Source: an uncultured Bacteroidales bacterium (lineage in GTDB: Bacteria > Bacteroidota > Bacteroidia > Bacteroidales > UBA932). Taken from it: DNA of 64,000 nucleotides. The notes below the pieces were generated by a model that was not told where the DNA came from, did not search any database, and saw nothing but the letters and a program-made list of their open reading frames with translations. This document shows positions 1-64,000 of this stretch, in pieces. The DNA is taken from positions 1-64,000 of the forward strand of contig ONRD01000012.1 of assembly GCA_900320185.1 (NCBI GenBank), read 5' to 3'. A program made the translations under genes and the position numbers. The number at the start of each line of letters is the position of its first letter. Within the stretch, counting starts at the first letter, position 1.

Positions 1-40
1 TGCCGCTTGCAATGGTTCGGGGAATTGGACAGGTCCTCAT

Positions 41-70
41 CAAACTTACGAAAAAAATCCGATAATACAA
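41..70 (-). promoter_or_regulatory. Promoter firing out of the left edge
   Basis: On the minus strand, TTG (68-70), a 19-nt spacer and TAAGTTTG (41-48) match the Bacteroidota -33/-7 promoter. It would transcribe a gene to the left of the window. The -7 box and the T-rich sequence before it resemble those upstream of the nucleoside transporter (35545-35552). Confidence 0.35.
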
Positions 71-102
71 TGAAGCCCGGCCATTTTCAGGCCAGGCTTC
101 AT
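70..102 (-). terminator. Terminator of the nifJ transcript
   Basis: A 13-bp inverted repeat with one internal mismatch (ATGAAGCCcGGCC and its partner) lies just past the nifJ stop codon. It is followed on the minus strand by a T-rich tract, as in an intrinsic terminator. Confidence 0.6.
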
Positions 103-123
103 GTGATTCAAAGGGGGTAACGG

Positions 124-3651
<3,528 letters not shown>

Positions 3652-3690
3652 AATATTTAATGATGTGGATATGCATTCTGTACAGGAGCG

Positions 3691-4587
3691 TCATCCCTGG
3701 AAACCTATCCCTTCGATGACGGCGCCGCTGTCCGGGCCGCTGATCCTCTTCACGAGTCCCTGCAGCACCGTACCGGGGCCGGATTCGATGAAATGTCCGG
3801 CACCGTCGGCGATCATGTTGAGAACCGTCTCAGTCCACCTGACGGGGCTGGTCAGCTGCTTGAGGAGGTTCTCCTTGATCAGTGACGGATCCGTGGTGGG
3901 CATGGCAGTTACGTTCTGGTAGACCGGGCAGACAGGAGCGGTGACCGGAGTGTTTTCGATAGCCTTTGCAAGCTCGATCCTGGCAGGCTCCATCAGAGGG
4001 GAGTGGAAGGCTCCTCCCACCGGGAGCGGGAGCGCCCTTTTCGCGCCGGCCTCCTTGGCCTTCGCGCAAGCCTGGGCGATGGCGTCCTTCTCTCCGGAGA
4101 TCACCACCTGGCCGGGGCAGTTGAAGTTGGCGGGAATGACTGTCCCGGTACATTCATCGCAGATGCGCAGGACCGTCTCGTCGGGAAGCCCGATGATGGC
4201 TGCCATGCCGCCGGGAACCTTCTCGCAGCATTTCTGCATCTCGATGGCCCTTACCTGCACGAGGCGGAGGGCGTCTTCGAACCCGATGGCGCCGGCGGCT
4301 GCAAGTGCCGAGAATTCGCCGAGGGAGTGCCCCGCGACCATGTCCGGCGCGAAAGTGTCATTGCACATGGCCAGTACGACCGAGTGCAGGAATATCGCCG
4401 GCTGGGTGACCCTTGTCGCCTTGAGGTCTTCCGCCGTTCCTTCGAACATTATTTCGGTTATGCTGAATCCGAGGACTTCATTCGCCCTGTCCAATAGTTC
4501 CTTTCCTTTGGCACTGGACTCGTAGATGTCCTTCGCCATCCCGGGAAACTGTGACCCCTGTCCGGGGAATAGATAAGCTTTTTTCAT
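3691..4587 (-). CDS. fabD: Malonyl-CoA:ACP transacylase
   Basis: FabD transfers malonyl from CoA to acyl carrier protein, which starts fatty acid elongation. The 298-residue protein begins MKKAYLFPGQGSQF, the family's N-terminal motif. The nucleophile is Ser88 in GHSLGEF and the catalytic His is His195 in GAFHSPLM. A longer reading frame upstream (to 4641) is not used, because the promoter TATTTTTG (4594-4601) lies inside it. The next in-frame Met would remove the PGQGSQ motif, so the start is well fixed. Only 6 nt separate the -7 box from the ATG, so the mRNA is probably leaderless. nifJ follows in the same direction. Confidence 0.96.
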   Translation of the reverse strand: MKKAYLFPGQGSQFPGMAKDIYESSAKGKELLDRANEVLGFSITEIMFEGTAEDLKATRVTQPAIFLHSVVLAMCNDTFAPDMVAGHSLGEFSALAAAGAIGFEDALRLVQVRAIEMQKCCEKVPGGMAAIIGLPDETVLRICDECTGTVIPANFNCPGQVVISGEKDAIAQACAKAKEAGAKRALPLPVGGAFHSPLMEPARIELAKAIENTPVTAPVCPVYQNVTAMPTTDPSLIKENLLKQLTSPVRWTETVLNMIADGAGHFIESGPGTVLQGLVKRISGPDSGAVIEGIGFQG

Positions 4588-4593
4588 ATTCCG

Positions 4594-4624
4594 CAAAAAT
4601 ACAATTAAATAATCGAATAACCAA
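4594..4624 (-). promoter_or_regulatory. fabD promoter
   Basis: TTGG (4621-4624), a 19-nt spacer and TATTTTTG (4594-4601) form a full Bacteroidota promoter on the minus strand. The predicted transcription start falls at or within about 2 nt of the fabD ATG. Confidence 0.7.
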
Positions 4625-4705
4625 CCTCGTCGCGGTTTCAACCTTCAACTTTGCCGTCCATGTTCGTTATTTCAAAAAATATTGCTAATTTCGCGGTCCG
4701 GACAT

Positions 4706-4780
4706 GCCCCTGTAGTTTAATGGATAGAATTTCGGATTCCGGTTCCGACGATAGGCGTTCGATTCGCCTCGGGGGTACCA
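4706..4780 (+). tRNA. tRNA-Arg (anticodon CCG)
   Basis: A full cloverleaf can be folded. The acceptor stem is 4706-4712 with 4770-4776 (7 bp, two G-U pairs). The D arm is GTTT/GAAT. The anticodon stem TCGGA/TCCGA encloses the loop TTCCGGT, giving anticodon CCG, which reads CGG. The T stem is AGGCG/CGCCT around TTCGATT. The discriminator A and an encoded CCA follow. Reading frames across this stretch are artefacts. Confidence 0.93.
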
Positions 4781-4818
4781 AAGTGGAATTTCCAGCAGTT
4801 TGCGGAGATTCCACTTTT
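4780..4818 (+). terminator. Terminator after tRNA-Arg
   Basis: A perfect 10-bp inverted repeat, AAAGTGGAAT (4780-4789) and ATTCCACTTT (4808-4817), starts at the last base of the tRNA CCA and ends in a short T run. It probably terminates the tRNA transcript. Confidence 0.6.
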
Positions 4819-4825
4819 GCATTTT

Positions 4826-5160
4826 CCCCTTGCGGCCGACACGCCTGACAGACCTGAACGAAGATATGGCATAAGCGGTATTGTGCTGCTGGCCTTCCGC
4901 TTCGCTCCATCCCCCCCGCTGCGCTTCGCTTGCGGGTACCCGCTTACGGCCGCGGGTGGCCAGGGCCCGCAGGACAACACCGCTTACGCCCCTGCAACTT
5001 CGCTCCATCCCCCCGCTGCGCTTCGCTTGCGGGTACCCGCTTACGGCCGCGGGTGGCCAGGGCCCGCAGGACAACACCGCTTACGCCCCTGCAACATCGC
5101 TCCATCCCCCCGCTGCGCTTCGCTTGCGGGTATGCGATTTACAATCGTTTCCGCTCCATC
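4826..5160. repeat. Family-1 intergenic repeat, locus A
   Basis: Nearly the whole gap between tRNA-Arg and the metY stop is repeat. Units beginning TCGCTCCATCC start at 4902, 5000 and 5097, a period of 97-98 bp. The element reads on the minus strand. Its ends are inverted copies of a motif like GTAAGCGGTRTTGTCC, seen at 4870-4885 and in the GGACAACACCGCTTACGCC copies. A 53-bp arm (4826-4878) is repeated at 8173-8225 with one mismatch. No credible gene lies here. Confidence 0.85.
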
Positions 5161-5171
5161 CCCCGGGCGCG

Positions 5172-6458
5172 TCAGATTTTCCCGAAGGCCTGGTCCAGGT
5201 CGGCGATCAGGTCATCCACATGCTCCGTGCCGATAGACAGGCGGATGGTACTCTGGAAGATTCCCTGGTCCGCCAGTTCGGCCTCCGTGAGCTGGGAATG
5301 CGTCGTCGTGGCGGGATGGATGACCAGGGACTTCACGTCGGCCACATTCGCCAGGAGGGAAAAGATTTCCAGCGCATCGATGAACCGGTAGGCCTCCTCT
5401 TTTCCGCCCTTGATCTCGAACGTGAAGATGGACCCGCCTCCGTCCGGGAAATACCGCTGGTAGAGGGCATGGTCGGGATGGCCGGGAAGGGAGGGATGAT
5501 TGACTTTCGCCACCTTTGGGTGGTGGGACAGGTATTCCACGACCTTCAGGGCATTGGCGACATGCCGTTCCACCCGCAGGGACAGAGTTTCCACGCCCTG
5601 CAGGAAGATGAAAGCGCTTACCGGCGAGAGGGTGGCGCCGGTATCCCGGAGCAGGATGGCCCTGGCCCGGGTGATGTAGGCGGCCGGCCCTACGGCGTCG
5701 GCAAAAACGATCCCGTGGTAGCTGTAATCGGGCTCGGTGAACTGCGGGAACTTGCCGGAAGCCTTCCAGTCGAACTTGCCGGAGTCCACGATGACGCCGC
5801 CGATGGCCGTTCCGTGTCCGCCGATGAACTTGGTGGCGGAGTGGACGACGATGTCGGCGCCGTATTCGATGGGCCTCAGCAGGAAGGGCGTCGCGAAGGT
5901 ATTGTCGATCACCAGCGGGATCCGGTGCCGATGGGCGATGGCCGCCACGGCTTCGATGTCGATGAGGTTGGAATTCGGGTTGCCGAAGGATTCAATGAAG
6001 ATGAGTTTGGTCTCGGGACGGATGGCCTTCTCGAAATTCGAGAGGTCGGACGGGTCCACGAAGGTGGTCGTCACCCCGTAGGGGACCAGCGTATGCTCGA
6101 GCAGGTCATACGTGCCGCCATAGATGGTCTTGGCTGATACGACATGGTCTCCCGCGCGGGTAATGTTCAGGATGGCGTAGGTGACGGCGGCCGCGCCGGA
6201 AGCGACGGCCAGGGCTCCCACGCCTCCTTCCAGGGCGGCGATCCGCTGCTCCAGGACGTCCTGCGTGGAGTTCGTCAGGCGGCTGTAGATATTGCCGGGA
6301 TCGGTGAGGCCGAAACGCGCGGCGGCGTGCTCGGAATTATGGAAGACATAGGAGGAGGTGAGGTAGATGGGGACGGCGCGGGCGTCGGATGCCGGGTCCG
6401 GATGCTCCTGTCCCACATGGAGCTGAAGGGTTTCGAAGTGGAGTTTGTGCGTGCTCAT
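5172..6458 (-). CDS. metY: O-acetylhomoserine sulfhydrylase
   Basis: This PLP enzyme makes homocysteine (or, in some organisms, cysteine) from an O-acetylated amino acid and sulfide, in methionine synthesis. At 428 residues it has the length of the O-acetylhomoserine aminocarboxypropyltransferase branch of the Cys/Met PLP family. The PLP lysine is Lys210 in HSATKFIGGHG. Other family motifs are the N-terminal GNIYSRLTNST and the FGNPN loop near 158. It is transcribed from a full promoter (6484-6514), divergently from an Lrp/AsnC regulator that probably controls it. Its 3' end abuts family-1 repeats. A cystathionine synthase or lyase role is less likely, given the insert-containing long form. 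Confidence 0.93.
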   Translation of the reverse strand: MSTHKLHFETLQLHVGQEHPDPASDARAVPIYLTSSYVFHNSEHAAARFGLTDPGNIYSRLTNSTQDVLEQRIAALEGGVGALAVASGAAAVTYAILNITRAGDHVVSAKTIYGGTYDLLEHTLVPYGVTTTFVDPSDLSNFEKAIRPETKLIFIESFGNPNSNLIDIEAVAAIAHRHRIPLVIDNTFATPFLLRPIEYGADIVVHSATKFIGGHGTAIGGVIVDSGKFDWKASGKFPQFTEPDYSYHGIVFADAVGPAAYITRARAILLRDTGATLSPVSAFIFLQGVETLSLRVERHVANALKVVEYLSHHPKVAKVNHPSLPGHPDHALYQRYFPDGGGSIFTFEIKGGKEEAYRFIDALEIFSLLANVADVKSLVIHPATTTHSQLTEAELADQGIFQSTIRLSIGTEHVDDLIADLDQAFGKI

Positions 6459-6483
6459 GATCAGTTCGTTTAATTTCTGTCTG

Positions 6484-6514
6484 CAAAGGTAGAGCGCGCA
6501 GACATTTCAAACAA
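6484..6514 (-). promoter_or_regulatory. metY promoter
   Basis: TTG (6512-6514), a 20-nt spacer and TACCTTTG (6484-6491) on the minus strand give a leader of about 20-25 nt to the metY ATG. Confidence 0.65.
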
Positions 6515-6552
6515 GAAAACGCAAAAATTAGCAGGAATCCTCCAAAAATCAT

Positions 6553-6560
6553 TATATTTG
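6553..6560 (+). promoter_or_regulatory. -7 box of the Lrp-family gene
   Basis: TATATTTG matches TAnnTTTG exactly and lies 55 nt before the ATG. Back-to-back with the metY promoter, it makes a compact divergent control region where a shared operator would be expected. Confidence 0.55.
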
Positions 6561-6615
6561 TAGAAGAATCAATTATCCGGACATTTTTGACGTCCCTTTC
6601 GCAGAAGAATCCGCT

Positions 6616-7092
6616 ATGACCGAATCCCTGGACAAGACCGACATCGCCATCCTGCGCATCCTGCAGGAGAATGCACGCATCACCGTCAAGGACCTCGCCC
6701 TGAAGGTCCACCTCTCCCCCACGCCCGTCTTCGAGCGGATGCGCCGGCTGGAAGCCGGCGGCTATATCCAGCGCTACACGGCTGTCCTGAGCCCCGCACG
6801 CCTGGGACGGGGCTTCACCGTCTTCTGCAGCGTACGGCTCCGTCGCATGGGCAAGGACATCGCCCACGACTTCGTGTCCCGCGTCCGGGACATTCCCGAA
6901 GTGGCGGAATGCTACAACATCTCCGGGGACTTCGACTATCTCCTGAAAATCTACGCCCCCGGCATGCAGTATTACAATGATTTCATCATCAACACCCTGG
7001 GTACCATCGAGAGCCTCGGGTCCATCCAGAGCTGGTTCGTGATGAACGAAGTCAAGAACAGTTACGGCTTGCCGGCCTCCTGCATTGGATAA
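6616..7092 (+). CDS. Lrp/AsnC family transcriptional regulator
   Basis: This is a 158-residue amino-acid-responsive DNA-binding protein. Residues 1-60 form the AsnC-type winged helix-turn-helix (LDKTDIAILRILQENAR, then VKDLALKVHLSPTPVFERM). Residues 70-150 form the RAM effector domain, including the VAECYNISGDFDYLLKI strand region. Its divergent placement from metY suggests that it controls methionine or sulfur assimilation; this is inferred from context only. It ends in a strong intrinsic terminator. Confidence 0.93.
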   Translation: MTESLDKTDIAILRILQENARITVKDLALKVHLSPTPVFERMRRLEAGGYIQRYTAVLSPARLGRGFTVFCSVRLRRMGKDIAHDFVSRVRDIPEVAECYNISGDFDYLLKIYAPGMQYYNDFIINTLGTIESLGSIQSWFVMNEVKNSYGLPASCIG

Positions 7093-7111
7093 TGACGTTT
7101 CTTGAGAAACT

Positions 7112-7150
7112 ATTAGGCATCTTATCCCAAGTGAGATGCCTAATTTTTTT
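7112..7150 (+). terminator. Terminator of the Lrp-family gene
   Basis: An 11-bp perfect stem, ATTAGGCATCT (7112-7122) and AGATGCCTAAT (7134-7144), runs into seven Ts. The T tract directly abuts the left inverted repeat of the neighbouring cassette. Confidence 0.85.
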
Positions 7151-7184
7151 GGAACTATATACTTGTTGACCCTAATATTAGAAA

Positions 7185-7214
7185 AGAGCCGCGGTGGTCA
7201 TCCGCGGTTCTTTG
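7185..7214 (-). terminator. Terminator of the DUF4468-like gene
   Basis: A 10-bp stem with one G-U pair, AGAGCCGCGG (7185-7194) and CCGCGGTTCT (7202-7211), lies just past the stop codon. On the minus strand it ends in TTTTC. Confidence 0.6.
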
Positions 7215-7217
7215 TTT

Positions 7218-7757
7218 CTACCATTCGTCGTCGATGTATGATTTCCCTTCAAGCAAAAACATACCCGAAAAGAACTTGTCATAGAGTTGAGAAGGGACTT
7301 TCGAGAATGCTTTGGTAATCTCTCCATTTCGTACTGCCCAAGTTTCAATTGGATTCTCCGTACCCTCTTTCATAAGGCCTCCCGTGGAGTTCTCGGTGAG
7401 GACAATGTTATCGGCCGTTACCCTATATCTTCCGTCTTTAATCTGAACCGTCACAAAGCAAGAGACATCGCTTCCTGCAGCATAAATTGGAATGGCGCCA
7501 CGGGAGTACCCAAGTTTTTTGAAATCCAATTTGGCTCGTACTACACGGAACGTAATCACATCCCCATCAACAACATCGACAAACTGTCCGTTATTGATAA
7601 TGATATTAAGGAGACCATCATGTTCAAGTTTGGTGTCATACACCTTTTGCCAAAAAGCCTTTCCTTCTTGCGAGACGGAAAAGTTGTTGACTTGCGCATG
7701 AAGCGACAATGAAATAAAAACGGCAGCGCATGCCGCAAGTAAATGGCAAGTTCTCAT
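7218..7757 (-). CDS. DUF4468-like exported protein
   Basis: This is a 179-residue protein with a Sec signal peptide (MRTCHLLAACAAVFISLSLHA), so it is periplasmic or outer-membrane facing. The mature part resembles the DUF4468 fold common in Bacteroidota: FWQKVYDT, then a short beta region, then VQIKDGRYRVTADNI. The function of that family is not known to me. The gene is AT-richer than its neighbours and is the only gene in the inverted-repeat-bounded cassette. That suggests recent acquisition. The assignment rests on motif resemblance only. Confidence 0.6.
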   Translation of the reverse strand: MRTCHLLAACAAVFISLSLHAQVNNFSVSQEGKAFWQKVYDTKLEHDGLLNIIINNGQFVDVVDGDVITFRVVRAKLDFKKLGYSRGAIPIYAAGSDVSCFVTVQIKDGRYRVTADNIVLTENSTGGLMKEGTENPIETWAVRNGEITKAFSKVPSQLYDKFFSGMFLLEGKSYIDDEW

Positions 7758-7777
7758 ATCTTACATTAGTATGGTTA

Positions 7778-7785
7778 CAAAGGTA
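7778..7785 (-). promoter_or_regulatory. -7 box of the DUF4468-like gene
   Basis: TACCTTTG on the minus strand lies 20 nt before the ATG and inside the cassette, so the gene carries its own promoter. Confidence 0.55.
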
Positions 7786-8000
7786 GTAATTTGTTTCGAT
7801 TGCCTAACTGTATTTATGAGAAAAGGAATGATTATGGATTATAAGGATTTTAAGCTAACATCAATTCAAATCAAGGCTATTAGGAGGTTGGTACATGTAC
7901 TTATACCTTAAACGTAGGGGATTATTTCACGAAATCCAGTCTTTTTTTGCTATAGTTCAGGAATTTACGCGGATTTTCGGGTCAACTAGTATATAGTTCC

Positions 8001-8172
8001 CTATTTTTTTCCCTCGTAGACAAAGAGCCCAAGGGTGTAGTTTGCGACCCGCCGAAATGCGTTTCACGCTCTCAAGAAACAATCCTAATGAAAAGAAACG
8101 GCATTTATTCCGCTGGCACGAAACTTCAGGTTGAAGTGAGAGTGCCCGGTCTTGTACGTGTGAGTTCGTATT
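8001..8172. other. Gene-free stretch before the GH3 cluster
   Basis: No gene is supported between the cassette and repeat locus B. The stretch holds a T7 tract at its left end. A reading frame at 8085-8384 (minus) runs mainly through repeat sequence and has no family resemblance. Confidence 0.5.
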
Positions 8173-8299
8173 CCCCTTGCGGCCGACACGCCTGACAGAC
8201 CTGAACGAAGATATGGCGTAAGCGGGGGTACCCGCAAGCGAAGCGCAGCGGGTGGGATGGAGCGAAGCGGAAGGTCCGAAGGACGATACCGCTTACGCC
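8173..8299. repeat. Family-1 repeat, locus B (internally deleted copy)
   Basis: A 53-bp arm (8173-8225) nearly identical to 4826-4878 leads into GGCGTAAGCGG (8215-8225), whose exact inverted copy CCGCTTACGCC is at 8289-8299. Inside are a GGTACCC palindrome and a GTCC-gaa-GGAC hairpin. Compared with other copies it lacks the segment between two internal GTAAGCGG motifs, as expected after recombination between them. Confidence 0.8.
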
Positions 8300-8359
8300 A
8301 TGCCGGAAAAGTTTCCCGGCGGGAGGCTTGCCCGATGCCGGGATTTAAGGAAAAATCCT

Positions 8360-8367
8360 TATATTTA
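8360..8367 (+). promoter_or_regulatory. Possible -7 box of the glycan cluster
   Basis: TATATTTA differs from TAnnTTTG at the last base and lies 32 nt before the first gene of the glycosidase cluster. Confidence 0.35.
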
Positions 8368-8399
8368 CACATCGACCGGAACAAAGAAAACTACATACG

Positions 8400-10655
8400 A
8401 TGAAAAAGACCGAAGGAATCGCCGTCGTCCTGTCCCTCCTGTTCCTGCTTTTTGCATGCAACGGTGGAGAAGACAGGATGAGGTACCGTGACAGCTCCCT
8501 TTCTCCGGAGGAAAGGGCCGAAGACCTCCTGAGCCGGATGAGCCTGGAGGAAAAAGTCAGCCAGATAAGCGCCCAGTTGCTCTTCTTCAATGAATATGAG
8601 TCCGGAAGGGACTACACCAAGGGGCATGTCCGCAACAAGGGACATTTCCTCTGGGAAGGTGGCGTCTCCAACGATCCGGCCTCAGTCGCGGAACAGATCA
8701 ACGAGGACACCAGGCGGTCGGTCGAAGCGAGCCGCTGGGGCATCCCGGTCCTTCAGCATGGAGAGGCCCTCCACGGTGCCCAATGGGGGAATGCGACCTG
8801 TTTCCCGCAGAGCATAGGCATGGCCGCCACATTCGACGACAGCCTTTACCATGAGGTGGGCCGTACGGTAGCAGAGGAACTCCGGGCCGTAGGGGTCCGC
8901 CAGGTCTATGCTCCGGTGGTCAATGTCACCAGGGACCAGAGATGGGGCCGCTGCCAGGAAAGCTATGGCGAGGACGTCCTCCTTAATTCCCGGATGGGCG
9001 TCGCCTATGTAAAGGCGCTGGAAGAGGGTGGAGTTGTCGCCACCCCCAAGCATTTCGTGGACAACTACGGCGAGGGAGGGCATGATTCCTATGCCTCCAC
9101 GACATCCTGGAGGGTGCTGCGGGAAGTCTATCTGGAGCCGTTCCGTGCCTGCATCCAGGAAGGTGGAGCCCGTTCGGTGATGGCGGCCTACAATTCCGTC
9201 GACGGTGTCCCTGCCAGTTGCAACCCCCGCCTTCTCAAGAGCATCCTGAAAGATGAGTGGGGACTGGATGGCTATGTGGTCTCAGACTACGGAGGAGTTG
9301 AGATAGCAAGCGGCGGCCACGGGGTTGCGCCGACTGAGGAAGAGGCACTTGCCCTTTGCCTGGAGAACGGGTTGGACATCCAGCTGGCCAACACCAGCTC
9401 CGCCCTGGTGGATCTCGTGAAGGAAGGGAAAGTCAGCATGGAGACCTTGGACGAAAGCGTCCGCAGAGTCCTGAAGGTCAAGTTCGAGCTTGGGCTTTTC
9501 GAAAATCCTTACGTGGACCCGCAGGCCGCGGCGGGCATCGTACGGAGTGAGGAACACCGCCAGCTTGCCTACGAAAGCGCATGCAAGGCCATGACTTTGC
9601 TCAAGAATGACGGAATACTGCCGCTGAAACCTGGGAGCGTCAGGAAGATAGGCGTTTTCGGTCCTTCGGCCGATGTCCTCAACCTTGGCGACTACAGCGG
9701 TGGCCGCGGAGGCTGGAGAGGCGATGGCGTGACCCCCTTCCAAGGCCTCAGGAAAGCTTTCGAAGGGTCGGCGGAGGTCGTCCTCAACACTCGTGGCCAG
9801 GAAGTAAGGCCTTTGGCGTCTTCGTGCGACGTATTGTTCTTCTTCCCCTCCATCACGGAGGAAGAGGGGAGTGACCGGAGCAGCTTCAAACTCCCTTCCT
9901 GCCACATGGAATCCAACCGGGAGGAAGGTCCTGCCATGATTGTGGACGGGCGGGAGTCCCTCGAGGTTGAAATAGACCAGGAAAAGATGGTCCGGGACCT
10001 TGTCGCTACCGGAAAGCCTGTTGTGGTGGTCCTTCACAACGGAGCCGTAGTGGACATCTCCGACTGGGTCGACGGTGTCGCTGCGGTGCTCGAAGCATGG
10101 TATCCGGGAGAGCAGGGAGGAAGGGCGATAGCCGACATAGTCACAGGGAAGCGCTGTCCCGGCGGCCGTCTCCCCATAAGCTGGCCAAGGAGCATCGGCC
10201 AGAACCCGATGTACTATTCGATCAAGCCCAGCGGCCGCGGCTACGGCTATGTGGAGAATGACGGCAGGCCGCTCTACCCGTTCGGATACGGCCTGAGCTA
10301 CACGACATTTGAATATTCAGGCTTCTGGGTGTCGGAGGAACTTGGAAAGGACCAGCCGCTTAAGGTCTCCGTGACCGTGACCAACACCGGGACAGTCGAG
10401 GGAGACGAGGTGGTCCAGGTCTACATCCACGACGAGCTTGCCTCCGTGGCGCGCCCGCTCAAGGAACTGGCCGCCTTCAAGAGGGTGACGCTTGCCCCGG
10501 GCGAGAGCAGGACCGTGGAACTTGAGATACCATACCGCAGCTTCGCCATGTGGGATGCCGACATGCATTTCCGCGTCGAGGAGGGCTGGTTCAAGGTCTG
10601 GGCAGGACGGAACGCCGACGATGTGGCGGCCGAAGGCAGGGTCTATGTGAAATGA
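8400..10655 (+). CDS. Glycoside hydrolase family 3 lipoprotein (beta-glucosidase/xylosidase)
   Basis: A 751-residue exo-acting beta-glycosidase that removes non-reducing-end glucose or xylose. A lipobox at LLFAC20 predicts anchoring to a membrane facing the periplasm or the surface. The N-terminal TIM-barrel domain has PKHFVDNYG (substrate-contacting Lys217-His218) and VVSDYGG, with Asp296 as the expected nucleophile. The GH3 C-terminal domain follows (NGAVVDISDW, VEAWYPGEQGG-like region, YPFGYGLSYTTF). A fibronectin-III-like domain closes the protein (VTVTNTGTVEGDEVVQVYI). It is first in a run of six co-directional genes. The next gene begins within 20 nt or overlaps. The exact substrate cannot be read from the sequence. 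Confidence 0.93.
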   Translation: MKKTEGIAVVLSLLFLLFACNGGEDRMRYRDSSLSPEERAEDLLSRMSLEEKVSQISAQLLFFNEYESGRDYTKGHVRNKGHFLWEGGVSNDPASVAEQINEDTRRSVEASRWGIPVLQHGEALHGAQWGNATCFPQSIGMAATFDDSLYHEVGRTVAEELRAVGVRQVYAPVVNVTRDQRWGRCQESYGEDVLLNSRMGVAYVKALEEGGVVATPKHFVDNYGEGGHDSYASTTSWRVLREVYLEPFRACIQEGGARSVMAAYNSVDGVPASCNPRLLKSILKDEWGLDGYVVSDYGGVEIASGGHGVAPTEEEALALCLENGLDIQLANTSSALVDLVKEGKVSMETLDESVRRVLKVKFELGLFENPYVDPQAAAGIVRSEEHRQLAYESACKAMTLLKNDGILPLKPGSVRKIGVFGPSADVLNLGDYSGGRGGWRGDGVTPFQGLRKAFEGSAEVVLNTRGQEVRPLASSCDVLFFFPSITEEEGSDRSSFKLPSCHMESNREEGPAMIVDGRESLEVEIDQEKMVRDLVATGKPVVVVLHNGAVVDISDWVDGVAAVLEAWYPGEQGGRAIADIVTGKRCPGGRLPISWPRSIGQNPMYYSIKPSGRGYGYVENDGRPLYPFGYGLSYTTFEYSGFWVSEELGKDQPLKVSVTVTNTGTVEGDEVVQVYIHDELASVARPLKELAAFKRVTLAPGESRTVELEIPYRSFAMWDADMHFRVEEGWFKVWAGRNADDVAAEGRVYVK

Positions 10656-10672
10656 ATGCAATATATTCCATT

Positions 10673-11572
10673 ATGAGATTCAAAGTTTTTTCAATCATGG
10701 CCATCGCCGCTTTGGCCCTGGCCGGATGCTCTCCCAGGGAGGCGGTTAAAACAAACAGGGTCGGACATGTCTTTTTGATCGGACTGGATGGCTGGGGGGC
10801 CTACAGTGTCGGGAAATCCGACATGGTGAATGTCAAGAACTTGATGGAGAACGGCTCGTACACCCTTAAGAAGCGCACCGTGCTCCCTTCGCACAGCGCC
10901 GCCAACTGGGCGTCCATGTGGATGGGCGTAGGTCCCGAGGTGCATGGATTCTACGAGTGCTGCTCAAGGACTCCGGACCTCGAGCCGAGGATGACTCCCG
11001 AAAACGGGATATTCCCGACAGTGTTCCAGCTCCTGCGCGACAAGGAGCCGGACGCCGAGATCGGTTGCCTTTACGAGTGGGATGGGATCAAGTACCTGAT
11101 CGACACGATGTCCGTGAACCGCTACGAACAGGTGCCCCATGCGGACCTGTGCAACGCGGCCAAGGAGTACATCAAGGAGAAGAAGCCACGCCTTGCTGCG
11201 TTCATCTATGACGAACCTGACCATGTCGGCCATTCCTCCGGGCATGATACTCCCCAGTACTACGAGGTCCTGGTACGTCTCGACAAATGGATCGGCGAGA
11301 TCGTCCAGGCCATCGAAGAAGCCGGCATCATGGACGATTCGGTCATAATCCTCACTTCCGACCACGGCGGCATCAACAACGGGCACGGCGGACGTACGAT
11401 GATGGAGATGGAAACGCCTCTGATAATCTGCGGCAAAGGCATCAGGCAGGGCTATTGCTTCGACGACCTCAGCGTGATGCAGTTCGACATCGCTTCCACA
11501 ATGGCCGCCCTCCTTGGGCTCGAGCAGCCCCAGCCTTGGTTCGGGCGTCCCCTGACACAGATATTTGAATAA
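10673..11572 (+). CDS. Type I phosphodiesterase/nucleotide pyrophosphatase-like lipoprotein
   Basis: A 299-residue member of the alkaline phosphatase superfamily. Metal-site motifs are visible: LIGLDGWG at the start of the mature chain, SHSAANW around the expected nucleophile, YDEPDHVGH, and SDHGGINNGHGG. The lipobox is ALAGC. I chose the Met at 10673, which gives a compact lipoprotein signal; a start at 10652 would overlap the GH3 stop (ATGA). It follows GH3 and precedes a rhamnosidase, so it may remove phosphodiester groups from a glycan. Sugar-nucleotide or nucleotide substrates are equally possible. Confidence 0.8.
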   Translation: MRFKVFSIMAIAALALAGCSPREAVKTNRVGHVFLIGLDGWGAYSVGKSDMVNVKNLMENGSYTLKKRTVLPSHSAANWASMWMGVGPEVHGFYECCSRTPDLEPRMTPENGIFPTVFQLLRDKEPDAEIGCLYEWDGIKYLIDTMSVNRYEQVPHADLCNAAKEYIKEKKPRLAAFIYDEPDHVGHSSGHDTPQYYEVLVRLDKWIGEIVQAIEEAGIMDDSVIILTSDHGGINNGHGGRTMMEMETPLIICGKGIRQGYCFDDLSVMQFDIASTMAALLGLEQPQPWFGRPLTQIFE

Positions 11573-11587
11573 CCAGTTACCTGACGA

Positions 11588-14125
11588 ATGCGCAAGATAA
11601 TCCTTTCGGCGGCAGTGCTGCTGCCTTTGTCGCTTGCCGTTGTTTCATGCGGCAGTTCCCTCAAGGTCCAGGACCTTCGCTGCGAAGGGCTGGACCAGCC
11701 TCTGGCCATTGATTCGGCGGAGCCTCATTTCAGCTGGAAGATCTCTTCGGAGACCACGATGTCCCAATCTTCCTTCCAGATCCAGGTGGCGAGTACGCTG
11801 CCCTTGCTCAAGTCCGGCGCTCCTGACCTTTGGGACAGCGGCCAGGTCCAGTCTCCGGACCAGGTGATGGTTCCCTATGGCGGCAAGGCCCTTCCATCCC
11901 GGACGCTTGCCTGGTGGAGGGTCCGCGTGGCAGGACAGGACGGGAAGTTCTCCCCGTGGAGCAAGCCCCGGAGATTCGGGACCGGTGTCATCGGCGGCGA
12001 TTCCCTCAAGGGTGACTTTATCGGGGCCGTCCCTGGCGAAGGGCGCTCTCCGCTCCTGAGGAAGAAGTTCAGCCTTTCCGGGAAAAAAGGCACTACAATC
12101 CTGTATGTCAACTCGCTAGGCTACCACGAGGCCAGCATCAACGGCCGCAAGGTCTCCGAGGCGGTGCTCGCTCCTGCTGTCTCGCAGCTCGACAAAAGGT
12201 CGCTCATCGTCGCCTACGATGTCACCGACCTTCTCAGGAAAGGGGAGAATGAACTTCTCGTCCGCGCAGGAGCCGGCTGGTACAACAAAAGGACTTACGG
12301 ATCCGAATATGAAGGCCCGCTCGTGAAGGCCGAGATCGACTTGTTCTCGGGTGAGGGCTTCGAGCCCGTGGTTTGGACCGATGCTTCCTGGGAAGGCGCC
12401 TGGAGCGGCCGCAGCGACCTTACTGCCTGGTGGTCCGGCTCCTATGGCGGAGAACGGATCGACGCAGGGGCCGTCCCGGAGTGGGGACCTGTCGATGTCG
12501 TCAATCCCGGGAACATGGCCGCCACGCCCCAGATGTGCGAGCCTTGCACGGTGCAGGAGGTCCTGACCGCCGTGAGCATAGAGCCTGCCGGGGAGAACCG
12601 GTGGCTTGTCGATTTCGGGAAGGTAGTCAACGCCATGACTGCGATCACTCTTCCCGCCCTTCCCGCAGGGCACAAGACAACCGCCGTCTACAGTGAGTCG
12701 GTAAGGGATGTTACTAACAGGAACGATTTCGGGTGGGATGAGTTCATCTCCTCCGGCAACAAGGACGGGGACAGGTTCGAATCGCTGTTCAACCACCACA
12801 TATTCCGTTACATCTACCTTGAAAACCTTCCCGAGGCCCCTGCCAGGGAGGCGGTGCAGGCAAGGAGGATGCGGACCGACTATGTCTCGGAAGCTTCCTT
12901 CAGGTGCTCGGACGAAGAACTTTGCAAGATTCACGACATGGTGGCATGGACGATGGAGAACCTCTCCTTCGACGGCTACATGGTCGACTGCGCCAGTATA
13001 GAGCGCCTGGGCTATGGCGGGGACGGCAACGCCTCGACTCTTTCCCTCCAGACCCGTGCTGATGTCGCACCCCTCTATATGAACTGGCTGCAGGCGTGGA
13101 ACGACGTCATCCGTGAGGACGGCGGACTTCCCCACACGGCTCCCTGCCCCTTGAGGGCCGGCGGCGGTCCCTACTGGTGCTCCTTCATAGTCCAGGCGCC
13201 ATGGCGGACCTACATGAGCTATGATGACGACAGGCTGCTCCACAGGTGCTATCCTACCATGAAACACTGGCTCGACTATGTCGACGCCCATACTGTCGGA
13301 GGCCTCCTGAAGCGTTGGCCGGATACTGGCTACAGAAGCTGGTATCTTGGCGACTGGGCCGCCCCGGACGGAGTCGACGTCACTGCCGAGGCGTCGGTCG
13401 ACCTGGTGAACAACTGCGCCCTTCTCCAGTCATATTCAGACCTTGGGAAGATCGCTTCCCTGCTCGGCTGCACCGAGGATGCGGAGGAGTTCGACAAGCG
13501 TTACCAGGACCTTTCTGCACTGGTCCACAAGACATTCTACCATCCGGAAGATTCCACCTACGCTACCGGGACCCAGGTGGATTTGGTCTATCCTATGCTG
13601 GTCGGGGCCGTTCCGGACTCCCTGGTGCCGGCCGTGCGGGAAAAACTCTTCAGAAGGACTGAAGAGGTCTACGGCGGCCATCTCTCGACCGGGCTTGTAG
13701 GCATCCCCGTGCTGACGGAATGGGCCACCCTCGCCGGAGAGGCGGACTGGTTCTACGGCATGCTCAAGAAGCATGGCTATCCCGGCTACCTGTACATGCT
13801 TGACAACGGAGCCACCGGTACCTGGGAGCATTGGAACGGGGCCAGGAGCCTCCTGCATAACTGCTTCAACGGAATCGGGAGCTGGTTCTACCAGGCTCTG
13901 GGAGGCATAATCCCGGATGAGCCAGGATTCCGTCACGTGACGGTCGCCCCGCAGGTGCCCGCCGGCCTCGAGTGGGTCGAGGTGACCCAGGGGACCCCGT
14001 ACGGGAAGATCAGCGTCAGCCGCCATGCAGGCCATCTCTCGGTTGACATCCCGGTCGGCGTCACGGCTACGATTGCCGGTAATGAATATCCCTCCGGCCA
14101 CCACGAGGTTAAACTTGACTTATAG
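11588..14125 (+). CDS. Glycoside hydrolase family 78 alpha-L-rhamnosidase
   Basis: An 845-residue lipoprotein (lipobox VVSC21) that should release terminal alpha-L-rhamnose. The N-terminal beta-sandwich domains are seen in the EPHFSWKI and GYHEASINGRKV regions; the latter is typical of the rhamnosidase N-terminal domain. The six-hairpin catalytic barrel follows, with DCASIERLGYGGDGNAS, which holds the general acid region (usual form DCPQRDERLGWTGD). A C-terminal beta-sandwich ends the chain. It starts 15 nt after the phosphodiesterase. The motif is slightly divergent, but the family call is strong. Confidence 0.9.
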   Translation: MRKIILSAAVLLPLSLAVVSCGSSLKVQDLRCEGLDQPLAIDSAEPHFSWKISSETTMSQSSFQIQVASTLPLLKSGAPDLWDSGQVQSPDQVMVPYGGKALPSRTLAWWRVRVAGQDGKFSPWSKPRRFGTGVIGGDSLKGDFIGAVPGEGRSPLLRKKFSLSGKKGTTILYVNSLGYHEASINGRKVSEAVLAPAVSQLDKRSLIVAYDVTDLLRKGENELLVRAGAGWYNKRTYGSEYEGPLVKAEIDLFSGEGFEPVVWTDASWEGAWSGRSDLTAWWSGSYGGERIDAGAVPEWGPVDVVNPGNMAATPQMCEPCTVQEVLTAVSIEPAGENRWLVDFGKVVNAMTAITLPALPAGHKTTAVYSESVRDVTNRNDFGWDEFISSGNKDGDRFESLFNHHIFRYIYLENLPEAPAREAVQARRMRTDYVSEASFRCSDEELCKIHDMVAWTMENLSFDGYMVDCASIERLGYGGDGNASTLSLQTRADVAPLYMNWLQAWNDVIREDGGLPHTAPCPLRAGGGPYWCSFIVQAPWRTYMSYDDDRLLHRCYPTMKHWLDYVDAHTVGGLLKRWPDTGYRSWYLGDWAAPDGVDVTAEASVDLVNNCALLQSYSDLGKIASLLGCTEDAEEFDKRYQDLSALVHKTFYHPEDSTYATGTQVDLVYPMLVGAVPDSLVPAVREKLFRRTEEVYGGHLSTGLVGIPVLTEWATLAGEADWFYGMLKKHGYPGYLYMLDNGATGTWEHWNGARSLLHNCFNGIGSWFYQALGGIIPDEPGFRHVTVAPQVPAGLEWVEVTQGTPYGKISVSRHAGHLSVDIPVGVTATIAGNEYPSGHHEVKLDL

Positions 14126-14185
14126 CATGCAGCCCCGGCTCTCCGCCGTCATGCCCGGAGCAGCCGGGGCGCATTATTCAACATT

Positions 14186-15220
14186 ATGGACAGAAGACAG
14201 TTTATCAAGGTTTCCGGTTCGGCAACAGCCGCTCTTGCGGTCTCCGGATGCTACGCAGGCAGGAATATGGGCGGCAGCAATGGCCTGCGCCCTGCCGCGT
14301 CGGACTTCGAAGCCCGTATCTCACGCGGAGTCGAGAAGTTCAAGCCATTGAACATAAAGGAAATAACCATCAGCGTGGGGGCTTCGGAGCCGTTCTCCGT
14401 GATGCACGTTTCCGACACCCATATAGTGAAGGTCGACGACCGTGACGGCGAAAGGAAGATCAGACTCGCCGCGGCCCGTTCCCGCTACATGGACTGGGGC
14501 GAACATTACCTTGACGAGGCCGTCGCCTATGCGAGGGACCACGGGATGTTCATGATGCACACAGGCGACATGTACGATTTCGTGTCCGAGGCCAATCTCG
14601 ATTTCACGGCCCGCACCATGCTCGGGGCCGACTGGTTCGTCTGCGCCGGGAACCACGAGTATTCGCAATATGTCGGTGAAGCCAAGGAGGACCAGGCCTA
14701 CAAGGACGCCAGTGCCCAGGCAGTCCGCAGCGCCCTTCCCAATGACCTCGTCTTTGCGTCCAGGGTGATAGGCGGAGTGAATTTCGTCGCGCTGGACGAT
14801 GTCTACTACAACTTCACCGAGTCCCAGCATGCCATGATGGAGGAAGAGATGAAGAAAGGCCTTCCCGTGGTCATGCTATGCCACGTCCCGCTCTATACTC
14901 CTGAATTCTGCAGGTCGGAGCTGGAAGCCATGGGCGGCAGATGCGCCTACCTCACCGGTGTCCCGGTCGAGATTACTTCGACGTACGAACCCGGTGTGAC
15001 CTATCCCGAAGGGGAGGAATGGCGTTACCGCAAGGTCCAGCAGAAGGCTGACAAGCCGACGCTGGACTTCATCGGCTGGCTCAAGGAACAGAAGCTCCTG
15101 AAGGCCATCCTCTGCGGTCACATGCACCGCTTCTTCGAAGAACGCTTCTCGCCGACCGCAGTCCAGTACACCGTAGGCGCCACCTACATGGGCGACGCCC
15201 AGGTGGTGCATTTCAGATAA
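14186..15220 (+). CDS. Calcineurin-like metallophosphoesterase with twin-arginine-type signal
   Basis: A 344-residue exported phosphoesterase. The N-terminus MDRRQFIKVSGSATAALAVSGC combines an RR motif with a lipobox-like Cys. All metal-binding motifs of the family are present: MHVSDTHI, HTGDMYDF, CAGNHEYS, LCHVPLY and LCGHMHRF. It lies between the GH78 and GH43 genes, so it is the second phosphate-removing enzyme in the cluster. A role on a phosphorylated glycan is inference. No tatABC genes are in the window. Confidence 0.85.
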   Translation: MDRRQFIKVSGSATAALAVSGCYAGRNMGGSNGLRPAASDFEARISRGVEKFKPLNIKEITISVGASEPFSVMHVSDTHIVKVDDRDGERKIRLAAARSRYMDWGEHYLDEAVAYARDHGMFMMHTGDMYDFVSEANLDFTARTMLGADWFVCAGNHEYSQYVGEAKEDQAYKDASAQAVRSALPNDLVFASRVIGGVNFVALDDVYYNFTESQHAMMEEEMKKGLPVVMLCHVPLYTPEFCRSELEAMGGRCAYLTGVPVEITSTYEPGVTYPEGEEWRYRKVQQKADKPTLDFIGWLKEQKLLKAILCGHMHRFFEERFSPTAVQYTVGATYMGDAQVVHFR

Positions 15221-15258
15221 ACGGCTTCCCGTCGTTTTACCCCGACAAACCTACAATC

Positions 15259-16839
15259 ATGAATAAAAGACATCTCCCTTCCTTCATCCTTGCACCGGCG
15301 GCCGCCATGCTTGCCGCCTTGGCCTTCTCATGCCAGGATTCCCCTAACGGCAATGCGTGGGGAGACACCGGCGACGGCAGGTACCTGAACCCGGTCCTTG
15401 CGGCAGATTATTCGGACCCTGACGCCATCAGGGTGGGCGACACCTACTACATGGTAGCTTCGGATTTCCATTTCCTCGGCATGCAGGTCCTCAAGTCCGA
15501 CGATCTTGTTAACTGGGAACTGGTCAGCCAGGTCTACGACCGATTCGACCTTCCCGGCTGGGATTCGATGGAGCATTACGCCGGCGGCTCATGGGCTCCG
15601 AGCATCAGGTACCATGACGGGTTGTTCTACGTGTTCTTCTGCACACCCGACGAAGGCCTGTTCATGAGTACGGCAAAGGATGCCGAAGGCCCTTGGTCAC
15701 CCCTGCATGCAGTGAAGGAGGTCGTCGGGTGGGAGGACCCCTGCCCCTTCTGGGACGACGACGGTACCGCCTACCTGGGACACAGCCTCAGGGGCGCAGG
15801 CCCGATAATCGTCCACAAGATGTCTCCTGACGGCAGGCAGCTCCTTGACGACGGCGTCACCGTCTACGAAGGCCCTACGGCCGAAGGGACCAAGTTCCAC
15901 AAGATAGGGGACTATTACTATCTGAGCATCCCCGAAGGCGGAGTCGGCCCCGGATGGCAGACCGTGCTCCGTTCCAAGGACATCTATGGCCCCTATGAGC
16001 GCAAGGTCGTCCTTGAGACCGGTTCCACTTCGGTCAACGGCCCACATCAAGGGGCGATCGTCGACACCCCATACGGTGAATGGTGGTTCCTGCATTTCCA
16101 GAAGAAGGACCCCCTTGGAAGAGTCGTGCATCTCCAGCCGATGCAATGGGTGGACGGATGGCCGGTCATGGGGGAAGACTACGACGGCAACGGAGTAGGG
16201 GAGCCCGTCCCCGGATGGACGAAGCCGAAGGCGGGAAGGAAGACCAAGCCATCCCTTCCCGCATCTTCGGACGATTTCTCGAAGCCGGTTCTTGGGCTTC
16301 AGTGGCAGTTCAACCACAACCCGGTCGATTCAGCCTGGTCGCTTGTCCGCAAGGCCGGTTCCCTGGCGTTGGACGCCCTTCCCGCCCCTTGTTTCAAGAT
16401 GGCCCGCAACACGGTCTCGCAGAAGATAATGGGCTATCAGGGCGCCTGCACGGCGGTCCTGGACTGTTCCTCCATGGCGGAAGGCCAGTTCGCAGGACTC
16501 TCTTGCATGGGGCAGGACAACCATTGCGCGGGAGTCATTGTGAGGCACGGCGTTAAAGTCCTTGTGGCCGGGCATGAATCCGGAGTCCAGGAAGCAGAAG
16601 GAACCGTTTTGGAAGGGGACCGGGTCTGGCTCCGGCTTGAATATGACACAGAGGCCAACGCCTTCTCGTTCTCCTTCAGCCTGGACGGGAAGACGTTCGC
16701 CGCGGCAGGCGATCCCTTTGAAATGCACTTCGGGTTCTGGAAGGGGGCCAGAGTCGCCTTGTTCAGCTACAACTGCACTTCAGCCCAGCCTTCGGGAACG
16801 GCATTCTTCGACTCGTTTGACTACCGTCTGGACCGCTGA
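15259..16839 (+). CDS. Glycoside hydrolase family 43 lipoprotein (beta-xylosidase/arabinofuranosidase)
   Basis: A 526-residue lipoprotein (lipobox AFSC). Residues about 45-320 form the five-bladed propeller with the three expected carboxylates: Asp in YSDPDAIRVGD (base), Asp in WEDPCPFWDDDG (pKa modulator) and Glu in TAEGTKFHKIG (acid). The last about 200 residues form a beta-sandwich of the kind found in beta-xylosidases. Substrates of this arrangement are usually xylosides or arabinofuranosides. It is the fifth gene of the cluster. Confidence 0.9.
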   Translation: MNKRHLPSFILAPAAAMLAALAFSCQDSPNGNAWGDTGDGRYLNPVLAADYSDPDAIRVGDTYYMVASDFHFLGMQVLKSDDLVNWELVSQVYDRFDLPGWDSMEHYAGGSWAPSIRYHDGLFYVFFCTPDEGLFMSTAKDAEGPWSPLHAVKEVVGWEDPCPFWDDDGTAYLGHSLRGAGPIIVHKMSPDGRQLLDDGVTVYEGPTAEGTKFHKIGDYYYLSIPEGGVGPGWQTVLRSKDIYGPYERKVVLETGSTSVNGPHQGAIVDTPYGEWWFLHFQKKDPLGRVVHLQPMQWVDGWPVMGEDYDGNGVGEPVPGWTKPKAGRKTKPSLPASSDDFSKPVLGLQWQFNHNPVDSAWSLVRKAGSLALDALPAPCFKMARNTVSQKIMGYQGACTAVLDCSSMAEGQFAGLSCMGQDNHCAGVIVRHGVKVLVAGHESGVQEAEGTVLEGDRVWLRLEYDTEANAFSFSFSLDGKTFAAAGDPFEMHFGFWKGARVALFSYNCTSAQPSGTAFFDSFDYRLDR

Positions 16840-16927
16840 TTCCCACGCCCTTCCGCTGCCGGATCGCTTTCCGGAACCATGGCGGATCCCACGTTTTTGT
16901 AAATATATTGCAAGACAATCGAAACCT

Positions 16928-19210
16928 ATGATGAATATGAAAAGAATGAGTGTCATCGCGGCTGTCGCTCTTTCAGCCGCCCTTACAGCGGTCTCATGCG
17001 GGCCACGGCAGGAGTCCAAGCCCTTCGTCGTCAGGGACGAGGTCGTGGAGCAGGGAAAGACCATCACCCTCCCCGGCCTTCCCGCAGGGGAACAGAACCA
17101 GTGGCTGGCCTTCAGGAAGGATTTCAGCATCGACAAGGTCCCTTCGCAGGCTCCTGCGAGGATAGCGGTGGACAGCAAGTACTGGCTTTGGATCAACGGA
17201 AAGATGGTAGTGTTCGAAGGCCAGCTCAAGCGTGGACCCGCGCGCGGAGAGAGCTATTTCGATGAAGTGGACATCGCTCCTTTCCTCAGGAAGGGAGAAA
17301 ACAAGATAGCCCTGCTGCTATGGTATTTCGGCAAGGATGGTTTTTCGCACAGCGGCAGCGGAATGGCCCAGCTCTGGTTCGACTGCCCGGCTGCAGGTGT
17401 CACCAGCGACGCGGGATGGCTCTGCAGGAGGGTCCCTGCCTATGGCAAGGCCGACTGCCCGGAGCCTAATTACAGGCTTTCCGAGACAAGCATCTCCTTC
17501 GATGCCAGGAAGGATATAGGAAACTGGCAGACCGGTTCGACCGAAGGGTTCCAGCAGGCGGTAGAGGTTGAAAGCACCCTCGGGCTGCTGAGGCTCCGTC
17601 CAATTCCCCAGTGGAAGGATTTCGGCATCAAGGAAGCATCTTTCGAGACCCGCCCGGGCGAGAAGTGCGACACTGTGGTCGCACGTCTTCCCTACAACAT
17701 GCAGATGACACCCGTGATCGCCGTGAAGGATGAAGAAGGCGGCCACAGGATCCTCATAGAGACCGACCATTCGAAGGTGGGGGCTGAATGCCTTCGTGCC
17801 GAGTACATCACCAAGGCGGGGACCCAGGAGTATGAGTCCTATGGCTGGCTCAACGGAATGAAGATAATCCTTACCGTGGAGCACGGCGCTACGGTCACCT
17901 CGGTGAAGTACCACGAGACCGGCTACGACGCCTCTCCCGACGGGAAGTTCATGTGCGACGATCCGTTCTACAACAAGTTCTGGGACAAAGGCCTGAGGAC
18001 TATCTACGTCAACGCCAGGGACAACTTCTTCGACTGCCCTGAGAGGGAGAGGGGACAGTGGTGGGGTGACATCGTCACTATTCTGAACGAGAGTTTCTAC
18101 ACATATTCAACCTCCCTTCATCCCCTCATCCGCAAGGGAATATGGCAACTGTGCGACTGGCAGAAGCCCAGCGGCGTCCTGTATTCCCCGATCCCCGGCA
18201 ACTATGGGGCGGAGCTTCCATGCCAGATGCTCGCAGCCGTAGGGGTCTATGGTTTCTGGGCATATTACATCAACACCGGCGACAAGGTTACCATCGAGCA
18301 TGCCTTCCCGGCGGTTAAAAGGTATCTGTCACTTTACAAGGTGGGAGAGGACGGCATCACCGACTTCCACAGCGGGGAATGGAACTGGGGCGACTGGGGC
18401 GACAACCGCGACATGCGCCTGCTGCAGGCCACCTGGTACTGCATTGCAATGGATGGAGCGGCAAGGATGGCTTCCCTCCTTGGTGAGAACGAAGTCGCAG
18501 ACTCCTGCATGAGTGTCCGCGAAGGTGTCGTAGAAGCTGTCAACAGGGTGGCATGGAACGGCAGTTGCTACCGGCATCCGGACTACACCGGAGAGACTGA
18601 CGACCGGGTCCAGGCCCTTGCAGTTGTCGGAGGAATCGCCGGCCCCGACAAGTACGATGCCCTGTTCGAGGTCTTCAAGAAAGAAGAGCATGCCAGCCCC
18701 TACATGGAGAAATACGTGATGGAAGCCCTCTTCTGCATCGGCCATGGGGACTATGCCCTCGAGCGTGAGCGCAAGCGCTATGACTTCATCGTGAACCATC
18801 CTGATTTCGACACCCTTTTCGAAGGATGGAACGTCGGAGTGAACGGTGACTGGGACTGCGGGTCCGTCAACCATGCCTGGAGCGGCGGTCCTTTGACCGT
18901 CCTTCCGTCCAAGATGATGGGCCTCAATCCCCTGGAAGCCGGTTGGAAGCGTTTCGAGGTGCGTCCCGACAAGTACATCTTCAATGACTGCAGCATCTCA
19001 TTCCCGACAGTTTCCGGAACCGTTGCGATGGAGTTCTCCCGCAAGGGCGGGGATGCGGTACTCAAGGTGACCGTTCCCGACGGCACCACCGCCGAGGCGA
19101 CGCTTCCATGGACTTTCTCCAAGGCGACCCTTGACGGAAAAGATCTTTCCGGCCAGGAGGCCGTGCTCGAGGCCGGAAAGCACGTTTTCAAGTTGTCCGG
19201 GATTGAATGA
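16928..19210 (+). CDS. Alpha-L-rhamnosidase-like six-hairpin glycosidase
   Basis: A 760-residue lipoprotein (signal MNMKRMSVIAAVALSAALTA, lipobox AVSC). A frame open further upstream lies inside GH43 and is not used. The N-terminal domain resembles the rhamnosidase jelly roll (KYWLWINGKMVVFEGQLKRG). The catalytic barrel has NFFDCPERERGQWWGD, the position of the rhamnosidase general acid, and a later EWNWGDWGDNRD segment. It is related to GH78 but differs clearly from the copy at 11588, so a different linkage or substrate is likely. It is the last gene of the cluster and is followed by family-1 repeats. Confidence 0.82.
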   Translation: MMNMKRMSVIAAVALSAALTAVSCGPRQESKPFVVRDEVVEQGKTITLPGLPAGEQNQWLAFRKDFSIDKVPSQAPARIAVDSKYWLWINGKMVVFEGQLKRGPARGESYFDEVDIAPFLRKGENKIALLLWYFGKDGFSHSGSGMAQLWFDCPAAGVTSDAGWLCRRVPAYGKADCPEPNYRLSETSISFDARKDIGNWQTGSTEGFQQAVEVESTLGLLRLRPIPQWKDFGIKEASFETRPGEKCDTVVARLPYNMQMTPVIAVKDEEGGHRILIETDHSKVGAECLRAEYITKAGTQEYESYGWLNGMKIILTVEHGATVTSVKYHETGYDASPDGKFMCDDPFYNKFWDKGLRTIYVNARDNFFDCPERERGQWWGDIVTILNESFYTYSTSLHPLIRKGIWQLCDWQKPSGVLYSPIPGNYGAELPCQMLAAVGVYGFWAYYINTGDKVTIEHAFPAVKRYLSLYKVGEDGITDFHSGEWNWGDWGDNRDMRLLQATWYCIAMDGAARMASLLGENEVADSCMSVREGVVEAVNRVAWNGSCYRHPDYTGETDDRVQALAVVGGIAGPDKYDALFEVFKKEEHASPYMEKYVMEALFCIGHGDYALERERKRYDFIVNHPDFDTLFEGWNVGVNGDWDCGSVNHAWSGGPLTVLPSKMMGLNPLEAGWKRFEVRPDKYIFNDCSISFPTVSGTVAMEFSRKGGDAVLKVTVPDGTTAEATLPWTFSKATLDGKDLSGQEAVLEAGKHVFKLSGIE

Positions 19211-19249
19211 TCCTTCATCGCGGCATTGCTGGGAGGAAGGAGCGGATGT

Positions 19250-19680
19250 GCCTGGCGTAGGCGGTGTTGTCCTGCGGACCCTGGCCACCCGCGGCCGTAA
19301 GCGGGCGGGGCCTGCATGCGAAGCACAGCGGTTTGGATTGAGTGGACGTGTTGGTCGTAAGGGGTGTTGTCCTGCGGACCCTGGCCACCCGCGGCCGTAA
19401 GCGGGCGGGGCCTGCAAGCGAAACGCAGTGGTTTGGATTGAGTGGACGTGTTGGTCGTAAGGGGTGTTGTCCTGCGGACCCTGGCCACCCGCGGCCGTAA
19501 GCGGGCGGGGCCTGCATGCGAAGCGCAGCGGTTTGGATTGATCGGACGTGCTGGCCGTAAGGGGTGTTGTCCTGCGGACCCTGGCCACCCGCGGCCGTAA
19601 GCGGGCGGGGCCCACGCCGAAAGGCGTGGGAGGGATGGAGCGAAGCGGAAGGTCCGAAGGACAATACCCCTTACGACTTC
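19250..19680. repeat. Family-1 repeat, locus C: exact 100-bp tandem array
   Basis: The motif TGTTGTCCTGCGGACCCTGG begins at 19265, 19365, 19465 and 19565, so the period is exactly 100 bp in four copies. The last copy ends in a full element terminus: GTAAGGGGTGTTGTCC (19557-19572) is matched, inverted, by GGACAATACCCCTTAC (19659-19674), 15 of 16. The array fills the convergent gap between the rhamnosidase-like gene and the S9 peptidase. Open frames through it exist only because 100-bp repeats cycle all three frames. Confidence 0.92.
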
Positions 19681-19727
19681 ACCATCAACGGTCAACCATC
19701 AACGGTCAACGATACCTCACTACCGAT

Positions 19728-19766
19728 AAAAAAAAGAGGATGTATTCGTCCAGGAATACATCCTCT
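19728..19766 (-). terminator. Terminator of the S9 peptidase transcript
   Basis: A 13-bp perfect stem, AGAGGATGTATTC (19735-19747) and GAATACATCCTCT (19754-19766), is followed on the minus strand by a run of eight Ts. Confidence 0.88.
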
Positions 19767-19775
19767 GTCTTTCGG

Positions 19776-22088
19776 TTACTTGCACCACCTGTCCAGCCAG
19801 TCGAAATAGGACCGGTGCCAGAACAATGCGTTCTGCGGCTGGAGTATCCAGTGGTTCTCCTCCGGGAAGACTATGAGTTTGGAAGGAACACCCATCATCT
19901 GTGCGCAGTTGAACGCCGCCATTCCCTGGTCGTACGGGATGCGGAAGTCCATCATGCCATGGATGCACAGGATCGGAGTGTGCCATTTGGTGACGTTGAG
20001 GGCTGGAGAGTTGGAGTAATGGCGCTGGGCCTTCGGAGCGTTGCTCCAGGGAGAACCGGCCTGCTGGATGCCTCCGAATGTCTTCCCGTCGCCTCTGGGA
20101 CCTGTCTCGCCGGGAGTGAATGAATATTCACTCAGCCCGCCGTTGTCCCAGTTCGGGAACCACATCTCCTCGGTCTCATAGTACATGTACTTTTCATCGA
20201 ATATTCCGGCATGGGCGATGAAGCAGTCGTAGGTGTCGCCGTGGATCCCCGCCATGTAGTACACGCTGAATCCACCGTACGAGGCCCCGCAGCCGGCGAT
20301 CTTGCCGACGTAAGGCTCCTTCTTCATCTCGCGGGCGGCGCTCAGGTAGTCCTGCATGTTGAGGCCGATGTAGTCGCCGCTGATCTGTTCGCACCAATCC
20401 TGGCCGAAAGCGGTCGTCCCACGGCGGTTGGGGAGAATGACGATGTAGCCCTGCGCGGCCATCAGCCGGTAGTTCCAGCGGTAGCTCCACCCCTGGCTGA
20501 GCGTACCCTGCGGGCCTCCAAGGAAGATCTCAATCGCAGGATAGGTCTTCGAAGGGTCGAACTTGGGAGGGTAGAGGACCCATGTGAGCATCTGCTTGCC
20601 GTCGACAGTCTTCACGAAACGCTGCTCGGTCTCGTAGGAGTCAAGCTGTCCGATAATGTGCCCGTTCTCATCCGAAATCCTGGAGAAGGCGCCGCTCTCT
20701 TCGTTGACCGCGACCAGTTCTGTCGGAAATTCCATCGAGCAGTAGCTGGCGAGGAGGGTGCCCTCGACAGCGGCGAAAGGAGAGTTGAAGTCATACCAGG
20801 CATCATCCGGAGTGATGCGGACAGGGGTGGGGGCGACGTCAAGATGGGCGCCGTCCACAGCGGCTGCACCCACGAGGGCGTCGACCTTGTAGATGGCCTG
20901 GAGCCCTTCCGTCAGGGCGTTGAAATAGATGACCCTCGAGTCGTCGGCCCAGACAGGACCGGCGGCATTGTACTTGAAGGCTGACGTGAGCTCGCGTATG
21001 TCTCCCACTTCGATGCCGGTCTGTCCGTCTCCCTGCGCTTCGCCGCCGGAGACTGATGCGACCATCAGGCGGACCTTGTCCGCCTCGTAACCGTTGCGCG
21101 CCATGCTGAGCCAAGCGATATGCTTCCCGTCGGGGCTCCAGGCGGGGTCGGTGTCGTACCCCCCGTCCATGGGGATCCTCTCCGTCTGCCCGGTCACTAT
21201 CTTGTACAGGTAGATCTCCGTGTCGGTTGAGAACGCATATTCACGGCCGGTCGCGACCTTCTTGCATGCATAGGCGACCATCTGGCCGTCCGGACTCCAT
21301 GCCGTCTGCTCGAGACCGCCGTAGGGCTCGAGAGGAAGCTCGTACTTCCCGGCATCCTCCCCGAGGATGTTGAGTGCATTATCCATGGTGGCCTTCTGCC
21401 CGGGTGCCGGTACAGGTGTCAGGTAGACCTGCGGCCTTTCTGTCGTCCAATGGTCCCAGTGACGGTACATCAAGTCTTCCGTGACAAATGCCTGGGCCTT
21501 GTCAAGGGCAGGATCGAAATCCTTGGGAGTCTTGACGGTGCCCGGAACCGTGCTGATGAACAGCATCTGGGTCTGGGAAGGATCCAGGCTGAATTCTCCG
21601 ATCCCTTCAGGGATGTCCGTCAGCTGGACCGCGCCCTTGAGCCCCGCTTCCTTCCCATCCTCGGGGAAGACCACGTCCGCCTTGAACACCTGACCTCCCT
21701 GCAGGAAGAAGACGGACTTGCCGTCGGCCCCCCATCTTGCATTGCTTATGCTTTTCCCTTCCGAGGTAAGCTGGACCTTTTCCCCGAAAGAGAGGCTTCC
21801 ATCCTCGGCTTTCCTGACTTCCTGGAGGAAAAGGTTCCTGCAGGAACGGTTCTGCTCGATGGATGTGTAGCTTACTCCGTAGAGAATCCATTTCCCGTCG
21901 GGAGACAGCCTCGGGTCTGAAAGCCTTCCCAGCGACAGAAGTACCTCAGGGGTCATCCTGCCGTCTTCTACCTGTATGCCGGAAGGCCCGATGTAACCTT
22001 GGCTTCCGGTGTCGCCATTCTTTGGACTGCAACTGAACATTGTCGTGATCGCGGCTGCCGCAAAAGCAGCCTTTCTAAGGGTTTTCAT
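19776..22088 (-). CDS. S9 family prolyl oligopeptidase-type peptidase (lipoprotein)
   Basis: A 770-residue serine peptidase that cleaves short peptides in the periplasm or at the surface. The lipobox is MFSC20. The N-terminal half is a beta-propeller with WD40-like beta repeats (DPAWSPDGKHIAWLS, QTAWSPDGQMVAYA). The C-terminal alpha/beta hydrolase holds the triad: Ser near 603 in GCGASYGGFS, Asp near 714 in MDFRIPYDQG and His near 745 in EENHWIL. The gene begins 2 nt after the WYL regulator stops, so both are in one operon. The precise specificity (dipeptidyl or acylaminoacyl) cannot be assigned. Confidence 0.92.
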   Translation of the reverse strand: MKTLRKAAFAAAAITTMFSCSPKNGDTGSQGYIGPSGIQVEDGRMTPEVLLSLGRLSDPRLSPDGKWILYGVSYTSIEQNRSCRNLFLQEVRKAEDGSLSFGEKVQLTSEGKSISNARWGADGKSVFFLQGGQVFKADVVFPEDGKEAGLKGAVQLTDIPEGIGEFSLDPSQTQMLFISTVPGTVKTPKDFDPALDKAQAFVTEDLMYRHWDHWTTERPQVYLTPVPAPGQKATMDNALNILGEDAGKYELPLEPYGGLEQTAWSPDGQMVAYACKKVATGREYAFSTDTEIYLYKIVTGQTERIPMDGGYDTDPAWSPDGKHIAWLSMARNGYEADKVRLMVASVSGGEAQGDGQTGIEVGDIRELTSAFKYNAAGPVWADDSRVIYFNALTEGLQAIYKVDALVGAAAVDGAHLDVAPTPVRITPDDAWYDFNSPFAAVEGTLLASYCSMEFPTELVAVNEESGAFSRISDENGHIIGQLDSYETEQRFVKTVDGKQMLTWVLYPPKFDPSKTYPAIEIFLGGPQGTLSQGWSYRWNYRLMAAQGYIVILPNRRGTTAFGQDWCEQISGDYIGLNMQDYLSAAREMKKEPYVGKIAGCGASYGGFSVYYMAGIHGDTYDCFIAHAGIFDEKYMYYETEEMWFPNWDNGGLSEYSFTPGETGPRGDGKTFGGIQQAGSPWSNAPKAQRHYSNSPALNVTKWHTPILCIHGMMDFRIPYDQGMAAFNCAQMMGVPSKLIVFPEENHWILQPQNALFWHRSYFDWLDRWCK

Positions 22089-22090
22089 GA

Positions 22091-23044
22091 TTATCTGTAC
22101 TGTTTGCTTGCTTTTTCAAGTTCATCTGCGACTGCTCTCCTCAAGTCTTCAGGTTCAAGGACTTCGACACGGTCTCCCAGTCTGCAGAACTCCATGACGA
22201 GATTCTTGTCCGGGATGACCCTGAGCTTGAATGTCACTCTCCCTCTATCGTCAGGGACTCCTTCCTCGGCCTGCGAATGGTGGAGGGGAAGGTCCCTCAG
22301 GTAAGCCGCCTCTTCGGCCGTTGCGCGGAATCTTACAAGGACGGATTTCTGCCCGGGTTTCGGAAAGAAGATCCCGAAACTTCTGGCGAAAGTCTCGTCC
22401 ACGTCGAAGCCGCGGGGCATCCTGAAAGGCTTGTCGGTCTCCAGGAGGGAGAGTATCCGGTCCAGCCCGTAAACCCTCCATGCAGCCGGATCCGAGTTGG
22501 GAAGTTCGCCGCCTTGCGGGTTCGCCGCCCGCTCATGGCAGAAAGCCACAAGATACCATCTGCGCTCATGCTCTTTGACCGCGAAAGGTTGAAGGTGAAG
22601 CGTTTCTGGAGAAACGGAACCATATTTCCTGTATTCGATCTCGATTTCCCTTGATTCCTCCATGGCCTGCATTACCGTGGTGAGGTATTTCCTGCCTGAC
22701 GGGATCTCTTCGACTGAAACCCGTCCTGACAGCCTTTCCTTGCTCATGGACAGGAGGTTGTTCACGGTGAAAGTGTCTATGAGCCAGCCTATGCTGCTTT
22801 CATTGTCCAATGCGTCCTCGCTGGAAGGGATGTAGTAGCGTTTGGTGCTGCGGTCGCACAGGATCTCTATGCCGAAAACATCTTCTATGGCAAGGCGGTG
22901 GTTGTTGAAAGTCCTTCTGGAATAGTCCTGGGAGAACCGGCGTTCGTACTTGTCTGCAATCTCTTTCATCGGCAGCCCGCGGCTGCCGGCTGCTGACAGT
23001 GTCTGTATGAGCCACACGTATTTCCCGATCAGTTCCGTGACCAT
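22091..23044 (-). CDS. WYL-domain transcriptional regulator
   Basis: A 317-residue cytoplasmic regulator. Residues 1-80 contain a winged helix region (SRRTFNNHRLAIEDVFGIEI). The middle holds the WYL domain (REIEIEYRKYG, ERRWYLVAFCHE). A WCX-like C-terminal domain follows, with RVIPDKNLVMEFCRLGDRVEVLEP. The frame is open to a GTG at 23071, but the -7 box TACCTTTG ends at 23074, so the ATG at 23044 is the better start, with a leader of about 25 nt. It is translated just before the S9 peptidase. WYL proteins usually sense a ligand; none can be named here. Confidence 0.88.
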   Translation of the reverse strand: MVTELIGKYVWLIQTLSAAGSRGLPMKEIADKYERRFSQDYSRRTFNNHRLAIEDVFGIEILCDRSTKRYYIPSSEDALDNESSIGWLIDTFTVNNLLSMSKERLSGRVSVEEIPSGRKYLTTVMQAMEESREIEIEYRKYGSVSPETLHLQPFAVKEHERRWYLVAFCHERAANPQGGELPNSDPAAWRVYGLDRILSLLETDKPFRMPRGFDVDETFARSFGIFFPKPGQKSVLVRFRATAEEAAYLRDLPLHHSQAEEGVPDDRGRVTFKLRVIPDKNLVMEFCRLGDRVEVLEPEDLRRAVADELEKASKQYR

Positions 23045-23073
23045 TTCCTTCAATGTGCTTGACCTTGGCACAC

Positions 23074-23081
23074 CAAAGGTA
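23074..23081 (-). promoter_or_regulatory. -7 box of the WYL-S9 operon
   Basis: TACCTTTG on the minus strand. Its position rules out the GTG at 23071 and sets the WYL start at 23044. Confidence 0.55.
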
Positions 23082-23165
23082 GTGATTTTTCATCATGTTC
23101 CATGCAATGTTCCTGAAATCCGGGATTTGGACTTGATGGATGCCCTTTGTTGTTTTATTTATTGT

Positions 23166-23173
23166 TATTTTTG
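23166..23173 (+). promoter_or_regulatory. -7 box directly before the orphan lipoprotein
   Basis: TATTTTTG ends 4 nt before the ATG at 23178 (9 nt further to the next in-frame ATG). The mRNA would start at or next to the first codon. Confidence 0.6.
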
Positions 23174-23177
23174 CAGC

Positions 23178-23648
23178 ATGTTCGACATGACAAGTAGAAT
23201 CGGTAAGGTTGCCAGGCGGATCGGCGGAGCCCTTCTCGCCCTTCTGGGTTTCTCTTCCTGCTCCAAGATAATCGAAGTACCTCTCGAGTACGGCACTCCC
23301 AATGCCACCTACAGGATTTCAGGAACTGTCAAGTCAAAGTCCGGCGATGCCATCGGCGGCGTGCAGGTCGCCTTGAAGTTCGTCGTTCCCAATACCGAAG
23401 AAAGATACCTTCACAAGGACACCCTTTACTCCGACAAGTCCGGTGAGTTCAGCAAGGAAGTCCGGGTTTTCCCTGTCTCGACCATTGAAATGACCTTCAA
23501 CGACATCGACGGGGATATGAATGGAGGGGAGTTCGAGTCTGAAAAGGCAGTGGTCACTCCCGTGCAGTCTGAAAAGGGGAGCGGCTCATGGTATAATGGA
23601 AGCTTCGACGTCCGCCACGATGCGGTGCTGGAAAAGAAGGCGGAGTGA
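23178..23648 (+). CDS. Putative radical-SAM-associated lipoprotein (orphan)
   Basis: A 156-residue lipoprotein. The LLALLGFSSCSKII lipobox region, followed by EYGTPNATYRISGTVKSKSGDAIGGV, closely resembles a Bacteroidales family annotated as lipoproteins encoded beside a radical SAM enzyme. The mature part looks like a carboxypeptidase-regulatory-type beta-sandwich. No radical SAM gene is next to it here: a WYL regulator is divergent and recG convergent. Starts at 23178 or 23187 are both possible. The function is unknown, and the family call is from memory of the motif pattern. Confidence 0.65.
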   Translation: MFDMTSRIGKVARRIGGALLALLGFSSCSKIIEVPLEYGTPNATYRISGTVKSKSGDAIGGVQVALKFVVPNTEERYLHKDTLYSDKSGEFSKEVRVFPVSTIEMTFNDIDGDMNGGEFESEKAVVTPVQSEKGSGSWYNGSFDVRHDAVLEKKAE

Positions 23649-23653
23649 TCCTC

Positions 23654-25765
23654 TCAGGAAATCTTGCTGAAATCCCTTACATCGTACTTGTCCTTCCTCA
23701 TCTCTGAGGCCAGGGTTCGGTTGATTTCCATTTCCAGCGTGGGATCGTCCGCCAGGACTTTCCCGGCGTAGCTCCTTGCATCGGACAGGATCTGTCCGTC
23801 CTTTGCCAGGGAGGCTATGTTCAATGAGACGGGCAGCCCGCTCTGGGCCGTCCCTTCAAGGTCTCCCGGGCCCCTCATCTTCATGTCTTCTTCGGCAAGG
23901 TCGAATCCGTTCTCGGTGGCGCACATCAGGTCGAGCCTCCTGCGTGATTCCTTGCTGACTTTGTTCCCATGCATCAGGACGCAGAAAGACTCTTCCGAAC
24001 CTCTTCCGACCCTGCCCCTGAGCTGGTGTAGCTGGGCCAGGCCGAACCTTTCAGCGCTCTCTATGACCATGACGGATGCGTTGGGAACATCCACTCCGAC
24101 TTCTATCACCGTCGTCGAGACCAGGATCTGGGCACGTCCGGACGCGAAGGCGTCCATGTTGAATTTCTTCACTTCGGACGTCTGCTGGCCGTGGACGACG
24201 GCGACTTTGTAGGTGGATTCGGGGAAATGGGCGATAATGTCCTCCACTCCCTTCTCCAGGTTCTGGTAGTCCACCTTCTCGCTTTCGAATATGAGGGGGT
24301 AGACGATGAAGACCTGCCGCCCGAAGGAGATCTGCCTTTTCATGAAGTTGTAGAGCTCCGGCCTCTTGCCTTCTCCGATGCAGAGAGTCTTTACCGGCTT
24401 CCTTCCGGGAGGCATCTCGTCGATCACGGAAACGTCCAGGTCCCCGTACAGCGTCATTGCCAGAGTCCGCGGAATAGGCGTCGCGGTCATTACGAGTATG
24501 TGCGGCGGTATCCCTCCGGCGCCTTTCGCCCATAGCCTGGACCGCTGTTCAACCCCGAAGCGGTGCTGTTCGTCGATCACTGCAAGGCCGAGACTTCTGA
24601 ATTCCACGTCTTCTTCTATCAAGGCATGCGTCCCGATGATTATCCCGACCGAGCCGTCCTTCAGGCCCTCGTGGATCGGTTTCCTCTCCGCCCTGGTGGT
24701 GGATCCAGTCAGCAGTTCGCACCTGACCCCTGTCGGAGCAAGATACCTGCTGATGTTGATGAAATGCTGGCGGGCGAGCACCTCGGTCGGAGCCATGATG
24801 CAGGCCTGGCAGCCGTTCCCCACGGCAATCAGGCTGGTCAGGACGGCAACCATGGTCTTGCCGGATCCGACGTCGCCCTGGAGGAGCCTGTTCATCTGGC
24901 TTCCGCTCATCAAGTCGGCCCGTATCTCCTTTATCACCCTCTTCTGCGCTCCGGTCAGGTCATAGGGAAGAGAGTTGAAACAGGCATGGAACGCCGGCCC
25001 GACCTTCTCCATCATGATGCCCCGGGAGGCCCTGCTCCGGATGTATTTCTGTTTCAGGAGGGACAACTGCAGGAGGAACAGCTCTTCCCACTTCAGGCGG
25101 TACTGTGCCTTCGAGAGAGCGGTGCTGTCGACGGGGAAATGGATGTTGCGTATGGCATATTTGAGCGGCACCAGGCCTTTCTCCTTCATTACATATTCGG
25201 GAAGGGTCTCTTCCACGTCGCCGATCGCCATGTCGATGGCCTCGGCCATCAGCTTGTTGAGCACCTTGTTGGTGACCCCTCCGTTGCGCAGCCTGTCGGT
25301 GGAATTGTAGACCCCGGTCAGCACGCCGGAAAAGCCCTGGGCATTCCCTGAAGGGGGATTGTCTATCTCCGGATGCACCATGTTCATCCTCCCGTTGAAG
25401 ACGGAAGGCTTGCCGAAGAAGAGGAACACGCTTCCGACCTTCAGCCTGTCGTAGGTGTACTTGATTCCCTTGAAGAACACCAGCTCCATCTGTCCGCTGT
25501 CGTCCTGGACGATGACGCTGAGGCGCTTGAGCCCCTTGCCGGTGAGTTCCGAAGAGACTACCCTGGCGAGAATCTGCACGAAAGCGTTCTCACCCCTGAC
25601 GTCCGCTATCCTCTGGATTGAACTGCGGTCGATGTACCTGAATGGATAGACGTGAAGGAGGTCTCCAACCGTGGAGACCTCCAGTTCGCTCCTCAGCAGG
25701 GAAGCCCGCTTGGGCCCCACTCCCGGCAGGAACTGCACATCCGTGTCCAGTTTGTTCTTGTACAT
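23654..25765 (-). CDS. recG: ATP-dependent DNA helicase RecG
   Basis: RecG reverses stalled replication forks and branch-migrates Holliday junctions. The 703-residue protein has an N-terminal helix-hairpin-like start (FLPGVGPKRASLLRSELEVS), then the OB-fold wedge domain (about 50-150). Two helicase domains follow, with GDVGSGKTM (Walker A), DEQHRFG (motif II), MTATPIPRTLAMT (motif III) and HQLRGRVGRG (motif VI). All are intact. It lies 24 nt after pdxA and is probably the last gene of the rfbDAC-pdxA-recG transcript. Confidence 0.96.
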   Translation of the reverse strand: MYKNKLDTDVQFLPGVGPKRASLLRSELEVSTVGDLLHVYPFRYIDRSSIQRIADVRGENAFVQILARVVSSELTGKGLKRLSVIVQDDSGQMELVFFKGIKYTYDRLKVGSVFLFFGKPSVFNGRMNMVHPEIDNPPSGNAQGFSGVLTGVYNSTDRLRNGGVTNKVLNKLMAEAIDMAIGDVEETLPEYVMKEKGLVPLKYAIRNIHFPVDSTALSKAQYRLKWEELFLLQLSLLKQKYIRSRASRGIMMEKVGPAFHACFNSLPYDLTGAQKRVIKEIRADLMSGSQMNRLLQGDVGSGKTMVAVLTSLIAVGNGCQACIMAPTEVLARQHFINISRYLAPTGVRCELLTGSTTRAERKPIHEGLKDGSVGIIIGTHALIEEDVEFRSLGLAVIDEQHRFGVEQRSRLWAKGAGGIPPHILVMTATPIPRTLAMTLYGDLDVSVIDEMPPGRKPVKTLCIGEGKRPELYNFMKRQISFGRQVFIVYPLIFESEKVDYQNLEKGVEDIIAHFPESTYKVAVVHGQQTSEVKKFNMDAFASGRAQILVSTTVIEVGVDVPNASVMVIESAERFGLAQLHQLRGRVGRGSEESFCVLMHGNKVSKESRRRLDLMCATENGFDLAEEDMKMRGPGDLEGTAQSGLPVSLNIASLAKDGQILSDARSYAGKVLADDPTLEMEINRTLASEMRKDKYDVRDFSKIS

Positions 25766-25789
25766 CGGGAACAGATTCGCGTGATGGGC

Positions 25790-26842
25790 CTACCGTCCGT
25801 TGCCGAGTCTTCCTTCCTGGATGGCATCGTAGCTTGACCTCTTCCTGAATATGTCGATGGCCGTGAAGATGGAAGACATCATCGAATGGGGGTCTGCCTC
25901 ATCCCTTCCGGCCATCTCGTAGGCCGTCCCGTGGTCAGGGGATGTCCGGACTATCGGAAGCCCGGCGGTGAAGTTGACTCCGTCCTCGAATGCGAGGGCC
26001 TTGAAGGGAGCGAGCCCCTGGTCGTGGTACATGGCAAGGGTGGCGTCGAACCTGCCGTACTGGCCGAGTCCGAAGAATCCGTCGGGCGAGTAGGGACCGA
26101 AGGCCATGATCCCTTCCTCGTTGGCGGCCTTGACGGCAGGAAGGATGATCTTTTCCTCTTCGTCTCCGAGCAGCCCTCCATCCCCGCAGTGCGGATTGAG
26201 TCCGAGTACGGCGATCTTCGGCTCCACGACGCCGAAGTCCCTTTTGAGGGATGAAGACATGAGCCTCAGTTTGCTGAGGATCTTCTCCTGGCTGATCGAG
26301 CCCGGCACTTCCTTGAGGGGAATATGCCCGGTGACCACGCTGATTTTCAGGCTGTCGGAGACCATGAACATGGCCACGTCCCCGACCCCGAACTCCTTCT
26401 GGAGGTATTCGGTGTGTCCGGTGTTGCCGAACCCTTCGTTTACCATGGCCCTCTTGTTGATCGGCGCCGTCACGAGCACGTCGATGTCCCCGGCCTTGAT
26501 GTCCTTGACCGCGCACTCAAGGGACCTTATCGCCGACTTCGCGGATTCCGGAGTGGACTGCCCGGGCTCTACGAACACATTGTCCGGAAGGCAGTTGACT
26601 ATGTTTATCTTCCTGGGCTTGGCATCCTTGGCGCTCTGGATCACATAGGTGTCCATCTGGTCGAGGTTGTGGATCAGCTTGCGGTAGAAGCCGAAGATCT
26701 TCGACGAGCCGTAGATCACCGGGGTGAACGACTCGAGGATCCTTGCGTCGGCAAGGGACTTGATGATCACTTCATAGCCTATACCGTTGCCGTCGCCCTG
26801 GGTGATGCCGACGAGCGGCTTTCTGGAAATTCTGTCTGACAT
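25790..26842 (-). CDS. pdxA: 4-hydroxythreonine-4-phosphate dehydrogenase
   Basis: PdxA oxidises 4-phosphohydroxy-L-threonine in the DXP-dependent pyridoxal phosphate pathway. The 350-residue protein has the N-terminal GITQGDGNGIGYEV, the metal-binding histidine in NTGHTEYL, the NPHCGDGG loop, and YHDQGLAPFKAL near the C-terminus. It is translated between the rfbC-RNase H fusion and recG. pdxJ, its usual pathway partner, is not in the window. Confidence 0.95.
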   Translation of the reverse strand: MSDRISRKPLVGITQGDGNGIGYEVIIKSLADARILESFTPVIYGSSKIFGFYRKLIHNLDQMDTYVIQSAKDAKPRKINIVNCLPDNVFVEPGQSTPESAKSAIRSLECAVKDIKAGDIDVLVTAPINKRAMVNEGFGNTGHTEYLQKEFGVGDVAMFMVSDSLKISVVTGHIPLKEVPGSISQEKILSKLRLMSSSLKRDFGVVEPKIAVLGLNPHCGDGGLLGDEEEKIILPAVKAANEEGIMAFGPYSPDGFFGLGQYGRFDATLAMYHDQGLAPFKALAFEDGVNFTAGLPIVRTSPDHGTAYEMAGRDEADPHSMMSSIFTAIDIFRKRSSYDAIQEGRLGNGR

Positions 26843-26877
26843 TGTCCTATCGTTAAGTTATCCTGTTGTATGTTATC

Positions 26878-27951
26878 CTATTCTCCGAAATCTATCGTGT
26901 TGTCTTGCCTGGCCTGTTTGGAAAGTACGTAGCCCTCGTCTTCGGGAAGACCAGCCGCCGCAGCGGCAGCGACGGCGAGTGAATCGCATCTCTCGTTCTC
27001 GGGATGGCCGGCGTGCCCTTTGATCCAATGGAAGGTCACGTCGTGCCGGCGGAAGACATCGAGAAACCTTTGCCAGAGGTCCTGGTTCTCGACGGGCTTC
27101 TTGTCCGACTTCTTCCAGCCCTTCCTCTCCCAGTTGGCCAGCCATCCCTCATTGACGGCCTTCACGACGTAGGAAGAGTCGCTGAAGACTTCTACCTTCG
27201 CATTGGGACGGCGTATCGCTTCAAGCCCGGTTATCACTGCGAGGAGTTCCATCCTGTTGTTCGTGGTGAGGGAGAACCCTCCGCTCATCTCCTTGCCCAT
27301 GGTGCCGCATTTCAGCACCACGCCGTAGCCTCCCGGGCCTGGATTGCCGCTGGCTGCACCGTCAGTGTAGAGGAATATGGGAAGAGCCTTGGCGGAGGCA
27401 CCGTCACGTTCAAGGACAAGGTCCTTCAGCCTGGGATGGCGGCTGTCCTTTTCGGAAAGAATTACCTTGTCTGCGGGGACATGCCAGTCGATCCCGAGGT
27501 CCGGGTCGTCCCAGGCTATGGCCCCTTCGGACTCCTTGCAGTAGAAGTTGTCGCACTTGTACTGGAATATGGCCTCTTCGCTCAGGACGCTGAATCCGTG
27601 GGCCAGGCCGCGCGGAATGAAGAACTGGAGGTGGTTCTCTTCCGAGAGCACGACAGAGACGTGCTGTCCGAAAGTAGGGGAGAGAGGTCGGATGTCGACC
27701 GCGACGTCGAGCACGGTGCCCTTGACCACCCTTACCAACTTGCTCTGGGCGTGGACCCCCTTCTGGAAGTGGAGGCCCCTGACGACTCCGTAGCTTGATT
27801 TGCTTTCATTGTCCTGCACGAAATCCACATGGCCCACCTTCTGGTCGAACTCCTTCTGGTTGAAAGATTCGAAAAAGTAGCCCCTGTCGTCCTTGAACAG
27901 CCTGGGTTCGATGATGAACACTCCTTCAATCCCGGTCTTCCTTGCTTCCAT
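26878..27951 (-). CDS. Fusion: dTDP-4-dehydrorhamnose 3,5-epimerase - ribonuclease HI
   Basis: One uninterrupted 357-residue frame encodes two complete enzymes. Residues 1 to about 185 are RfbC, with VRGLHFQ (catalytic His61), the [10 protein letters not shown] loop and a FQYKCDNFY segment (Tyr131). Residues about 192-345 are RNase HI, with [15 protein letters not shown] (Asp197), [10 protein letters not shown] (Glu235), VFSDSSYV (Asp258) and ENERCDSLA (Asp323). The linker ([15 protein letters not shown]) has no Met, so RNase HI cannot start on its own at a normal codon. It sits in the rfb operon, 24 nt after rfbA. Both active sites look intact. The pairing has no obvious metabolic logic. Confidence 0.93.
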
Positions 27952-27975
27952 CTTTCACTTCCTCCCGTGCTGAGC

Positions 27976-28854
27976 CTACCCCTCGTCCGCCACCTTCATC
28001 AGGTACTGCCCGTACTGGTTCTTTATCATCGGAGCGGCCAGTTCCCGAAGCTTCCCCTCGCTGATCCAGCCGTTCCTGAAAGCTATCTCTTCCAGGCAGG
28101 CCACCTTGAGGCCCTGCCTTTTCTCGATCACTTCGATGTAGGTCGACGCCTCGGCAAGGGATTCGTGGGTGCCGGTGTCGAGCCATGCGAAGCCCCTGCC
28201 CAGTTTCTGGACCTTCAGCTTCCCGGCGGCCAGGAACTCCTGGTTTACCGTAGTGATCTCCAGTTCGCCCCTTGCCGACGGCTTTATGGTCTTGGCCACG
28301 GAGACAACCTCGTTCGGGTAGAAATAGAGGCCGGTCACGGCGTAGTTGCTCTTGGGCTCGAGGGGTTTCTCCTCAATGCTCAGGCAGTTGCCCGCTTCGT
28401 CGAATTCCGCGACACCGTACCTCTGGGGATCGCTGACCCAGTAGCCGAAAACCGTAGCCTTCCCTTCCTGCTCGGCGGTCCTGACGGCCTCCTGGAGCTG
28501 CTCATGGAAGCCGGCTCCCTGGAAGATGTTGTCTCCCAGGACAAGGCATGCGCAGTTGCTGCCGACGAACTCCTCGCCGATTATGAAGGCCTGGGCAAGC
28601 CCGTCCGGGGAGGGCTGTTCGGCGTACTCGAAACGTACTCCGAAATCGCTCCCGTCGCCGAGGAGCCTCCTGAATCCGGGCAGGTCGGCCGGAGTCGAGA
28701 TTATTAGGATGTCCCTTATCCCTGCATTCATGAGTACTGAGACCGGGTAGTAGACCATCGGCTTGTCGAAGACCGGCAGCAGCTGCTTGCTCACTCCCTT
28801 GGTGATGGGGTAGAGACGTGTGCCGCTTCCTCCGGCCAGAACTATTCCTTTCAT
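27976..28854 (-). CDS. rfbA: Glucose-1-phosphate thymidylyltransferase
   Basis: RfbA joins glucose-1-phosphate and dTTP to give dTDP-glucose, the first step of dTDP-L-rhamnose synthesis. The 292-residue protein begins with [18 protein letters not shown] (nucleotide-binding loop). The sugar-site motifs FIIGEEFVG and LGDNIFQG are present, as is [14 protein letters not shown] near residue 220. It lies 45 nt after rfbD and 24 nt before the rfbC fusion. All four pathway steps are encoded in 26.9-31.0 kb. Confidence 0.97.
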
Positions 28855-28899
28855 GATTATCTGATTATCGGTAGAGTTTCAGTCTTTACGGTACGCACT

Positions 28900-29790
28900 T
28901 CAATGGAGCCCTCCGCCTTCCATCCTGGCGATGCAGTCCTCGAGGGAGTCCCTCCAGTAGGGGACAGTGATACCGAAGGTCTCCTTGACCTTGGTCTTGT
29001 CCAGGACCGAGAAACGGGGTCTCCTGGCCTTGGAAGGGAATTCTGCGGTATGGCAAGGCTGGATGTCGCAGGAATTGCCGCTCAGTTCGCAGACCGCCTT
29101 CGCGAAATCGTACCACGAGACGGCTCCTTCATTGCTGTAGTGGTAGGTGCCGGTACGGTCCAGCATGCCTTCATCGATGACCTTTACGACCAGGGCTGCA
29201 AGGTCCCTGGCGTACGTGGGCGTCCCGACCTGGTCGAAGACGACTTTCACCGAGTCCCTTTCGGCAGTCAGGGTGCGCATGGTCTTCACGAAGTTCCTGC
29301 CGTAAGGCGAGTAGAGCCATGCCGTCCTGAAAATGATGCTCCTGCAGCCGGACTTCTCGATTTCCTTCTCGCCGGAGAGTTTCGTCGAACCATAGACTCC
29401 GAGCGGGTCGGTCGGCCAGTCCTCCTTGCAGGGGGACGGAATGTCGCCGTGGAAGACATAGTCGGTGGATATGTGCACAAGGGTGCCGCCCCTCGCGGCG
29501 CAGACCTGGGCCAGGTAGCCGGCGGCCGTGCTGTTCAGCATCATGGCGGTCACGTGGTCGTCCTCGGCCTTGTCGACGTTCGTGTAGGCGGCGCAGTTGA
29601 CGATGACGTCCACGTCTTCGGAATCGCAGACTATCTTCAGTGCACCCGGGTTGGTGATGTCGAGGTGGACGGTCTCCACTCCGGGGAGTGACGTAACGTC
29701 CGTGAATATGTAGCGGTTGCGGCTGCCGGCAGCCAGGTTCCTGATCTCGGTGCCCAGCTGCCCGTTCGCCCCTGTGACGAGTATGTTCAT
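28900..29790 (-). CDS. rfbD: dTDP-4-dehydrorhamnose reductase
   Basis: RfbD reduces dTDP-4-dehydrorhamnose to dTDP-L-rhamnose. The 296-residue protein opens with the Rossmann motif MNILVTGANGQLG and has the catalytic YGSTKLSGEK and the ISTDYVFHG strand. The start is fixed by the Rossmann motif and by a full promoter (29795-29827) whose -7 box ends 4 nt before the ATG. The mRNA is therefore probably leaderless. It is the first gene of the rfbD-rfbA-rfbC/rnhA-pdxA-recG run. Confidence 0.96.
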   Translation of the reverse strand: MNILVTGANGQLGTEIRNLAAGSRNRYIFTDVTSLPGVETVHLDITNPGALKIVCDSEDVDVIVNCAAYTNVDKAEDDHVTAMMLNSTAAGYLAQVCAARGGTLVHISTDYVFHGDIPSPCKEDWPTDPLGVYGSTKLSGEKEIEKSGCRSIIFRTAWLYSPYGRNFVKTMRTLTAERDSVKVVFDQVGTPTYARDLAALVVKVIDEGMLDRTGTYHYSNEGAVSWYDFAKAVCELSGNSCDIQPCHTAEFPSKARRPRFSVLDKTKVKETFGITVPYWRDSLEDCIARMEGGGLH

Positions 29791-29794
29791 ATTC

Positions 29795-29827
29795 CAAAAA
29801 TACTCACAAATTCGGAGTTGGGCAAAA
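29795..29827 (-). promoter_or_regulatory. rfbD promoter
   Basis: TTTTG (29823-29827), a 20-nt spacer and TATTTTTG (29795-29802) on the minus strand. Only 4 nt separate the -7 box from the rfbD ATG. Confidence 0.72.
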
Positions 29828-29853
29828 TTTTCTCCATATTGTCAAAAAATCAG

Positions 29854-29861
29854 TACATTTG
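29854..29861 (+). promoter_or_regulatory. -7 box of rfbB
   Basis: TACATTTG lies 23 nt before the rfbB ATG, divergent from the rfbD promoter. No clear -33 element is seen at the usual distance. Confidence 0.5.
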
Positions 29862-29884
29862 TTCCTGCAAATCATTCGCTCGAT

Positions 29885-31027
29885 ATGGAATACAGAAGAA
29901 CCATCGTCGTCACCGGAGGAGCCGGTTTCATCGGCAGCCATGTGGTGAGGCTTTTCGTGAACAAGTATCCTGACTACCACATCATCAACCTGGACAAGCT
30001 GACTTACGCCGGCAACCTGGCCAACCTCAAGGACATCGAGGACAAGCCCAACTACACTTTCGTGAAGGCCGACATCTGCGACTTCGAGACTGTCCTCGGG
30101 CTCATGCGTTCAGAGCATGTGGACGGGGTCATCCATCTTGCTGCCGAAAGCCACGTGGACAGGTCCATCGTGGACCCCTTCACCTTCGCCCGGACCAACG
30201 TCATGGGGACCCTGTCCCTCCTCCAGGCCGCCAGGACATACTGGGAGAGCCTTCCCGAGGGTTATGAAGGCAAACGTTTCTACCACATATCCACGGACGA
30301 GGTTTACGGCGCCCTTGAGCTTACGGACCCCGAGGGGGTCGACTCCCCGTTCACGACAAAGGCGTCCTCCGGGCACCACCACGCCTACGGACGCATATTC
30401 TTCACCGAGGACACAAAGTACCAGCCGCACAGCCCGTATTCCGCAGCGAAGGCTTCCAGCGACCATTTCGTCCGTGCCTACCACGACACCTACGGCATGC
30501 CTACGGTGGTGACCAACTGCTCCAACAACTATGGACCATACCAGTTCCCGGAGAAACTTATCCCGCTGTTCATCAACAACATCCGTCACCGCAGGCCGCT
30601 TCCCGTCTACGGGAAGGGCGAGAATGTCAGGGACTGGCTCTACGTCGAGGACCACGCAAGGGCCATCGACTTGATCTTCCATGAAGGGCAGACGGCCCAG
30701 ACCTATAACATCGGCGGTTTCAACGAGTGGAAGAACATCGACATCATAAAGACCTTGATAGCCACCACCGACAGGCTCCTCGGCCGTCCGGAAGGTTCCG
30801 ACGAGGATCTCATCACCTTCGTCCAGGACCGCAAGGGCCATGACATGCGGTATGCGATCGACAGCCGCAAGCTGCAGAGGGAACTTGGCTGGGAGCCCGT
30901 CCTCCAGTTCGAGGAGGGGATAGAGAGGACCGTGAAATGGTACCTTGACAACCAGGAGTGGCTGGATGAAGTCACCAGCGGTGACTACCGCAACTATTAC
31001 GAGCAGATGTACGGCAAACGCGTCTGA
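29885..31027 (+). CDS. rfbB: dTDP-glucose 4,6-dehydratase
   Basis: RfbB converts dTDP-glucose to dTDP-4-dehydro-6-deoxyglucose, the second step to dTDP-rhamnose. The 380-residue protein has the NAD site VTGGAGFIGSHV, the ISTDEVYG segment and the catalytic YSAAKASSDH. A longer in-frame opening reaches back to 29717, but it runs through the rfbD start region and past the promoter, so the ATG at 29885 is preferred. It is divergent from the other three rfb genes. Confidence 0.96.
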   Translation: MEYRRTIVVTGGAGFIGSHVVRLFVNKYPDYHIINLDKLTYAGNLANLKDIEDKPNYTFVKADICDFETVLGLMRSEHVDGVIHLAAESHVDRSIVDPFTFARTNVMGTLSLLQAARTYWESLPEGYEGKRFYHISTDEVYGALELTDPEGVDSPFTTKASSGHHHAYGRIFFTEDTKYQPHSPYSAAKASSDHFVRAYHDTYGMPTVVTNCSNNYGPYQFPEKLIPLFINNIRHRRPLPVYGKGENVRDWLYVEDHARAIDLIFHEGQTAQTYNIGGFNEWKNIDIIKTLIATTDRLLGRPEGSDEDLITFVQDRKGHDMRYAIDSRKLQRELGWEPVLQFEEGIERTVKWYLDNQEWLDEVTSGDYRNYYEQMYGKRV

Positions 31028-31102
31028 CTCGGAAATGCCGGAAAGCGGTTTGATTTTTAGAAAAATTCGTATATTAGCAGGCTTAAAACAACGAGCTCTC
31101 TT

Positions 31103-32290
31103 ATGAACGAACTCTATAATGAACTGTTTGGAAGGTACACTTTGCCCCAGGAAGTGAAGGCAAAAGGCATCTATCCCTATTACAGGCCCATCGAATCCGG
31201 ACAAGACCCCATAGTCCGCATGAAAGGAAAGAACGTGCTGATGTTCGGATCCAATTCCTATCTCGGGCTTTCCGACGACCCCAGGCTCAAGGAGGCGGCG
31301 ATCGCTGCGATCAGAAAGTACGGGACTTCCTGTTCCGGATCACGTTTCCTCAACGGCACCCTGGACATCCATCTTGAACTCGAAGAGAAGCTTGCAAAGC
31401 TTGTCGGAAAGGAGGAAGCCGTCACCTACAGCACCGGATTCCAGGTCAACCTCGGAATAGTCTCCCTCGGGACCAGGGACGGCTACCTGTTCCTCGATTC
31501 CTATGACCATGCGTCCATAATCGACGGAAGCCGCCTCTCTTTCAGCAAAGTGCTCAAGTTCGCCCACAATGACATGAACGCCCTTGAGGACAAGTTGAAA
31601 GTGGCTCCCGCCGACGCGCCGAAGCTCATCGTCGTCGACGGTGTCTACTCGATGAGCGGCGACCTAGCGCCTCTTCCCAAGATCCTCGACCTCGCGGACA
31701 AGTACAATGCCGCCGTAATGGTGGACGACGCCCATTCGCTCGGAGTCTTCGGCGAGCAGGGCAGGGGAACGGCCAACTATTTCGGAGTAACTGACAGGGT
31801 CGACCTGATCATGGGGACTTTCTCCAAGTCATTCGGTTCCCTCGGCGGTTTCATCGCCGGCAACAAGACCATGCTCAATTACATCAAGCACAACTCCCGT
31901 TCCCTGATCTTCAGTGCCAGCATGCCTCCCGCAAACGTCGCGGCCGTAAGCAAGGCCATCGACATAATGCTCGAGGAGCCCGAGCGTATCTCCCATCTGT
32001 GGGACATCACCAATTTCGCCCATGAGGAGTTCGTGCGCAGGGGCTTTGACATCGGCACCACCGAGTCGCCCATATTCCCTCTTTACGTAAGGGACACCGA
32101 GAAGTGCCTTACTGCCGTGAGGGACGCTCTCGACGAAGGCGTGTTCATCACTCCCGTGATCCCTCCCGCAGTTCCCCAGGATTCCGTCATCATCCGTTTC
32201 GCATTGATGGCCACCCACAGCAAGGAGCAGGTCGAGGAAGGTATCGACAAGTTGGAGAAGATTTTTAGGAGACTTGAAATAATCAAGTAA
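31103..32290 (+). CDS. spt: Serine palmitoyltransferase (alpha-oxoamine synthase)
   Basis: This PLP enzyme condenses serine with a fatty acyl-CoA to start sphingolipid synthesis, a hallmark of Bacteroidales. The 395-residue protein has the PLP lysine Lys242 in GTFSKSFGSLGGF, the FGSNSYLGLS N-terminal motif, VDDAHSLGVFG, and the RSLIFSASMPP segment. The alternatives in the family are glycine C-acetyltransferase and 8-amino-7-oxononanoate synthase. The FSKSFGS lysine loop and SRSLIFSAS favour serine palmitoyltransferase. It is monocistronic with a following terminator. A near-consensus -7 box (TATATTAG) lies upstream. Confidence 0.85.
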   Translation: MNELYNELFGRYTLPQEVKAKGIYPYYRPIESGQDPIVRMKGKNVLMFGSNSYLGLSDDPRLKEAAIAAIRKYGTSCSGSRFLNGTLDIHLELEEKLAKLVGKEEAVTYSTGFQVNLGIVSLGTRDGYLFLDSYDHASIIDGSRLSFSKVLKFAHNDMNALEDKLKVAPADAPKLIVVDGVYSMSGDLAPLPKILDLADKYNAAVMVDDAHSLGVFGEQGRGTANYFGVTDRVDLIMGTFSKSFGSLGGFIAGNKTMLNYIKHNSRSLIFSASMPPANVAAVSKAIDIMLEEPERISHLWDITNFAHEEFVRRGFDIGTTESPIFPLYVRDTEKCLTAVRDALDEGVFITPVIPPAVPQDSVIIRFALMATHSKEQVEEGIDKLEKIFRRLEIIK

Positions 32291-32316
32291 TAATCAGCCG
32301 ATAAGACTATTAAGTA

Positions 32317-32350
32317 AGCGGATTCTGGCCTGCCCTGGATCCGCTTTTCT
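32317..32350 (+). terminator. Terminator of the serine palmitoyltransferase gene
   Basis: AGCGGAT (32317-32323) pairs with ATCCGCT (32339-32345), and the stem runs into a T-rich tract just after the stop codon. Confidence 0.7.
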
Positions 32351-32441
32351 TTTGCTCCGGGCAAAGTGCCAATCAGGTTGCAAGCCTCATGGGATGCAAC
32401 GTGCAAGTATTTTGCCAACCGGAAATGTCTATTATATCGAT

Positions 32442-32620
32442 AAGCCCCGGAAGGGAGAGAATCCGTCCGGGGCTTTGAAGACTTACGGGAGCGGTAAGGA
32501 TTTCTGACGGTGGAGCGGAACGCATCCGGCATTTCTGCTGCCTTTACGGCCTTGAAAAACCATCAAGGGATTCCGCTTCGGCGCCCATCAGCCTTTGCCT
32601 GTCATCCAATAAGTACAGTG
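32442..32620 (-). ncRNA. Candidate small RNA, about 175 nt
   Basis: A well-formed promoter (TTTTG, 19 nt, TACATTTG) at 32621-32652 points left into a gene-free gap. About 145 nt downstream is a perfect 10-bp hairpin, AAGCCCCGGA (32442-32451) and TCCGGGGCTT (32466-32475). No convincing coding frame lies between; the best is a 20-codon frame from a TTG. The hairpin is not followed by a strong T run on the minus strand, so the 3' end is uncertain. This is inference from paired signals. Confidence 0.4.
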
Positions 32621-32652
32621 CAAATGTAATCATTAAAATTATATTTCCAAAA
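32621..32652 (-). promoter_or_regulatory. Promoter in the spt-ssb gap
   Basis: TTTTG (32648-32652), a spacer of exactly 19 nt and TACATTTG (32621-32628) fit the Bacteroidota consensus as well as any promoter in the window. No protein gene follows on this strand before the convergent spt gene. Confidence 0.6.
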
Positions 32653-32794
32653 TTATTTTGCAAATTATTGAAAAATAAATTTACATAAGTGCCAACAAAA
32701 TGTTTATTATTAGACAATTAAGTGATATTATCGCTACCTGAAGTTTAAGATTAGATAAATACATTTCGGCGATTATTTTGCGCAAAAGGTGCGG
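32653..32794. other. AT-rich gap next to the Ssb-like gene
   Basis: About 140 bp of strongly AT-rich sequence with no gene. It contains runs such as AATTATTGAAAAATAAATTT and could hold promoter upstream elements. Nothing further can be supported. Confidence 0.5.
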
Positions 32795-33142
32795 TTATCC
32801 GATCTGCGTGGAGACCCTGTCGTCGATCATCTCCAGCTGGCTTGCAATGATGTCGTAACCCGTTTTCTCCACGCCTTCTTTCGACATGTACCTCTGCATC
32901 CGCACCCGACCTGTCACATAGACAGGAAAGCCGACTTTTATCTGGTCGAAATCAGCAATTCCCTTGCTTCCTTCCCAGGCAGTGACATTATGCCATGTAG
33001 TGTCGATGTTGGCTTCCCCGTTCGATCCTTTGTAGGCGTAGCTTGTTGCGACGGAGATGTGGGCGACCCTTTTCCCTCCGACCGTGTTGACAAGGATGTT
33101 TCCTACGTTCCCACGGATTTCGATTCTGTTCAATTGTTCCAT
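32795..33142 (-). CDS. Single-stranded DNA-binding protein-like, tail-less
   Basis: A 115-residue OB-fold protein that resembles Ssb: MEQLNRIEIRGNVGNI, then VAHISVATSYAYKG, WHNVTAWEG and VYVTGRVRMQRY. The family's usual acidic C-terminal tip (DDDIPF type), which recruits repair and replication proteins, is absent; the chain ends DDRVSTQIG. It is also shorter than the normal 140-180 residues. It is probably a paralogue rather than the main replicative Ssb. It is transcribed alone, divergent from repeat sequences, with a possible -7 box TATATTCG about 40 nt upstream. Confidence 0.82.
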   Translation of the reverse strand: MEQLNRIEIRGNVGNILVNTVGGKRVAHISVATSYAYKGSNGEANIDTTWHNVTAWEGSKGIADFDQIKVGFPVYVTGRVRMQRYMSKEGVEKTGYDIIASQLEMIDDRVSTQIG

Positions 33143-33240
33143 AGTTATATAGTTTTTAGCGCAGTTCCCTGCTGATGCGAATATACGGGATTCCGTTTCG
33201 GAAAAGATGCATCCTTAAAAAACATCTGTCGATTATTTAT

Positions 33241-33321
33241 GTTTCTTTCGCTGGCTGCAGGTTTCTTTCGGTGCCGGCAAGTTTCTTTTCGGTCGCTGCT
33301 GGTTTCTTTCGGGGCCGGCTT
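33241..33321. repeat. Four 20-bp tandem repeats (GTTTCTTTCGG type)
   Basis: Units starting GTTTCTTTC or GTTTCTTTTC begin at 33241, 33261, 33281 and 33302. Each is followed by a variable GC-rich half such as GTGCCGGCAA or GGGCCGGCTT. They sit in the 430-bp gap between the Ssb-like gene and the zinc-ribbon gene. No gene is supported in this gap. Confidence 0.75.
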
Positions 33322-33330
33322 GAGGGACCC

Positions 33331-33380
33331 ACAAGCGGAGTGCAGTGGGCGGGATGTAGCGCGGAGCGCGGAAGGCAACC
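33331..33380. repeat. Degenerate family-1 fragment, locus D
   Basis: ACAAGCGGAGTGCAGTGGGC followed by GGGATGTAGCGCGGAGCGCGG corresponds to the AAGCGAAGCGCAGCGGG-GGGATGGAGCGAAGCGG part of the family-1 unit. The terminal inverted repeats are not recognisable. Confidence 0.55.
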
Positions 33381-33576
33381 GGAATGGGATGCCCGTCTCC
33401 TGGAAGGATCCCGCGCAGGCAATGGGGACATTCAAAAACAATCGGGACCAGAAAGAAACGTTCCGGATCTTAAAAAAACGAAAATCTTGTCGTTATTTCC
33501 TTTATTATCCTTTGTTCCTGCCCATTGAGGGGCTACCTTAGCGGGTGAGCGCAGTCATATCCCTGCGCAGGAAGCC

Positions 33577-33987
33577 ATGGAGAAGGAGAATGAAGGAAGG
33601 AGGAGATGTCTTGAGTGCGGGGATCCGTTGCCGTACGGAAGGGCGGACATGAAGTACTGCTCGGTAAGGTGCAAGAGCAGGTACAACTATGTCAGGAATG
33701 CCGGTGCCAAGGGTGCCAGGGTGAAGATAATGAACGCACTTGACCGCAACTATGGAATACTTGACCATCTCGTGAGGACCGGGGTCTCCTGGATGGAGAT
33801 TCCCGACCTTGTCCAACTTGGGTTCGACGTCGACTGTTTCACTTCCTATCACAAGTTCAGGAACAGGAGTGAATACCGTTGCTTCGACATCAAGTACAAC
33901 AAGTCGCAGCACCGTGTCTATGGGATCGCACGGGTGCAGTTGAAACCGCTGCCGCCCGGCAGGCGCTGCCCCCGCCACGGAGGCTGA
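33577..33987 (+). CDS. Small zinc-ribbon protein with repeat-encoded C-terminus
   Basis: A 136-residue protein of unknown function. Cys11, Cys14, Cys28 and Cys32 (CLECG, KYCSVRC) form a likely treble-clef or ribbon zinc site near the N-terminus. The middle contains MNALDRNYGILDHLVRTG and a FDIKYNKSQHRVYGIARV segment. The final 15 or so codons (LKPLPPGRRCPRHGG) run into the 47-bp repeat array, so the repeat supplies the stop codon and the C-terminal tail. The original stop may have been lost to repeat insertion. It could be a DNA- or RNA-binding protein; this is not established. Confidence 0.65.
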   Translation: MEKENEGRRRCLECGDPLPYGRADMKYCSVRCKSRYNYVRNAGAKGARVKIMNALDRNYGILDHLVRTGVSWMEIPDLVQLGFDVDCFTSYHKFRNRSEYRCFDIKYNKSQHRVYGIARVQLKPLPPGRRCPRHGG

Positions 33988-34160
33988 ACCTCCCCATTTG
34001 CAACAAAAGGCGCTGCCCCCACCACGGAGGCTGAACCTCCGCAGTGGGGGCATAGGGCGCTGGACCCGCCACGGAGGCTGAACCTCCCCATTTGCAACAA
34101 AAGGCGCTGCCCCCGCCACGGAGGCTGAACCTCCGCAGTGGGGGCATAGGGCGCTGGACC
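33962..34160. repeat. Family-2 repeat: 47-bp tandem array
   Basis: GGCGCTG begins at 33962, 34009, 34056, 34103 and 34150, an exact 47-bp period. Every unit holds GGAGGctgaaCCTCC, a 5-bp hairpin. Two unit types alternate: one ends CCATTTGCAACAAA, the other GCAGTGGGGGCATAG, so the higher-order period is 94 bp. It fills the gap between the convergent zinc-ribbon and nucleoside-transporter genes. Three reading frames through it give low-complexity peptides and are not genes. Confidence 0.9.
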
Positions 34161-34166
34161 GGCAGC

Positions 34167-35456
34167 CTATGCGGCCTGGCCGGCCTTTTTCAACTTTTCC
34201 GGGTCCTTGAAGAGGATCATGAACAGGATGCCCACGACAAGGGCGTAGCCCGCGAATATGAACCAGGCGGTCGGCCAGTTGGCGGGGTTGGCGAAGACGT
34301 TGCATTTTTCAACGACCCAGCCGGCTGCGAGAGTTCCGATGGTGGCACCCAGGCCGTTCGTCATCAGCATGAACAGGCCCTGGGCGCTGGAACGGATGTC
34401 GTTGGAAGTGTTCTCGTTGACATACAGCGAGCCTGAGATGTTGAAGAAATCGAATGCCATTCCGTAGACTATGCATGAGAGGACGAAGAGCAGGACTCCG
34501 GGCATGGCCGGTGTCCCGAGTCCGAAGAAGCCGAAGCGGAGCACCCAGGAAAACATCGAGATGAGCATGACCTTCTTGATGCCGAACCTCTTCATGAAGA
34601 ACGGGATAAGGAGGATGCAGAGGGTCTCGGAGATCTGTGAGATGGAGATAAGCGCGTTTGAATTCTTCACTGCGAAGGCGTCCTGGTAGTCCGGATTCGA
34701 GGCGAACGACCCGAGGAAGGTGTTGGCGTAGCCGTTGGTGATCTGGAGCGCGGCTCCGAGGAGCATCGAGAATATGAAGAACACCGCGAACTGGCGGTCC
34801 TTGAACAGGGTGAACGCCTTCAGGCCGAAGGATTCAGCAAGCGACTGGCCTTTCTCGCCCTTCTTGACCGGGACCTCCGGCATGGTCAGGGCATATGCGC
34901 ACAGGACCAGGGACAGGAGGCCGGAAGAGACAAGCTGCGTCCAGGAGTCCTGCATCGCAACCGAATCGATCTTTATGAAGTTGGTGCAGAGCATGCTGAT
35001 GATGAAGCCGACCGTACCGAACACACGGATCGGGGGGAAGTCCTTCACCGGATCCTTCCCGGCTTCTTCCAGGGCGTTGTAGGCGACGGAATTGACCAGG
35101 GCTATGGTGGGCATGAAGAATGCCACGCTGATGCTGTACATGGTGAAAAGGGGACCGAACGAAGGTGTGCCTGCGTTGCGGCAGTACATCCCGGCGGCTA
35201 TCATGGCCGCCCCTGCGACCAGGTGGCAGAGAGAGAGCACTTTCTGGGCCTGGATCCTGCGGTCGGCGAGTATGCCCATGAGGGTCGGCATGAAGATGGA
35301 GACGATTCCCTGCATGGCGAAGAACCACTTGATCTGGTTGCCGAGTCCGATGTTGCCCAGGTAGCGGCCCAGGGACGTAAGGTAGGCACCCCAGACGGCG
35401 AACTCAAGGAAGTTCATCAGGATGAGGCGCAAGGTGATGTTTTTGTTTTTGCTCAT
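34167..35456 (-). CDS. Nucleoside:H+ symporter (NupG-type MFS)
   Basis: A 429-residue inner-membrane transporter with about 12 hydrophobic segments, which imports nucleosides with protons. The N-terminus (RLILMNFLEFAVWGAYLTSLGRYL) and GSLYVNENTSNDIRSSAQGLFMLMTNGLGA are typical of the nucleoside H+ symporter family. It is transcribed alone from a TAAGTTTG box at 35545-35552, and its 3' end faces the 47-bp array. No nucleosidase or kinase is adjacent. Confidence 0.88.
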   Translation of the reverse strand: MSKNKNITLRLILMNFLEFAVWGAYLTSLGRYLGNIGLGNQIKWFFAMQGIVSIFMPTLMGILADRRIQAQKVLSLCHLVAGAAMIAAGMYCRNAGTPSFGPLFTMYSISVAFFMPTIALVNSVAYNALEEAGKDPVKDFPPIRVFGTVGFIISMLCTNFIKIDSVAMQDSWTQLVSSGLLSLVLCAYALTMPEVPVKKGEKGQSLAESFGLKAFTLFKDRQFAVFFIFSMLLGAALQITNGYANTFLGSFASNPDYQDAFAVKNSNALISISQISETLCILLIPFFMKRFGIKKVMLISMFSWVLRFGFFGLGTPAMPGVLLFVLSCIVYGMAFDFFNISGSLYVNENTSNDIRSSAQGLFMLMTNGLGATIGTLAAGWVVEKCNVFANPANWPTAWFIFAGYALVVGILFMILFKDPEKLKKAGQAA

Positions 35457-35544
35457 ATTCCAGGATAGTTTTATTGTCCGGTACTTAAGTGGCGGTTGGC
35501 GGCCGCAGCCTCGTCCAGGACGTCAGGCCGGGGCCGCAAACGGA

Positions 35545-35552
35545 CAAACTTA
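35545..35552 (-). promoter_or_regulatory. -7 box of the nucleoside transporter
   Basis: TAAGTTTG on the minus strand, preceded by GGATTTTTTCC. This matches the context of the promoter at 41-48. Confidence 0.45.
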
Positions 35553-35637
35553 CGGAAAAAATCCGGTTTTCCAGCAGCTCGGGCCAAAAACTGCTTTTTC
35601 CCCGCCTGCCCGGACTGCTTTTTAGTGCAATATTCAT

Positions 35638-35645
35638 TATATTTG
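35638..35645 (+). promoter_or_regulatory. -7 box of tgt
   Basis: TATATTTG lies 9 nt before the tgt ATG. It rules out the longer in-frame opening that begins at 35496. Confidence 0.55.
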
Positions 35646-35654
35646 CATTCAATT

Positions 35655-36800
35655 ATGGAGTTCACCTTGACAGCGAAGGATGCCGGTTCGGACGCACGTA
35701 CCGGGTTTTTCACCACCGGCCACGGCAGGGTGGAGACACCGGTGTTCATGCCGGTGGGCACCGTCGGCTCCGTGAAAGGGGTCTACCACAGGGACCTTGT
35801 CGAGGATGTCAAGGCCGAGATCATACTCGGCAACACCTACCATCTTTATCTCCGTCCCGGGCTGGACATACTCCGCAAGGCAGGAGGCCTGCACCGGTTC
35901 GAGAACTGGGACCGGCCGATTCTCACCGACAGCGGCGGCTTCCAGGTTTTCTCCCTCACCGGGATCAGGAAGATCACTCCCGAAGGCTGCCGTTTCCGCT
36001 CCCACATCGACGGTTCCCCGCACATGTTCACTCCGGAGAACAACGTGGACACCCAGCGGGTCATAGGCTCGGACATCATGATGGCCCTCGACGAGTGCTG
36101 TCCCGGGGACGCTTCCCTTGAATATGCACGGAAGTCCCTCCGTCTGACCCAGGCCTGGCTTGAGCGGTATTTCAAGAGATTCTGCGAGACGGAACCCCTC
36201 TACGGCTACCCTCAGGCCATGTTCCCGATCATCCAGGGCTGCGTCTATCCGGAGCTTCGCAAGAACGCCGTCGACCATGCCGTCTCCTTGACCGGAGGCT
36301 GCCCCGGAGTGGGGGGCTACGCCATCGGGGGACTGGCCGTCGGGGAACCTACGGAGAAGATGTACGAGATGCTCGAACTGGTCTGCCCCATCCTTCCGGA
36401 AGGGAAGCCGCGCTACCTGATGGGAGTCGGCACTCCTGCCAACATCCTTGAAGGCATCGCAAGGGGAGTGGACATGTTCGACTGCGTCATGCCTACGCGC
36501 AACGGCCGCAATGCGATGATCTTCACCTGGAACGGCGTGATGAACCTGAAGAACGCCAAGTGGAAGGATGATTTCTCCCCGCTGGACGAGGCTGGTACGT
36601 CATTTGTGGACAGGACATATTCCAAGGCTTACCTCCATCATCTTTTCGTGGCGAAGGAGATGTTCGCGGCCATGGTAGCGAGCGAGCACAACCTGGCTTT
36701 CTACCTCGACCTCGTGAGGAAGGCGCGCCAGCATATCCGCGAGGGCGATTTCGCTTCGTGGAAGGATTCGGTGGTCAGGGACGTGTCGAGGCGGCTCTAG
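35655..36800 (+). CDS. tgt: tRNA-guanine transglycosylase
   Basis: Tgt exchanges guanine 34 of certain tRNAs for preQ1 in queuosine synthesis. The 381-residue protein has TDSGGFQVFSL (general base region), GGYAIGGLAVGEP, GVGTPANILEGIARGVDMFDCVMPTRNGRNA (nucleophile Asp in DCVMPTR) and the C-terminal KAYLHHLF. The CxCxxC zinc ligands found before AYLHHL in the E. coli enzyme are absent; the region reads AGTSFVDRTYSKAYLHHLF. The catalytic residues are present, so an active enzyme that lacks this zinc site is likely. It begins a same-strand run that extends to the PAP2 gene. Confidence 0.94.
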   Translation: MEFTLTAKDAGSDARTGFFTTGHGRVETPVFMPVGTVGSVKGVYHRDLVEDVKAEIILGNTYHLYLRPGLDILRKAGGLHRFENWDRPILTDSGGFQVFSLTGIRKITPEGCRFRSHIDGSPHMFTPENNVDTQRVIGSDIMMALDECCPGDASLEYARKSLRLTQAWLERYFKRFCETEPLYGYPQAMFPIIQGCVYPELRKNAVDHAVSLTGGCPGVGGYAIGGLAVGEPTEKMYEMLELVCPILPEGKPRYLMGVGTPANILEGIARGVDMFDCVMPTRNGRNAMIFTWNGVMNLKNAKWKDDFSPLDEAGTSFVDRTYSKAYLHHLFVAKEMFAAMVASEHNLAFYLDLVRKARQHIREGDFASWKDSVVRDVSRRL

Positions 36801-36866
36801 CGGACAGGGCCACAGGGGACCCCGCCGCAGCGGGACCGAAGGGCCGGAACAAGATACAGTAAGGAA

Positions 36867-37958
36867 ATGAATCTCAGGATCAAGAAGATAGACTGGTACA
36901 TCATCAAGAAGTTCATGATGACGTTCTTCATCGCGCTGCTGCTCATCATCGGCATCGTGATAATCTTCGACATCTCCGAGAAGATCAACCATTTCGTGGA
37001 GAACCACGCCCCGCTGCGGGCCATCATATTCGACTACTACCTCAACTGGATCCCATATTTCATGAACATGTTCAGCCCGCTGTTCGTGTTCATCACCGTG
37101 ATTTTCTTCACGTCCAGGATGGCGGCCAACTCCGAGATCATCGCCATCCTTTCATGCGGGGTGAGCTACTCCCGCATGATGCGTCCCTACATCATCTCCG
37201 CGACCCTGATAGCCCTTCTTTCGCTGGGACTCAACCTCTGGGTCATCCCGAGGTCTAACGTGCAGAGGGTGCAGTTCGAAACCCGCTACGTCAAGCAGCG
37301 CAACCCTTTCAACTCCACCCATGTCCATTACCAGATCGATCCCGGCAAGTTCGTCTATGTGGAATCCTTCAGTTCATGGAACAACACTGCTTACAATTTC
37401 ACCCTTGAGGAGATCCGGGACAACAAACTGGTCAGCAAGCTTTCAGCCGAAACCGCAGTCTGGGACAGCACTGCCGGGGCCTGGCAGCTGAACCGGTACT
37501 TCAAGCGCGACTACGGCGACGGCCTCCAGGACAAGGTGACCTCGGGGGCGCGCCTGGACACTGTCCTGAGCCTTACCGTAACAGACTTCTACCGCAACAA
37601 GAAGACAGTCGAAACCCTGCCGATCAAGCAGCTCAACCAGCTGATCAGGACCCAGAACATGAGGGGGGACGCAAACGTGATGTACGCCGAGATAGAGAAG
37701 CACACAAGGTACGCCCTTCCTTTCTCCGCCTTTATCCTGACCATCATGGGGGTCTGCCTGTCCTCCCGGAAGCGCAGGGGGGGGATAGGACTCAACATCG
37801 GGATCGGCATAGCCCTCAGCTTCACCTACATCCTGTTCCTCCGTTTCAGCCAGATGTTCGTCTATTCGGGATCCATGTCGCCGATGCTCGCACTGTGGCT
37901 CCCGAACATCATTTTCGGGATAATTGCGGCTGTTTTGTACTACAAGGCTTCCAGATAA
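36867..37958 (+). CDS. LptF/LptG-family permease
   Basis: A 363-residue inner-membrane protein of the YjgP/YjgQ family. Members form the transmembrane part of the ABC exporter that pulls lipopolysaccharide from the inner membrane to the LptA bridge. Three N-terminal membrane segments (FMMTFFIALLLIIGIVIIF, WIPYFMNMFSPLFVFITVIFF, ATLIALLSLGLNLWVI) precede a large periplasmic domain. Three more follow at the C-terminus (FSAFILTIMGVCLSS onward). It lies 66 nt after tgt. I cannot tell LptF from LptG. Confidence 0.9.
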   Translation: MNLRIKKIDWYIIKKFMMTFFIALLLIIGIVIIFDISEKINHFVENHAPLRAIIFDYYLNWIPYFMNMFSPLFVFITVIFFTSRMAANSEIIAILSCGVSYSRMMRPYIISATLIALLSLGLNLWVIPRSNVQRVQFETRYVKQRNPFNSTHVHYQIDPGKFVYVESFSSWNNTAYNFTLEEIRDNKLVSKLSAETAVWDSTAGAWQLNRYFKRDYGDGLQDKVTSGARLDTVLSLTVTDFYRNKKTVETLPIKQLNQLIRTQNMRGDANVMYAEIEKHTRYALPFSAFILTIMGVCLSSRKRRGGIGLNIGIGIALSFTYILFLRFSQMFVYSGSMSPMLALWLPNIIFGIIAAVLYYKASR

Positions 37959-37971
37959 GCAGGATTTTCAC

Positions 37972-37979
37972 TATCTTTG
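37972..37979 (+). promoter_or_regulatory. -7 box before uraA
   Basis: TATCTTTG lies 25 nt before the uraA ATG, in the short gap after the permease gene. It suggests an extra start within the run. Confidence 0.5.
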
Positions 37980-38004
37980 GTTCTGCCAATAAACTCTTAG
38001 ATCG

Positions 38005-39228
38005 ATGGCAGAACACACATTATCCCCACTGAAGCGTTCGATAGTCGGCGTTCAGTTCATGTTTGTGGCCTTCGGGTCCACAGTTCTCGTCCCTCTTCTT
38101 GTCGGTTTCGATCCGGCAATAGCTCTTCTCGCAGCAGGTCTCGGCACCCTTCTCTTCCATGGCGTGACAGGTGGAAAGGTTCCAATCTACCTGGGCAGCA
38201 GCTTCGCGTTCATCGCCCCGATCATGGAAGCGACCAAGACGTTCGGAATGCCGGGAATGTTCTGCGGCCTGGTCGCCGTGGGAGTTGTCTACCTGCTTAT
38301 GAGCCTGCTTGTCAGGGCATTCGGAATCAAGCTGATCAAGAAACTGTTCCCTCCCGTGGTCATCGGCCCGGTCATCATGCTCATCGGTCTGAGCCTTGCA
38401 GGTACCGGAGTCGACATGGCTTCCGGCAACTGGATCCTCGCACTGGTTTCCCTGGGAGTCGCGATCGTCTGCTCGATCTGGGGCAAGGGCTTCCTCAAGC
38501 TCATTCCCGTCGTGTTCGGCGCCATCGCGGGCTACATCGTCGCCCTCATCTTCTTCAGGGACTCGATGGATTTCTCCGCAGTCGCTTCCGCGCCGTGGTT
38601 CTCCCTTCCTCACCTGACGAAGATCAGCTTCACCTGGAAAGCGATCCTTTTCATGGCCCCCGTCGCAATAGCTCCGATCGTGGAGCACGTAGGTGACGTC
38701 TATGCCATCAGCGAGATCGCGGACAAGGACTTCGTCAAGGATCCCGGACTTCACAGGACCATGCTGGGCGACGGCCTGGCCTGCATCCTTGCAGCCTGCC
38801 TGGGCGGCGCTCCCGTCACCACATATTCGGAGGTGACCGGCGCGGTCTCCCTGACCAAGGTGACTGACGCTTCCTGCATGAGGATCGCTGCAATAACCGC
38901 CATCCTCGTGTCCCTCGTGGGCAAGGTGAGCGCTGCCATTCAGACCATCCCTTCGGCGGTGCTCGGAGGAATCATGCTGCTGCTTTTCGGCACCATCGCC
39001 GCCGTCGGCATCAGCAACATGGTCAAGGCCAAGATCGACATGGGCAAGACCCGCAACCTTGTCATCGTCTCGCTCATCCTGACCGTCGGCCTTGGCACCC
39101 TCGGGAAGTTCCCTTTCTCCGGGATCGGCCTTGCCTCGGTTGTCGGCGTAGTCCTCAACCTGATCATCCCCGATGAGAGGAAGCATGCCGGGGAAAAGGT
39201 TGTCGAAAACAATCCTGAAAATGCTTAA
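38005..39228 (+). CDS. uraA: Uracil/xanthine permease family transporter
   Basis: A 407-residue NCS2-family membrane transporter, probably for uracil. Conserved motifs include [63 protein letters not shown] and [20 protein letters not shown]. The EHVGD and [10 protein letters not shown] motifs fit uracil permeases better than xanthine permeases. Its last 8 nt overlap the dut start, so the two are translationally coupled. A full-length open frame on the opposite strand is an effect of base composition. Confidence 0.9.
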
Positions 39229-39658
39229 AGTAAAGATAGTCAATAATTCACAATGGCCCGACCCCGCCTATGCGACACCTTGCTCGGCGGGGATGGACCT
39301 TCGTGCGGACATCACCGAACCTATAGTCATCCAACCTCTGGAACGTGTGCTCGTCCCTACGGGAATATCCATTGAACTCCCTGTGGGCTACGAGGCCCAG
39401 ATCCGTCCCCGGAGCGGCCTTGCCACCAAGAAGGGCATCACGGTCATCAACTCCCCGGGTACGGTTGACGCGGATTTCAGGGGAGAGTTGAAGACTTCCC
39501 TCGTGAACCTGTCTTCCGAACCTTTCACCCTTGTGCCGGGAGAGCGGATCGCGCAGATGGTGGTGGCCGCCCACGAAAGGGTGGAGTGGGAGGACGTGGA
39601 AGTCCTCTCGGAGACCCAGAGAGGGGCCGGAGGCTGGGGAAGCACCGGCTCCAAGTGA
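39221..39658 (+). CDS. dut: dUTP diphosphatase
   Basis: Dut hydrolyses dUTP to dUMP, which keeps uracil out of DNA and supplies dTMP synthesis. The 145-residue trimeric form shows all five motifs: [36 protein letters not shown] and [10 protein letters not shown]. The frame is open to 39173, but the ATG at 39221 matches the family N-terminus ([10 protein letters not shown]) and overlaps the uraA stop. A uracil transporter followed by dut makes a small pyrimidine pair. Confidence 0.96.
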
Positions 39659-39676
39659 CAACCGCATTGAATCGTA

Positions 39677-41029
39677 ATGGACATCAAAGACCTATATGAC
39701 AAGTTCCGGACTTGTTCCGGAGTAACCACGGACAGCCGCGCCGTCAAAGGCGGGGAGATGTTCTTCGCCCTGAGGGGTGAGAATTTCGACGGAAACGACT
39801 ATGCGCTGAAGGCTCTCCGGGCGGGTGCCTCCTATGCGGTCTGCGACAGGGAGGACGTGCCTTCCCCGGAGAAGGATCCCTGGAGGCTGATAAGGACGGC
39901 CGACAGCCTGGCGACCCTGCAGGCGCTTGCACGCTACCACAGGGAAAACACCTTCGTCGGAGGCAGCCGCCTGAAAGTGGTCGGCCTGACCGGGACCAAC
40001 GGCAAGACGACCACCAAGGAACTGGTGACCCGGGTCCTGTCCGCCAGGTACAATGTCACTTCCACCCCGGGCAACCTCAACAACGACATCGGAGTCCCGC
40101 TGTCACTGCTGGGCATCGGTCCCCGGACGGAACTGGCCGTCATCGAGATGGGTGCCAGCCATCCTGACGACATCGAGAAACTGGTGAAGGTCTGTGAGCC
40201 CGACTACGGGCTCATCACCAACGTCGGGAAGGCCCACCTGCTCGGTTTCGGCAGTTTCGAAGGCGTCAAGCATGCAAAGGGATGCCTCTACGACTGGATC
40301 CTTTCCCACGGAGGCCGGTTGTTCCTCAACCTCGACGACCCGGTCCTGGTGGAAATGGTCCGCGAGCGCGGAATCCCGGACGAGATGGTGGTCGGCTACG
40401 GAATATCGCATTCCGGCTCCATCGTGCTTCCTTCCGATGCCGCCCATCCTTACCTCAGGATGGCCGTTCCCCAGGAGGAGGGTTCCGATACCCTGACAGG
40501 CATCGAGACCCATCTTGCCGGAGCGTACAATGCCAACAATGTGGCGGCTGCGATCGCTGTCGGCCTCCACTTCGGAGTTCCCCTCGACGATGCCGTCCAG
40601 GCAATCGAAGGGTATGTCCCGACAAACAACCGCTCCCAGATGGAGGACACCGGGCGGAACACCCTGATCGTGGATGCCTACAATGCCAACCCCACATCCA
40701 TGGCCGCGGCGCTCGACAACCTGGCCCTGGTGCAGGCTCCGCTCAAGGCGGCGTTCCTCGGGGATATGCGCGAGCTCGGAGCGGATTCGCTCGCTGAGCA
40801 TGAGGCGATCCTCGGGAAGGTTCGCTCGATGGGACTGGGACTTGTCTGCCTTGTCGGCGAAGAGTTCGGCAAGGCGCTCCGCGATGTCCCCGGAGAGGGG
40901 ATTGAAAAGTGGTTCCCCACTTCCGCCGACCTTGCTTCGTGGCTTGAAGGGAATCCTGTCGAAGGGATGACTATCCTGGTCAAGGGATCCCGGGGAATAC
41001 AGATGGAAACAGTGCTCCCGAAGCTTTAG
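39677..41029 (+). CDS. murF: UDP-N-acetylmuramoyl-tripeptide:D-Ala-D-Ala ligase
   Basis: MurF adds D-Ala-D-Ala to complete the cytoplasmic peptidoglycan precursor. The 450-residue protein has the N-terminal SGVTTDSRAVKGGEMFFAL substrate motif, the ATP-binding GLTGTNGKTTTKEL, the EMGASHPDDIE and NVGKAHLLGFGS segments, and the C-terminal NRSQMED and VDAYNANPTSM motifs. It lies 18 nt after dut. It stands apart from any division and cell-wall cluster, as often in this phylum. Confidence 0.96.
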   Translation: MDIKDLYDKFRTCSGVTTDSRAVKGGEMFFALRGENFDGNDYALKALRAGASYAVCDREDVPSPEKDPWRLIRTADSLATLQALARYHRENTFVGGSRLKVVGLTGTNGKTTTKELVTRVLSARYNVTSTPGNLNNDIGVPLSLLGIGPRTELAVIEMGASHPDDIEKLVKVCEPDYGLITNVGKAHLLGFGSFEGVKHAKGCLYDWILSHGGRLFLNLDDPVLVEMVRERGIPDEMVVGYGISHSGSIVLPSDAAHPYLRMAVPQEEGSDTLTGIETHLAGAYNANNVAAAIAVGLHFGVPLDDAVQAIEGYVPTNNRSQMEDTGRNTLIVDAYNANPTSMAAALDNLALVQAPLKAAFLGDMRELGADSLAEHEAILGKVRSMGLGLVCLVGEEFGKALRDVPGEGIEKWFPTSADLASWLEGNPVEGMTILVKGSRGIQMETVLPKL

Positions 41030-41143
41030 GCCTGCCTTGCACTGCTTGAGTGAGCCCTCCCGGAACCCTTCAGGAACCTTCAGGGCACGGGTTTGCCGGC
41101 GGCCGCATATTACTGGAAAATACAAACTTCAAAAACAAAAGAC

Positions 41144-43162
41144 ATGACTGCCAGACGTTTATTCATTACACTCCTTTCTGCGATATGCACAATCCCGTTG
41201 GCGGGACAGGGCGTGGCTGCCCTGCCGCAGGACTACACCGCTTCCTGGGTCGGAACCGACGCTTTGGGCCGCCACATGCCCACGAGCGACGAAGTCGGAC
41301 TTCCCAAGACCGACAAGGACAGGGTGGTGGGCATATTCTACATAACCTGGCACGGCCCTCGCGCCCACAAGGACAACATGGAGCCCGGTGAATACTGGCA
41401 CGATGTCACGAAGGTGCTGGAGACTTCGCCCCAGGCCCGCCTGGACAATGACGACCCGGCATGGCACGGAGGCGGCTCATACCATTGGGGAGAACCCGAG
41501 GTCGGATATTTCCTCAGCGACGACGAATGGGTGATCCGCAAGGACATCTCCATGCTCGCCGATGCAGGGGTGGACGTCCTTATCCTCGATGTCACGAATG
41601 CCGTGCTCTACGACAGGGAGTGGCACATCCTCTTCAAGACGATGCAGAAGATGAAGGCAGAGGGCAACAAGGTCCCGAAGTTCTGCTTCTGGTCGTTCAA
41701 CGGCAACGCCATTACTGTGGTTCAGAATCTGTACGAGCGGTACTACAAACCCAACCTCTACCGCGACCTTTGGTTCTACTGGGACGGGAAACCGCTTCTG
41801 CTTTGCAACATGGAACCCATGGTCGACGCCAACCACGGGGAGAAGAAGCACAGGAATCCCAACTACGACCCGGACGCCGCCACCAACCCCGAGAATCCCC
41901 ATTACCTCGACCCGGACTACTGCAACGAGTTCTACCTGGATTACACCGCCGAGGTGAAGGAGTTCTTCACGATGCGCAACATGTGGTGGGGCTATTACAA
42001 GTGGAACGGGCACCTCTATGCAGGGACCGAGGACAACTGGAGCTTCGGCTACGAACTTCACGACCCTGCCCTCCTGAACATGGATCCGGTGAAACTGGCC
42101 TCGACCCACAACGGAGAGATTGAGGAATTCGCGGTCACACCCGCCCAGCATCCCAATTCCGTCGTCGGAAAGACCTGGCGGAGGGAAACGGGCGAGCCTG
42201 CGCTCGACGACCATGACATGCCCACCGAGGCCTATGTCCCATGGCTGGGCAAGACGGTCCAGGACCCCGTCGCTTACGGAGTGTATTTCCAGGACCGCTG
42301 GGAGGAGGCCCTGAAGGCCGATCCCGCATTCCTGTACCTCAATGACTGGAACGAGTGGACTGCCGGCAAGTACAGGTCCGGTTTCTTCCCCGACGGAGTC
42401 GCGAACGGTCCGACAACTTTCCTCAAGCGCAAGAATCCGTTCTACTTCGTGGACCAGTACAATGCAGAGTTCAACCGTACGATCTCTCCCGCCAAGGGAG
42501 CCTACACCGACAATTACTACATGCAGATGGCCGAGAACATCCGCCGCTACAAGGGTACCGGTGCCGTTCCGCGCCTGAGCGGACTGTCGGACTTCACGCT
42601 TGACGGCGATTTCTCCAAGTGGGATTCCGTCCCGGTCACATATTACGACACGCGCGGCGACGTCACGCACCGTGACCATCCCGGCTACGGCGGCAACTGG
42701 TACAAGGACGAGACGGGCCGCAACGACATCGCCGACGCCAAGGTCGCCGTCACTGCCTCTGCCATCCATTTCTTCGTCCGGACCTCCTCCCCGTTGACCG
42801 GGTTCGTCAGTCCCAAGGAGACTTCCAACTGGATGACCCTCCTTGTCGACAGCGACAAGGATTCTTCCACCGGCTGGGAAGGCTATGACTTCATGCTTGA
42901 GCGTGACACGCGGGGCTACAATGTCCGCAAGTGGACAGGGAAGCGGTGGAAGGTCGTGACCCGGGTTCCGGTCTCCGTAGGGGAGGACTGCCTCGAAGTG
43001 GCTGTCCCGCGCAAGCTCCTGGGGCTGACGGGTGACTCCCTGGCCTTCGATTTCAAGTGGACGGACAACGCTTCGGATTTCAATTCGATCCTTTCCGTCT
43101 GCCGTACCGGCGACACTGCGCCCAACCGCCGTTTCGCCTTCCGCTGCATCTGGGACAAGTAA
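41144..43162 (+). CDS. Exported GH71/99-like glycosidase with CBM9-like domain
   Basis: A 672-residue secreted protein (signal [20 protein letters not shown]). The main domain has [32 protein letters not shown] and FCFWSFNGN. This pattern resembles the TIM barrels of the GH71/GH99/WbsX-like families. The [15 protein letters not shown] segment, with a likely catalytic or substrate Glu, is typical of them. From about residue 490, [20 protein letters not shown] begins a beta-sandwich like CBM9 sugar-binding modules. Its substrate is unknown. It lies between murF and obgE, with no other glycan gene near. An upstream opening to 41093 has no signal peptide at its start, so 41144 is preferred. Confidence 0.72.
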
Positions 43163-43184
43163 GTCATACATCACCAGTTTTCAT

Positions 43185-44177
43185 ATGGCCGAATCGAATT
43201 TCATAGACTACGTGAAGATTTTCTGCGCTTCCGGGCACGGTGGGGCGGGCTCGACCCATCTCTACCGTGCGAAGTACATCCCGAAGGGGGGACCCGACGG
43301 AGGAGACGGAGGGCGCGGAGGACACATAATCCTGCGTGCCAATCCGCAGTTCTGGACCTTGATCCACCTGAAGTACCGCAAGCATGTGAAAGCGGAGAAC
43401 GGAGGCCATGGTGAAGGCGGTCTGAGGAAAGGCAAGAACGGCGAGGATATCGTGCTGGAAGTTCCCGTAGGGACCGTAGCCAAGGATGCCGAAACCGGCG
43501 AGGTCCTCTTCGAGATGATTGAACCGGGGGAGGAGAAGATCCTCTGCAAGGGCGGCCGCGGCGGTCTCGGGAACAACAATTTCAAGACCCCTACGTTGCA
43601 GACTCCAAGGTTTGCGCAGCCCGGGGAAGAGGGACAGGAAGGCTGGTTCATCCTCGAACTCAAGCTCCTTGCCGACGTCGGCCTCGTGGGATTCCCTAAC
43701 GCAGGCAAGTCGACCCTTCTGTCCGCAGTCACGGCCGCCAAGCCCAAGATCGCCGATTATGCCTTTACGACCCTTGAACCCAACCTCGGGATAGTCAATT
43801 ATTTCGACGGACAGTCGTTCGTGATGGCGGACATCCCCGGGATCATTGAAGGAGCCCATGAAGGCAAAGGCATCGGGATACGTTTCCTACGCCACATCGA
43901 GCGCAATTCAGTGCTCCTTTTCATGGTCTCGGCGGAAGAGGATGACATAGCGGCAAGCTACCGGACTCTGCTCAGCGAACTTAGGGAGTACAATCCGGAA
44001 CTCATGGACAAGGACAGAGTGCTGGCCGTCACGAAATGCGACCTGATAGACAAGGAGATAGAATCACAGATAGAACCACTTCTCCCTGAGGGGATTCCGC
44101 ATGTCTTCATCTCTTCCGTGACCGGCGAGGGACTAGGGAAACTCAAGGATATGCTATGGTCGGCCTTGCACTCATAG
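43185..44177 (+). CDS. obgE: Obg family GTPase
   Basis: A 330-residue essential GTPase that acts in 50S ribosome assembly and stress control. The N-terminal glycine-rich Obg fold ([28 protein letters not shown]) covers about 1-158. The G domain has [31 protein letters not shown] and TKCDLID. There is no C-terminal OCT domain, as in many Bacteroidota. The frame is open to 43032 inside the previous gene; [10 protein letters not shown] at 43185 is the normal start. It overlaps the PAP2 gene by 22 nt. Confidence 0.95.
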
Positions 44178-44818
44178 AGGCCCTTGAATCTGCCGACAAG
44201 CAGGCGACCTTGTTCCTCAACGGCCTCCACAGCGGAGTGACCGATCCTTTCTGGATCATGATGTCGGACAAGATCGTCTGGGTCCCTTTGTATGCGATCG
44301 CAGTCTTCTTCCTCTTCAAGCATCTCGGGTGGAAGAAGGCGCTCGTCGTGATAGCCTCCGTGCTTCTGGCCTTCCTGGTATGCGACCAGTTCTCGAACCT
44401 CGTCAAGCATGCAGCCGGAAGGCTCAGGCCAGGCTACAATGCAGACATGGTCCGCGGCGGACTTGTCCTCCTTGAAGGCAGGGGAGGTTACTACGGATTC
44501 TTTTCAGCCCACGCTGCGAACACGTTTGCCACCGCGATGTGCCTGATAATCGGTTTCCGAAACTCCGGAGACCACACCTACAACGCCTTCTACAAGTTTG
44601 CACTTCTCTGGGCTGCGCTCGTCTCGGCCAGCCGGATCTTCGTTGGAAAGCATTTTCTGGGAGACGTGCTTGTCGGCACGGCAGTGGGGATAACGGTGGG
44701 ATATTTCACGGGCATGCTGGCCCGTTACGTGATCCAGCGTTACATAGACAAGGTGCCCCCGACCGGGCTCACCTTCGTGTTTGACAAGAAGGTCAGTATT
44801 TCTCCATCAAGGAGTTGA
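44156..44818 (+). CDS. PAP2-family membrane phosphatase
   Basis: A 220-residue polytopic phosphatase of the type-2 phosphatidic acid phosphatase family. The three active-site motifs are visible: [20 protein letters not shown] and [12 protein letters not shown]. About five membrane segments are present. Likely substrates are undecaprenyl pyrophosphate or phosphatidylglycerophosphate. It starts inside obgE (22-nt overlap), which indicates coupled translation. Its last 26 nt overlap the convergent hpt-adk gene. Confidence 0.9.
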
Positions 44819-45908
44819 TGCGGCTCCTTACCTCATCGATGGTTCCGAGACCGTCGATTTCATTGTAGACTCCGGCATCCTTGTAATAGCCGATCAGCGG
44901 TTCGGTCTTCTCATGGTAGGTCCTGACCCTGTTCGCGATGGTCTCTTCTGAGGCGTCGTCCGCGCGGCCTTCGACCGCGGCGCGGCCGAGGATCCTTTCC
45001 CTGATCGTCTCGTCCGGAATCATGAGGGATACGACTGCGGTAACCTTTGAGCCTGCCTTTGCGAGCATCCTGTCAAGGGCTTCTGCCTGTGCGATCGTCC
45101 TTGGGAAACCGTCGAGGAGGAAGCCTGCGACGTCCTTCACCGTGTTGAACTTGTTCTCGATCATGCCTTCGACCACCTCGTCGGGGACCAGTTCCCCGGC
45201 ATCGATCAGGGCCTTGGCCTTGAGACCGAGCTGGGTGCCTCTTGCGATCTCCCCGCGGAGGAGCTCACCTGTGGAAATATGGCAGAGGTTGAACTTCTCA
45301 ACCATAGCGGCGGCCTGGGTGCCCTTGCCGGCTCCGGGAGGCCCGAAAAGAATGTAGTATTTCATGTCAGTGTCCAATACATAGATGTCCTTGCTGTTCC
45401 TGCCGAGTTCGTCGTAGTCCAGTCCGAAGCCTACGATGAAATCGTTGGGGATCTCCATGGCGACGTAGTCGATGGGGATGTCCTCATGGTACTTGTCGGG
45501 CTTGAGGAGGAGGGTGCAGACCTTTGATTCCACGGCACCTTTCTCGGAGAGTATCCGCTTCAGGTCGACGATGGTCTTTCCCGTGTCCACGATGTCCTCG
45601 ACGATGATGACTCTCTTCCCTTCGACGCTTCCGGTCATGCCCATCACCTGGCGGACATTGCCGGTGGACTCGGTCCCGGAATATGAGGAAAGCTTGATAG
45701 AAACCACCTCGCACTTGAAACTGAGCCTTTTCATCAGTTCTGCCGTGAATAGGATGGAACCGTTCAGCACGCACAGGAGTACCGGTACATCGGTACTTCC
45801 TCCGTAGTCTTTGTTGAGCCTGAGTGCAACCGTGTCGATCGCTTCCTCGATCTTGTCGTAGGGGATGAACGGACGGAATGATTTGTCGTAAAGCCTGACG
45901 TTGCCCAT
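44793..45908 (-). CDS. Fusion: hypoxanthine phosphoribosyltransferase - adenylate kinase
   Basis: A single 371-residue frame encodes two purine enzymes. Residues 1 to about 180 are HPRT, with the PRPP loop VIIVEDIVDTGKTI and IKLSSYSGTESTG. Residues 182-371 are a short-form adenylate kinase with ILFGPPGAGKGTQ, GFLLDGFPRT and a short, zinc-free LID. HPRT makes IMP/GMP, and Adk balances AMP, ADP and ATP. The Adk part begins with a Met (position 45365) that could also serve as an internal start, but no stop separates the halves. The start at 45908 is chosen because the -7 box at 45930-45937 excludes the upstream ATG at 45932. Confidence 0.93.
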   Translation of the reverse strand: MGNVRLYDKSFRPFIPYDKIEEAIDTVALRLNKDYGGSTDVPVLLCVLNGSILFTAELMKRLSFKCEVVSIKLSSYSGTESTGNVRQVMGMTGSVEGKRVIIVEDIVDTGKTIVDLKRILSEKGAVESKVCTLLLKPDKYHEDIPIDYVAMEIPNDFIVGFGLDYDELGRNSKDIYVLDTDMKYYILFGPPGAGKGTQAAAMVEKFNLCHISTGELLRGEIARGTQLGLKAKALIDAGELVPDEVVEGMIENKFNTVKDVAGFLLDGFPRTIAQAEALDRMLAKAGSKVTAVVSLMIPDETIRERILGRAAVEGRADDASEETIANRVRTYHEKTEPLIGYYKDAGVYNEIDGLGTIDEVRSRINSLMEKY

Positions 45909-45929
45909 AGGATGATTGATTTGGATTAA

Positions 45930-45937
45930 CAAAATTA
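45930..45937 (-). promoter_or_regulatory. -7 box of the hpt-adk gene
   Basis: TAATTTTG on the minus strand lies 21 nt before the ATG at 45908 and overlaps the alternative ATG at 45932. Confidence 0.55.
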
Positions 45938-46033
45938 ATCATATTCTTAAAAAAACAGAAATAATAGGCTTGTGTTTCCGTTTCTTTGCATCCTTTTCGC
46001 CGCGATGCGCTATCTTGCCCCAAACTTCAGACT

Positions 46034-47980
46034 ATGGAAACAGATCCCCCAAATGCGGCGCCTTGCCCAGGTCAGCTGAAGGAACGGCCTCCCATGACCC
46101 CGTCAGGCCGCCCAGGCCGTCTAGACTGCCCAAGTCGCCCAGGCCTGCGGAAGCCGGAATTGGGGCGGATCCGCCCCAGGCTCTTTGCTTTCCTAGCCTT
46201 GCTTGCGATGCTGTCCGCGGCATTTCCTCTCAGTGGGCAGACGGACGCGCAGCTTTCCTCCATCGTGGCTATGGCGGGGGTCCCGGATGCGGAATCCCTT
46301 GACGAACAAGAGCTCGAGCGGCTCTCGCGCTTCCTTGTCCATCCCGTCGAGATCAACATCGCAAGCTCTTCCAAGCTTGTTTCCAGCGGCCTTTTTACGC
46401 GCTATCAGGCGGCAAGCATAGCCGACTACAGGACGAGGAACGGGGACATCCTCTCGTATTCGGAACTCGCTGCAGTCGAAGGCTTCGGGGATGAGACGGT
46501 CCGCCGGCTTGCCCCGTTCATATCGCTGCGGAGCCGGAGGATTCCGGGGCAGCCGGCCACGGACACCCTTGCCTTGCGCCATGACGCCCTTCTGAGGTGC
46601 GCGTCAAGGGGCGGGGAATGGAACTGGGGGATGAAGTACAAAGTGTCGGCCGGCGAAGCCGCTGAGGCTTCATTTGCAGCCAGGACCGTCTACGGAGGCC
46701 GCCAGTTCCCGCCCGCGTCCTGGTCCGGCAACGTTGTCTTCAATGGCAGGAAGTACATGGGGAAGCTGATTGTCGGTGACTATGCGGCCCGTTTCGGCCA
46801 GGGGCTTGCCCTATGGAGCGGGCTCTCGCTCTCGTCCCTTTCCAGGTCCTCCTCCTTCGTGAGGCGTCCCACCGGCATCTCTCCCTCGTGGTCATATTCT
46901 GGGATCATGACGCACCGCGGGGCGGCCGCCGATTTCATGCGCGGCCGTTTCGTGGCGACGGCGATCCTGTCTTTCCCGGGCCTGCGGGAAAGTTGGGAAG
47001 GAGGACGCAAAGCCTCCGCCGCGTTGATGGCCGGAGGGAACGTGACCTGGTACGGTCCGCTTGCGCAGGCAGGAGTGACCGGTTACTACGAATCCGGTCC
47101 GCTGGGCGGACCATGGTACCAGCAGGGAGGGAAGGTGTCCGCCGACTTCCGCTCCAGCGTCAGGGGGACCGACCTTTTCGGTGAATATGCCTTCGATTTC
47201 GTAAACAAAGCATTATCAGCCGTTTCCGGAGCCATCGTGCCGCTCGGAGGAGACTGGAAGGCTTCCGTGGCGTGGAGGTGTTATCCGGAGTCCTGGGACA
47301 CCGCATGGACGGGCAGCCTCAAGGCATGGACAAGGCCGGAGGATGAGGCCTCCCTGTCCTTCGGGCTGGAGAAGGGGAGCGCCTGCCTCTCAGCGGACTG
47401 CGCCATGAAGGTTTCCGACCATGCGGCCAGGCAGTGCAAGGTGCTGCTCGTGGTCCCGGTCCAGCTTATGGATAAAGCTGTCCTCACCCTGAAGGTGACG
47501 GAGCGTTACCGTCCGTATGAGGAACTGCTTGTGTTCAAGACGGGCGCGAGGGTGGATTTGGATTATTCGAGCGCTGGCCTTTCCGCCCGTTACGGGGCAT
47601 CGGAAGGCCAGGCGTGGACGGCAAGGTTCAGGATGGAGGCTCTTCTGTGCCGCTCGCTGGGGGTACTTTCCTATCTTGAAGGCGGGCGGAGGGGCAGGAA
47701 CTGGACCGCATTCCTGCGCGGAGGCTTGTTCCGCATAGACAATTGGGACGACCGCATCTACTCGTACGAACGCGATGCCCCCGGAAATTTCAACGTGCCT
47801 GCATATTACGGAAGGGGATATTCCCTGTCGGCAGTCGCATCGGGCAAGTTCGTCCTTGGCAGGACGCCTTTCAGGTCCATGAAACTTTACTTCCGTGCCG
47901 GGGCCGTGGGCTACCCTTTCATGGATGAACCCAAGCCGTCCCGCACGGAAGTCAAGTTGCAGGCGGTTTTCAGCCTGTGA
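46034..47980 (+). CDS. Helix-hairpin-helix outer-membrane-type protein
   Basis: A 648-residue protein of a Bacteroidota family that joins ComEA-like helix-hairpin-helix motifs to a predicted beta-barrel. The HHH pair is seen at VEINIASSSKLVSSGLF and RNGDILSYSELAAVEGF. The rest alternates polar and hydrophobic strands, as in barrels (FFRAGAVGYPF near the end). Its function is unknown. A hydrophobic segment (LFAFLALLAMLSAAFPLSG) that looks like a signal peptide begins only about 50 residues in. The stretch before it is rich in Pro, Gly and Arg. Either the annotated ATG is too early or an unusual start is used. Confidence 0.65.
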   Translation: METDPPNAAPCPGQLKERPPMTPSGRPGRLDCPSRPGLRKPELGRIRPRLFAFLALLAMLSAAFPLSGQTDAQLSSIVAMAGVPDAESLDEQELERLSRFLVHPVEINIASSSKLVSSGLFTRYQAASIADYRTRNGDILSYSELAAVEGFGDETVRRLAPFISLRSRRIPGQPATDTLALRHDALLRCASRGGEWNWGMKYKVSAGEAAEASFAARTVYGGRQFPPASWSGNVVFNGRKYMGKLIVGDYAARFGQGLALWSGLSLSSLSRSSSFVRRPTGISPSWSYSGIMTHRGAAADFMRGRFVATAILSFPGLRESWEGGRKASAALMAGGNVTWYGPLAQAGVTGYYESGPLGGPWYQQGGKVSADFRSSVRGTDLFGEYAFDFVNKALSAVSGAIVPLGGDWKASVAWRCYPESWDTAWTGSLKAWTRPEDEASLSFGLEKGSACLSADCAMKVSDHAARQCKVLLVVPVQLMDKAVLTLKVTERYRPYEELLVFKTGARVDLDYSSAGLSARYGASEGQAWTARFRMEALLCRSLGVLSYLEGGRRGRNWTAFLRGGLFRIDNWDDRIYSYERDAPGNFNVPAYYGRGYSLSAVASGKFVLGRTPFRSMKLYFRAGAVGYPFMDEPKPSRTEVKLQAVFSL

Positions 47981-49633
47981 TCACTTGCGTGGGATCTTTA
48001 TCTTCTGCCCGGGCCTGATCTTCGTCCCGATCCCGTTGTACTTCTGGATCGCGCTGGCGGTGGTGCCGTACCTTCTCGCAATTGAAGAAAGGGTGTCTCC
48101 TTTCCTGACGGTGTAGATCTGTGCAGACCCGCCCTTGCCTGCGCCGGAAGAACTCTTACCGGAAGAAGCCGACGAACCTCCTCTCGTGTAGATGGTGAGC
48201 CTCTGGCCGACCCTGATGGTATTGCTTCTCATCCCGTTCCAGTTCTTGATCTGGGATGTAGTGACGTGGTACCTGGCAGCTATCTTGCCCAGCGTGTCAC
48301 CCCTCTTGACCTTGTAGACTATCTTCGAGGAACTGGATCCGGATCCGGAAGCTGATGAAGCCTTCGTCCCGTCCGGGCTGCCTGCGGAAGTGCCTGCGTC
48401 GACAGTCTGGGGGTTGAAGAACTGGTCGGCCTTGTAGGTGTAGAGGGAGTCTTCGACCGCGATGAAGTCAGCCGAATAGTTGTAGGGAAGCCTGAGGATG
48501 TACGGCTTGCTGTTGCCGGGGATGATGTCCTTGATGTACTGAGGGTTGAGGTTCTTGAGTTCCTCCATGGGTATCCCGACCAGTTCGCTGACCTGCCCGA
48601 GGTGGAGGTTCCTGTGGATCTCGAACGTGTCAATCTGGGCGGGGAGCATGATCCCGCTCGGCGACAGGCCGTATTCCTTGCTGTAATTGAGGGCGTACAT
48701 GGCCCCGACGAAGGCGGGTACGTAGCCCCTGGTCTCCCTCGGGAGGTATTTGTAGACGGACCAGAAATCCCTGCTGCCGCTCCTGCGGATCGCCTTGTTC
48801 ACGTTGCCGGGACCGCAGTTGTAGGAAGAGATGGCCAGGCTCCAGTCCCCGAAGAGGCTGTAGGCGTCTTCGAGGTACCGGGCTGCCGCGTCGGCTGACT
48901 TGAAAGGGTCGAGTCGTTCGTCGACGTAGGAATTGATCTCGAGCCCGTAGGAGACGGCTGTCCTGTACATGAACTGCCACATTCCCTTGGCACCGGCCCT
49001 TGAGACCGCCGTCGGGTTGAGGGCGGATTCTATGATGGCGAGGTACTTCAATTCGACCGGGATGTCGTAGCGGCTGAACGTCTCCTCGAATATCGGCATG
49101 TAGTACTGGCAGAGGCTCATGATGTTGCCCATCCTGGTGGGCATCTTCTCCGAGTAGAGGACCATGAAGTTCCTGACGTTCTCGTTGTAGGGGAGGGTGA
49201 TGTAGGAGTTCATCTTCTCCAGCCTCTCCTTCATCACGCCGTCGGACACGTTCGAAGTGAAATGCACGGAGTCCATGTCGTAGGCGAGGGCGTCGTCTCC
49301 GTCGTTATTGACTTGCCTGTGGAGATACCAGATGTTCAGGAGGCTGTCCGTCACGTCGGCGCTGTAGTCCTCCGGGTTGAGGCCGGCGGCGCTCTTGTTC
49401 TCGTTCTCCTCGAAGATGCCGATCATCTCGTTGGCGATGCTGTCCTTGATCAGGTAATCCTTCTGGAGCGCTTCAAGCGCTTTCTGGAGCGAATCGACCT
49501 TGGCCTGGAGTTCCTGGTTCTGCTTCTTGAGTTTCCTGCTCTTGAATATCTGCGCATCGGCCCCGAAGGGCATGACCGCAGCCAGGAGGGCTGCAAGGGA
49601 CAAAGTTGCTAATATCCTTTTCATTTCTTTCAT
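47981..49633 (-). CDS. mltD: MltD-type lytic transglycosylase with LysM repeats
   Basis: A 550-residue periplasmic enzyme that cleaves the glycan strands of peptidoglycan. A signal peptide (MKRILATLSLAALLAA) is followed by a coiled-coil region (LKKQNQELQAKVDSLQKALE). The SLT domain contains AIIESALNPTAVSRAGAKG, with the catalytic Glu, and ISSYNCGPGNVNKA. Two clear LysM modules end the chain (VKRGDTLGKIAARYHV and VRKGDTLSSIARRYGT), after a Ser-rich linker. Starts at 49633 or 49624 are both possible. It lies 8 nt after the DUF5683 gene, in the parA-parB-DUF5683-mltD run. Confidence 0.93.
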   Translation of the reverse strand: MKEMKRILATLSLAALLAAVMPFGADAQIFKSRKLKKQNQELQAKVDSLQKALEALQKDYLIKDSIANEMIGIFEENENKSAAGLNPEDYSADVTDSLLNIWYLHRQVNNDGDDALAYDMDSVHFTSNVSDGVMKERLEKMNSYITLPYNENVRNFMVLYSEKMPTRMGNIMSLCQYYMPIFEETFSRYDIPVELKYLAIIESALNPTAVSRAGAKGMWQFMYRTAVSYGLEINSYVDERLDPFKSADAAARYLEDAYSLFGDWSLAISSYNCGPGNVNKAIRRSGSRDFWSVYKYLPRETRGYVPAFVGAMYALNYSKEYGLSPSGIMLPAQIDTFEIHRNLHLGQVSELVGIPMEELKNLNPQYIKDIIPGNSKPYILRLPYNYSADFIAVEDSLYTYKADQFFNPQTVDAGTSAGSPDGTKASSASGSGSSSSKIVYKVKRGDTLGKIAARYHVTTSQIKNWNGMRSNTIRVGQRLTIYTRGGSSASSGKSSSGAGKGGSAQIYTVRKGDTLSSIARRYGTTASAIQKYNGIGTKIRPGQKIKIPRK

Positions 49634-49641
49634 CCTTGGTT

Positions 49642-50640
49642 TCAAAACGTGAACCCGACCTTGAGCCCGAAGGCGTAGTTCCCGGTCGCAGGGGTCCTGA
49701 AGGAGCCGCCGCTTCCGCTGGGGTTCAGCGCATATTCATTGTAAGGAGAGATCACGGTCGGCCTGACTTCCATCGTCAGGTCGTCGCTCACATCGAAATC
49801 GCGCATATAGGCGAACACGTTGGCGTCGATGACCTGGAGCAGGTAGCCTCCCACTATGACGACCATCGAATAGTCCCTGAACCGCCTGAATACGTTGCGG
49901 TAGTAGAGCGCCCGCTCGGCGGTTATTGGCTGGTCGTAGGAGTCGTCGGTAGTTGCCTCGTTGTGGATCCTCTTGTATCTCTTGTAGTTAGTCGCGTTGG
50001 TGTGGTAGTAGTGGTAGCCGCCTATCATGATGCCCCAGTAGATCGGGACCTTCCAGTACTCCCCGTTGTAGCACTGCCCGAGCCCGGGCACGAGGATGGA
50101 ATACACGGTAGCCTTTCCCGGATTGTGCTTGATCTCAGGATGGTAGTTGACCACTCCGTCCATCATGGAGAGCCAGTACATGGCGGCAGCGGCCCCGTAC
50201 CAGCGGTTCCGCATCCTCCTGGCCTCGTAGTCGACCGTCAATGTGGTGGCAGGGTCGGCCTCATAGGCGGCAAGGTAGGCGTTCCTGGATTTCTGGAACT
50301 GGATGTTGCTGCGGATGCCCATGGCGATGCCGCCGCCTATCCCGGCGTAGAAGACCGGTATCTTCCAGTACTGGCGGTTGTACATCTGTGAACCTCCGAT
50401 GAAAACGGTCGAGCCGGCGAACATGGTCCCGACCTTCATGGTCGAGTCCTTGTGGGTGATTCCCCTGAAATATTCCCTGAACGACCAGACCTTGTCGACC
50501 GAATCCTTCATCTCGGTCGAGTCCCTCTGGTCGTTGTAGTTCTGGGTGAACGCTTCCTCCTTGAACTGGGCTTTCGCTCCAGGGGAGAAGGCAGCGAGTA
50601 CCGCCAGGATCAGGAATATCTTCAGTAACAGTCGCCTCAT
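49642..50640 (-). CDS. DUF5683 membrane-associated protein
   Basis: A 332-residue exported protein with a signal peptide (MRRLLLKIFLILAVLAAFSPG). Paired segments KIPVFYAGIGGGIAMG and YSILVPGLGQCYNGEYWKVPIYWG are typical of the DUF5683 family, which sits between parB and mltD in Bacteroidota. Its function is unknown; context suggests a cell-envelope role. The frame opens at 50667 inside parB, but the ATG at 50640 gives the signal peptide directly and leaves a 7-nt gap to parB. Confidence 0.8.
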   Translation of the reverse strand: MRRLLLKIFLILAVLAAFSPGAKAQFKEEAFTQNYNDQRDSTEMKDSVDKVWSFREYFRGITHKDSTMKVGTMFAGSTVFIGGSQMYNRQYWKIPVFYAGIGGGIAMGIRSNIQFQKSRNAYLAAYEADPATTLTVDYEARRMRNRWYGAAAAMYWLSMMDGVVNYHPEIKHNPGKATVYSILVPGLGQCYNGEYWKVPIYWGIMIGGYHYYHTNATNYKRYKRIHNEATTDDSYDQPITAERALYYRNVFRRFRDYSMVVIVGGYLLQVIDANVFAYMRDFDVSDDLTMEVRPTVISPYNEYALNPSGSGGSFRTPATGNYAFGLKVGFTF

Positions 50641-50647
50641 CGCCGCA

Positions 50648-51586
50648 TCAGATGTCCGCTTCCTCAAGAGCCTTGAGGAACCTGCCCATTTCCTCGTCGG
50701 AATTGAACCTGATGGTCATGGTTCCTTTGCCGGAAGTGGAACGTCTAAGGCTTATGCTGTTATCAAAAAACTTGCCGATTCGCTCAAGTACACGGTAATA
50801 GTCCTCGGGAAGGTCCTGTGCCGAAGGCCTGGAGGTTTGCCTTGAAGGAGCCTTCGCAAGTGAGCGCACGCGGTCCTCCAGGGCTCTTACGGAGAGACCG
50901 TCCTTTATTGTCAGGTCGCACAGAAGTTCCTGCGCGGCAGGATCTTCCACTCCGAGAAGGACCTTGGCGTGTCCCATGCTCAGGAGACCGGCCTTCAGGT
51001 CATGCTGGACCTTGGCCGGGAGCTTGAGGAGCCTCAGGTAGTTGGCGACCGAAGCCCTTTTCTTGCCGACCCTCGATGCCATCTGCTCCTGGGTGAGGTC
51101 GCATTCGTCGATCAGCCTCTGGTAGCCCATCGCGATCTCGATCGGGTCCAGGTCCTGTCTCTGGACGTTCTCGACGATGGCCATCTCCAGCATCCCCTGG
51201 TCGTCCGCGGTCCTTATGTAGGCGGGAATCGTCTCCATCCCTGCCATGTTGCAGGCGCGGAAACGGCGCTCGCCGCTGATTATCTGGTAGCGCCCGGACT
51301 GTGTTTTCCTGACGGTGATTGGCTGTATGAGCCCGAAGGTCCGTACCGATTCGGCCAGTTCCTCGAGGGCTGCCCCGTCGAATTCCATCCTGGGCTGGTA
51401 AGGGTTGGGGTCTATCAGTCCGGCCGGAATGCGCATCACGTCGCCGTAGGCCTGGCGCTGAGAAGTGCCGGCGATCTCCTTGTTGACATAGCCGACAGGC
51501 TTCCTGACCGGTTCCTTGAAATCGGAGATGTCTCCCAGAAGGGCTCCCAGTCCCTTCCCAAGTCCTCTTTGCGGTTTGCTGCTCAT
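50648..51586 (-). CDS. parB: Chromosome partitioning protein ParB
   Basis: A 312-residue CTPase and DNA clamp that loads at parS sites near the origin. The N-terminal LGKGLGALLGD is diagnostic. The nuclease-like domain has ISGERRFRACNMAG (CTP-binding GERRxRA), and the helix-turn-helix includes DLTQEQMASRVGKKRASVANYLRL. A C-terminal dimerisation region follows. It begins 4 nt after parA. No convincing parS palindrome is seen in the window. Confidence 0.95.
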   Translation of the reverse strand: MSSKPQRGLGKGLGALLGDISDFKEPVRKPVGYVNKEIAGTSQRQAYGDVMRIPAGLIDPNPYQPRMEFDGAALEELAESVRTFGLIQPITVRKTQSGRYQIISGERRFRACNMAGMETIPAYIRTADDQGMLEMAIVENVQRQDLDPIEIAMGYQRLIDECDLTQEQMASRVGKKRASVANYLRLLKLPAKVQHDLKAGLLSMGHAKVLLGVEDPAAQELLCDLTIKDGLSVRALEDRVRSLAKAPSRQTSRPSAQDLPEDYYRVLERIGKFFDNSISLRRSTSGKGTMTIRFNSDEEMGRFLKALEEADI

Positions 51587-51590
51587 CTTA

Positions 51591-52361
51591 TTATTTCTCG
51601 TTCTTTTCAAGTACTTCCCTTGCGAGGTTCATGTAGTTGGACGTGCCGTTGCTGACCACGTCGTAGAGGATGATCGGCTTCCCGTGCGAAGGGGCCTCGC
51701 TGAGCCTGATGCTCCTCTGGATGATGGTCTTGAACACCATGTCCTTGAAGTGTTCCTTCAGTTCGTTGACCACCTGGGTGTGGACTTTCGTCCTTCCGTC
51801 GAACATGGTGACCACGAATCCCTCGATGGTAAGGTCGGGGTTGACGCCGTTCTCGACCAGGCGGATTGTCTGGAGGAGCTTCCCGAGCCCTTCCAGGGCG
51901 AAGAACTCCGGCTGCACCGGGATCATCACCGAGTCGGCGGCGGCCAGTGCGTTGATAGTGATCAGTCCGAGGGAAGGGCAGCAGTCGATGATGATGTAGT
52001 CATAGTCGTCCCTGACGGGAGCGAGGGCTTCCTTTAGTATCGACTCGCGGTTCTCCTCCTCCAGCAGCTCGATTTCCACTCCCACGAGGTTGATGTGGGA
52101 AGGGATCAGCCGAAGGTCGGGAATCTCCGTCTGCACAAGCGCGTCGCGGACATCGATCTGCCCGATCATCACTTCGTAGAGGGTCCTTTTCTGGTCATTG
52201 TCCGGCGGGAAGTTCAGACCGGAAGTGGTGTTGGCCTGGGGGTCGGCGTCGATGATCAGGACTTTCTTCTCGAGTACTGCAAGGGATGCTGCAAGGTTGA
52301 TGGCGGTTGTGGTCTTGCCCACGCCGCCCTTCTGGTTCGCTATTGCTATGACTTTGCCCAT
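51591..52361 (-). CDS. parA: Chromosome partitioning ATPase ParA
   Basis: A 256-residue deviant-Walker ATPase that moves ParB-parS complexes. Motifs are KVIAIANQKGGVGKTTTAIN, IDADPQANTTSG, YIIIDCCPSLGLITINAL and VVTMFDGRTKVH. The frame is open further to 52379 only with a non-standard codon; ATG at 52361 is the normal start. A full promoter (52384-52414) lies upstream, giving a leader of about 20 nt and a transcript that probably extends through mltD. Confidence 0.96.
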   Translation of the reverse strand: MGKVIAIANQKGGVGKTTTAINLAASLAVLEKKVLIIDADPQANTTSGLNFPPDNDQKRTLYEVMIGQIDVRDALVQTEIPDLRLIPSHINLVGVEIELLEEENRESILKEALAPVRDDYDYIIIDCCPSLGLITINALAAADSVMIPVQPEFFALEGLGKLLQTIRLVENGVNPDLTIEGFVVTMFDGRTKVHTQVVNELKEHFKDMVFKTIIQRSIRLSEAPSHGKPIILYDVVSNGTSNYMNLAREVLEKNEK

Positions 52362-52383
52362 GGTGTCACAAATGTTCAATCTA

Positions 52384-52414
52384 CAAAAATAGTCAAAAAA
52401 TCCCTCTTGTCAAA
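52384..52414 (-). promoter_or_regulatory. parA promoter
   Basis: TTTG (52411-52414), a 19-nt spacer and TATTTTTG (52384-52391) on the minus strand. The -33 element overlaps the end of priA, so parA can be expressed apart from priA. Confidence 0.7.
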
Positions 52415-54557
52415 CAGGGTCCACGTCCAGGGCGATATGTCCGGGGTACTTCCTGTCCTTCCCGAACGCTTCCACGGCGGTTTTCAGGATAGCCTTGTTT
52501 TCGGAAAGGAACCTGTCCTTGGGGAGCAGTACCCGAATCTTCCGGATGTGTTTCCCCGAGACCATGTCGACCGCGGGGGCGTAAGGGCCGGCGACCTGCA
52601 CCCGTGAGCGGAACCCCAGTCTCCCGAGGTCTTCGGCCAGGTCCCGGCAAAGGCGTTCGAGCCTTGCAAGGTTGCCGTCCTTGACCACCAGGGCGACTAT
52701 CCTTGAATATGGAGGATAACCGAACACTTTCCTTTCCTGGAGGAACCGGCTCCTGGTCTCTTCCAGGCCGGCCTTCCCTTCGAGCGCCGTGTAGACGGGG
52801 TGCCCGGGCTGGGAAGTCTGGACGACGAACATGCCCTTGGTGCCCCTGCGTCCGCATCTTCCGCGGAACTGCTCCAGCATCTGCAGGGCCTTTTCGTCGG
52901 CCTTGTAGTCTTCCTGCCCGAGAAGGGAGTCTGCCTGAAGGACGGCAACCAGCGTCAGGCCGCTGAAGTCGAAACCTTTCGTGACTATCTGGGTCCCGAT
53001 GAGGATGTCCAGTTCGCCGCGGGAGAATTGCCTTATCACCTCCGACTCGTACCCGCTGCTGCGGGCTGCGTCGCTGTCGAGCCGCGCCACCCGCGCGGAA
53101 GGGAAGAGCGCCTTGACCTCCTCCTCGATCTTCTGTGTCCCGGAACCGAGCGGCCTTAGGGAGCCGCCGCACGAGGCGCAGCGCCCTGTGTATTCATAGA
53201 CCCTGCCGCAGTAGTGGCAGAGGAGCCTTTCGCCGCCGTCGGGACGCTTGTGCAGGCTCAGCGGGACGTTGCACCTGGAGCACCTCGGGATCTGTCCGCA
53301 TTCTTCGCACTGGACCATCGGCGCGTAGGCACGCCTTTCCCTCAGGATCACGGCCTGTTCCCCGGCCGCGAGGCACCCTTCGATCCGGGAGATGAGTTTC
53401 CTGGAGAAATGACCGACCATCCCGTTCTTGCGGCGTTCCGCTATCGTGTCGATTATCTCGATGTCCGAATCGGCGGCATCATAGTACCTCTGGGTCAGCG
53501 GGACGAGGCTGAACCTGCCGGCGCTGCAGTTGTACAGGGATTCCAGCGACGGGGTCGCCGAACCCAGGACCGTGCCCGCCCCGAAGATCCTGGCCATCAT
53601 GATGGCCGTCTCGCGGGCGTTGTACCTTGGTGCGGGGGAGTCCTGCTTGTAGGAAGAATCGTGCTCTTCGTCGATTATGACCAGCCCCAGGTTCCTGTGC
53701 GGCAGGAACACCGCGCTCCTGGTCCCCAGGACCAGGTAGCTGCCCTCGCGGATGAATTCCGCAGTGTCCAGCCTCCTGGCCATGCTCTCGCCTGAATGGC
53801 ACACCCTCAGAAGTTCCGGGAACATTTCCCCGATCCTTTCTTCGAGCTGCTTGCCGAGGGCGATCTCGGGAACCAGGTAGAGCACGTTCTTTCCGCCCAT
53901 GAGGACTTCCCCGGCCAGTTTCATGTAGATTTCGGTCTTGCCGGAACCGGTCACCCCGTGGAGGAGTGCCGGCTTCCCGGTGCGGATGCTTTCCTTCACC
54001 TTGTCGAACGCCGCCTGCTGCGCCGCTGTCAGGACGATGGAGCCGGCCCTGGCCGCAAGGGCGGAAACATCCAGGGGACTCTTCGAAAGCCTGGCCTGCA
54101 AGGCATCCCTTTCCGATTCGTACCTTGCCCTGGTGTCATCCCTTCTGGCAGAGGCTATCTGCTTCTCCTTCCTCTCCAGCCTTTCCTTCAGCCTCGCTGC
54201 GATCCTTGCTTTCGCCTCTTCCTCCGCGACCTTCCCAGCCGGGTAGGCTGCCTTATAGACCTCTCCTACCGTACAGAGGTAGTATCCGGCCACCTGCCTC
54301 CACAATCCTGTCTCCTCTTCCGAGATCCTGGGAAGCGAGTCCTCGATGGCCAGTGCCGGCCTTATCCGGGAAAGACCGACGGCGGCTGCCTCTTCCCCTG
54401 CGTCCGGATCGGTGACCACTCCGATATATTCCTTCCCCGCGAATGCAACCCTGATCCGGTCTCCCGCCACAGCCGGAACGGGACCGTCCCAACTGTACAG
54501 AGGCTCCCACTCCAGGCGGAGCGGGATGAGGACTTTTATGTATTGCCTTGCATCCAT
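52410..54557 (-). CDS. priA: Primosomal replication-restart helicase PriA
   Basis: PriA reloads the replisome at repaired forks. The 715-residue protein has the N-terminal DNA-binding region, Walker A GVTGSGKTEIYM, motif II DEEHDSSYK and motif III SATPSLESL. A zinc-binding cluster is inserted between helicase motifs (CEECGQIPRCSRC and CHYCGRVYEYTGRCASCGG). The RGRCGRRG motif VI comes before the C-terminal domain. The start MDARQYIKV at 54557 fits the family better than the Met five codons earlier. A near-consensus box TATATTCG (54588-54595) lies upstream, overlapping the divergent promoter. Confidence 0.95.
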   Translation of the reverse strand: MDARQYIKVLIPLRLEWEPLYSWDGPVPAVAGDRIRVAFAGKEYIGVVTDPDAGEEAAAVGLSRIRPALAIEDSLPRISEEETGLWRQVAGYYLCTVGEVYKAAYPAGKVAEEEAKARIAARLKERLERKEKQIASARRDDTRARYESERDALQARLSKSPLDVSALAARAGSIVLTAAQQAAFDKVKESIRTGKPALLHGVTGSGKTEIYMKLAGEVLMGGKNVLYLVPEIALGKQLEERIGEMFPELLRVCHSGESMARRLDTAEFIREGSYLVLGTRSAVFLPHRNLGLVIIDEEHDSSYKQDSPAPRYNARETAIMMARIFGAGTVLGSATPSLESLYNCSAGRFSLVPLTQRYYDAADSDIEIIDTIAERRKNGMVGHFSRKLISRIEGCLAAGEQAVILRERRAYAPMVQCEECGQIPRCSRCNVPLSLHKRPDGGERLLCHYCGRVYEYTGRCASCGGSLRPLGSGTQKIEEEVKALFPSARVARLDSDAARSSGYESEVIRQFSRGELDILIGTQIVTKGFDFSGLTLVAVLQADSLLGQEDYKADEKALQMLEQFRGRCGRRGTKGMFVVQTSQPGHPVYTALEGKAGLEETRSRFLQERKVFGYPPYSRIVALVVKDGNLARLERLCRDLAEDLGRLGFRSRVQVAGPYAPAVDMVSGKHIRKIRVLLPKDRFLSENKAILKTAVEAFGKDRKYPGHIALDVDPV

Positions 54558-54587
54558 TGGCGATGCTGTCATTTTTTCCTATATTTG
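54557..54587 (+). promoter_or_regulatory. Promoter of the 54657 gene
   Basis: TTGG (54557-54560), a 19-nt spacer and TATATTTG (54580-54587) form a full promoter that overlaps the priA start codon on the other strand. The leader would be about 65 nt. Confidence 0.68.
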
Positions 54588-54656
54588 CGAATATAGCGAA
54601 AAAATCCAAGCAGGATACCATCGCCTGTGCATTTGTCATTTAATCTGATTTGAAAA

Positions 54657-56675
54657 ATGAGACGCTTTACCATCATCATCTGTTCGTGCCTGTGCATGCT
54701 GGCATCACTCGCCGCCGCGCCTTCCGCATCTGCTCAGGATGCCGGAGATGACCGTGCCCCAGATTCGCTCATGGTCGCCAAGTTCTTCAATTTCATGTAC
54801 GAATCGCGCTTTGACGGCCAGGACGTCATTTTCCGGCGCTGCGCTCCGGGGGAGACAATGACGCTCGGGGAAGTCTTCGACACGCTCGGCCTCCAGGTGC
54901 CTGACCGGGCCGTAGTCTGCAGCAAAGGCAAGGACGGCGGCACGTCGGTTTCCGCTCTTGGAGGGGAGGCGGCTTTCCGCGGCTTTGACATCTTTGACAG
55001 CGTCAACACCAGCGACAAGGACGGTAAGACCGTTCCCAGGACGGGGGAGAATGTGGTCGTGAGCATGGAGTTCGGCCCGGACGCCCCTTACACTTCAGGC
55101 CTTGTCTTCATCAGGAACACCGCAGGAGTGAATCCCAAGGATTTCGTGAGGCTGTCCATGATCCTGTGCCCAAGGGTCGGCGAGGACGACCTTCGCAGTT
55201 TCTCTGCCAGCGATTCAGCTCCTTCCACGGGAAGCTGGCTGCTTTCGTTCGAGACCGGAGATGCTTCTTCCTATATGGAGGAATTCAATGAGACGATGGC
55301 TTCTATGCTGAGGAAGAACAAGGCCGGAGAAGAACTGAATGACCTTGAATATGCATGCATCCTTGGTGCCGTCGACTTCACCCCCGTACCTGAGGCGCTT
55401 TCAGCCGCCGAAGACGGGATAGGCGAAGGACGGTACTTCGATGCAGCCGCCAGCCTGGCAAAGGCCATGGAGGCAGGAAAGTATTACTGGAAAGGCGAAG
55501 AAGAGGACATAAGCCAGTATGCAGACATATGTGCCGACCTTGCCAAGTGCTGGTCCTCCCTGGGTGACACCGAGCTTGCCTGCCGCTACTATGAAGTGGC
55601 CTACCTTCTGGACCAGTCCTATGCCATGGAGTATGTCCTTTCGCTTGCCGCGCTTGGGGACATCAGGGCAAGGGGGACCGATGACGAGGAGACAGAGAAG
55701 GAATACCGGAAGGCTATAGAGCGTGAAAAGGCCTCGCTTGGAGAGTATTCTCCCGACCTGACCATGCGTGATGTCGTCTGCAGGGGGCTCGGGATTCCCG
55801 GATGCGGGATCCGTTCGATGACGGCCTTCGACATGGAAGGGAAGGTCCTGCGGCATGAAGAAACCACTGACGGGGCCCTTGGCTGCCGCCTTTCCCCTCT
55901 TCTCGCTGACGGGAACACCCTTGTGTTCGACTATGACCTTGACTCGGCCCTGACCCGCGCCGACAAATCCATTATGCTCTGGGACAATTCCGTGGTCGTA
56001 AAGGTCAAGAAGGTCGACGGGGCTGAAAGCCTGTTCCGCCTCAACATCATGGTCCCCAACTTCATCGAAGATGACACCAGGCGGACGGTGTTCGATTCAA
56101 ATAACAGGCCGGCTTCCCTGAGTTTCGTGGTCTCCGGAGCGGACGACACCTTCCCTTCCGACCCCGACGGAATCTTCAGCCATGCCATAGAGATCCAGGA
56201 CCAGGGCCTGTATCTCCAGTCCCTCAAGGCCCTTGACTATGTCCTGAAGTCGCAGAAGGCCTCCGATTACGGAGCAGGGGAGGCTGACATCAGCCACTTG
56301 ATGGACATCTACTACGAAATCGGCTTCTGCCTCAGCGAACTCAATCTCCTGGACAGGGCTCTCTATTACCAGGAGGTGTCCAGCCAGAGCGGCGTGACGG
56401 ATTATGTGACCGACTACATCAACTCACTGGTCAACAACCACGACCCTCTCGCGCTTTCCAACATCGAGCATTTCAGCACGGCGGAAATGACCGAAGGAAA
56501 CCTATCGATGAAGGAGTTCCAGGATTTCCTCAAGAGAAGGAAGGCGTACGCCCTCGTGAACCTTCAGATGTACGATGAAGCCAAGGCGCTTCTCGAAGAG
56601 ATGAAGGGTGACCCTGACCTTGCCCAATTCGCAAAGTCGGAACTAGAGTACCTGGAGAGCCTCAGGTCGGAATAG
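54657..56675 (+). CDS. Secreted protein of unknown function with tetratricopeptide-like segments
   Basis: I do not recognise a named family. The 672-residue protein has a Sec signal peptide (MRRFTIIICSCLCMLASLAA, then SAQ). The mature chain is acidic. Helical repeats of tetratricopeptide character occur twice: around ADLAKCWSSLGDTELACRYY and again around IYYEIGFCLSELNLLDRALYYQ. A Glu/Lys-rich end follows (FLKRRKAYALVNLQMYDEAKALLEEM). Between them is a beta-rich part with VFDYDLDSALTRADKSIML. It is probably periplasmic. It converges with the TonB receptor, 6 nt apart. Confidence 0.7.
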   Translation: MRRFTIIICSCLCMLASLAAAPSASAQDAGDDRAPDSLMVAKFFNFMYESRFDGQDVIFRRCAPGETMTLGEVFDTLGLQVPDRAVVCSKGKDGGTSVSALGGEAAFRGFDIFDSVNTSDKDGKTVPRTGENVVVSMEFGPDAPYTSGLVFIRNTAGVNPKDFVRLSMILCPRVGEDDLRSFSASDSAPSTGSWLLSFETGDASSYMEEFNETMASMLRKNKAGEELNDLEYACILGAVDFTPVPEALSAAEDGIGEGRYFDAAASLAKAMEAGKYYWKGEEEDISQYADICADLAKCWSSLGDTELACRYYEVAYLLDQSYAMEYVLSLAALGDIRARGTDDEETEKEYRKAIEREKASLGEYSPDLTMRDVVCRGLGIPGCGIRSMTAFDMEGKVLRHEETTDGALGCRLSPLLADGNTLVFDYDLDSALTRADKSIMLWDNSVVVKVKKVDGAESLFRLNIMVPNFIEDDTRRTVFDSNNRPASLSFVVSGADDTFPSDPDGIFSHAIEIQDQGLYLQSLKALDYVLKSQKASDYGAGEADISHLMDIYYEIGFCLSELNLLDRALYYQEVSSQSGVTDYVTDYINSLVNNHDPLALSNIEHFSTAEMTEGNLSMKEFQDFLKRRKAYALVNLQMYDEAKALLEEMKGDPDLAQFAKSELEYLESLRSE

Positions 56676-56681
56676 GCCTTG

Positions 56682-59060
56682 TCAGAACCGGAGGGTGATG
56701 CTTCCGATGGCGGTGGTACCGGCCGTAGGGATGAACCCGATCTGGTAGTAGCGGTTGTCGTCGGGATGGCCGCCGGTGGCGTAGATCGCCGAATAGACCC
56801 ACCCGGAGGTGGCTACGCGGGCACCGAAGATGTTGCTCACGTCCAATCCAAGCTCCAGCTCGCGGAGGAAGCCCTTGAATTTCATGGGATAGCGTAGCGT
56901 CAGGCCGGAAAGCGAATAACCAGGTAGGGACCTGTCCTCGTTGGCCGTGTTGTCGAGGTACTGGCGTCCGACGTAGGAAGTGTGCCATGTTGCGCTGAGC
57001 CCTTTGATGCTGAAGACCGCGAATCCGTTCGCGATGACGGAAGGGGAGTATGCAAGGGTGGAATTGTCATAGTGGATAACGGAGGTACCCTTGTCCCAGT
57101 CTTCCACGACCTCGTCGAAGTCCTTGATCCTGTTCCTGCTCAGCACGGCATTGGCTTCCAGTCTCATCCAGGGAGCGACCCTGAATCCTGCGGCAAGTTC
57201 GACGCCGGCCCTGTAGGAGTCCTTTATGTTGGTTGTCAGCGACTCTCCGATGTCGCTCTGGGCCCCTGTCTGCACGAACTGGTTGGTGTAGTCCATGTAG
57301 TAGAGATTGACACCGGCCTGAAGGCGGCTGCCCTGGTACTGCCATCCGGCTTCATAGTCGAACACCCTCTCGGCTTCCGGGGCGGAATAACTTCCGTTGT
57401 CCGTGAAATTGTTCCTTTCAGGCTCGCGGTTGCTCATGGCGAACGATGCATAAGCCCTGGAGGCCCCCCAGGAGTAGTTCAGACCGGCCTTCGGGTTGAA
57501 GAACCCATATTCCTTGTCGATGTCCAGGACCTGGTTGGTGTAGGTCCCGTCCGGTCTCTTGATGAATTTGTCGTTTATCCCCCAGGTCCTGTAGCCGACG
57601 TACCGGTACTGGAGGTCGGCGAACAGCGAGAGGTGCTCCCCGAAGGCGCGGGATGCCTTGACGAATGCGCTGATGTCGTCCTTGCGCGCGTCTGAATCAT
57701 AGTACTTGTACCTTCCTTCGTCGAGAAGGGTGTCGTCGAGCCCCTTGAGCACCGGGTAGTGCTTCACTACGGCAGGGTCCGCGACATAGGTAAGGTAGCC
57801 GAAGTGCCATGCGGAAAACAGCTGCGCCGAGAGTCCTCCTGAAAGGTCCCATCCGTCCTTCTTGTAGCTGGCGTTGAAGATGGCTCCTCCTGCATCCTGG
57901 TCGAGCCCTTTCTTGCGTATGAAGTCGGTCTTCCCGACAGTGCCTCCCGCCTCGTCGGTGAACGCGGCGAAACCGAACTTGGAAAGTTTGTTCTCCGGAC
58001 GGAACTCGTCGTAGTAACCGTACCCCCAGGTGTAATGGAGGGTCACGGTGGCCTTCCACCATTGGCCAAGATTCATGGCGAGGGACAGGATGTTGTGGTC
58101 CTGGGTGAAGTTGTCCGTGGTCCTAGGCCATGGCGAACCGTCGTTGAGGCGGTAGCGGGTCAGGGCGTAGGTGTCGGTGTCGAGCGATTCGTAGAGGGAG
58201 TTGTAACGTCCGAGTCCCTTGGCGTACATGTCGGCGTAAGTCTTGATCCCGGTCTTATTCCCGAAGGTCCCGTCCATCAGCGAGAGGTCGCCCGTGCCGG
58301 CCGTCACGCCGTTCCATGCCTGGCCGGTGTGCTCGTAGTTTCCGATATTCCTGTACTTGATGATGAATCCGCGCCCGAGGTAGGTCACTGCCCCATACCA
58401 GGAGCCCGAGTTCCCGGCTGTCCCGTGGACGTAGCCGTCAGTCCCGGTGTGGTGGTAGGAAGCGTCTACCACGAAATGGTCCGAGACGAGTCCCGAGGAG
58501 GTCGAAAAGCCTGTGTTGTAGGTGTTGTAGCTGCCCCAGGAGGCGTTGACCTCGGTGTAAGGGTCGTAGTTGACAGCCTTCGTCCTGAGGGCCACGGACC
58601 CGCCGAAGGCACCGTCACCGTTGGTCGAGGAACCTACGCCCCTCTGGACCTGGATGCTTTCCAGGAACGATGAATATCCGTTCATGTTGGCCCAGAACAC
58701 GCTCTGGTCTTCGGGGGAGTTGAGCGGGACCCCGTCGATGGTGACGTTGATCCTGGAGTCTCCGGCTCCGCGGATCCTCAAGAAGGTGGTGCCGGTACCG
58801 ACCCCGTTCTCGCTCCACGACATCACACCCGGGGTGTAGGAGAGCACGAGGGGAAGTTCCTTCCCGGTCTTGGAGAAGTCTCCAAGGGTCCTGCGGTCCA
58901 CGTTCGCGACTGCATAAGGAGCGTTTTTCGGTGACCTGACGGCTTCAACGACCGCCTTGTCAAGGGATTCGACCAATGTGGTGTCGGGACGTCCCTGGGC
59001 CACGAGAGGAAGTGCCGCCAGCATTGCTGCGGCGCAGGTAAGGATGATTGGATGACGCAT
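56682..59060 (-). CDS. TonB-dependent outer-membrane receptor under TPP control
   Basis: A 792-residue outer-membrane transporter with signal peptide MRHPIILTCAAAMLAALPLVA. The plug domain includes TLGDFSKTGKELPLVLSYTPGV, RIRGAGDSRINVTIDGVPLN and GDGAFGGSVALRT. The barrel ends with the terminal Phe (GSITLRF). It lacks the N-terminal CarboxypepD-like domain of SusC proteins. A TPP riboswitch with a terminator lies directly before the ATG, so the cargo is most likely thiamine or a phosphate ester of it. The frame extends to 59108, but that part is the riboswitch expression platform. No inner-membrane thiamine transporter is adjacent. Confidence 0.93.
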   Translation of the reverse strand: MRHPIILTCAAAMLAALPLVAQGRPDTTLVESLDKAVVEAVRSPKNAPYAVANVDRRTLGDFSKTGKELPLVLSYTPGVMSWSENGVGTGTTFLRIRGAGDSRINVTIDGVPLNSPEDQSVFWANMNGYSSFLESIQVQRGVGSSTNGDGAFGGSVALRTKAVNYDPYTEVNASWGSYNTYNTGFSTSSGLVSDHFVVDASYHHTGTDGYVHGTAGNSGSWYGAVTYLGRGFIIKYRNIGNYEHTGQAWNGVTAGTGDLSLMDGTFGNKTGIKTYADMYAKGLGRYNSLYESLDTDTYALTRYRLNDGSPWPRTTDNFTQDHNILSLAMNLGQWWKATVTLHYTWGYGYYDEFRPENKLSKFGFAAFTDEAGGTVGKTDFIRKKGLDQDAGGAIFNASYKKDGWDLSGGLSAQLFSAWHFGYLTYVADPAVVKHYPVLKGLDDTLLDEGRYKYYDSDARKDDISAFVKASRAFGEHLSLFADLQYRYVGYRTWGINDKFIKRPDGTYTNQVLDIDKEYGFFNPKAGLNYSWGASRAYASFAMSNREPERNNFTDNGSYSAPEAERVFDYEAGWQYQGSRLQAGVNLYYMDYTNQFVQTGAQSDIGESLTTNIKDSYRAGVELAAGFRVAPWMRLEANAVLSRNRIKDFDEVVEDWDKGTSVIHYDNSTLAYSPSVIANGFAVFSIKGLSATWHTSYVGRQYLDNTANEDRSLPGYSLSGLTLRYPMKFKGFLRELELGLDVSNIFGARVATSGWVYSAIYATGGHPDDNRYYQIGFIPTAGTTAIGSITLRF

Positions 59061-59096
59061 AAAAAAACCTCGCATTGATGTTTTACTCCATGCAAG
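59061..59096 (-). terminator. Riboswitch expression-platform terminator
   Basis: CTTGCAT (59090-59096) pairs with ATGCGAG (59069-59075) on the minus strand, with one G-U pair. A G and seven Ts follow, and the T run ends immediately before the receptor ATG at 59060. Control is thus probably by premature termination. Confidence 0.75.
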
Positions 59097-59126
59097 GGGC
59101 GGCCGCAAAGACGGCCCGTTGAGAAT

Positions 59127-59214
59127 ACGCTTCCCTACGGCGGAATTACCCGCATCAGGTTCATTGGGTATGATCTCAACCGGACTTCAAGGGTCCGGTA
59201 CCCCCGCTGTTTCG
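59127..59214 (-). promoter_or_regulatory. TPP (THI-box) riboswitch
   Basis: Read on the minus strand, the conserved TPP aptamer core is present. It has a P3 hairpin CCGGAC/GTCCGG, then TTGAGATCATACCC, ATGAACCTGAT, GCGGGTAATTCCG and CCGTAGGGAAG. The usual CUGAGA is UUGAGA here. It starts a few nt after a full promoter and leads to a terminator before a TonB receptor gene. Binding of thiamine pyrophosphate should turn the gene off. Confidence 0.93.
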
Positions 59215-59218
59215 GGTG

Positions 59219-59249
59219 CAAATATAGCACTCGCGGGCGGATTTTCCAA
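59219..59249 (-). promoter_or_regulatory. Promoter of the TPP riboswitch-receptor transcript
   Basis: TTGG (59246-59249), a 19-nt spacer and TATATTTG (59219-59226) on the minus strand. The transcript would start at or next to the first base of the aptamer. Confidence 0.7.
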
Positions 59250-59265
59250 TTAGCGGGAAAAAACT

Positions 59266-59273
59266 TATCTTTG
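59266..59273 (+). promoter_or_regulatory. -7 box of the 59312 lipoprotein
   Basis: TATCTTTG points right, back-to-back with the riboswitch promoter. Confidence 0.5.
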
Positions 59274-59311
59274 TAAGACACACGATGCCGTTTTTTATCA
59301 TAAGTCCTTCC

Positions 59312-60562
59312 ATGAACAGCACCCGTCCCATCATAGCCTTCCTTGTCGCTTCGCTCACGGCTTTCTCCTTCTCCTGTTCCAGACCCGCCGAAGTCTCGTT
59401 CGCCGACATCTCCGCCAGGGTGATGGAGTCGCTTGACGACACCCTCGGCGTCCTTTCAAGGGATGATGCCAGGGCTGTGGGAATATTCCTTGATTCGCTT
59501 TCGGCAAAGGTCCAGGGCGGTGACGCGGAGTCCATGCTGCTGGCGAAGGCTTCGTGCGGAGAAATCATCTTCGCGCTGTGGGACAAGTATTCCCGGGACC
59601 TGGTCGACAGCGTCACCTTCAAGGAACTGGCCGGGAGGACCGACGCTGTCATGAACGCATGGAAGTCAGGCTTCACCGACGACACCGGAACCGAGTTCTT
59701 CCTCTGGAACCTTGCACCGGTGCTGCCTGATGAAGGCCATGAAACAGAAGAGGATCCGGACGATGGCATGTCGGCCTACAACCTTATGCTGTTCTTCGAT
59801 TCCACGGACGGCCCCTGCAGTGACATAAAGGTGTTCCTTCCCGGGTTCTACGCCGCCCGTGACGATGTGTCCGTCAACCTGGCGTTCGCGGACGAGGCCG
59901 GCGGTCCGTTCTACCTGGGCGGGAGCCAGCCTGTCCTGGCCGACAGCTCCTACGCGGTCTGCGACTTCATCCCGGAGATGGGCGGCTGGGTCGGCTCAGT
60001 CCCTCCGTTCGACGTTGACAAGTTCTTCGCCTACGACCGCCTTTTCATAATGAGTACGGATGAAGAGGAAAGATTCGAGTCCTGCACCATCGACCTCCGT
60101 TACCTGAAGGATAAGTTCGCCTCTGTCGCGGGCAAGGGATTCGGCGGTTTCTATCCGACCAAGACAAAGGCGCTTGAGGCGGAGCACGAGGCCCTTGCCG
60201 CAGAGGCTGAGGCCCTTGGGGAGGTCGCGGCCCAGTCTCCCGCTTCCATGAAGGCCTGGGAGGAGTTCAGCGGCTTCCTCCTCGGCGGCAGGACCGGGGA
60301 TGCCGCTTCGTATTACAAATCCAACCAGGATGCCGTCCTGGGGTATTTCAGGATGGCCCGGAGCCGGTCCCGCTTTACCATAGAACTGCTCTATCCGGTG
60401 CTTGACGGAAACCTTACCCGGAAAGACCTGAGGCGGGTCTACCTGCATGCCCTGGAGTCCTGCAAGGCCCTTGCAGATGCCCAGGGTGCCCCTGCCGACT
60501 CAACCTTCTCCGGTATGTATGACGAACTGCTCCTTGACATCGAGCATTTCAGGAATGATTGA
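59312..60562 (+). CDS. Lipoprotein of unknown function
   Basis: I do not recognise the family. The 416-residue protein has a lipoprotein signal (MNSTRPIIAFLVASLTAFSF, lipobox SFSC). The mature part starts with helices (ISARVMESLDDTLGVLS) and continues with a beta-rich region (YNLMLFFDSTDGPCSDIKVFL, VNLAFADEAGGPFYLG). A helical C-terminal third begins around EAEHEALAAEAEALGE. A start at 59285 would add nine residues and still have a signal; 59312 gives the cleaner one. It sits between the TPP-controlled receptor and the broken ettA, and no link to either is evident. Confidence 0.65.
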   Translation: MNSTRPIIAFLVASLTAFSFSCSRPAEVSFADISARVMESLDDTLGVLSRDDARAVGIFLDSLSAKVQGGDAESMLLAKASCGEIIFALWDKYSRDLVDSVTFKELAGRTDAVMNAWKSGFTDDTGTEFFLWNLAPVLPDEGHETEEDPDDGMSAYNLMLFFDSTDGPCSDIKVFLPGFYAARDDVSVNLAFADEAGGPFYLGGSQPVLADSSYAVCDFIPEMGGWVGSVPPFDVDKFFAYDRLFIMSTDEEERFESCTIDLRYLKDKFASVAGKGFGGFYPTKTKALEAEHEALAAEAEALGEVAAQSPASMKAWEEFSGFLLGGRTGDAASYYKSNQDAVLGYFRMARSRSRFTIELLYPVLDGNLTRKDLRRVYLHALESCKALADAQGAPADSTFSGMYDELLLDIEHFRND

Positions 60563-60610
60563 ACCGGCCTGCGAATGACCTGATTATAATCCATTTGAAA
60601 TAAAGACGAC

Positions 60611-62228
60611 ATGGCTGACGAGACAATAATCTTCTCAATGTGCGGAGTGGGGAAGACCCTCCCGAACAACAACAGGACGATCCTCAAGGACATCTACCTT
60701 TCTTTCTTCTACGGGGCCAAGATCGGCATAATCCTACAAGGGAGAGGTCGTCTGGGCCCCTGGCTATTCCGTGGGCTATCTGGAGCAGGAACCTGTGATG
60801 GACCCTGGCAAGACTGTCCTGGAAGTGGTCCAGGAAGGGGTGCAGGAAGTGGTGGACGCACTCAACGAGTACAATGAGATTTCCATGAAGTTCATGGAAC
60901 CCATGGACGACGACCAGATGAACCGCCTCATCGAGCGCCAGGGGGAACTGTCCGAGAAGATCGACCACCTCGGAGGTTGGGAACTGGATTCCAAGCTTGA
61001 AAGGGCGATGGACGCCCTCAACTGCCCTCCGCCCGAGGCTATTGTCTCCACTCTTTCGGGAGGGGAGCGAAGGCGGGTGGCGCTCTGCCGCCTCCTTCTC
61101 CGGCAGCCCGACGTCCTGCTCCTCGACGAGCCGACCAACCACCTCGATGCCGAGAGCATCCAGTGGCTGGAGGCGCACCTGAGGCAGTACAAGGGCACCG
61201 TCATAGCCGTTACCCACGACCGTTACTTCCTCGACAACGTGGCCGGGTGGATCCTCGAGCTGGACAGGGGAGAGGGCATCCCATGGAAGGGCAACTACAG
61301 CTCCTGGCTGGAGCAGAAGACCCGCCGTCTCGCCCTTGAGGAGAAGCAGGAAAGCCGCCGGCGCAAGACCCTCCAGCACGAGCTGGAATGGGTGCGGATG
61401 GCTCCGAAGGCCCGCCAGGCCAAGCAGAAGGCGAGGCTTGGCGCCTACGAGAAACTGGCTTCGGCCGATGCCAGGGAAAAGGAACAGAACCTGGAAATCT
61501 ACATTCCCAACGGCCCCAGGCTGGGCAACAAGGTGATTGAGTTCCATGATGTCTCCAAGGCCTATGGGGACAGGGTCCTGTTCGAGAACCTGTCGTTCTC
61601 CCTGCCTCCTGCAGGTATCGTCGGGGTGATCGGCCCGAACGGGGCCGGCAAGACCACCCTTTTCAGGCTGATCATGGGGATCGAGGCTCCGGACGGCGGA
61701 TCCATAGACATCGGCGAGACTGTCAAGATCTCCTATGTGGACCAGCAGCATCGCAGCATAGACCCGGACAAGACCGTCTATGAGACGATTGCGGGCAATT
61801 CCGAGTGGGTAAGGCTCGGAGGACGCGACATCAACGCCCGGGCCTGGGTGTCCAGGTTCAATTTCTCCGGCGCCGACCAGGAGAAACTCTGCGGCGTCCT
61901 TTCGGGCGGTGAAAGGAATCGCCTCCACCTGGCCCTGACCCTGAAGGATGAAGGTAATGTCCTGCTTCTGGATGAACCTACCAACGATGTGGATGTCAAC
62001 ACTATACGTGCTCTTGAAGACGGCCTCGAGAGCTTTGCGGGCTGCGCCGTTGTCGTCAGCCATGACCGCTGGTTCCTGGACAGGATAGCCACCCACATCC
62101 TGGCCTTCGAGGGCGACGGGAAGGTGGTGTTCTTCGACGGCAACTATTCCGAGTACGAGGAGAACAAGAAGATGCGTCTCGGGAATGTCGAGCCAAAGCG
62201 GTTCAAATACAAGAAACTGATGGATTAA
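60611..62228 (+). pseudogene. ettA: Broken ettA (ABC-F translation throttle)
   Basis: EttA gates ribosome entry into elongation according to energy state and normally has about 555 residues. Here the first 41 codons (to FFYGAKIGII, ending 60733) match the family. Then the expected GLNGSGKST-LLKIIAGLD stretch, the first Walker A, is missing. The sequence resumes one base out of frame with YKGEVVWAPGYSVGYLEQEP (from 60735). About 20 codons are lost, with a frameshift. Downstream everything is intact: LSGGERRRVALCRLLL, second Walker A GPNGAGKTT and LSGGERNRLHLAL. A restart at GTG 60771 would give 485 residues with a dead first ATPase site. It is either a true pseudogene or an assembly error. Confidence 0.88.
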
Positions 62229-62242
62229 AGGGCTCTTTTTTA

Positions 62243-62274
62243 TTTGCCTTTCCTGATTTATTTGGGTATATTTG
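62243..62274 (+). promoter_or_regulatory. Promoter of the 62382 phosphoesterase
   Basis: TTTG (62243-62246), a 20-nt spacer and TATATTTG (62267-62274). The leader of about 100 nt begins with a TGCACAT/ATGTGCA hairpin (62273-62289). Confidence 0.65.
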
Positions 62275-62381
62275 CACATTATATGTGCAGTATTTCCCGA
62301 ATGCACGTTTTTGCCTTTTCAGCGTGACTGGGCAACGGCGAAGCTGTGCACCTGCAATCCCGAGGCCATATTCCTGTCTTG

Positions 62382-63869
62382 ATGAAAATCCCCTGTAAAA
62401 CCTTCAGCGTCCTTCTGCTCCTGGCGGCATTGACATTTTCCTGCGGCACAAAAAGCCTTCAGGATGAGATACAGTCCATCAAGACCGAGCTCGCCAGGCA
62501 GGATTCCCTTATCCGGGAACTCCAGGCCAAGGCTTCGATCACCAAGATTTCCAGTTCCGGCGGGATAGTCAGCCTGGTGTTCGACGACGGCAAGACGCTT
62601 TCCTTCGATTCTTCGTCGACCCCTGTCATCACTGTCGGGAAGGACGGCTACTGGACCATCAACACGGTCCAGACCACGATTCCCGCGACAGGATCGGCTC
62701 CCGAAATCAAGATAGGCCAGAACGGCAACTGGTTCATTGCCGGACAGGACACTGGAGTAAAGGCTCCTGCGGCCAGCGGTTCCTCGCTGATGAACGTCAT
62801 CCTGACCACCGGCTCCGTGGTGTTCTATTTCGCCGACGGTTCCACGGTCACCGTCCCGTTCGAGTACCGGACCTACCTTCCGAAGTATTACGAAGGGCAC
62901 ATAGCCCAGAAGGAGGATGCGGTAGTCCGCCAGCTGAGCGCCGCCGGTAAGGACAATGCTTCGTTCATATTCTTCACTGACTCCCATTGGGGAAAGAACC
63001 AGAAGCATTCGCCGGCGATCGTACAGCACTTGATGCAGAACACCGGCATCAACAAGGTCTTCTTCGGCGGGGATGTCATCACGAGCAACAGCCGCGACAA
63101 GGAGGCCATGATGAAGCTCGGGCGCGATTTCCAGAAGGCCTTCGCTTTCGCCGGCGACAGGTTCTACGGAATCTACGGCAACCACGACGACAACTCCACG
63201 GGGCAGTGGAGCGCTACGGAGTACCATCTCACTGAACCACAGGTATATTCGTTCCTCCAGTCCCAGATGACGGGCGACAACGTCTACTACGAGGATTACT
63301 ATAACTTCCATGTCGACTTCAGGTCGGAGAAGACGCGTTACATCTGCCTCGACACGGGCCGTTACTACTACGGGATGTTCCGTGACAGGATGCCTGTCAC
63401 CGCCAGGTTCCTTGCAGATGCCCTGGCAGGAACGCCTGAAGGATGGAACATCATAATCCTGAGCCACCTGTGGGCGGAAAACACCAGGGTTGACGGCGTG
63501 CTTGCCCCTCATATTCCCGCCTGGATTCTCGACCTGCTCGCCATAGCCGACGCCTACAATGCCAGGACGGGCGGCTCTTACAAGTACAAGGACTCCGAGC
63601 CTGTACCTTACGATTTCGCGGGCGCAGCGGCGCGGGTGGTCTTCTGTATGGGCGGGCACAACCATCTCGACGCCCTGCTTTATTCGAGGAAGGGGATTCC
63701 CGTGGTCCTGACTACCTGCGATGCAGGTTCCCTGACCTCGAATTCCAATGTCGGCACCATCAATGAGCAGAGCGTGACGGCGGTGGTAGTGGACTATGCG
63801 GACAGCACGGTGTATTTCAACAGGGTCGGGCGAGGTGCCGACAGGACCCTGTCTTTCAAGAAGAACTGA
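62382..63869 (+). CDS. Metallophosphoesterase lipoprotein with DUF4988-like N-terminus
   Basis: A 495-residue lipoprotein (signal [21 protein letters not shown]). A short coiled coil ([20 protein letters not shown]) leads into a beta-rich DUF4988-like region of repeated strands ([42 protein letters not shown]). The C-terminal half is a calcineurin-type phosphoesterase with all motifs: [30 protein letters not shown] and GGHNHLD. The frame opens at 62346, but the lipoprotein signal fixes the start at 62382. It is 2 nt before a WbsX-like gene, so both act in one operon, probably on a surface glycan. Confidence 0.85.
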
Positions 63870-63871
63870 AT

Positions 63872-64000
63872 ATGGATGTGAAGAAGATAAGGGCGATTGC
63901 GCTGTACCTGCCGCAATTCCACCCTACCCCGGAGAACGACAGGTTCTGGGGAGAAGGCTACACGGAATGGGTCAGCGTCGCCGGCGCGAAGCCCCTGTTC
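63872..64000 (+). CDS. WbsX-like glycosyltransferase/GH99-like protein (5' part)
   Basis: The first 43 codons are in the window. The sequence [20 protein letters not shown] followed by [15 protein letters not shown] is the conserved N-terminus of WbsX-type proteins. These are annotated in O-antigen loci and share a fold with GH99 endoglycosidases. There is no signal peptide at the start, so a cytoplasmic role in glycan synthesis is likely. The gene continues past the window end. Confidence 0.8.

Follow-up and report, generated by a model that had tools for sequence, protein, structure and literature searches.

Palindromic elements located within genes are best known from Rickettsia. The Rickettsia palindromic elements (RPEs) are ~150 bp long and, according to the account cited here, occur in frame within genes for unrelated proteins as well as elsewhere (PMC10969869). 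REPs and BIMEs are small dispersed palindromes that often lie downstream of genes and are sometimes intragenic or clustered, and CGTC repeats have been reported from Bacteroidetes among other phyla (PMC3733652). We found no description of the element reported below in the open-access papers searched.

The window analysed here is a 64-kb stretch of DNA from a genome of 2.28 Mb in 49 contigs (92.8% complete; G000). A preliminary description had pointed out three loci with a shared architecture, A, B and C, and a fourth, degenerate piece near positions 33331-33380. All four are real, with corrected boundaries: A and C are tandem arrays, B is an internally deleted copy and the fourth piece is a remnant. 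The arrays have periods of 97 and 100 nt, and a complete unit measures ~130 nt. Such a unit consists of long inverted arms (P1) around an H-type pseudoknot and two hairpins, P3 and P4. The pseudoknot region, CCTGGCC-A-CCCGC-GGCC-GTAA-GCGGG, lies inside the arms and forms by GGCC:GGCC and CCCGC:GCGGG pairing. It is followed on the 3' side by the sequence-variable P3, a GGGATGGAGCG linker and the short P4. The linkers are purine-rich and near-invariant, and the unpaired bases are near-invariant. In the sampled relatives, the element is about 90-175 nt long (89-174 nt in 79 elements), with a P1 of 12-39 bp.

Locus C is a tandem array on the plus strand at 19256-19612 (Tandem Repeats Finder: 3.6 copies, period 100 nt), at the end of which lies a complete unit (19552-19681, plus; model R1 E 9.1e-36; RNA fold z -6.8). 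Its inverted ends, previously given as 15 matches of 16, are genuine but longer, the 5' arm of P1 (19556-19580, plus) pairing with the 3' arm (19651-19675, plus) over 25 nt at 92% complementarity. The same 3' arm is complementary to the starts of two earlier units over 27 nt (93%). Reading of the sequence places the pseudoknot at 19583-19605 (plus), with stem S1 formed by 19583-19586 and 19593-19596 and stem S2 by 19588-19592 and 19601-19605; the same stems covary in relatives, as detailed below. The P3 hairpin, with 8 bp and a GAAA loop (19611-19630, plus), was identified by sequence reading and folding and also covaries in relatives. It is followed by the conserved stretch GGGATGGAGCGAAGCGGA with the short P4 hairpin (19631-19650, plus), which corresponds to invariant or nearly invariant columns of alignment A1. 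In RNA folding, three single units gave z -5.6, -6.8 and -7.8 relative to shuffles and one reverse strand gave z -7.7, while the whole array C barely exceeds shuffled sequences (z -2.0; 4/100 shuffles equally good).

Locus A, directly after a tRNA-Arg gene (4706-4780), is a tandem array on the minus strand at 4900-5132 (Tandem Repeats Finder: 2.4 copies, period 97 nt). Its sole complete unit, with arms, pseudoknot, P3 and P4, is at 4864-4992 (minus; R1 E 8.3e-32) and is part of alignment A1. By sequence reading, the extra units of this array have no 3' arm. In both arrays the 3' arm is present only in the last unit, so that one complete unit closes each. Locus B (8213-8301, plus) has arms complementary at 13/13 positions, as well as P3 and P4, and lacks the first (pseudoknot) half of the core; the R1 match spans 8155-8303 (E 1e-9). 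According to local alignment and BLAST, element A bears a recurrent stretch of 55 nt at its 3' edge (4824-4878), and local alignment located a second copy of it at the 5' edge of element B (8171-8225). The two are 54/55 identical and inverted relative to the element.

The segment between these loci has features of its own. At 5143-7092, 1951 nt are 98% identical to a same-genus genome (G378) and the neighbouring DNA is different; one end of this segment is at array A, and it looks like a segment exchange. Over the queried part, 6600-7092, other same-genus genomes are 66-84% similar. Short element matches aside, no clean empty site for locus B was found among same-genus relatives, because these are 66-85% similar there and the 98%-identical segment ends at A beside unrelated DNA.

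The weak remnant corresponds to the P3/P4 part of the element (33280-33393, plus; R1 E 7.3e-4, R2 E 0.022). A GTTTCTTTCGG-type tandem repeat (33241-33319) immediately precedes it. Another tandem repeat of 47/94 nt, at 33961-34160 (2.1 copies of 94 nt, 97% matches), looks unrelated to the element. The window also contains a TPP riboswitch above gathering score (Rfam RF00059; 59115-59215, minus).

The family is dispersed in the window's genome. A 25-nt core sequence has 49 matches at up to three mismatches, 38 of them exact, and a reversed control pattern has none; with locus B as a BLAST query, 64 matches were obtained. The 49 cores make up 28 arrays or single sites, 12 of which contain more than one unit. 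None of the 28 sites is convincingly intragenic, although two overlap doubtful ORFs. At 21 of the remaining 26, the downstream gene is directed towards the element, as judged with a simple ORF caller. Many copies are followed downstream by a GAGGATGACCTCC...GTCATCCTC hairpin beside an A-run (L031-L061, on the 3' side of several arrays), which resembles a terminator of the opposite gene.

The pseudoknot and P3 covary in relatives. We aligned 26 of the 30 complete units of the window's genome (A1), excluding three with a broken, missing or degenerate 3' arm (L044, L045, L049) and one at a contig end (L058). The three arm helices are paired in 91.5, 97.6 and 98.5% of cells. Changes on both sides were found for 16/31 structure pairs, a number reached by 0/500 shuffles, and registers slid out of phase gave 1-5. 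A second alignment (A7) comprises 28 model hits from other genomes; stem S1 is absent from the model and hence played no part in their selection. S1 is paired in 100% of A7 cells, with pair types including AU 14, GC 9 and UA 4, and 3/4 of its pairs changed on both sides. Over the whole structure, A7 has 67 double-change cells against 18.9 in shuffles (0/500) and 0-12 in slid registers. The largest alignment, A4, contains 67 cores that we chose from 144, after a filter that favours pairing (S1 3/3, S2 5/5 and inner arms 10/12 paired; 152/178 passed). It yielded 134 double-change cells against 34.6 in shuffles (0/500) and 4-19 in slid registers. The outer S1 pair, which lies outside the pairing filter, occurs in A4 as UA 20, AU 17, GC 14 and CG 3, with one unpaired. 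When cores were selected by sequence alone, without a pairing filter, both stems were paired in 121/123. Shuffles were not clearly exceeded for further pair types (396/500 in A4, 55/500 in A7) or for the number of pairs with a double change in A7 (39/500).

The occurrence of the element is wide but patchy. A model built from the window's genome, for which no more than 22 candidates per genome were scored, found matches in 42/149 genomes of the family, belonging to 11/25 genera. Of 324 genomes across the order five matched, two of them from the same family and the other three from three further families. The window's exact 25-nt core had no match in the collection of named genomes, which may leave out the window's own genome; therefore, we used a related-form pattern instead. 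This pattern retrieved at least 120 stretches in named records, and 80 loci of these were read. Several of the 80 loci come from one and the same genome. Their titles refer to Bacteroidales or Bacteroidia, with one Candidatus Coprenecus, and many mention the ruminant stomach. No viral contig matched the related-form pattern.

In these gut bacteria, relatives of the element lie between genes, and many are found inside protein genes. The 80 loci contain 81 elements, 39 of which lie within ORFs of at least 150 aa according to a simple ORF caller. A Pfam family was found in 30 of these 39 ORFs (10/10, 9/10, 6/10 and 5/9 in successive batches), and for 19 of the 39 the Pfam matches run across the core or lie on both sides of it. 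Matches across the core concern RsmH, YgiQ (twice), RNase R and TruA. Those flanking it concern HI0933-like proteins (twice), another FAD protein, RibF (three times), TruB (twice), MiaB-like, RlmI-like, ABC transporter, GH9/deacetylase, TldD/PmbA-like and FHA proteins; for the RibF protein of L130, the FAD_syn match is under the Pfam cut-off. Gene names beyond those of Pfam are our own reading. Two YggS genes (L187, L189) were added through homology, which brings the genes reading through the element in frame to at least 21/39; the other 18 ORFs lack such confirmation and probably include spurious ones. When 79 elements were put through an automatic frame test, 32 had both sides open for at least 300 nt, and in 17 of these one frame was open through the element. 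Since this test picks wrong frames at times (e.g. in L116), we relied on Pfam and homology.

The 21 in-frame copies, some of which occupy a single site across species (L114/L138, L124/L134 and L187/L189), are inserted in both orientations, 11 sense and 10 antisense to the gene. Opposite orientations even occur in one gene in different species, namely RibF (L121 versus L130 and L167) and TruB (L154 versus L133). All three antisense frames and two sense frames are used through the core. The third sense frame, which contains a TAA in the usual core, is by our own reading used only in L129, whose core is devoid of it. Intragenic copies are often at domain boundaries. Among 30 YggS relatives, two (L232, L233) likewise contain the element in this loop, 27 have a short loop, and one (L252) has a different or degenerate insert. 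The YgiQ comparison involved 32 loci, seven of which were unreadable by script. The element lies antisense at one and the same place in L138, L296 and L114 (to which L295 is identical here). L301 has one in sense orientation in that loop, L303 has an intermediate segment, and L305 and 16 more (L307-L322) lack the element. In L297 and L298, a second, different repeat is nested inside the palindromic element. Compared with L305, the outer few arm bases look partly native and the rest inserted. In this one gene, whose closest element-free relative is 87% identical in the matched protein part, we recognised no target duplication. The insertions in RsmH, RNase R, RibF, TruB, YggS and YgiQ provide natural material on the tolerance of proteins to in-frame inserts of ~40 aa.

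Copies at the same site in different genomes make it possible to follow how the element changes. Among 36 pairs with both flanks similar, 16 were used. They are not independent, as they include three YgiQ pairs, six YggS pairs and three from one genus triple. The core is more similar than the flanks in all 16 (80-99% versus 72-93%, gaps uncounted), which is unexpected for a dead insert and suggests selective constraint in place or gene conversion among copies. If selection were acting for the benefit of the host, the element might be a DNA site, e.g. for protein binding or recombination, kept at each locus. Compensatory steps in P3 and S1, such as in L125/L166 and L114/L138, agree with such a role, as does the core conservation. 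However, the element is patchy, with 5/324 genomes of the order, it is missing from the corresponding gene in many relatives, and it sits in loops of unrelated proteins, so that we hold a host-beneficial site to be quite improbable.

Near-invariant unpaired bases, pseudoknot covariation, strong folding and the core conservation at all 16 pairs would also fit a functional structured RNA, multicopy and regulatory or catalytic, that is not a mobile element. Against such an RNA stand the 10/21 confirmed intragenic copies that are antisense to their gene, and the array units devoid of a 3' arm. In addition, no Rfam 15 family matched the element at gathering score in a search of the whole window, and a search at a lax threshold with locus C and four relatives gave weak sub-threshold matches only, none above chance level. 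We regard this explanation as unlikely. The loops of the hairpins bear on the nature of the folded strand. With a simple hairpin finder, GNA triloops are the commonest loop class in both P3 (43/122) and P4 (52/108), and GNYA tetraloops outnumber GNRA in P3 (18 versus 7), many of them from near-identical copies. DNA mini-hairpins can have stable loops. Taken with this loop stability, the GNA triloops and the GNYA excess make the fold more probably DNA than RNA; the evidence leans that way, as an indication from general thermodynamics and a simple hairpin finder rather than as a proof.

The arms behave differently from the core. The sequence of P1 varies with locus and species, with a loose consensus near the core, and its pairing is kept. 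Over time, the two arms seem to evolve jointly. In the 16 same-site pairs there are 114 paired double changes, 10 unpaired double changes and 37 changes in one arm, and sliding the registers by 1-3 left 5-16 paired double changes. Because elements had been preselected for paired inner arms, the outer 14 arm positions are a fairer test; these alone show 79 concerted, 4 unpaired and 18 one-arm changes, with 3-13 concerted in slid registers. The arms are less similar than the flanks in 13/16 pairs. L067, L071 and L076 form one triple: between L067 and L071 the flanks are 93% similar and the arms 75% similar, with 6/7 changed positions concerted, whereas L067 and L076, with flanks 79% similar, share 96% of the arms. 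This triple favours rewriting in place over insertion that simply recurred. An orthologous pair, L157/L170, is a counter-example, with three one-arm changes and no concerted one.

The 20 pairs that were dropped include three L302 pairs (10, 10 and 8 concerted; 1, 1 and 3 unpaired; 6, 5 and 5 one-arm changes), L173/L188 (3 concerted, 2 unpaired, 10 one-arm) and L130/L167 (9 concerted, 7 unpaired, 2 one-arm). The other 15 either set units or arrays within the window's genome against one another or depend on a second core call that is doubtful. E. coli is known to switch templates at quasipalindromes, as described in the cited work (PMC7202029). The concerted arms would preserve a record, made in nature, of such switching within palindromes.

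Arms of this kind bear on two classes of small mobile elements that had been proposed at the outset. A classical MITE moved by a DDE transposase has fixed terminal inverted repeats and target duplications. The size and the long inverted ends of our element recall a MITE, but MITE ends share one sequence, and here no end sequence is fixed across loci; since arm sequences vary between loci and species and remain complementary, they are not terminal inverted repeats in the MITE sense. No target duplication was recognised in the YgiQ comparison. We hold a DDE-type MITE to be highly improbable.

The other class is that of REPs and BIMEs, short palindromes moved on single-stranded DNA by a RAYT, i.e. 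a Y1 tyrosine transposase. The element is likewise dispersed, clustered, palindromic and partly intragenic. Moreover, Y1 matches are commoner in element-bearing genomes (34/42) than in the others (60/107; hand count from two lists), and the RAYT-like profile A5 weakly matches G009, G080, G140 and G148, four genomes that bear the element and have no PF01797 match at 0.001. Nevertheless, six genomes including that of the window (G000, G005, G130, G422, G571, G601) have no match to PF01797 or to A5. A seventh, G018, has no A5 match and a PF01797 match at 0.016 only. Four of these genomes are 96-99% complete. In the RAYT-region loci scanned in relatives, the element was not found (R1, no match in 20 loci; R2, lowest E 0.23 among 25 loci, some from the same region), and several RAYT-like genes there lie between other palindromes. 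No tetranucleotide is constant at the outer ends of the element: looking by eye for GTAG or CGTC at the foot of the palindrome, we found that outer P1 ends differ by locus. A RAYT/TnpA-REP gene flanked by the same termini, which the preliminary description suggested looking for, was found neither in the window's genome nor in the scanned loci of relatives, and a strict REP-like reading is not supported. We give a REP/BIME explanation a low probability. The element does not have the defining properties of either REP/RAYT systems or fixed-TIR MITEs.

The relatives do have RAYT-like Y1 transposases of ~300-340 aa (L262-L275, L277, L278, L280, L281), 15 of which make up alignment A5. Several of the genes lie between two long palindromes that resemble each other but are different for each gene. 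A search for a gene commonly neighbouring the element grouped 634 ORFs into 525 clusters, the largest of which covers five loci at 86-1564 nt from the element. In 25 of the 525 clusters, inspected by eye with the ORFs unannotated and without a chance control, no transposase-like gene was recognised.

The preliminary description had proposed a mobile element moved by an enzyme encoded elsewhere. Its general form agrees with the many copies, the patchy spread and the element-free orthologous sites, whereas its strict REP and fixed-TIR MITE versions do not stand; no enzyme, jump or clean target duplication was found, which counts against it. On balance, we lean slightly towards a family of non-autonomous, mobile palindromic elements that act as a folded strand and whose arms are rewritten by template switching. 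The folded core would be recognised as a single strand, more probably of DNA than of RNA, by an enzyme encoded elsewhere, and selection would maintain the core and the pairing of the arms during spread. After insertion, replication may switch template between the arms and copy one into the other, which would be the simplest reading of their concerted changes. The tandem arrays of loci A and C may be secondary duplications of the 5' part, aided by the repeated GATGGAGCG, and locus B might be a snap-back product from the 3' end of A. The folded core provides a concrete bait for finding the mobilising enzyme.

We entertain more tentatively the idea of a new class of mobile elements, defined by a pseudoknotted single strand with short GNA hairpins, no Y1/RAYT in the same genome, in-frame insertion in both orientations and two long arms, free to vary in sequence but rewritten jointly at each site through template switching; most reading frames of the core are open, which would let the element enter functioning genes whichever way round it lands, with their frame preserved.

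Compared with known systems, we regard the element as a variant of the small palindromic mobile elements that also enter genes, the pseudoknot core and the concerted arms being unusual. Like REPs, it is a small dispersed palindrome that is sometimes clustered or intragenic, but REPs are 20-40 bp long with a GTAG or CGTC tag, whereas the element is ~130 nt long and its ends have no constant tag. It shares with bacterial MITEs a size under 500 bp, inverted ends and the absence of a transposase gene, and differs from them in being GC-rich, with no fixed TIR sequence and no target duplication seen. In integrons, the attC site is a folded single strand recognised by its structure rather than its sequence, and its conserved sites lie at the stem base. 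The element resembles it as a folded strand that would be read by structure; in contrast with attC, it is conserved at the apex and its stem varies. With the RPEs it shares a palindromic nature, a size of ~100-150 nt and in-frame insertion in unrelated genes (at least 21/39 ORFs). It differs from them in being inserted in both orientations and several frames, in its covarying pseudoknot, in its unfixed arms and in its Bacteroidales hosts. By these shared properties, rather than by sequence homology, the element may be likened to an RPE in the way it works.
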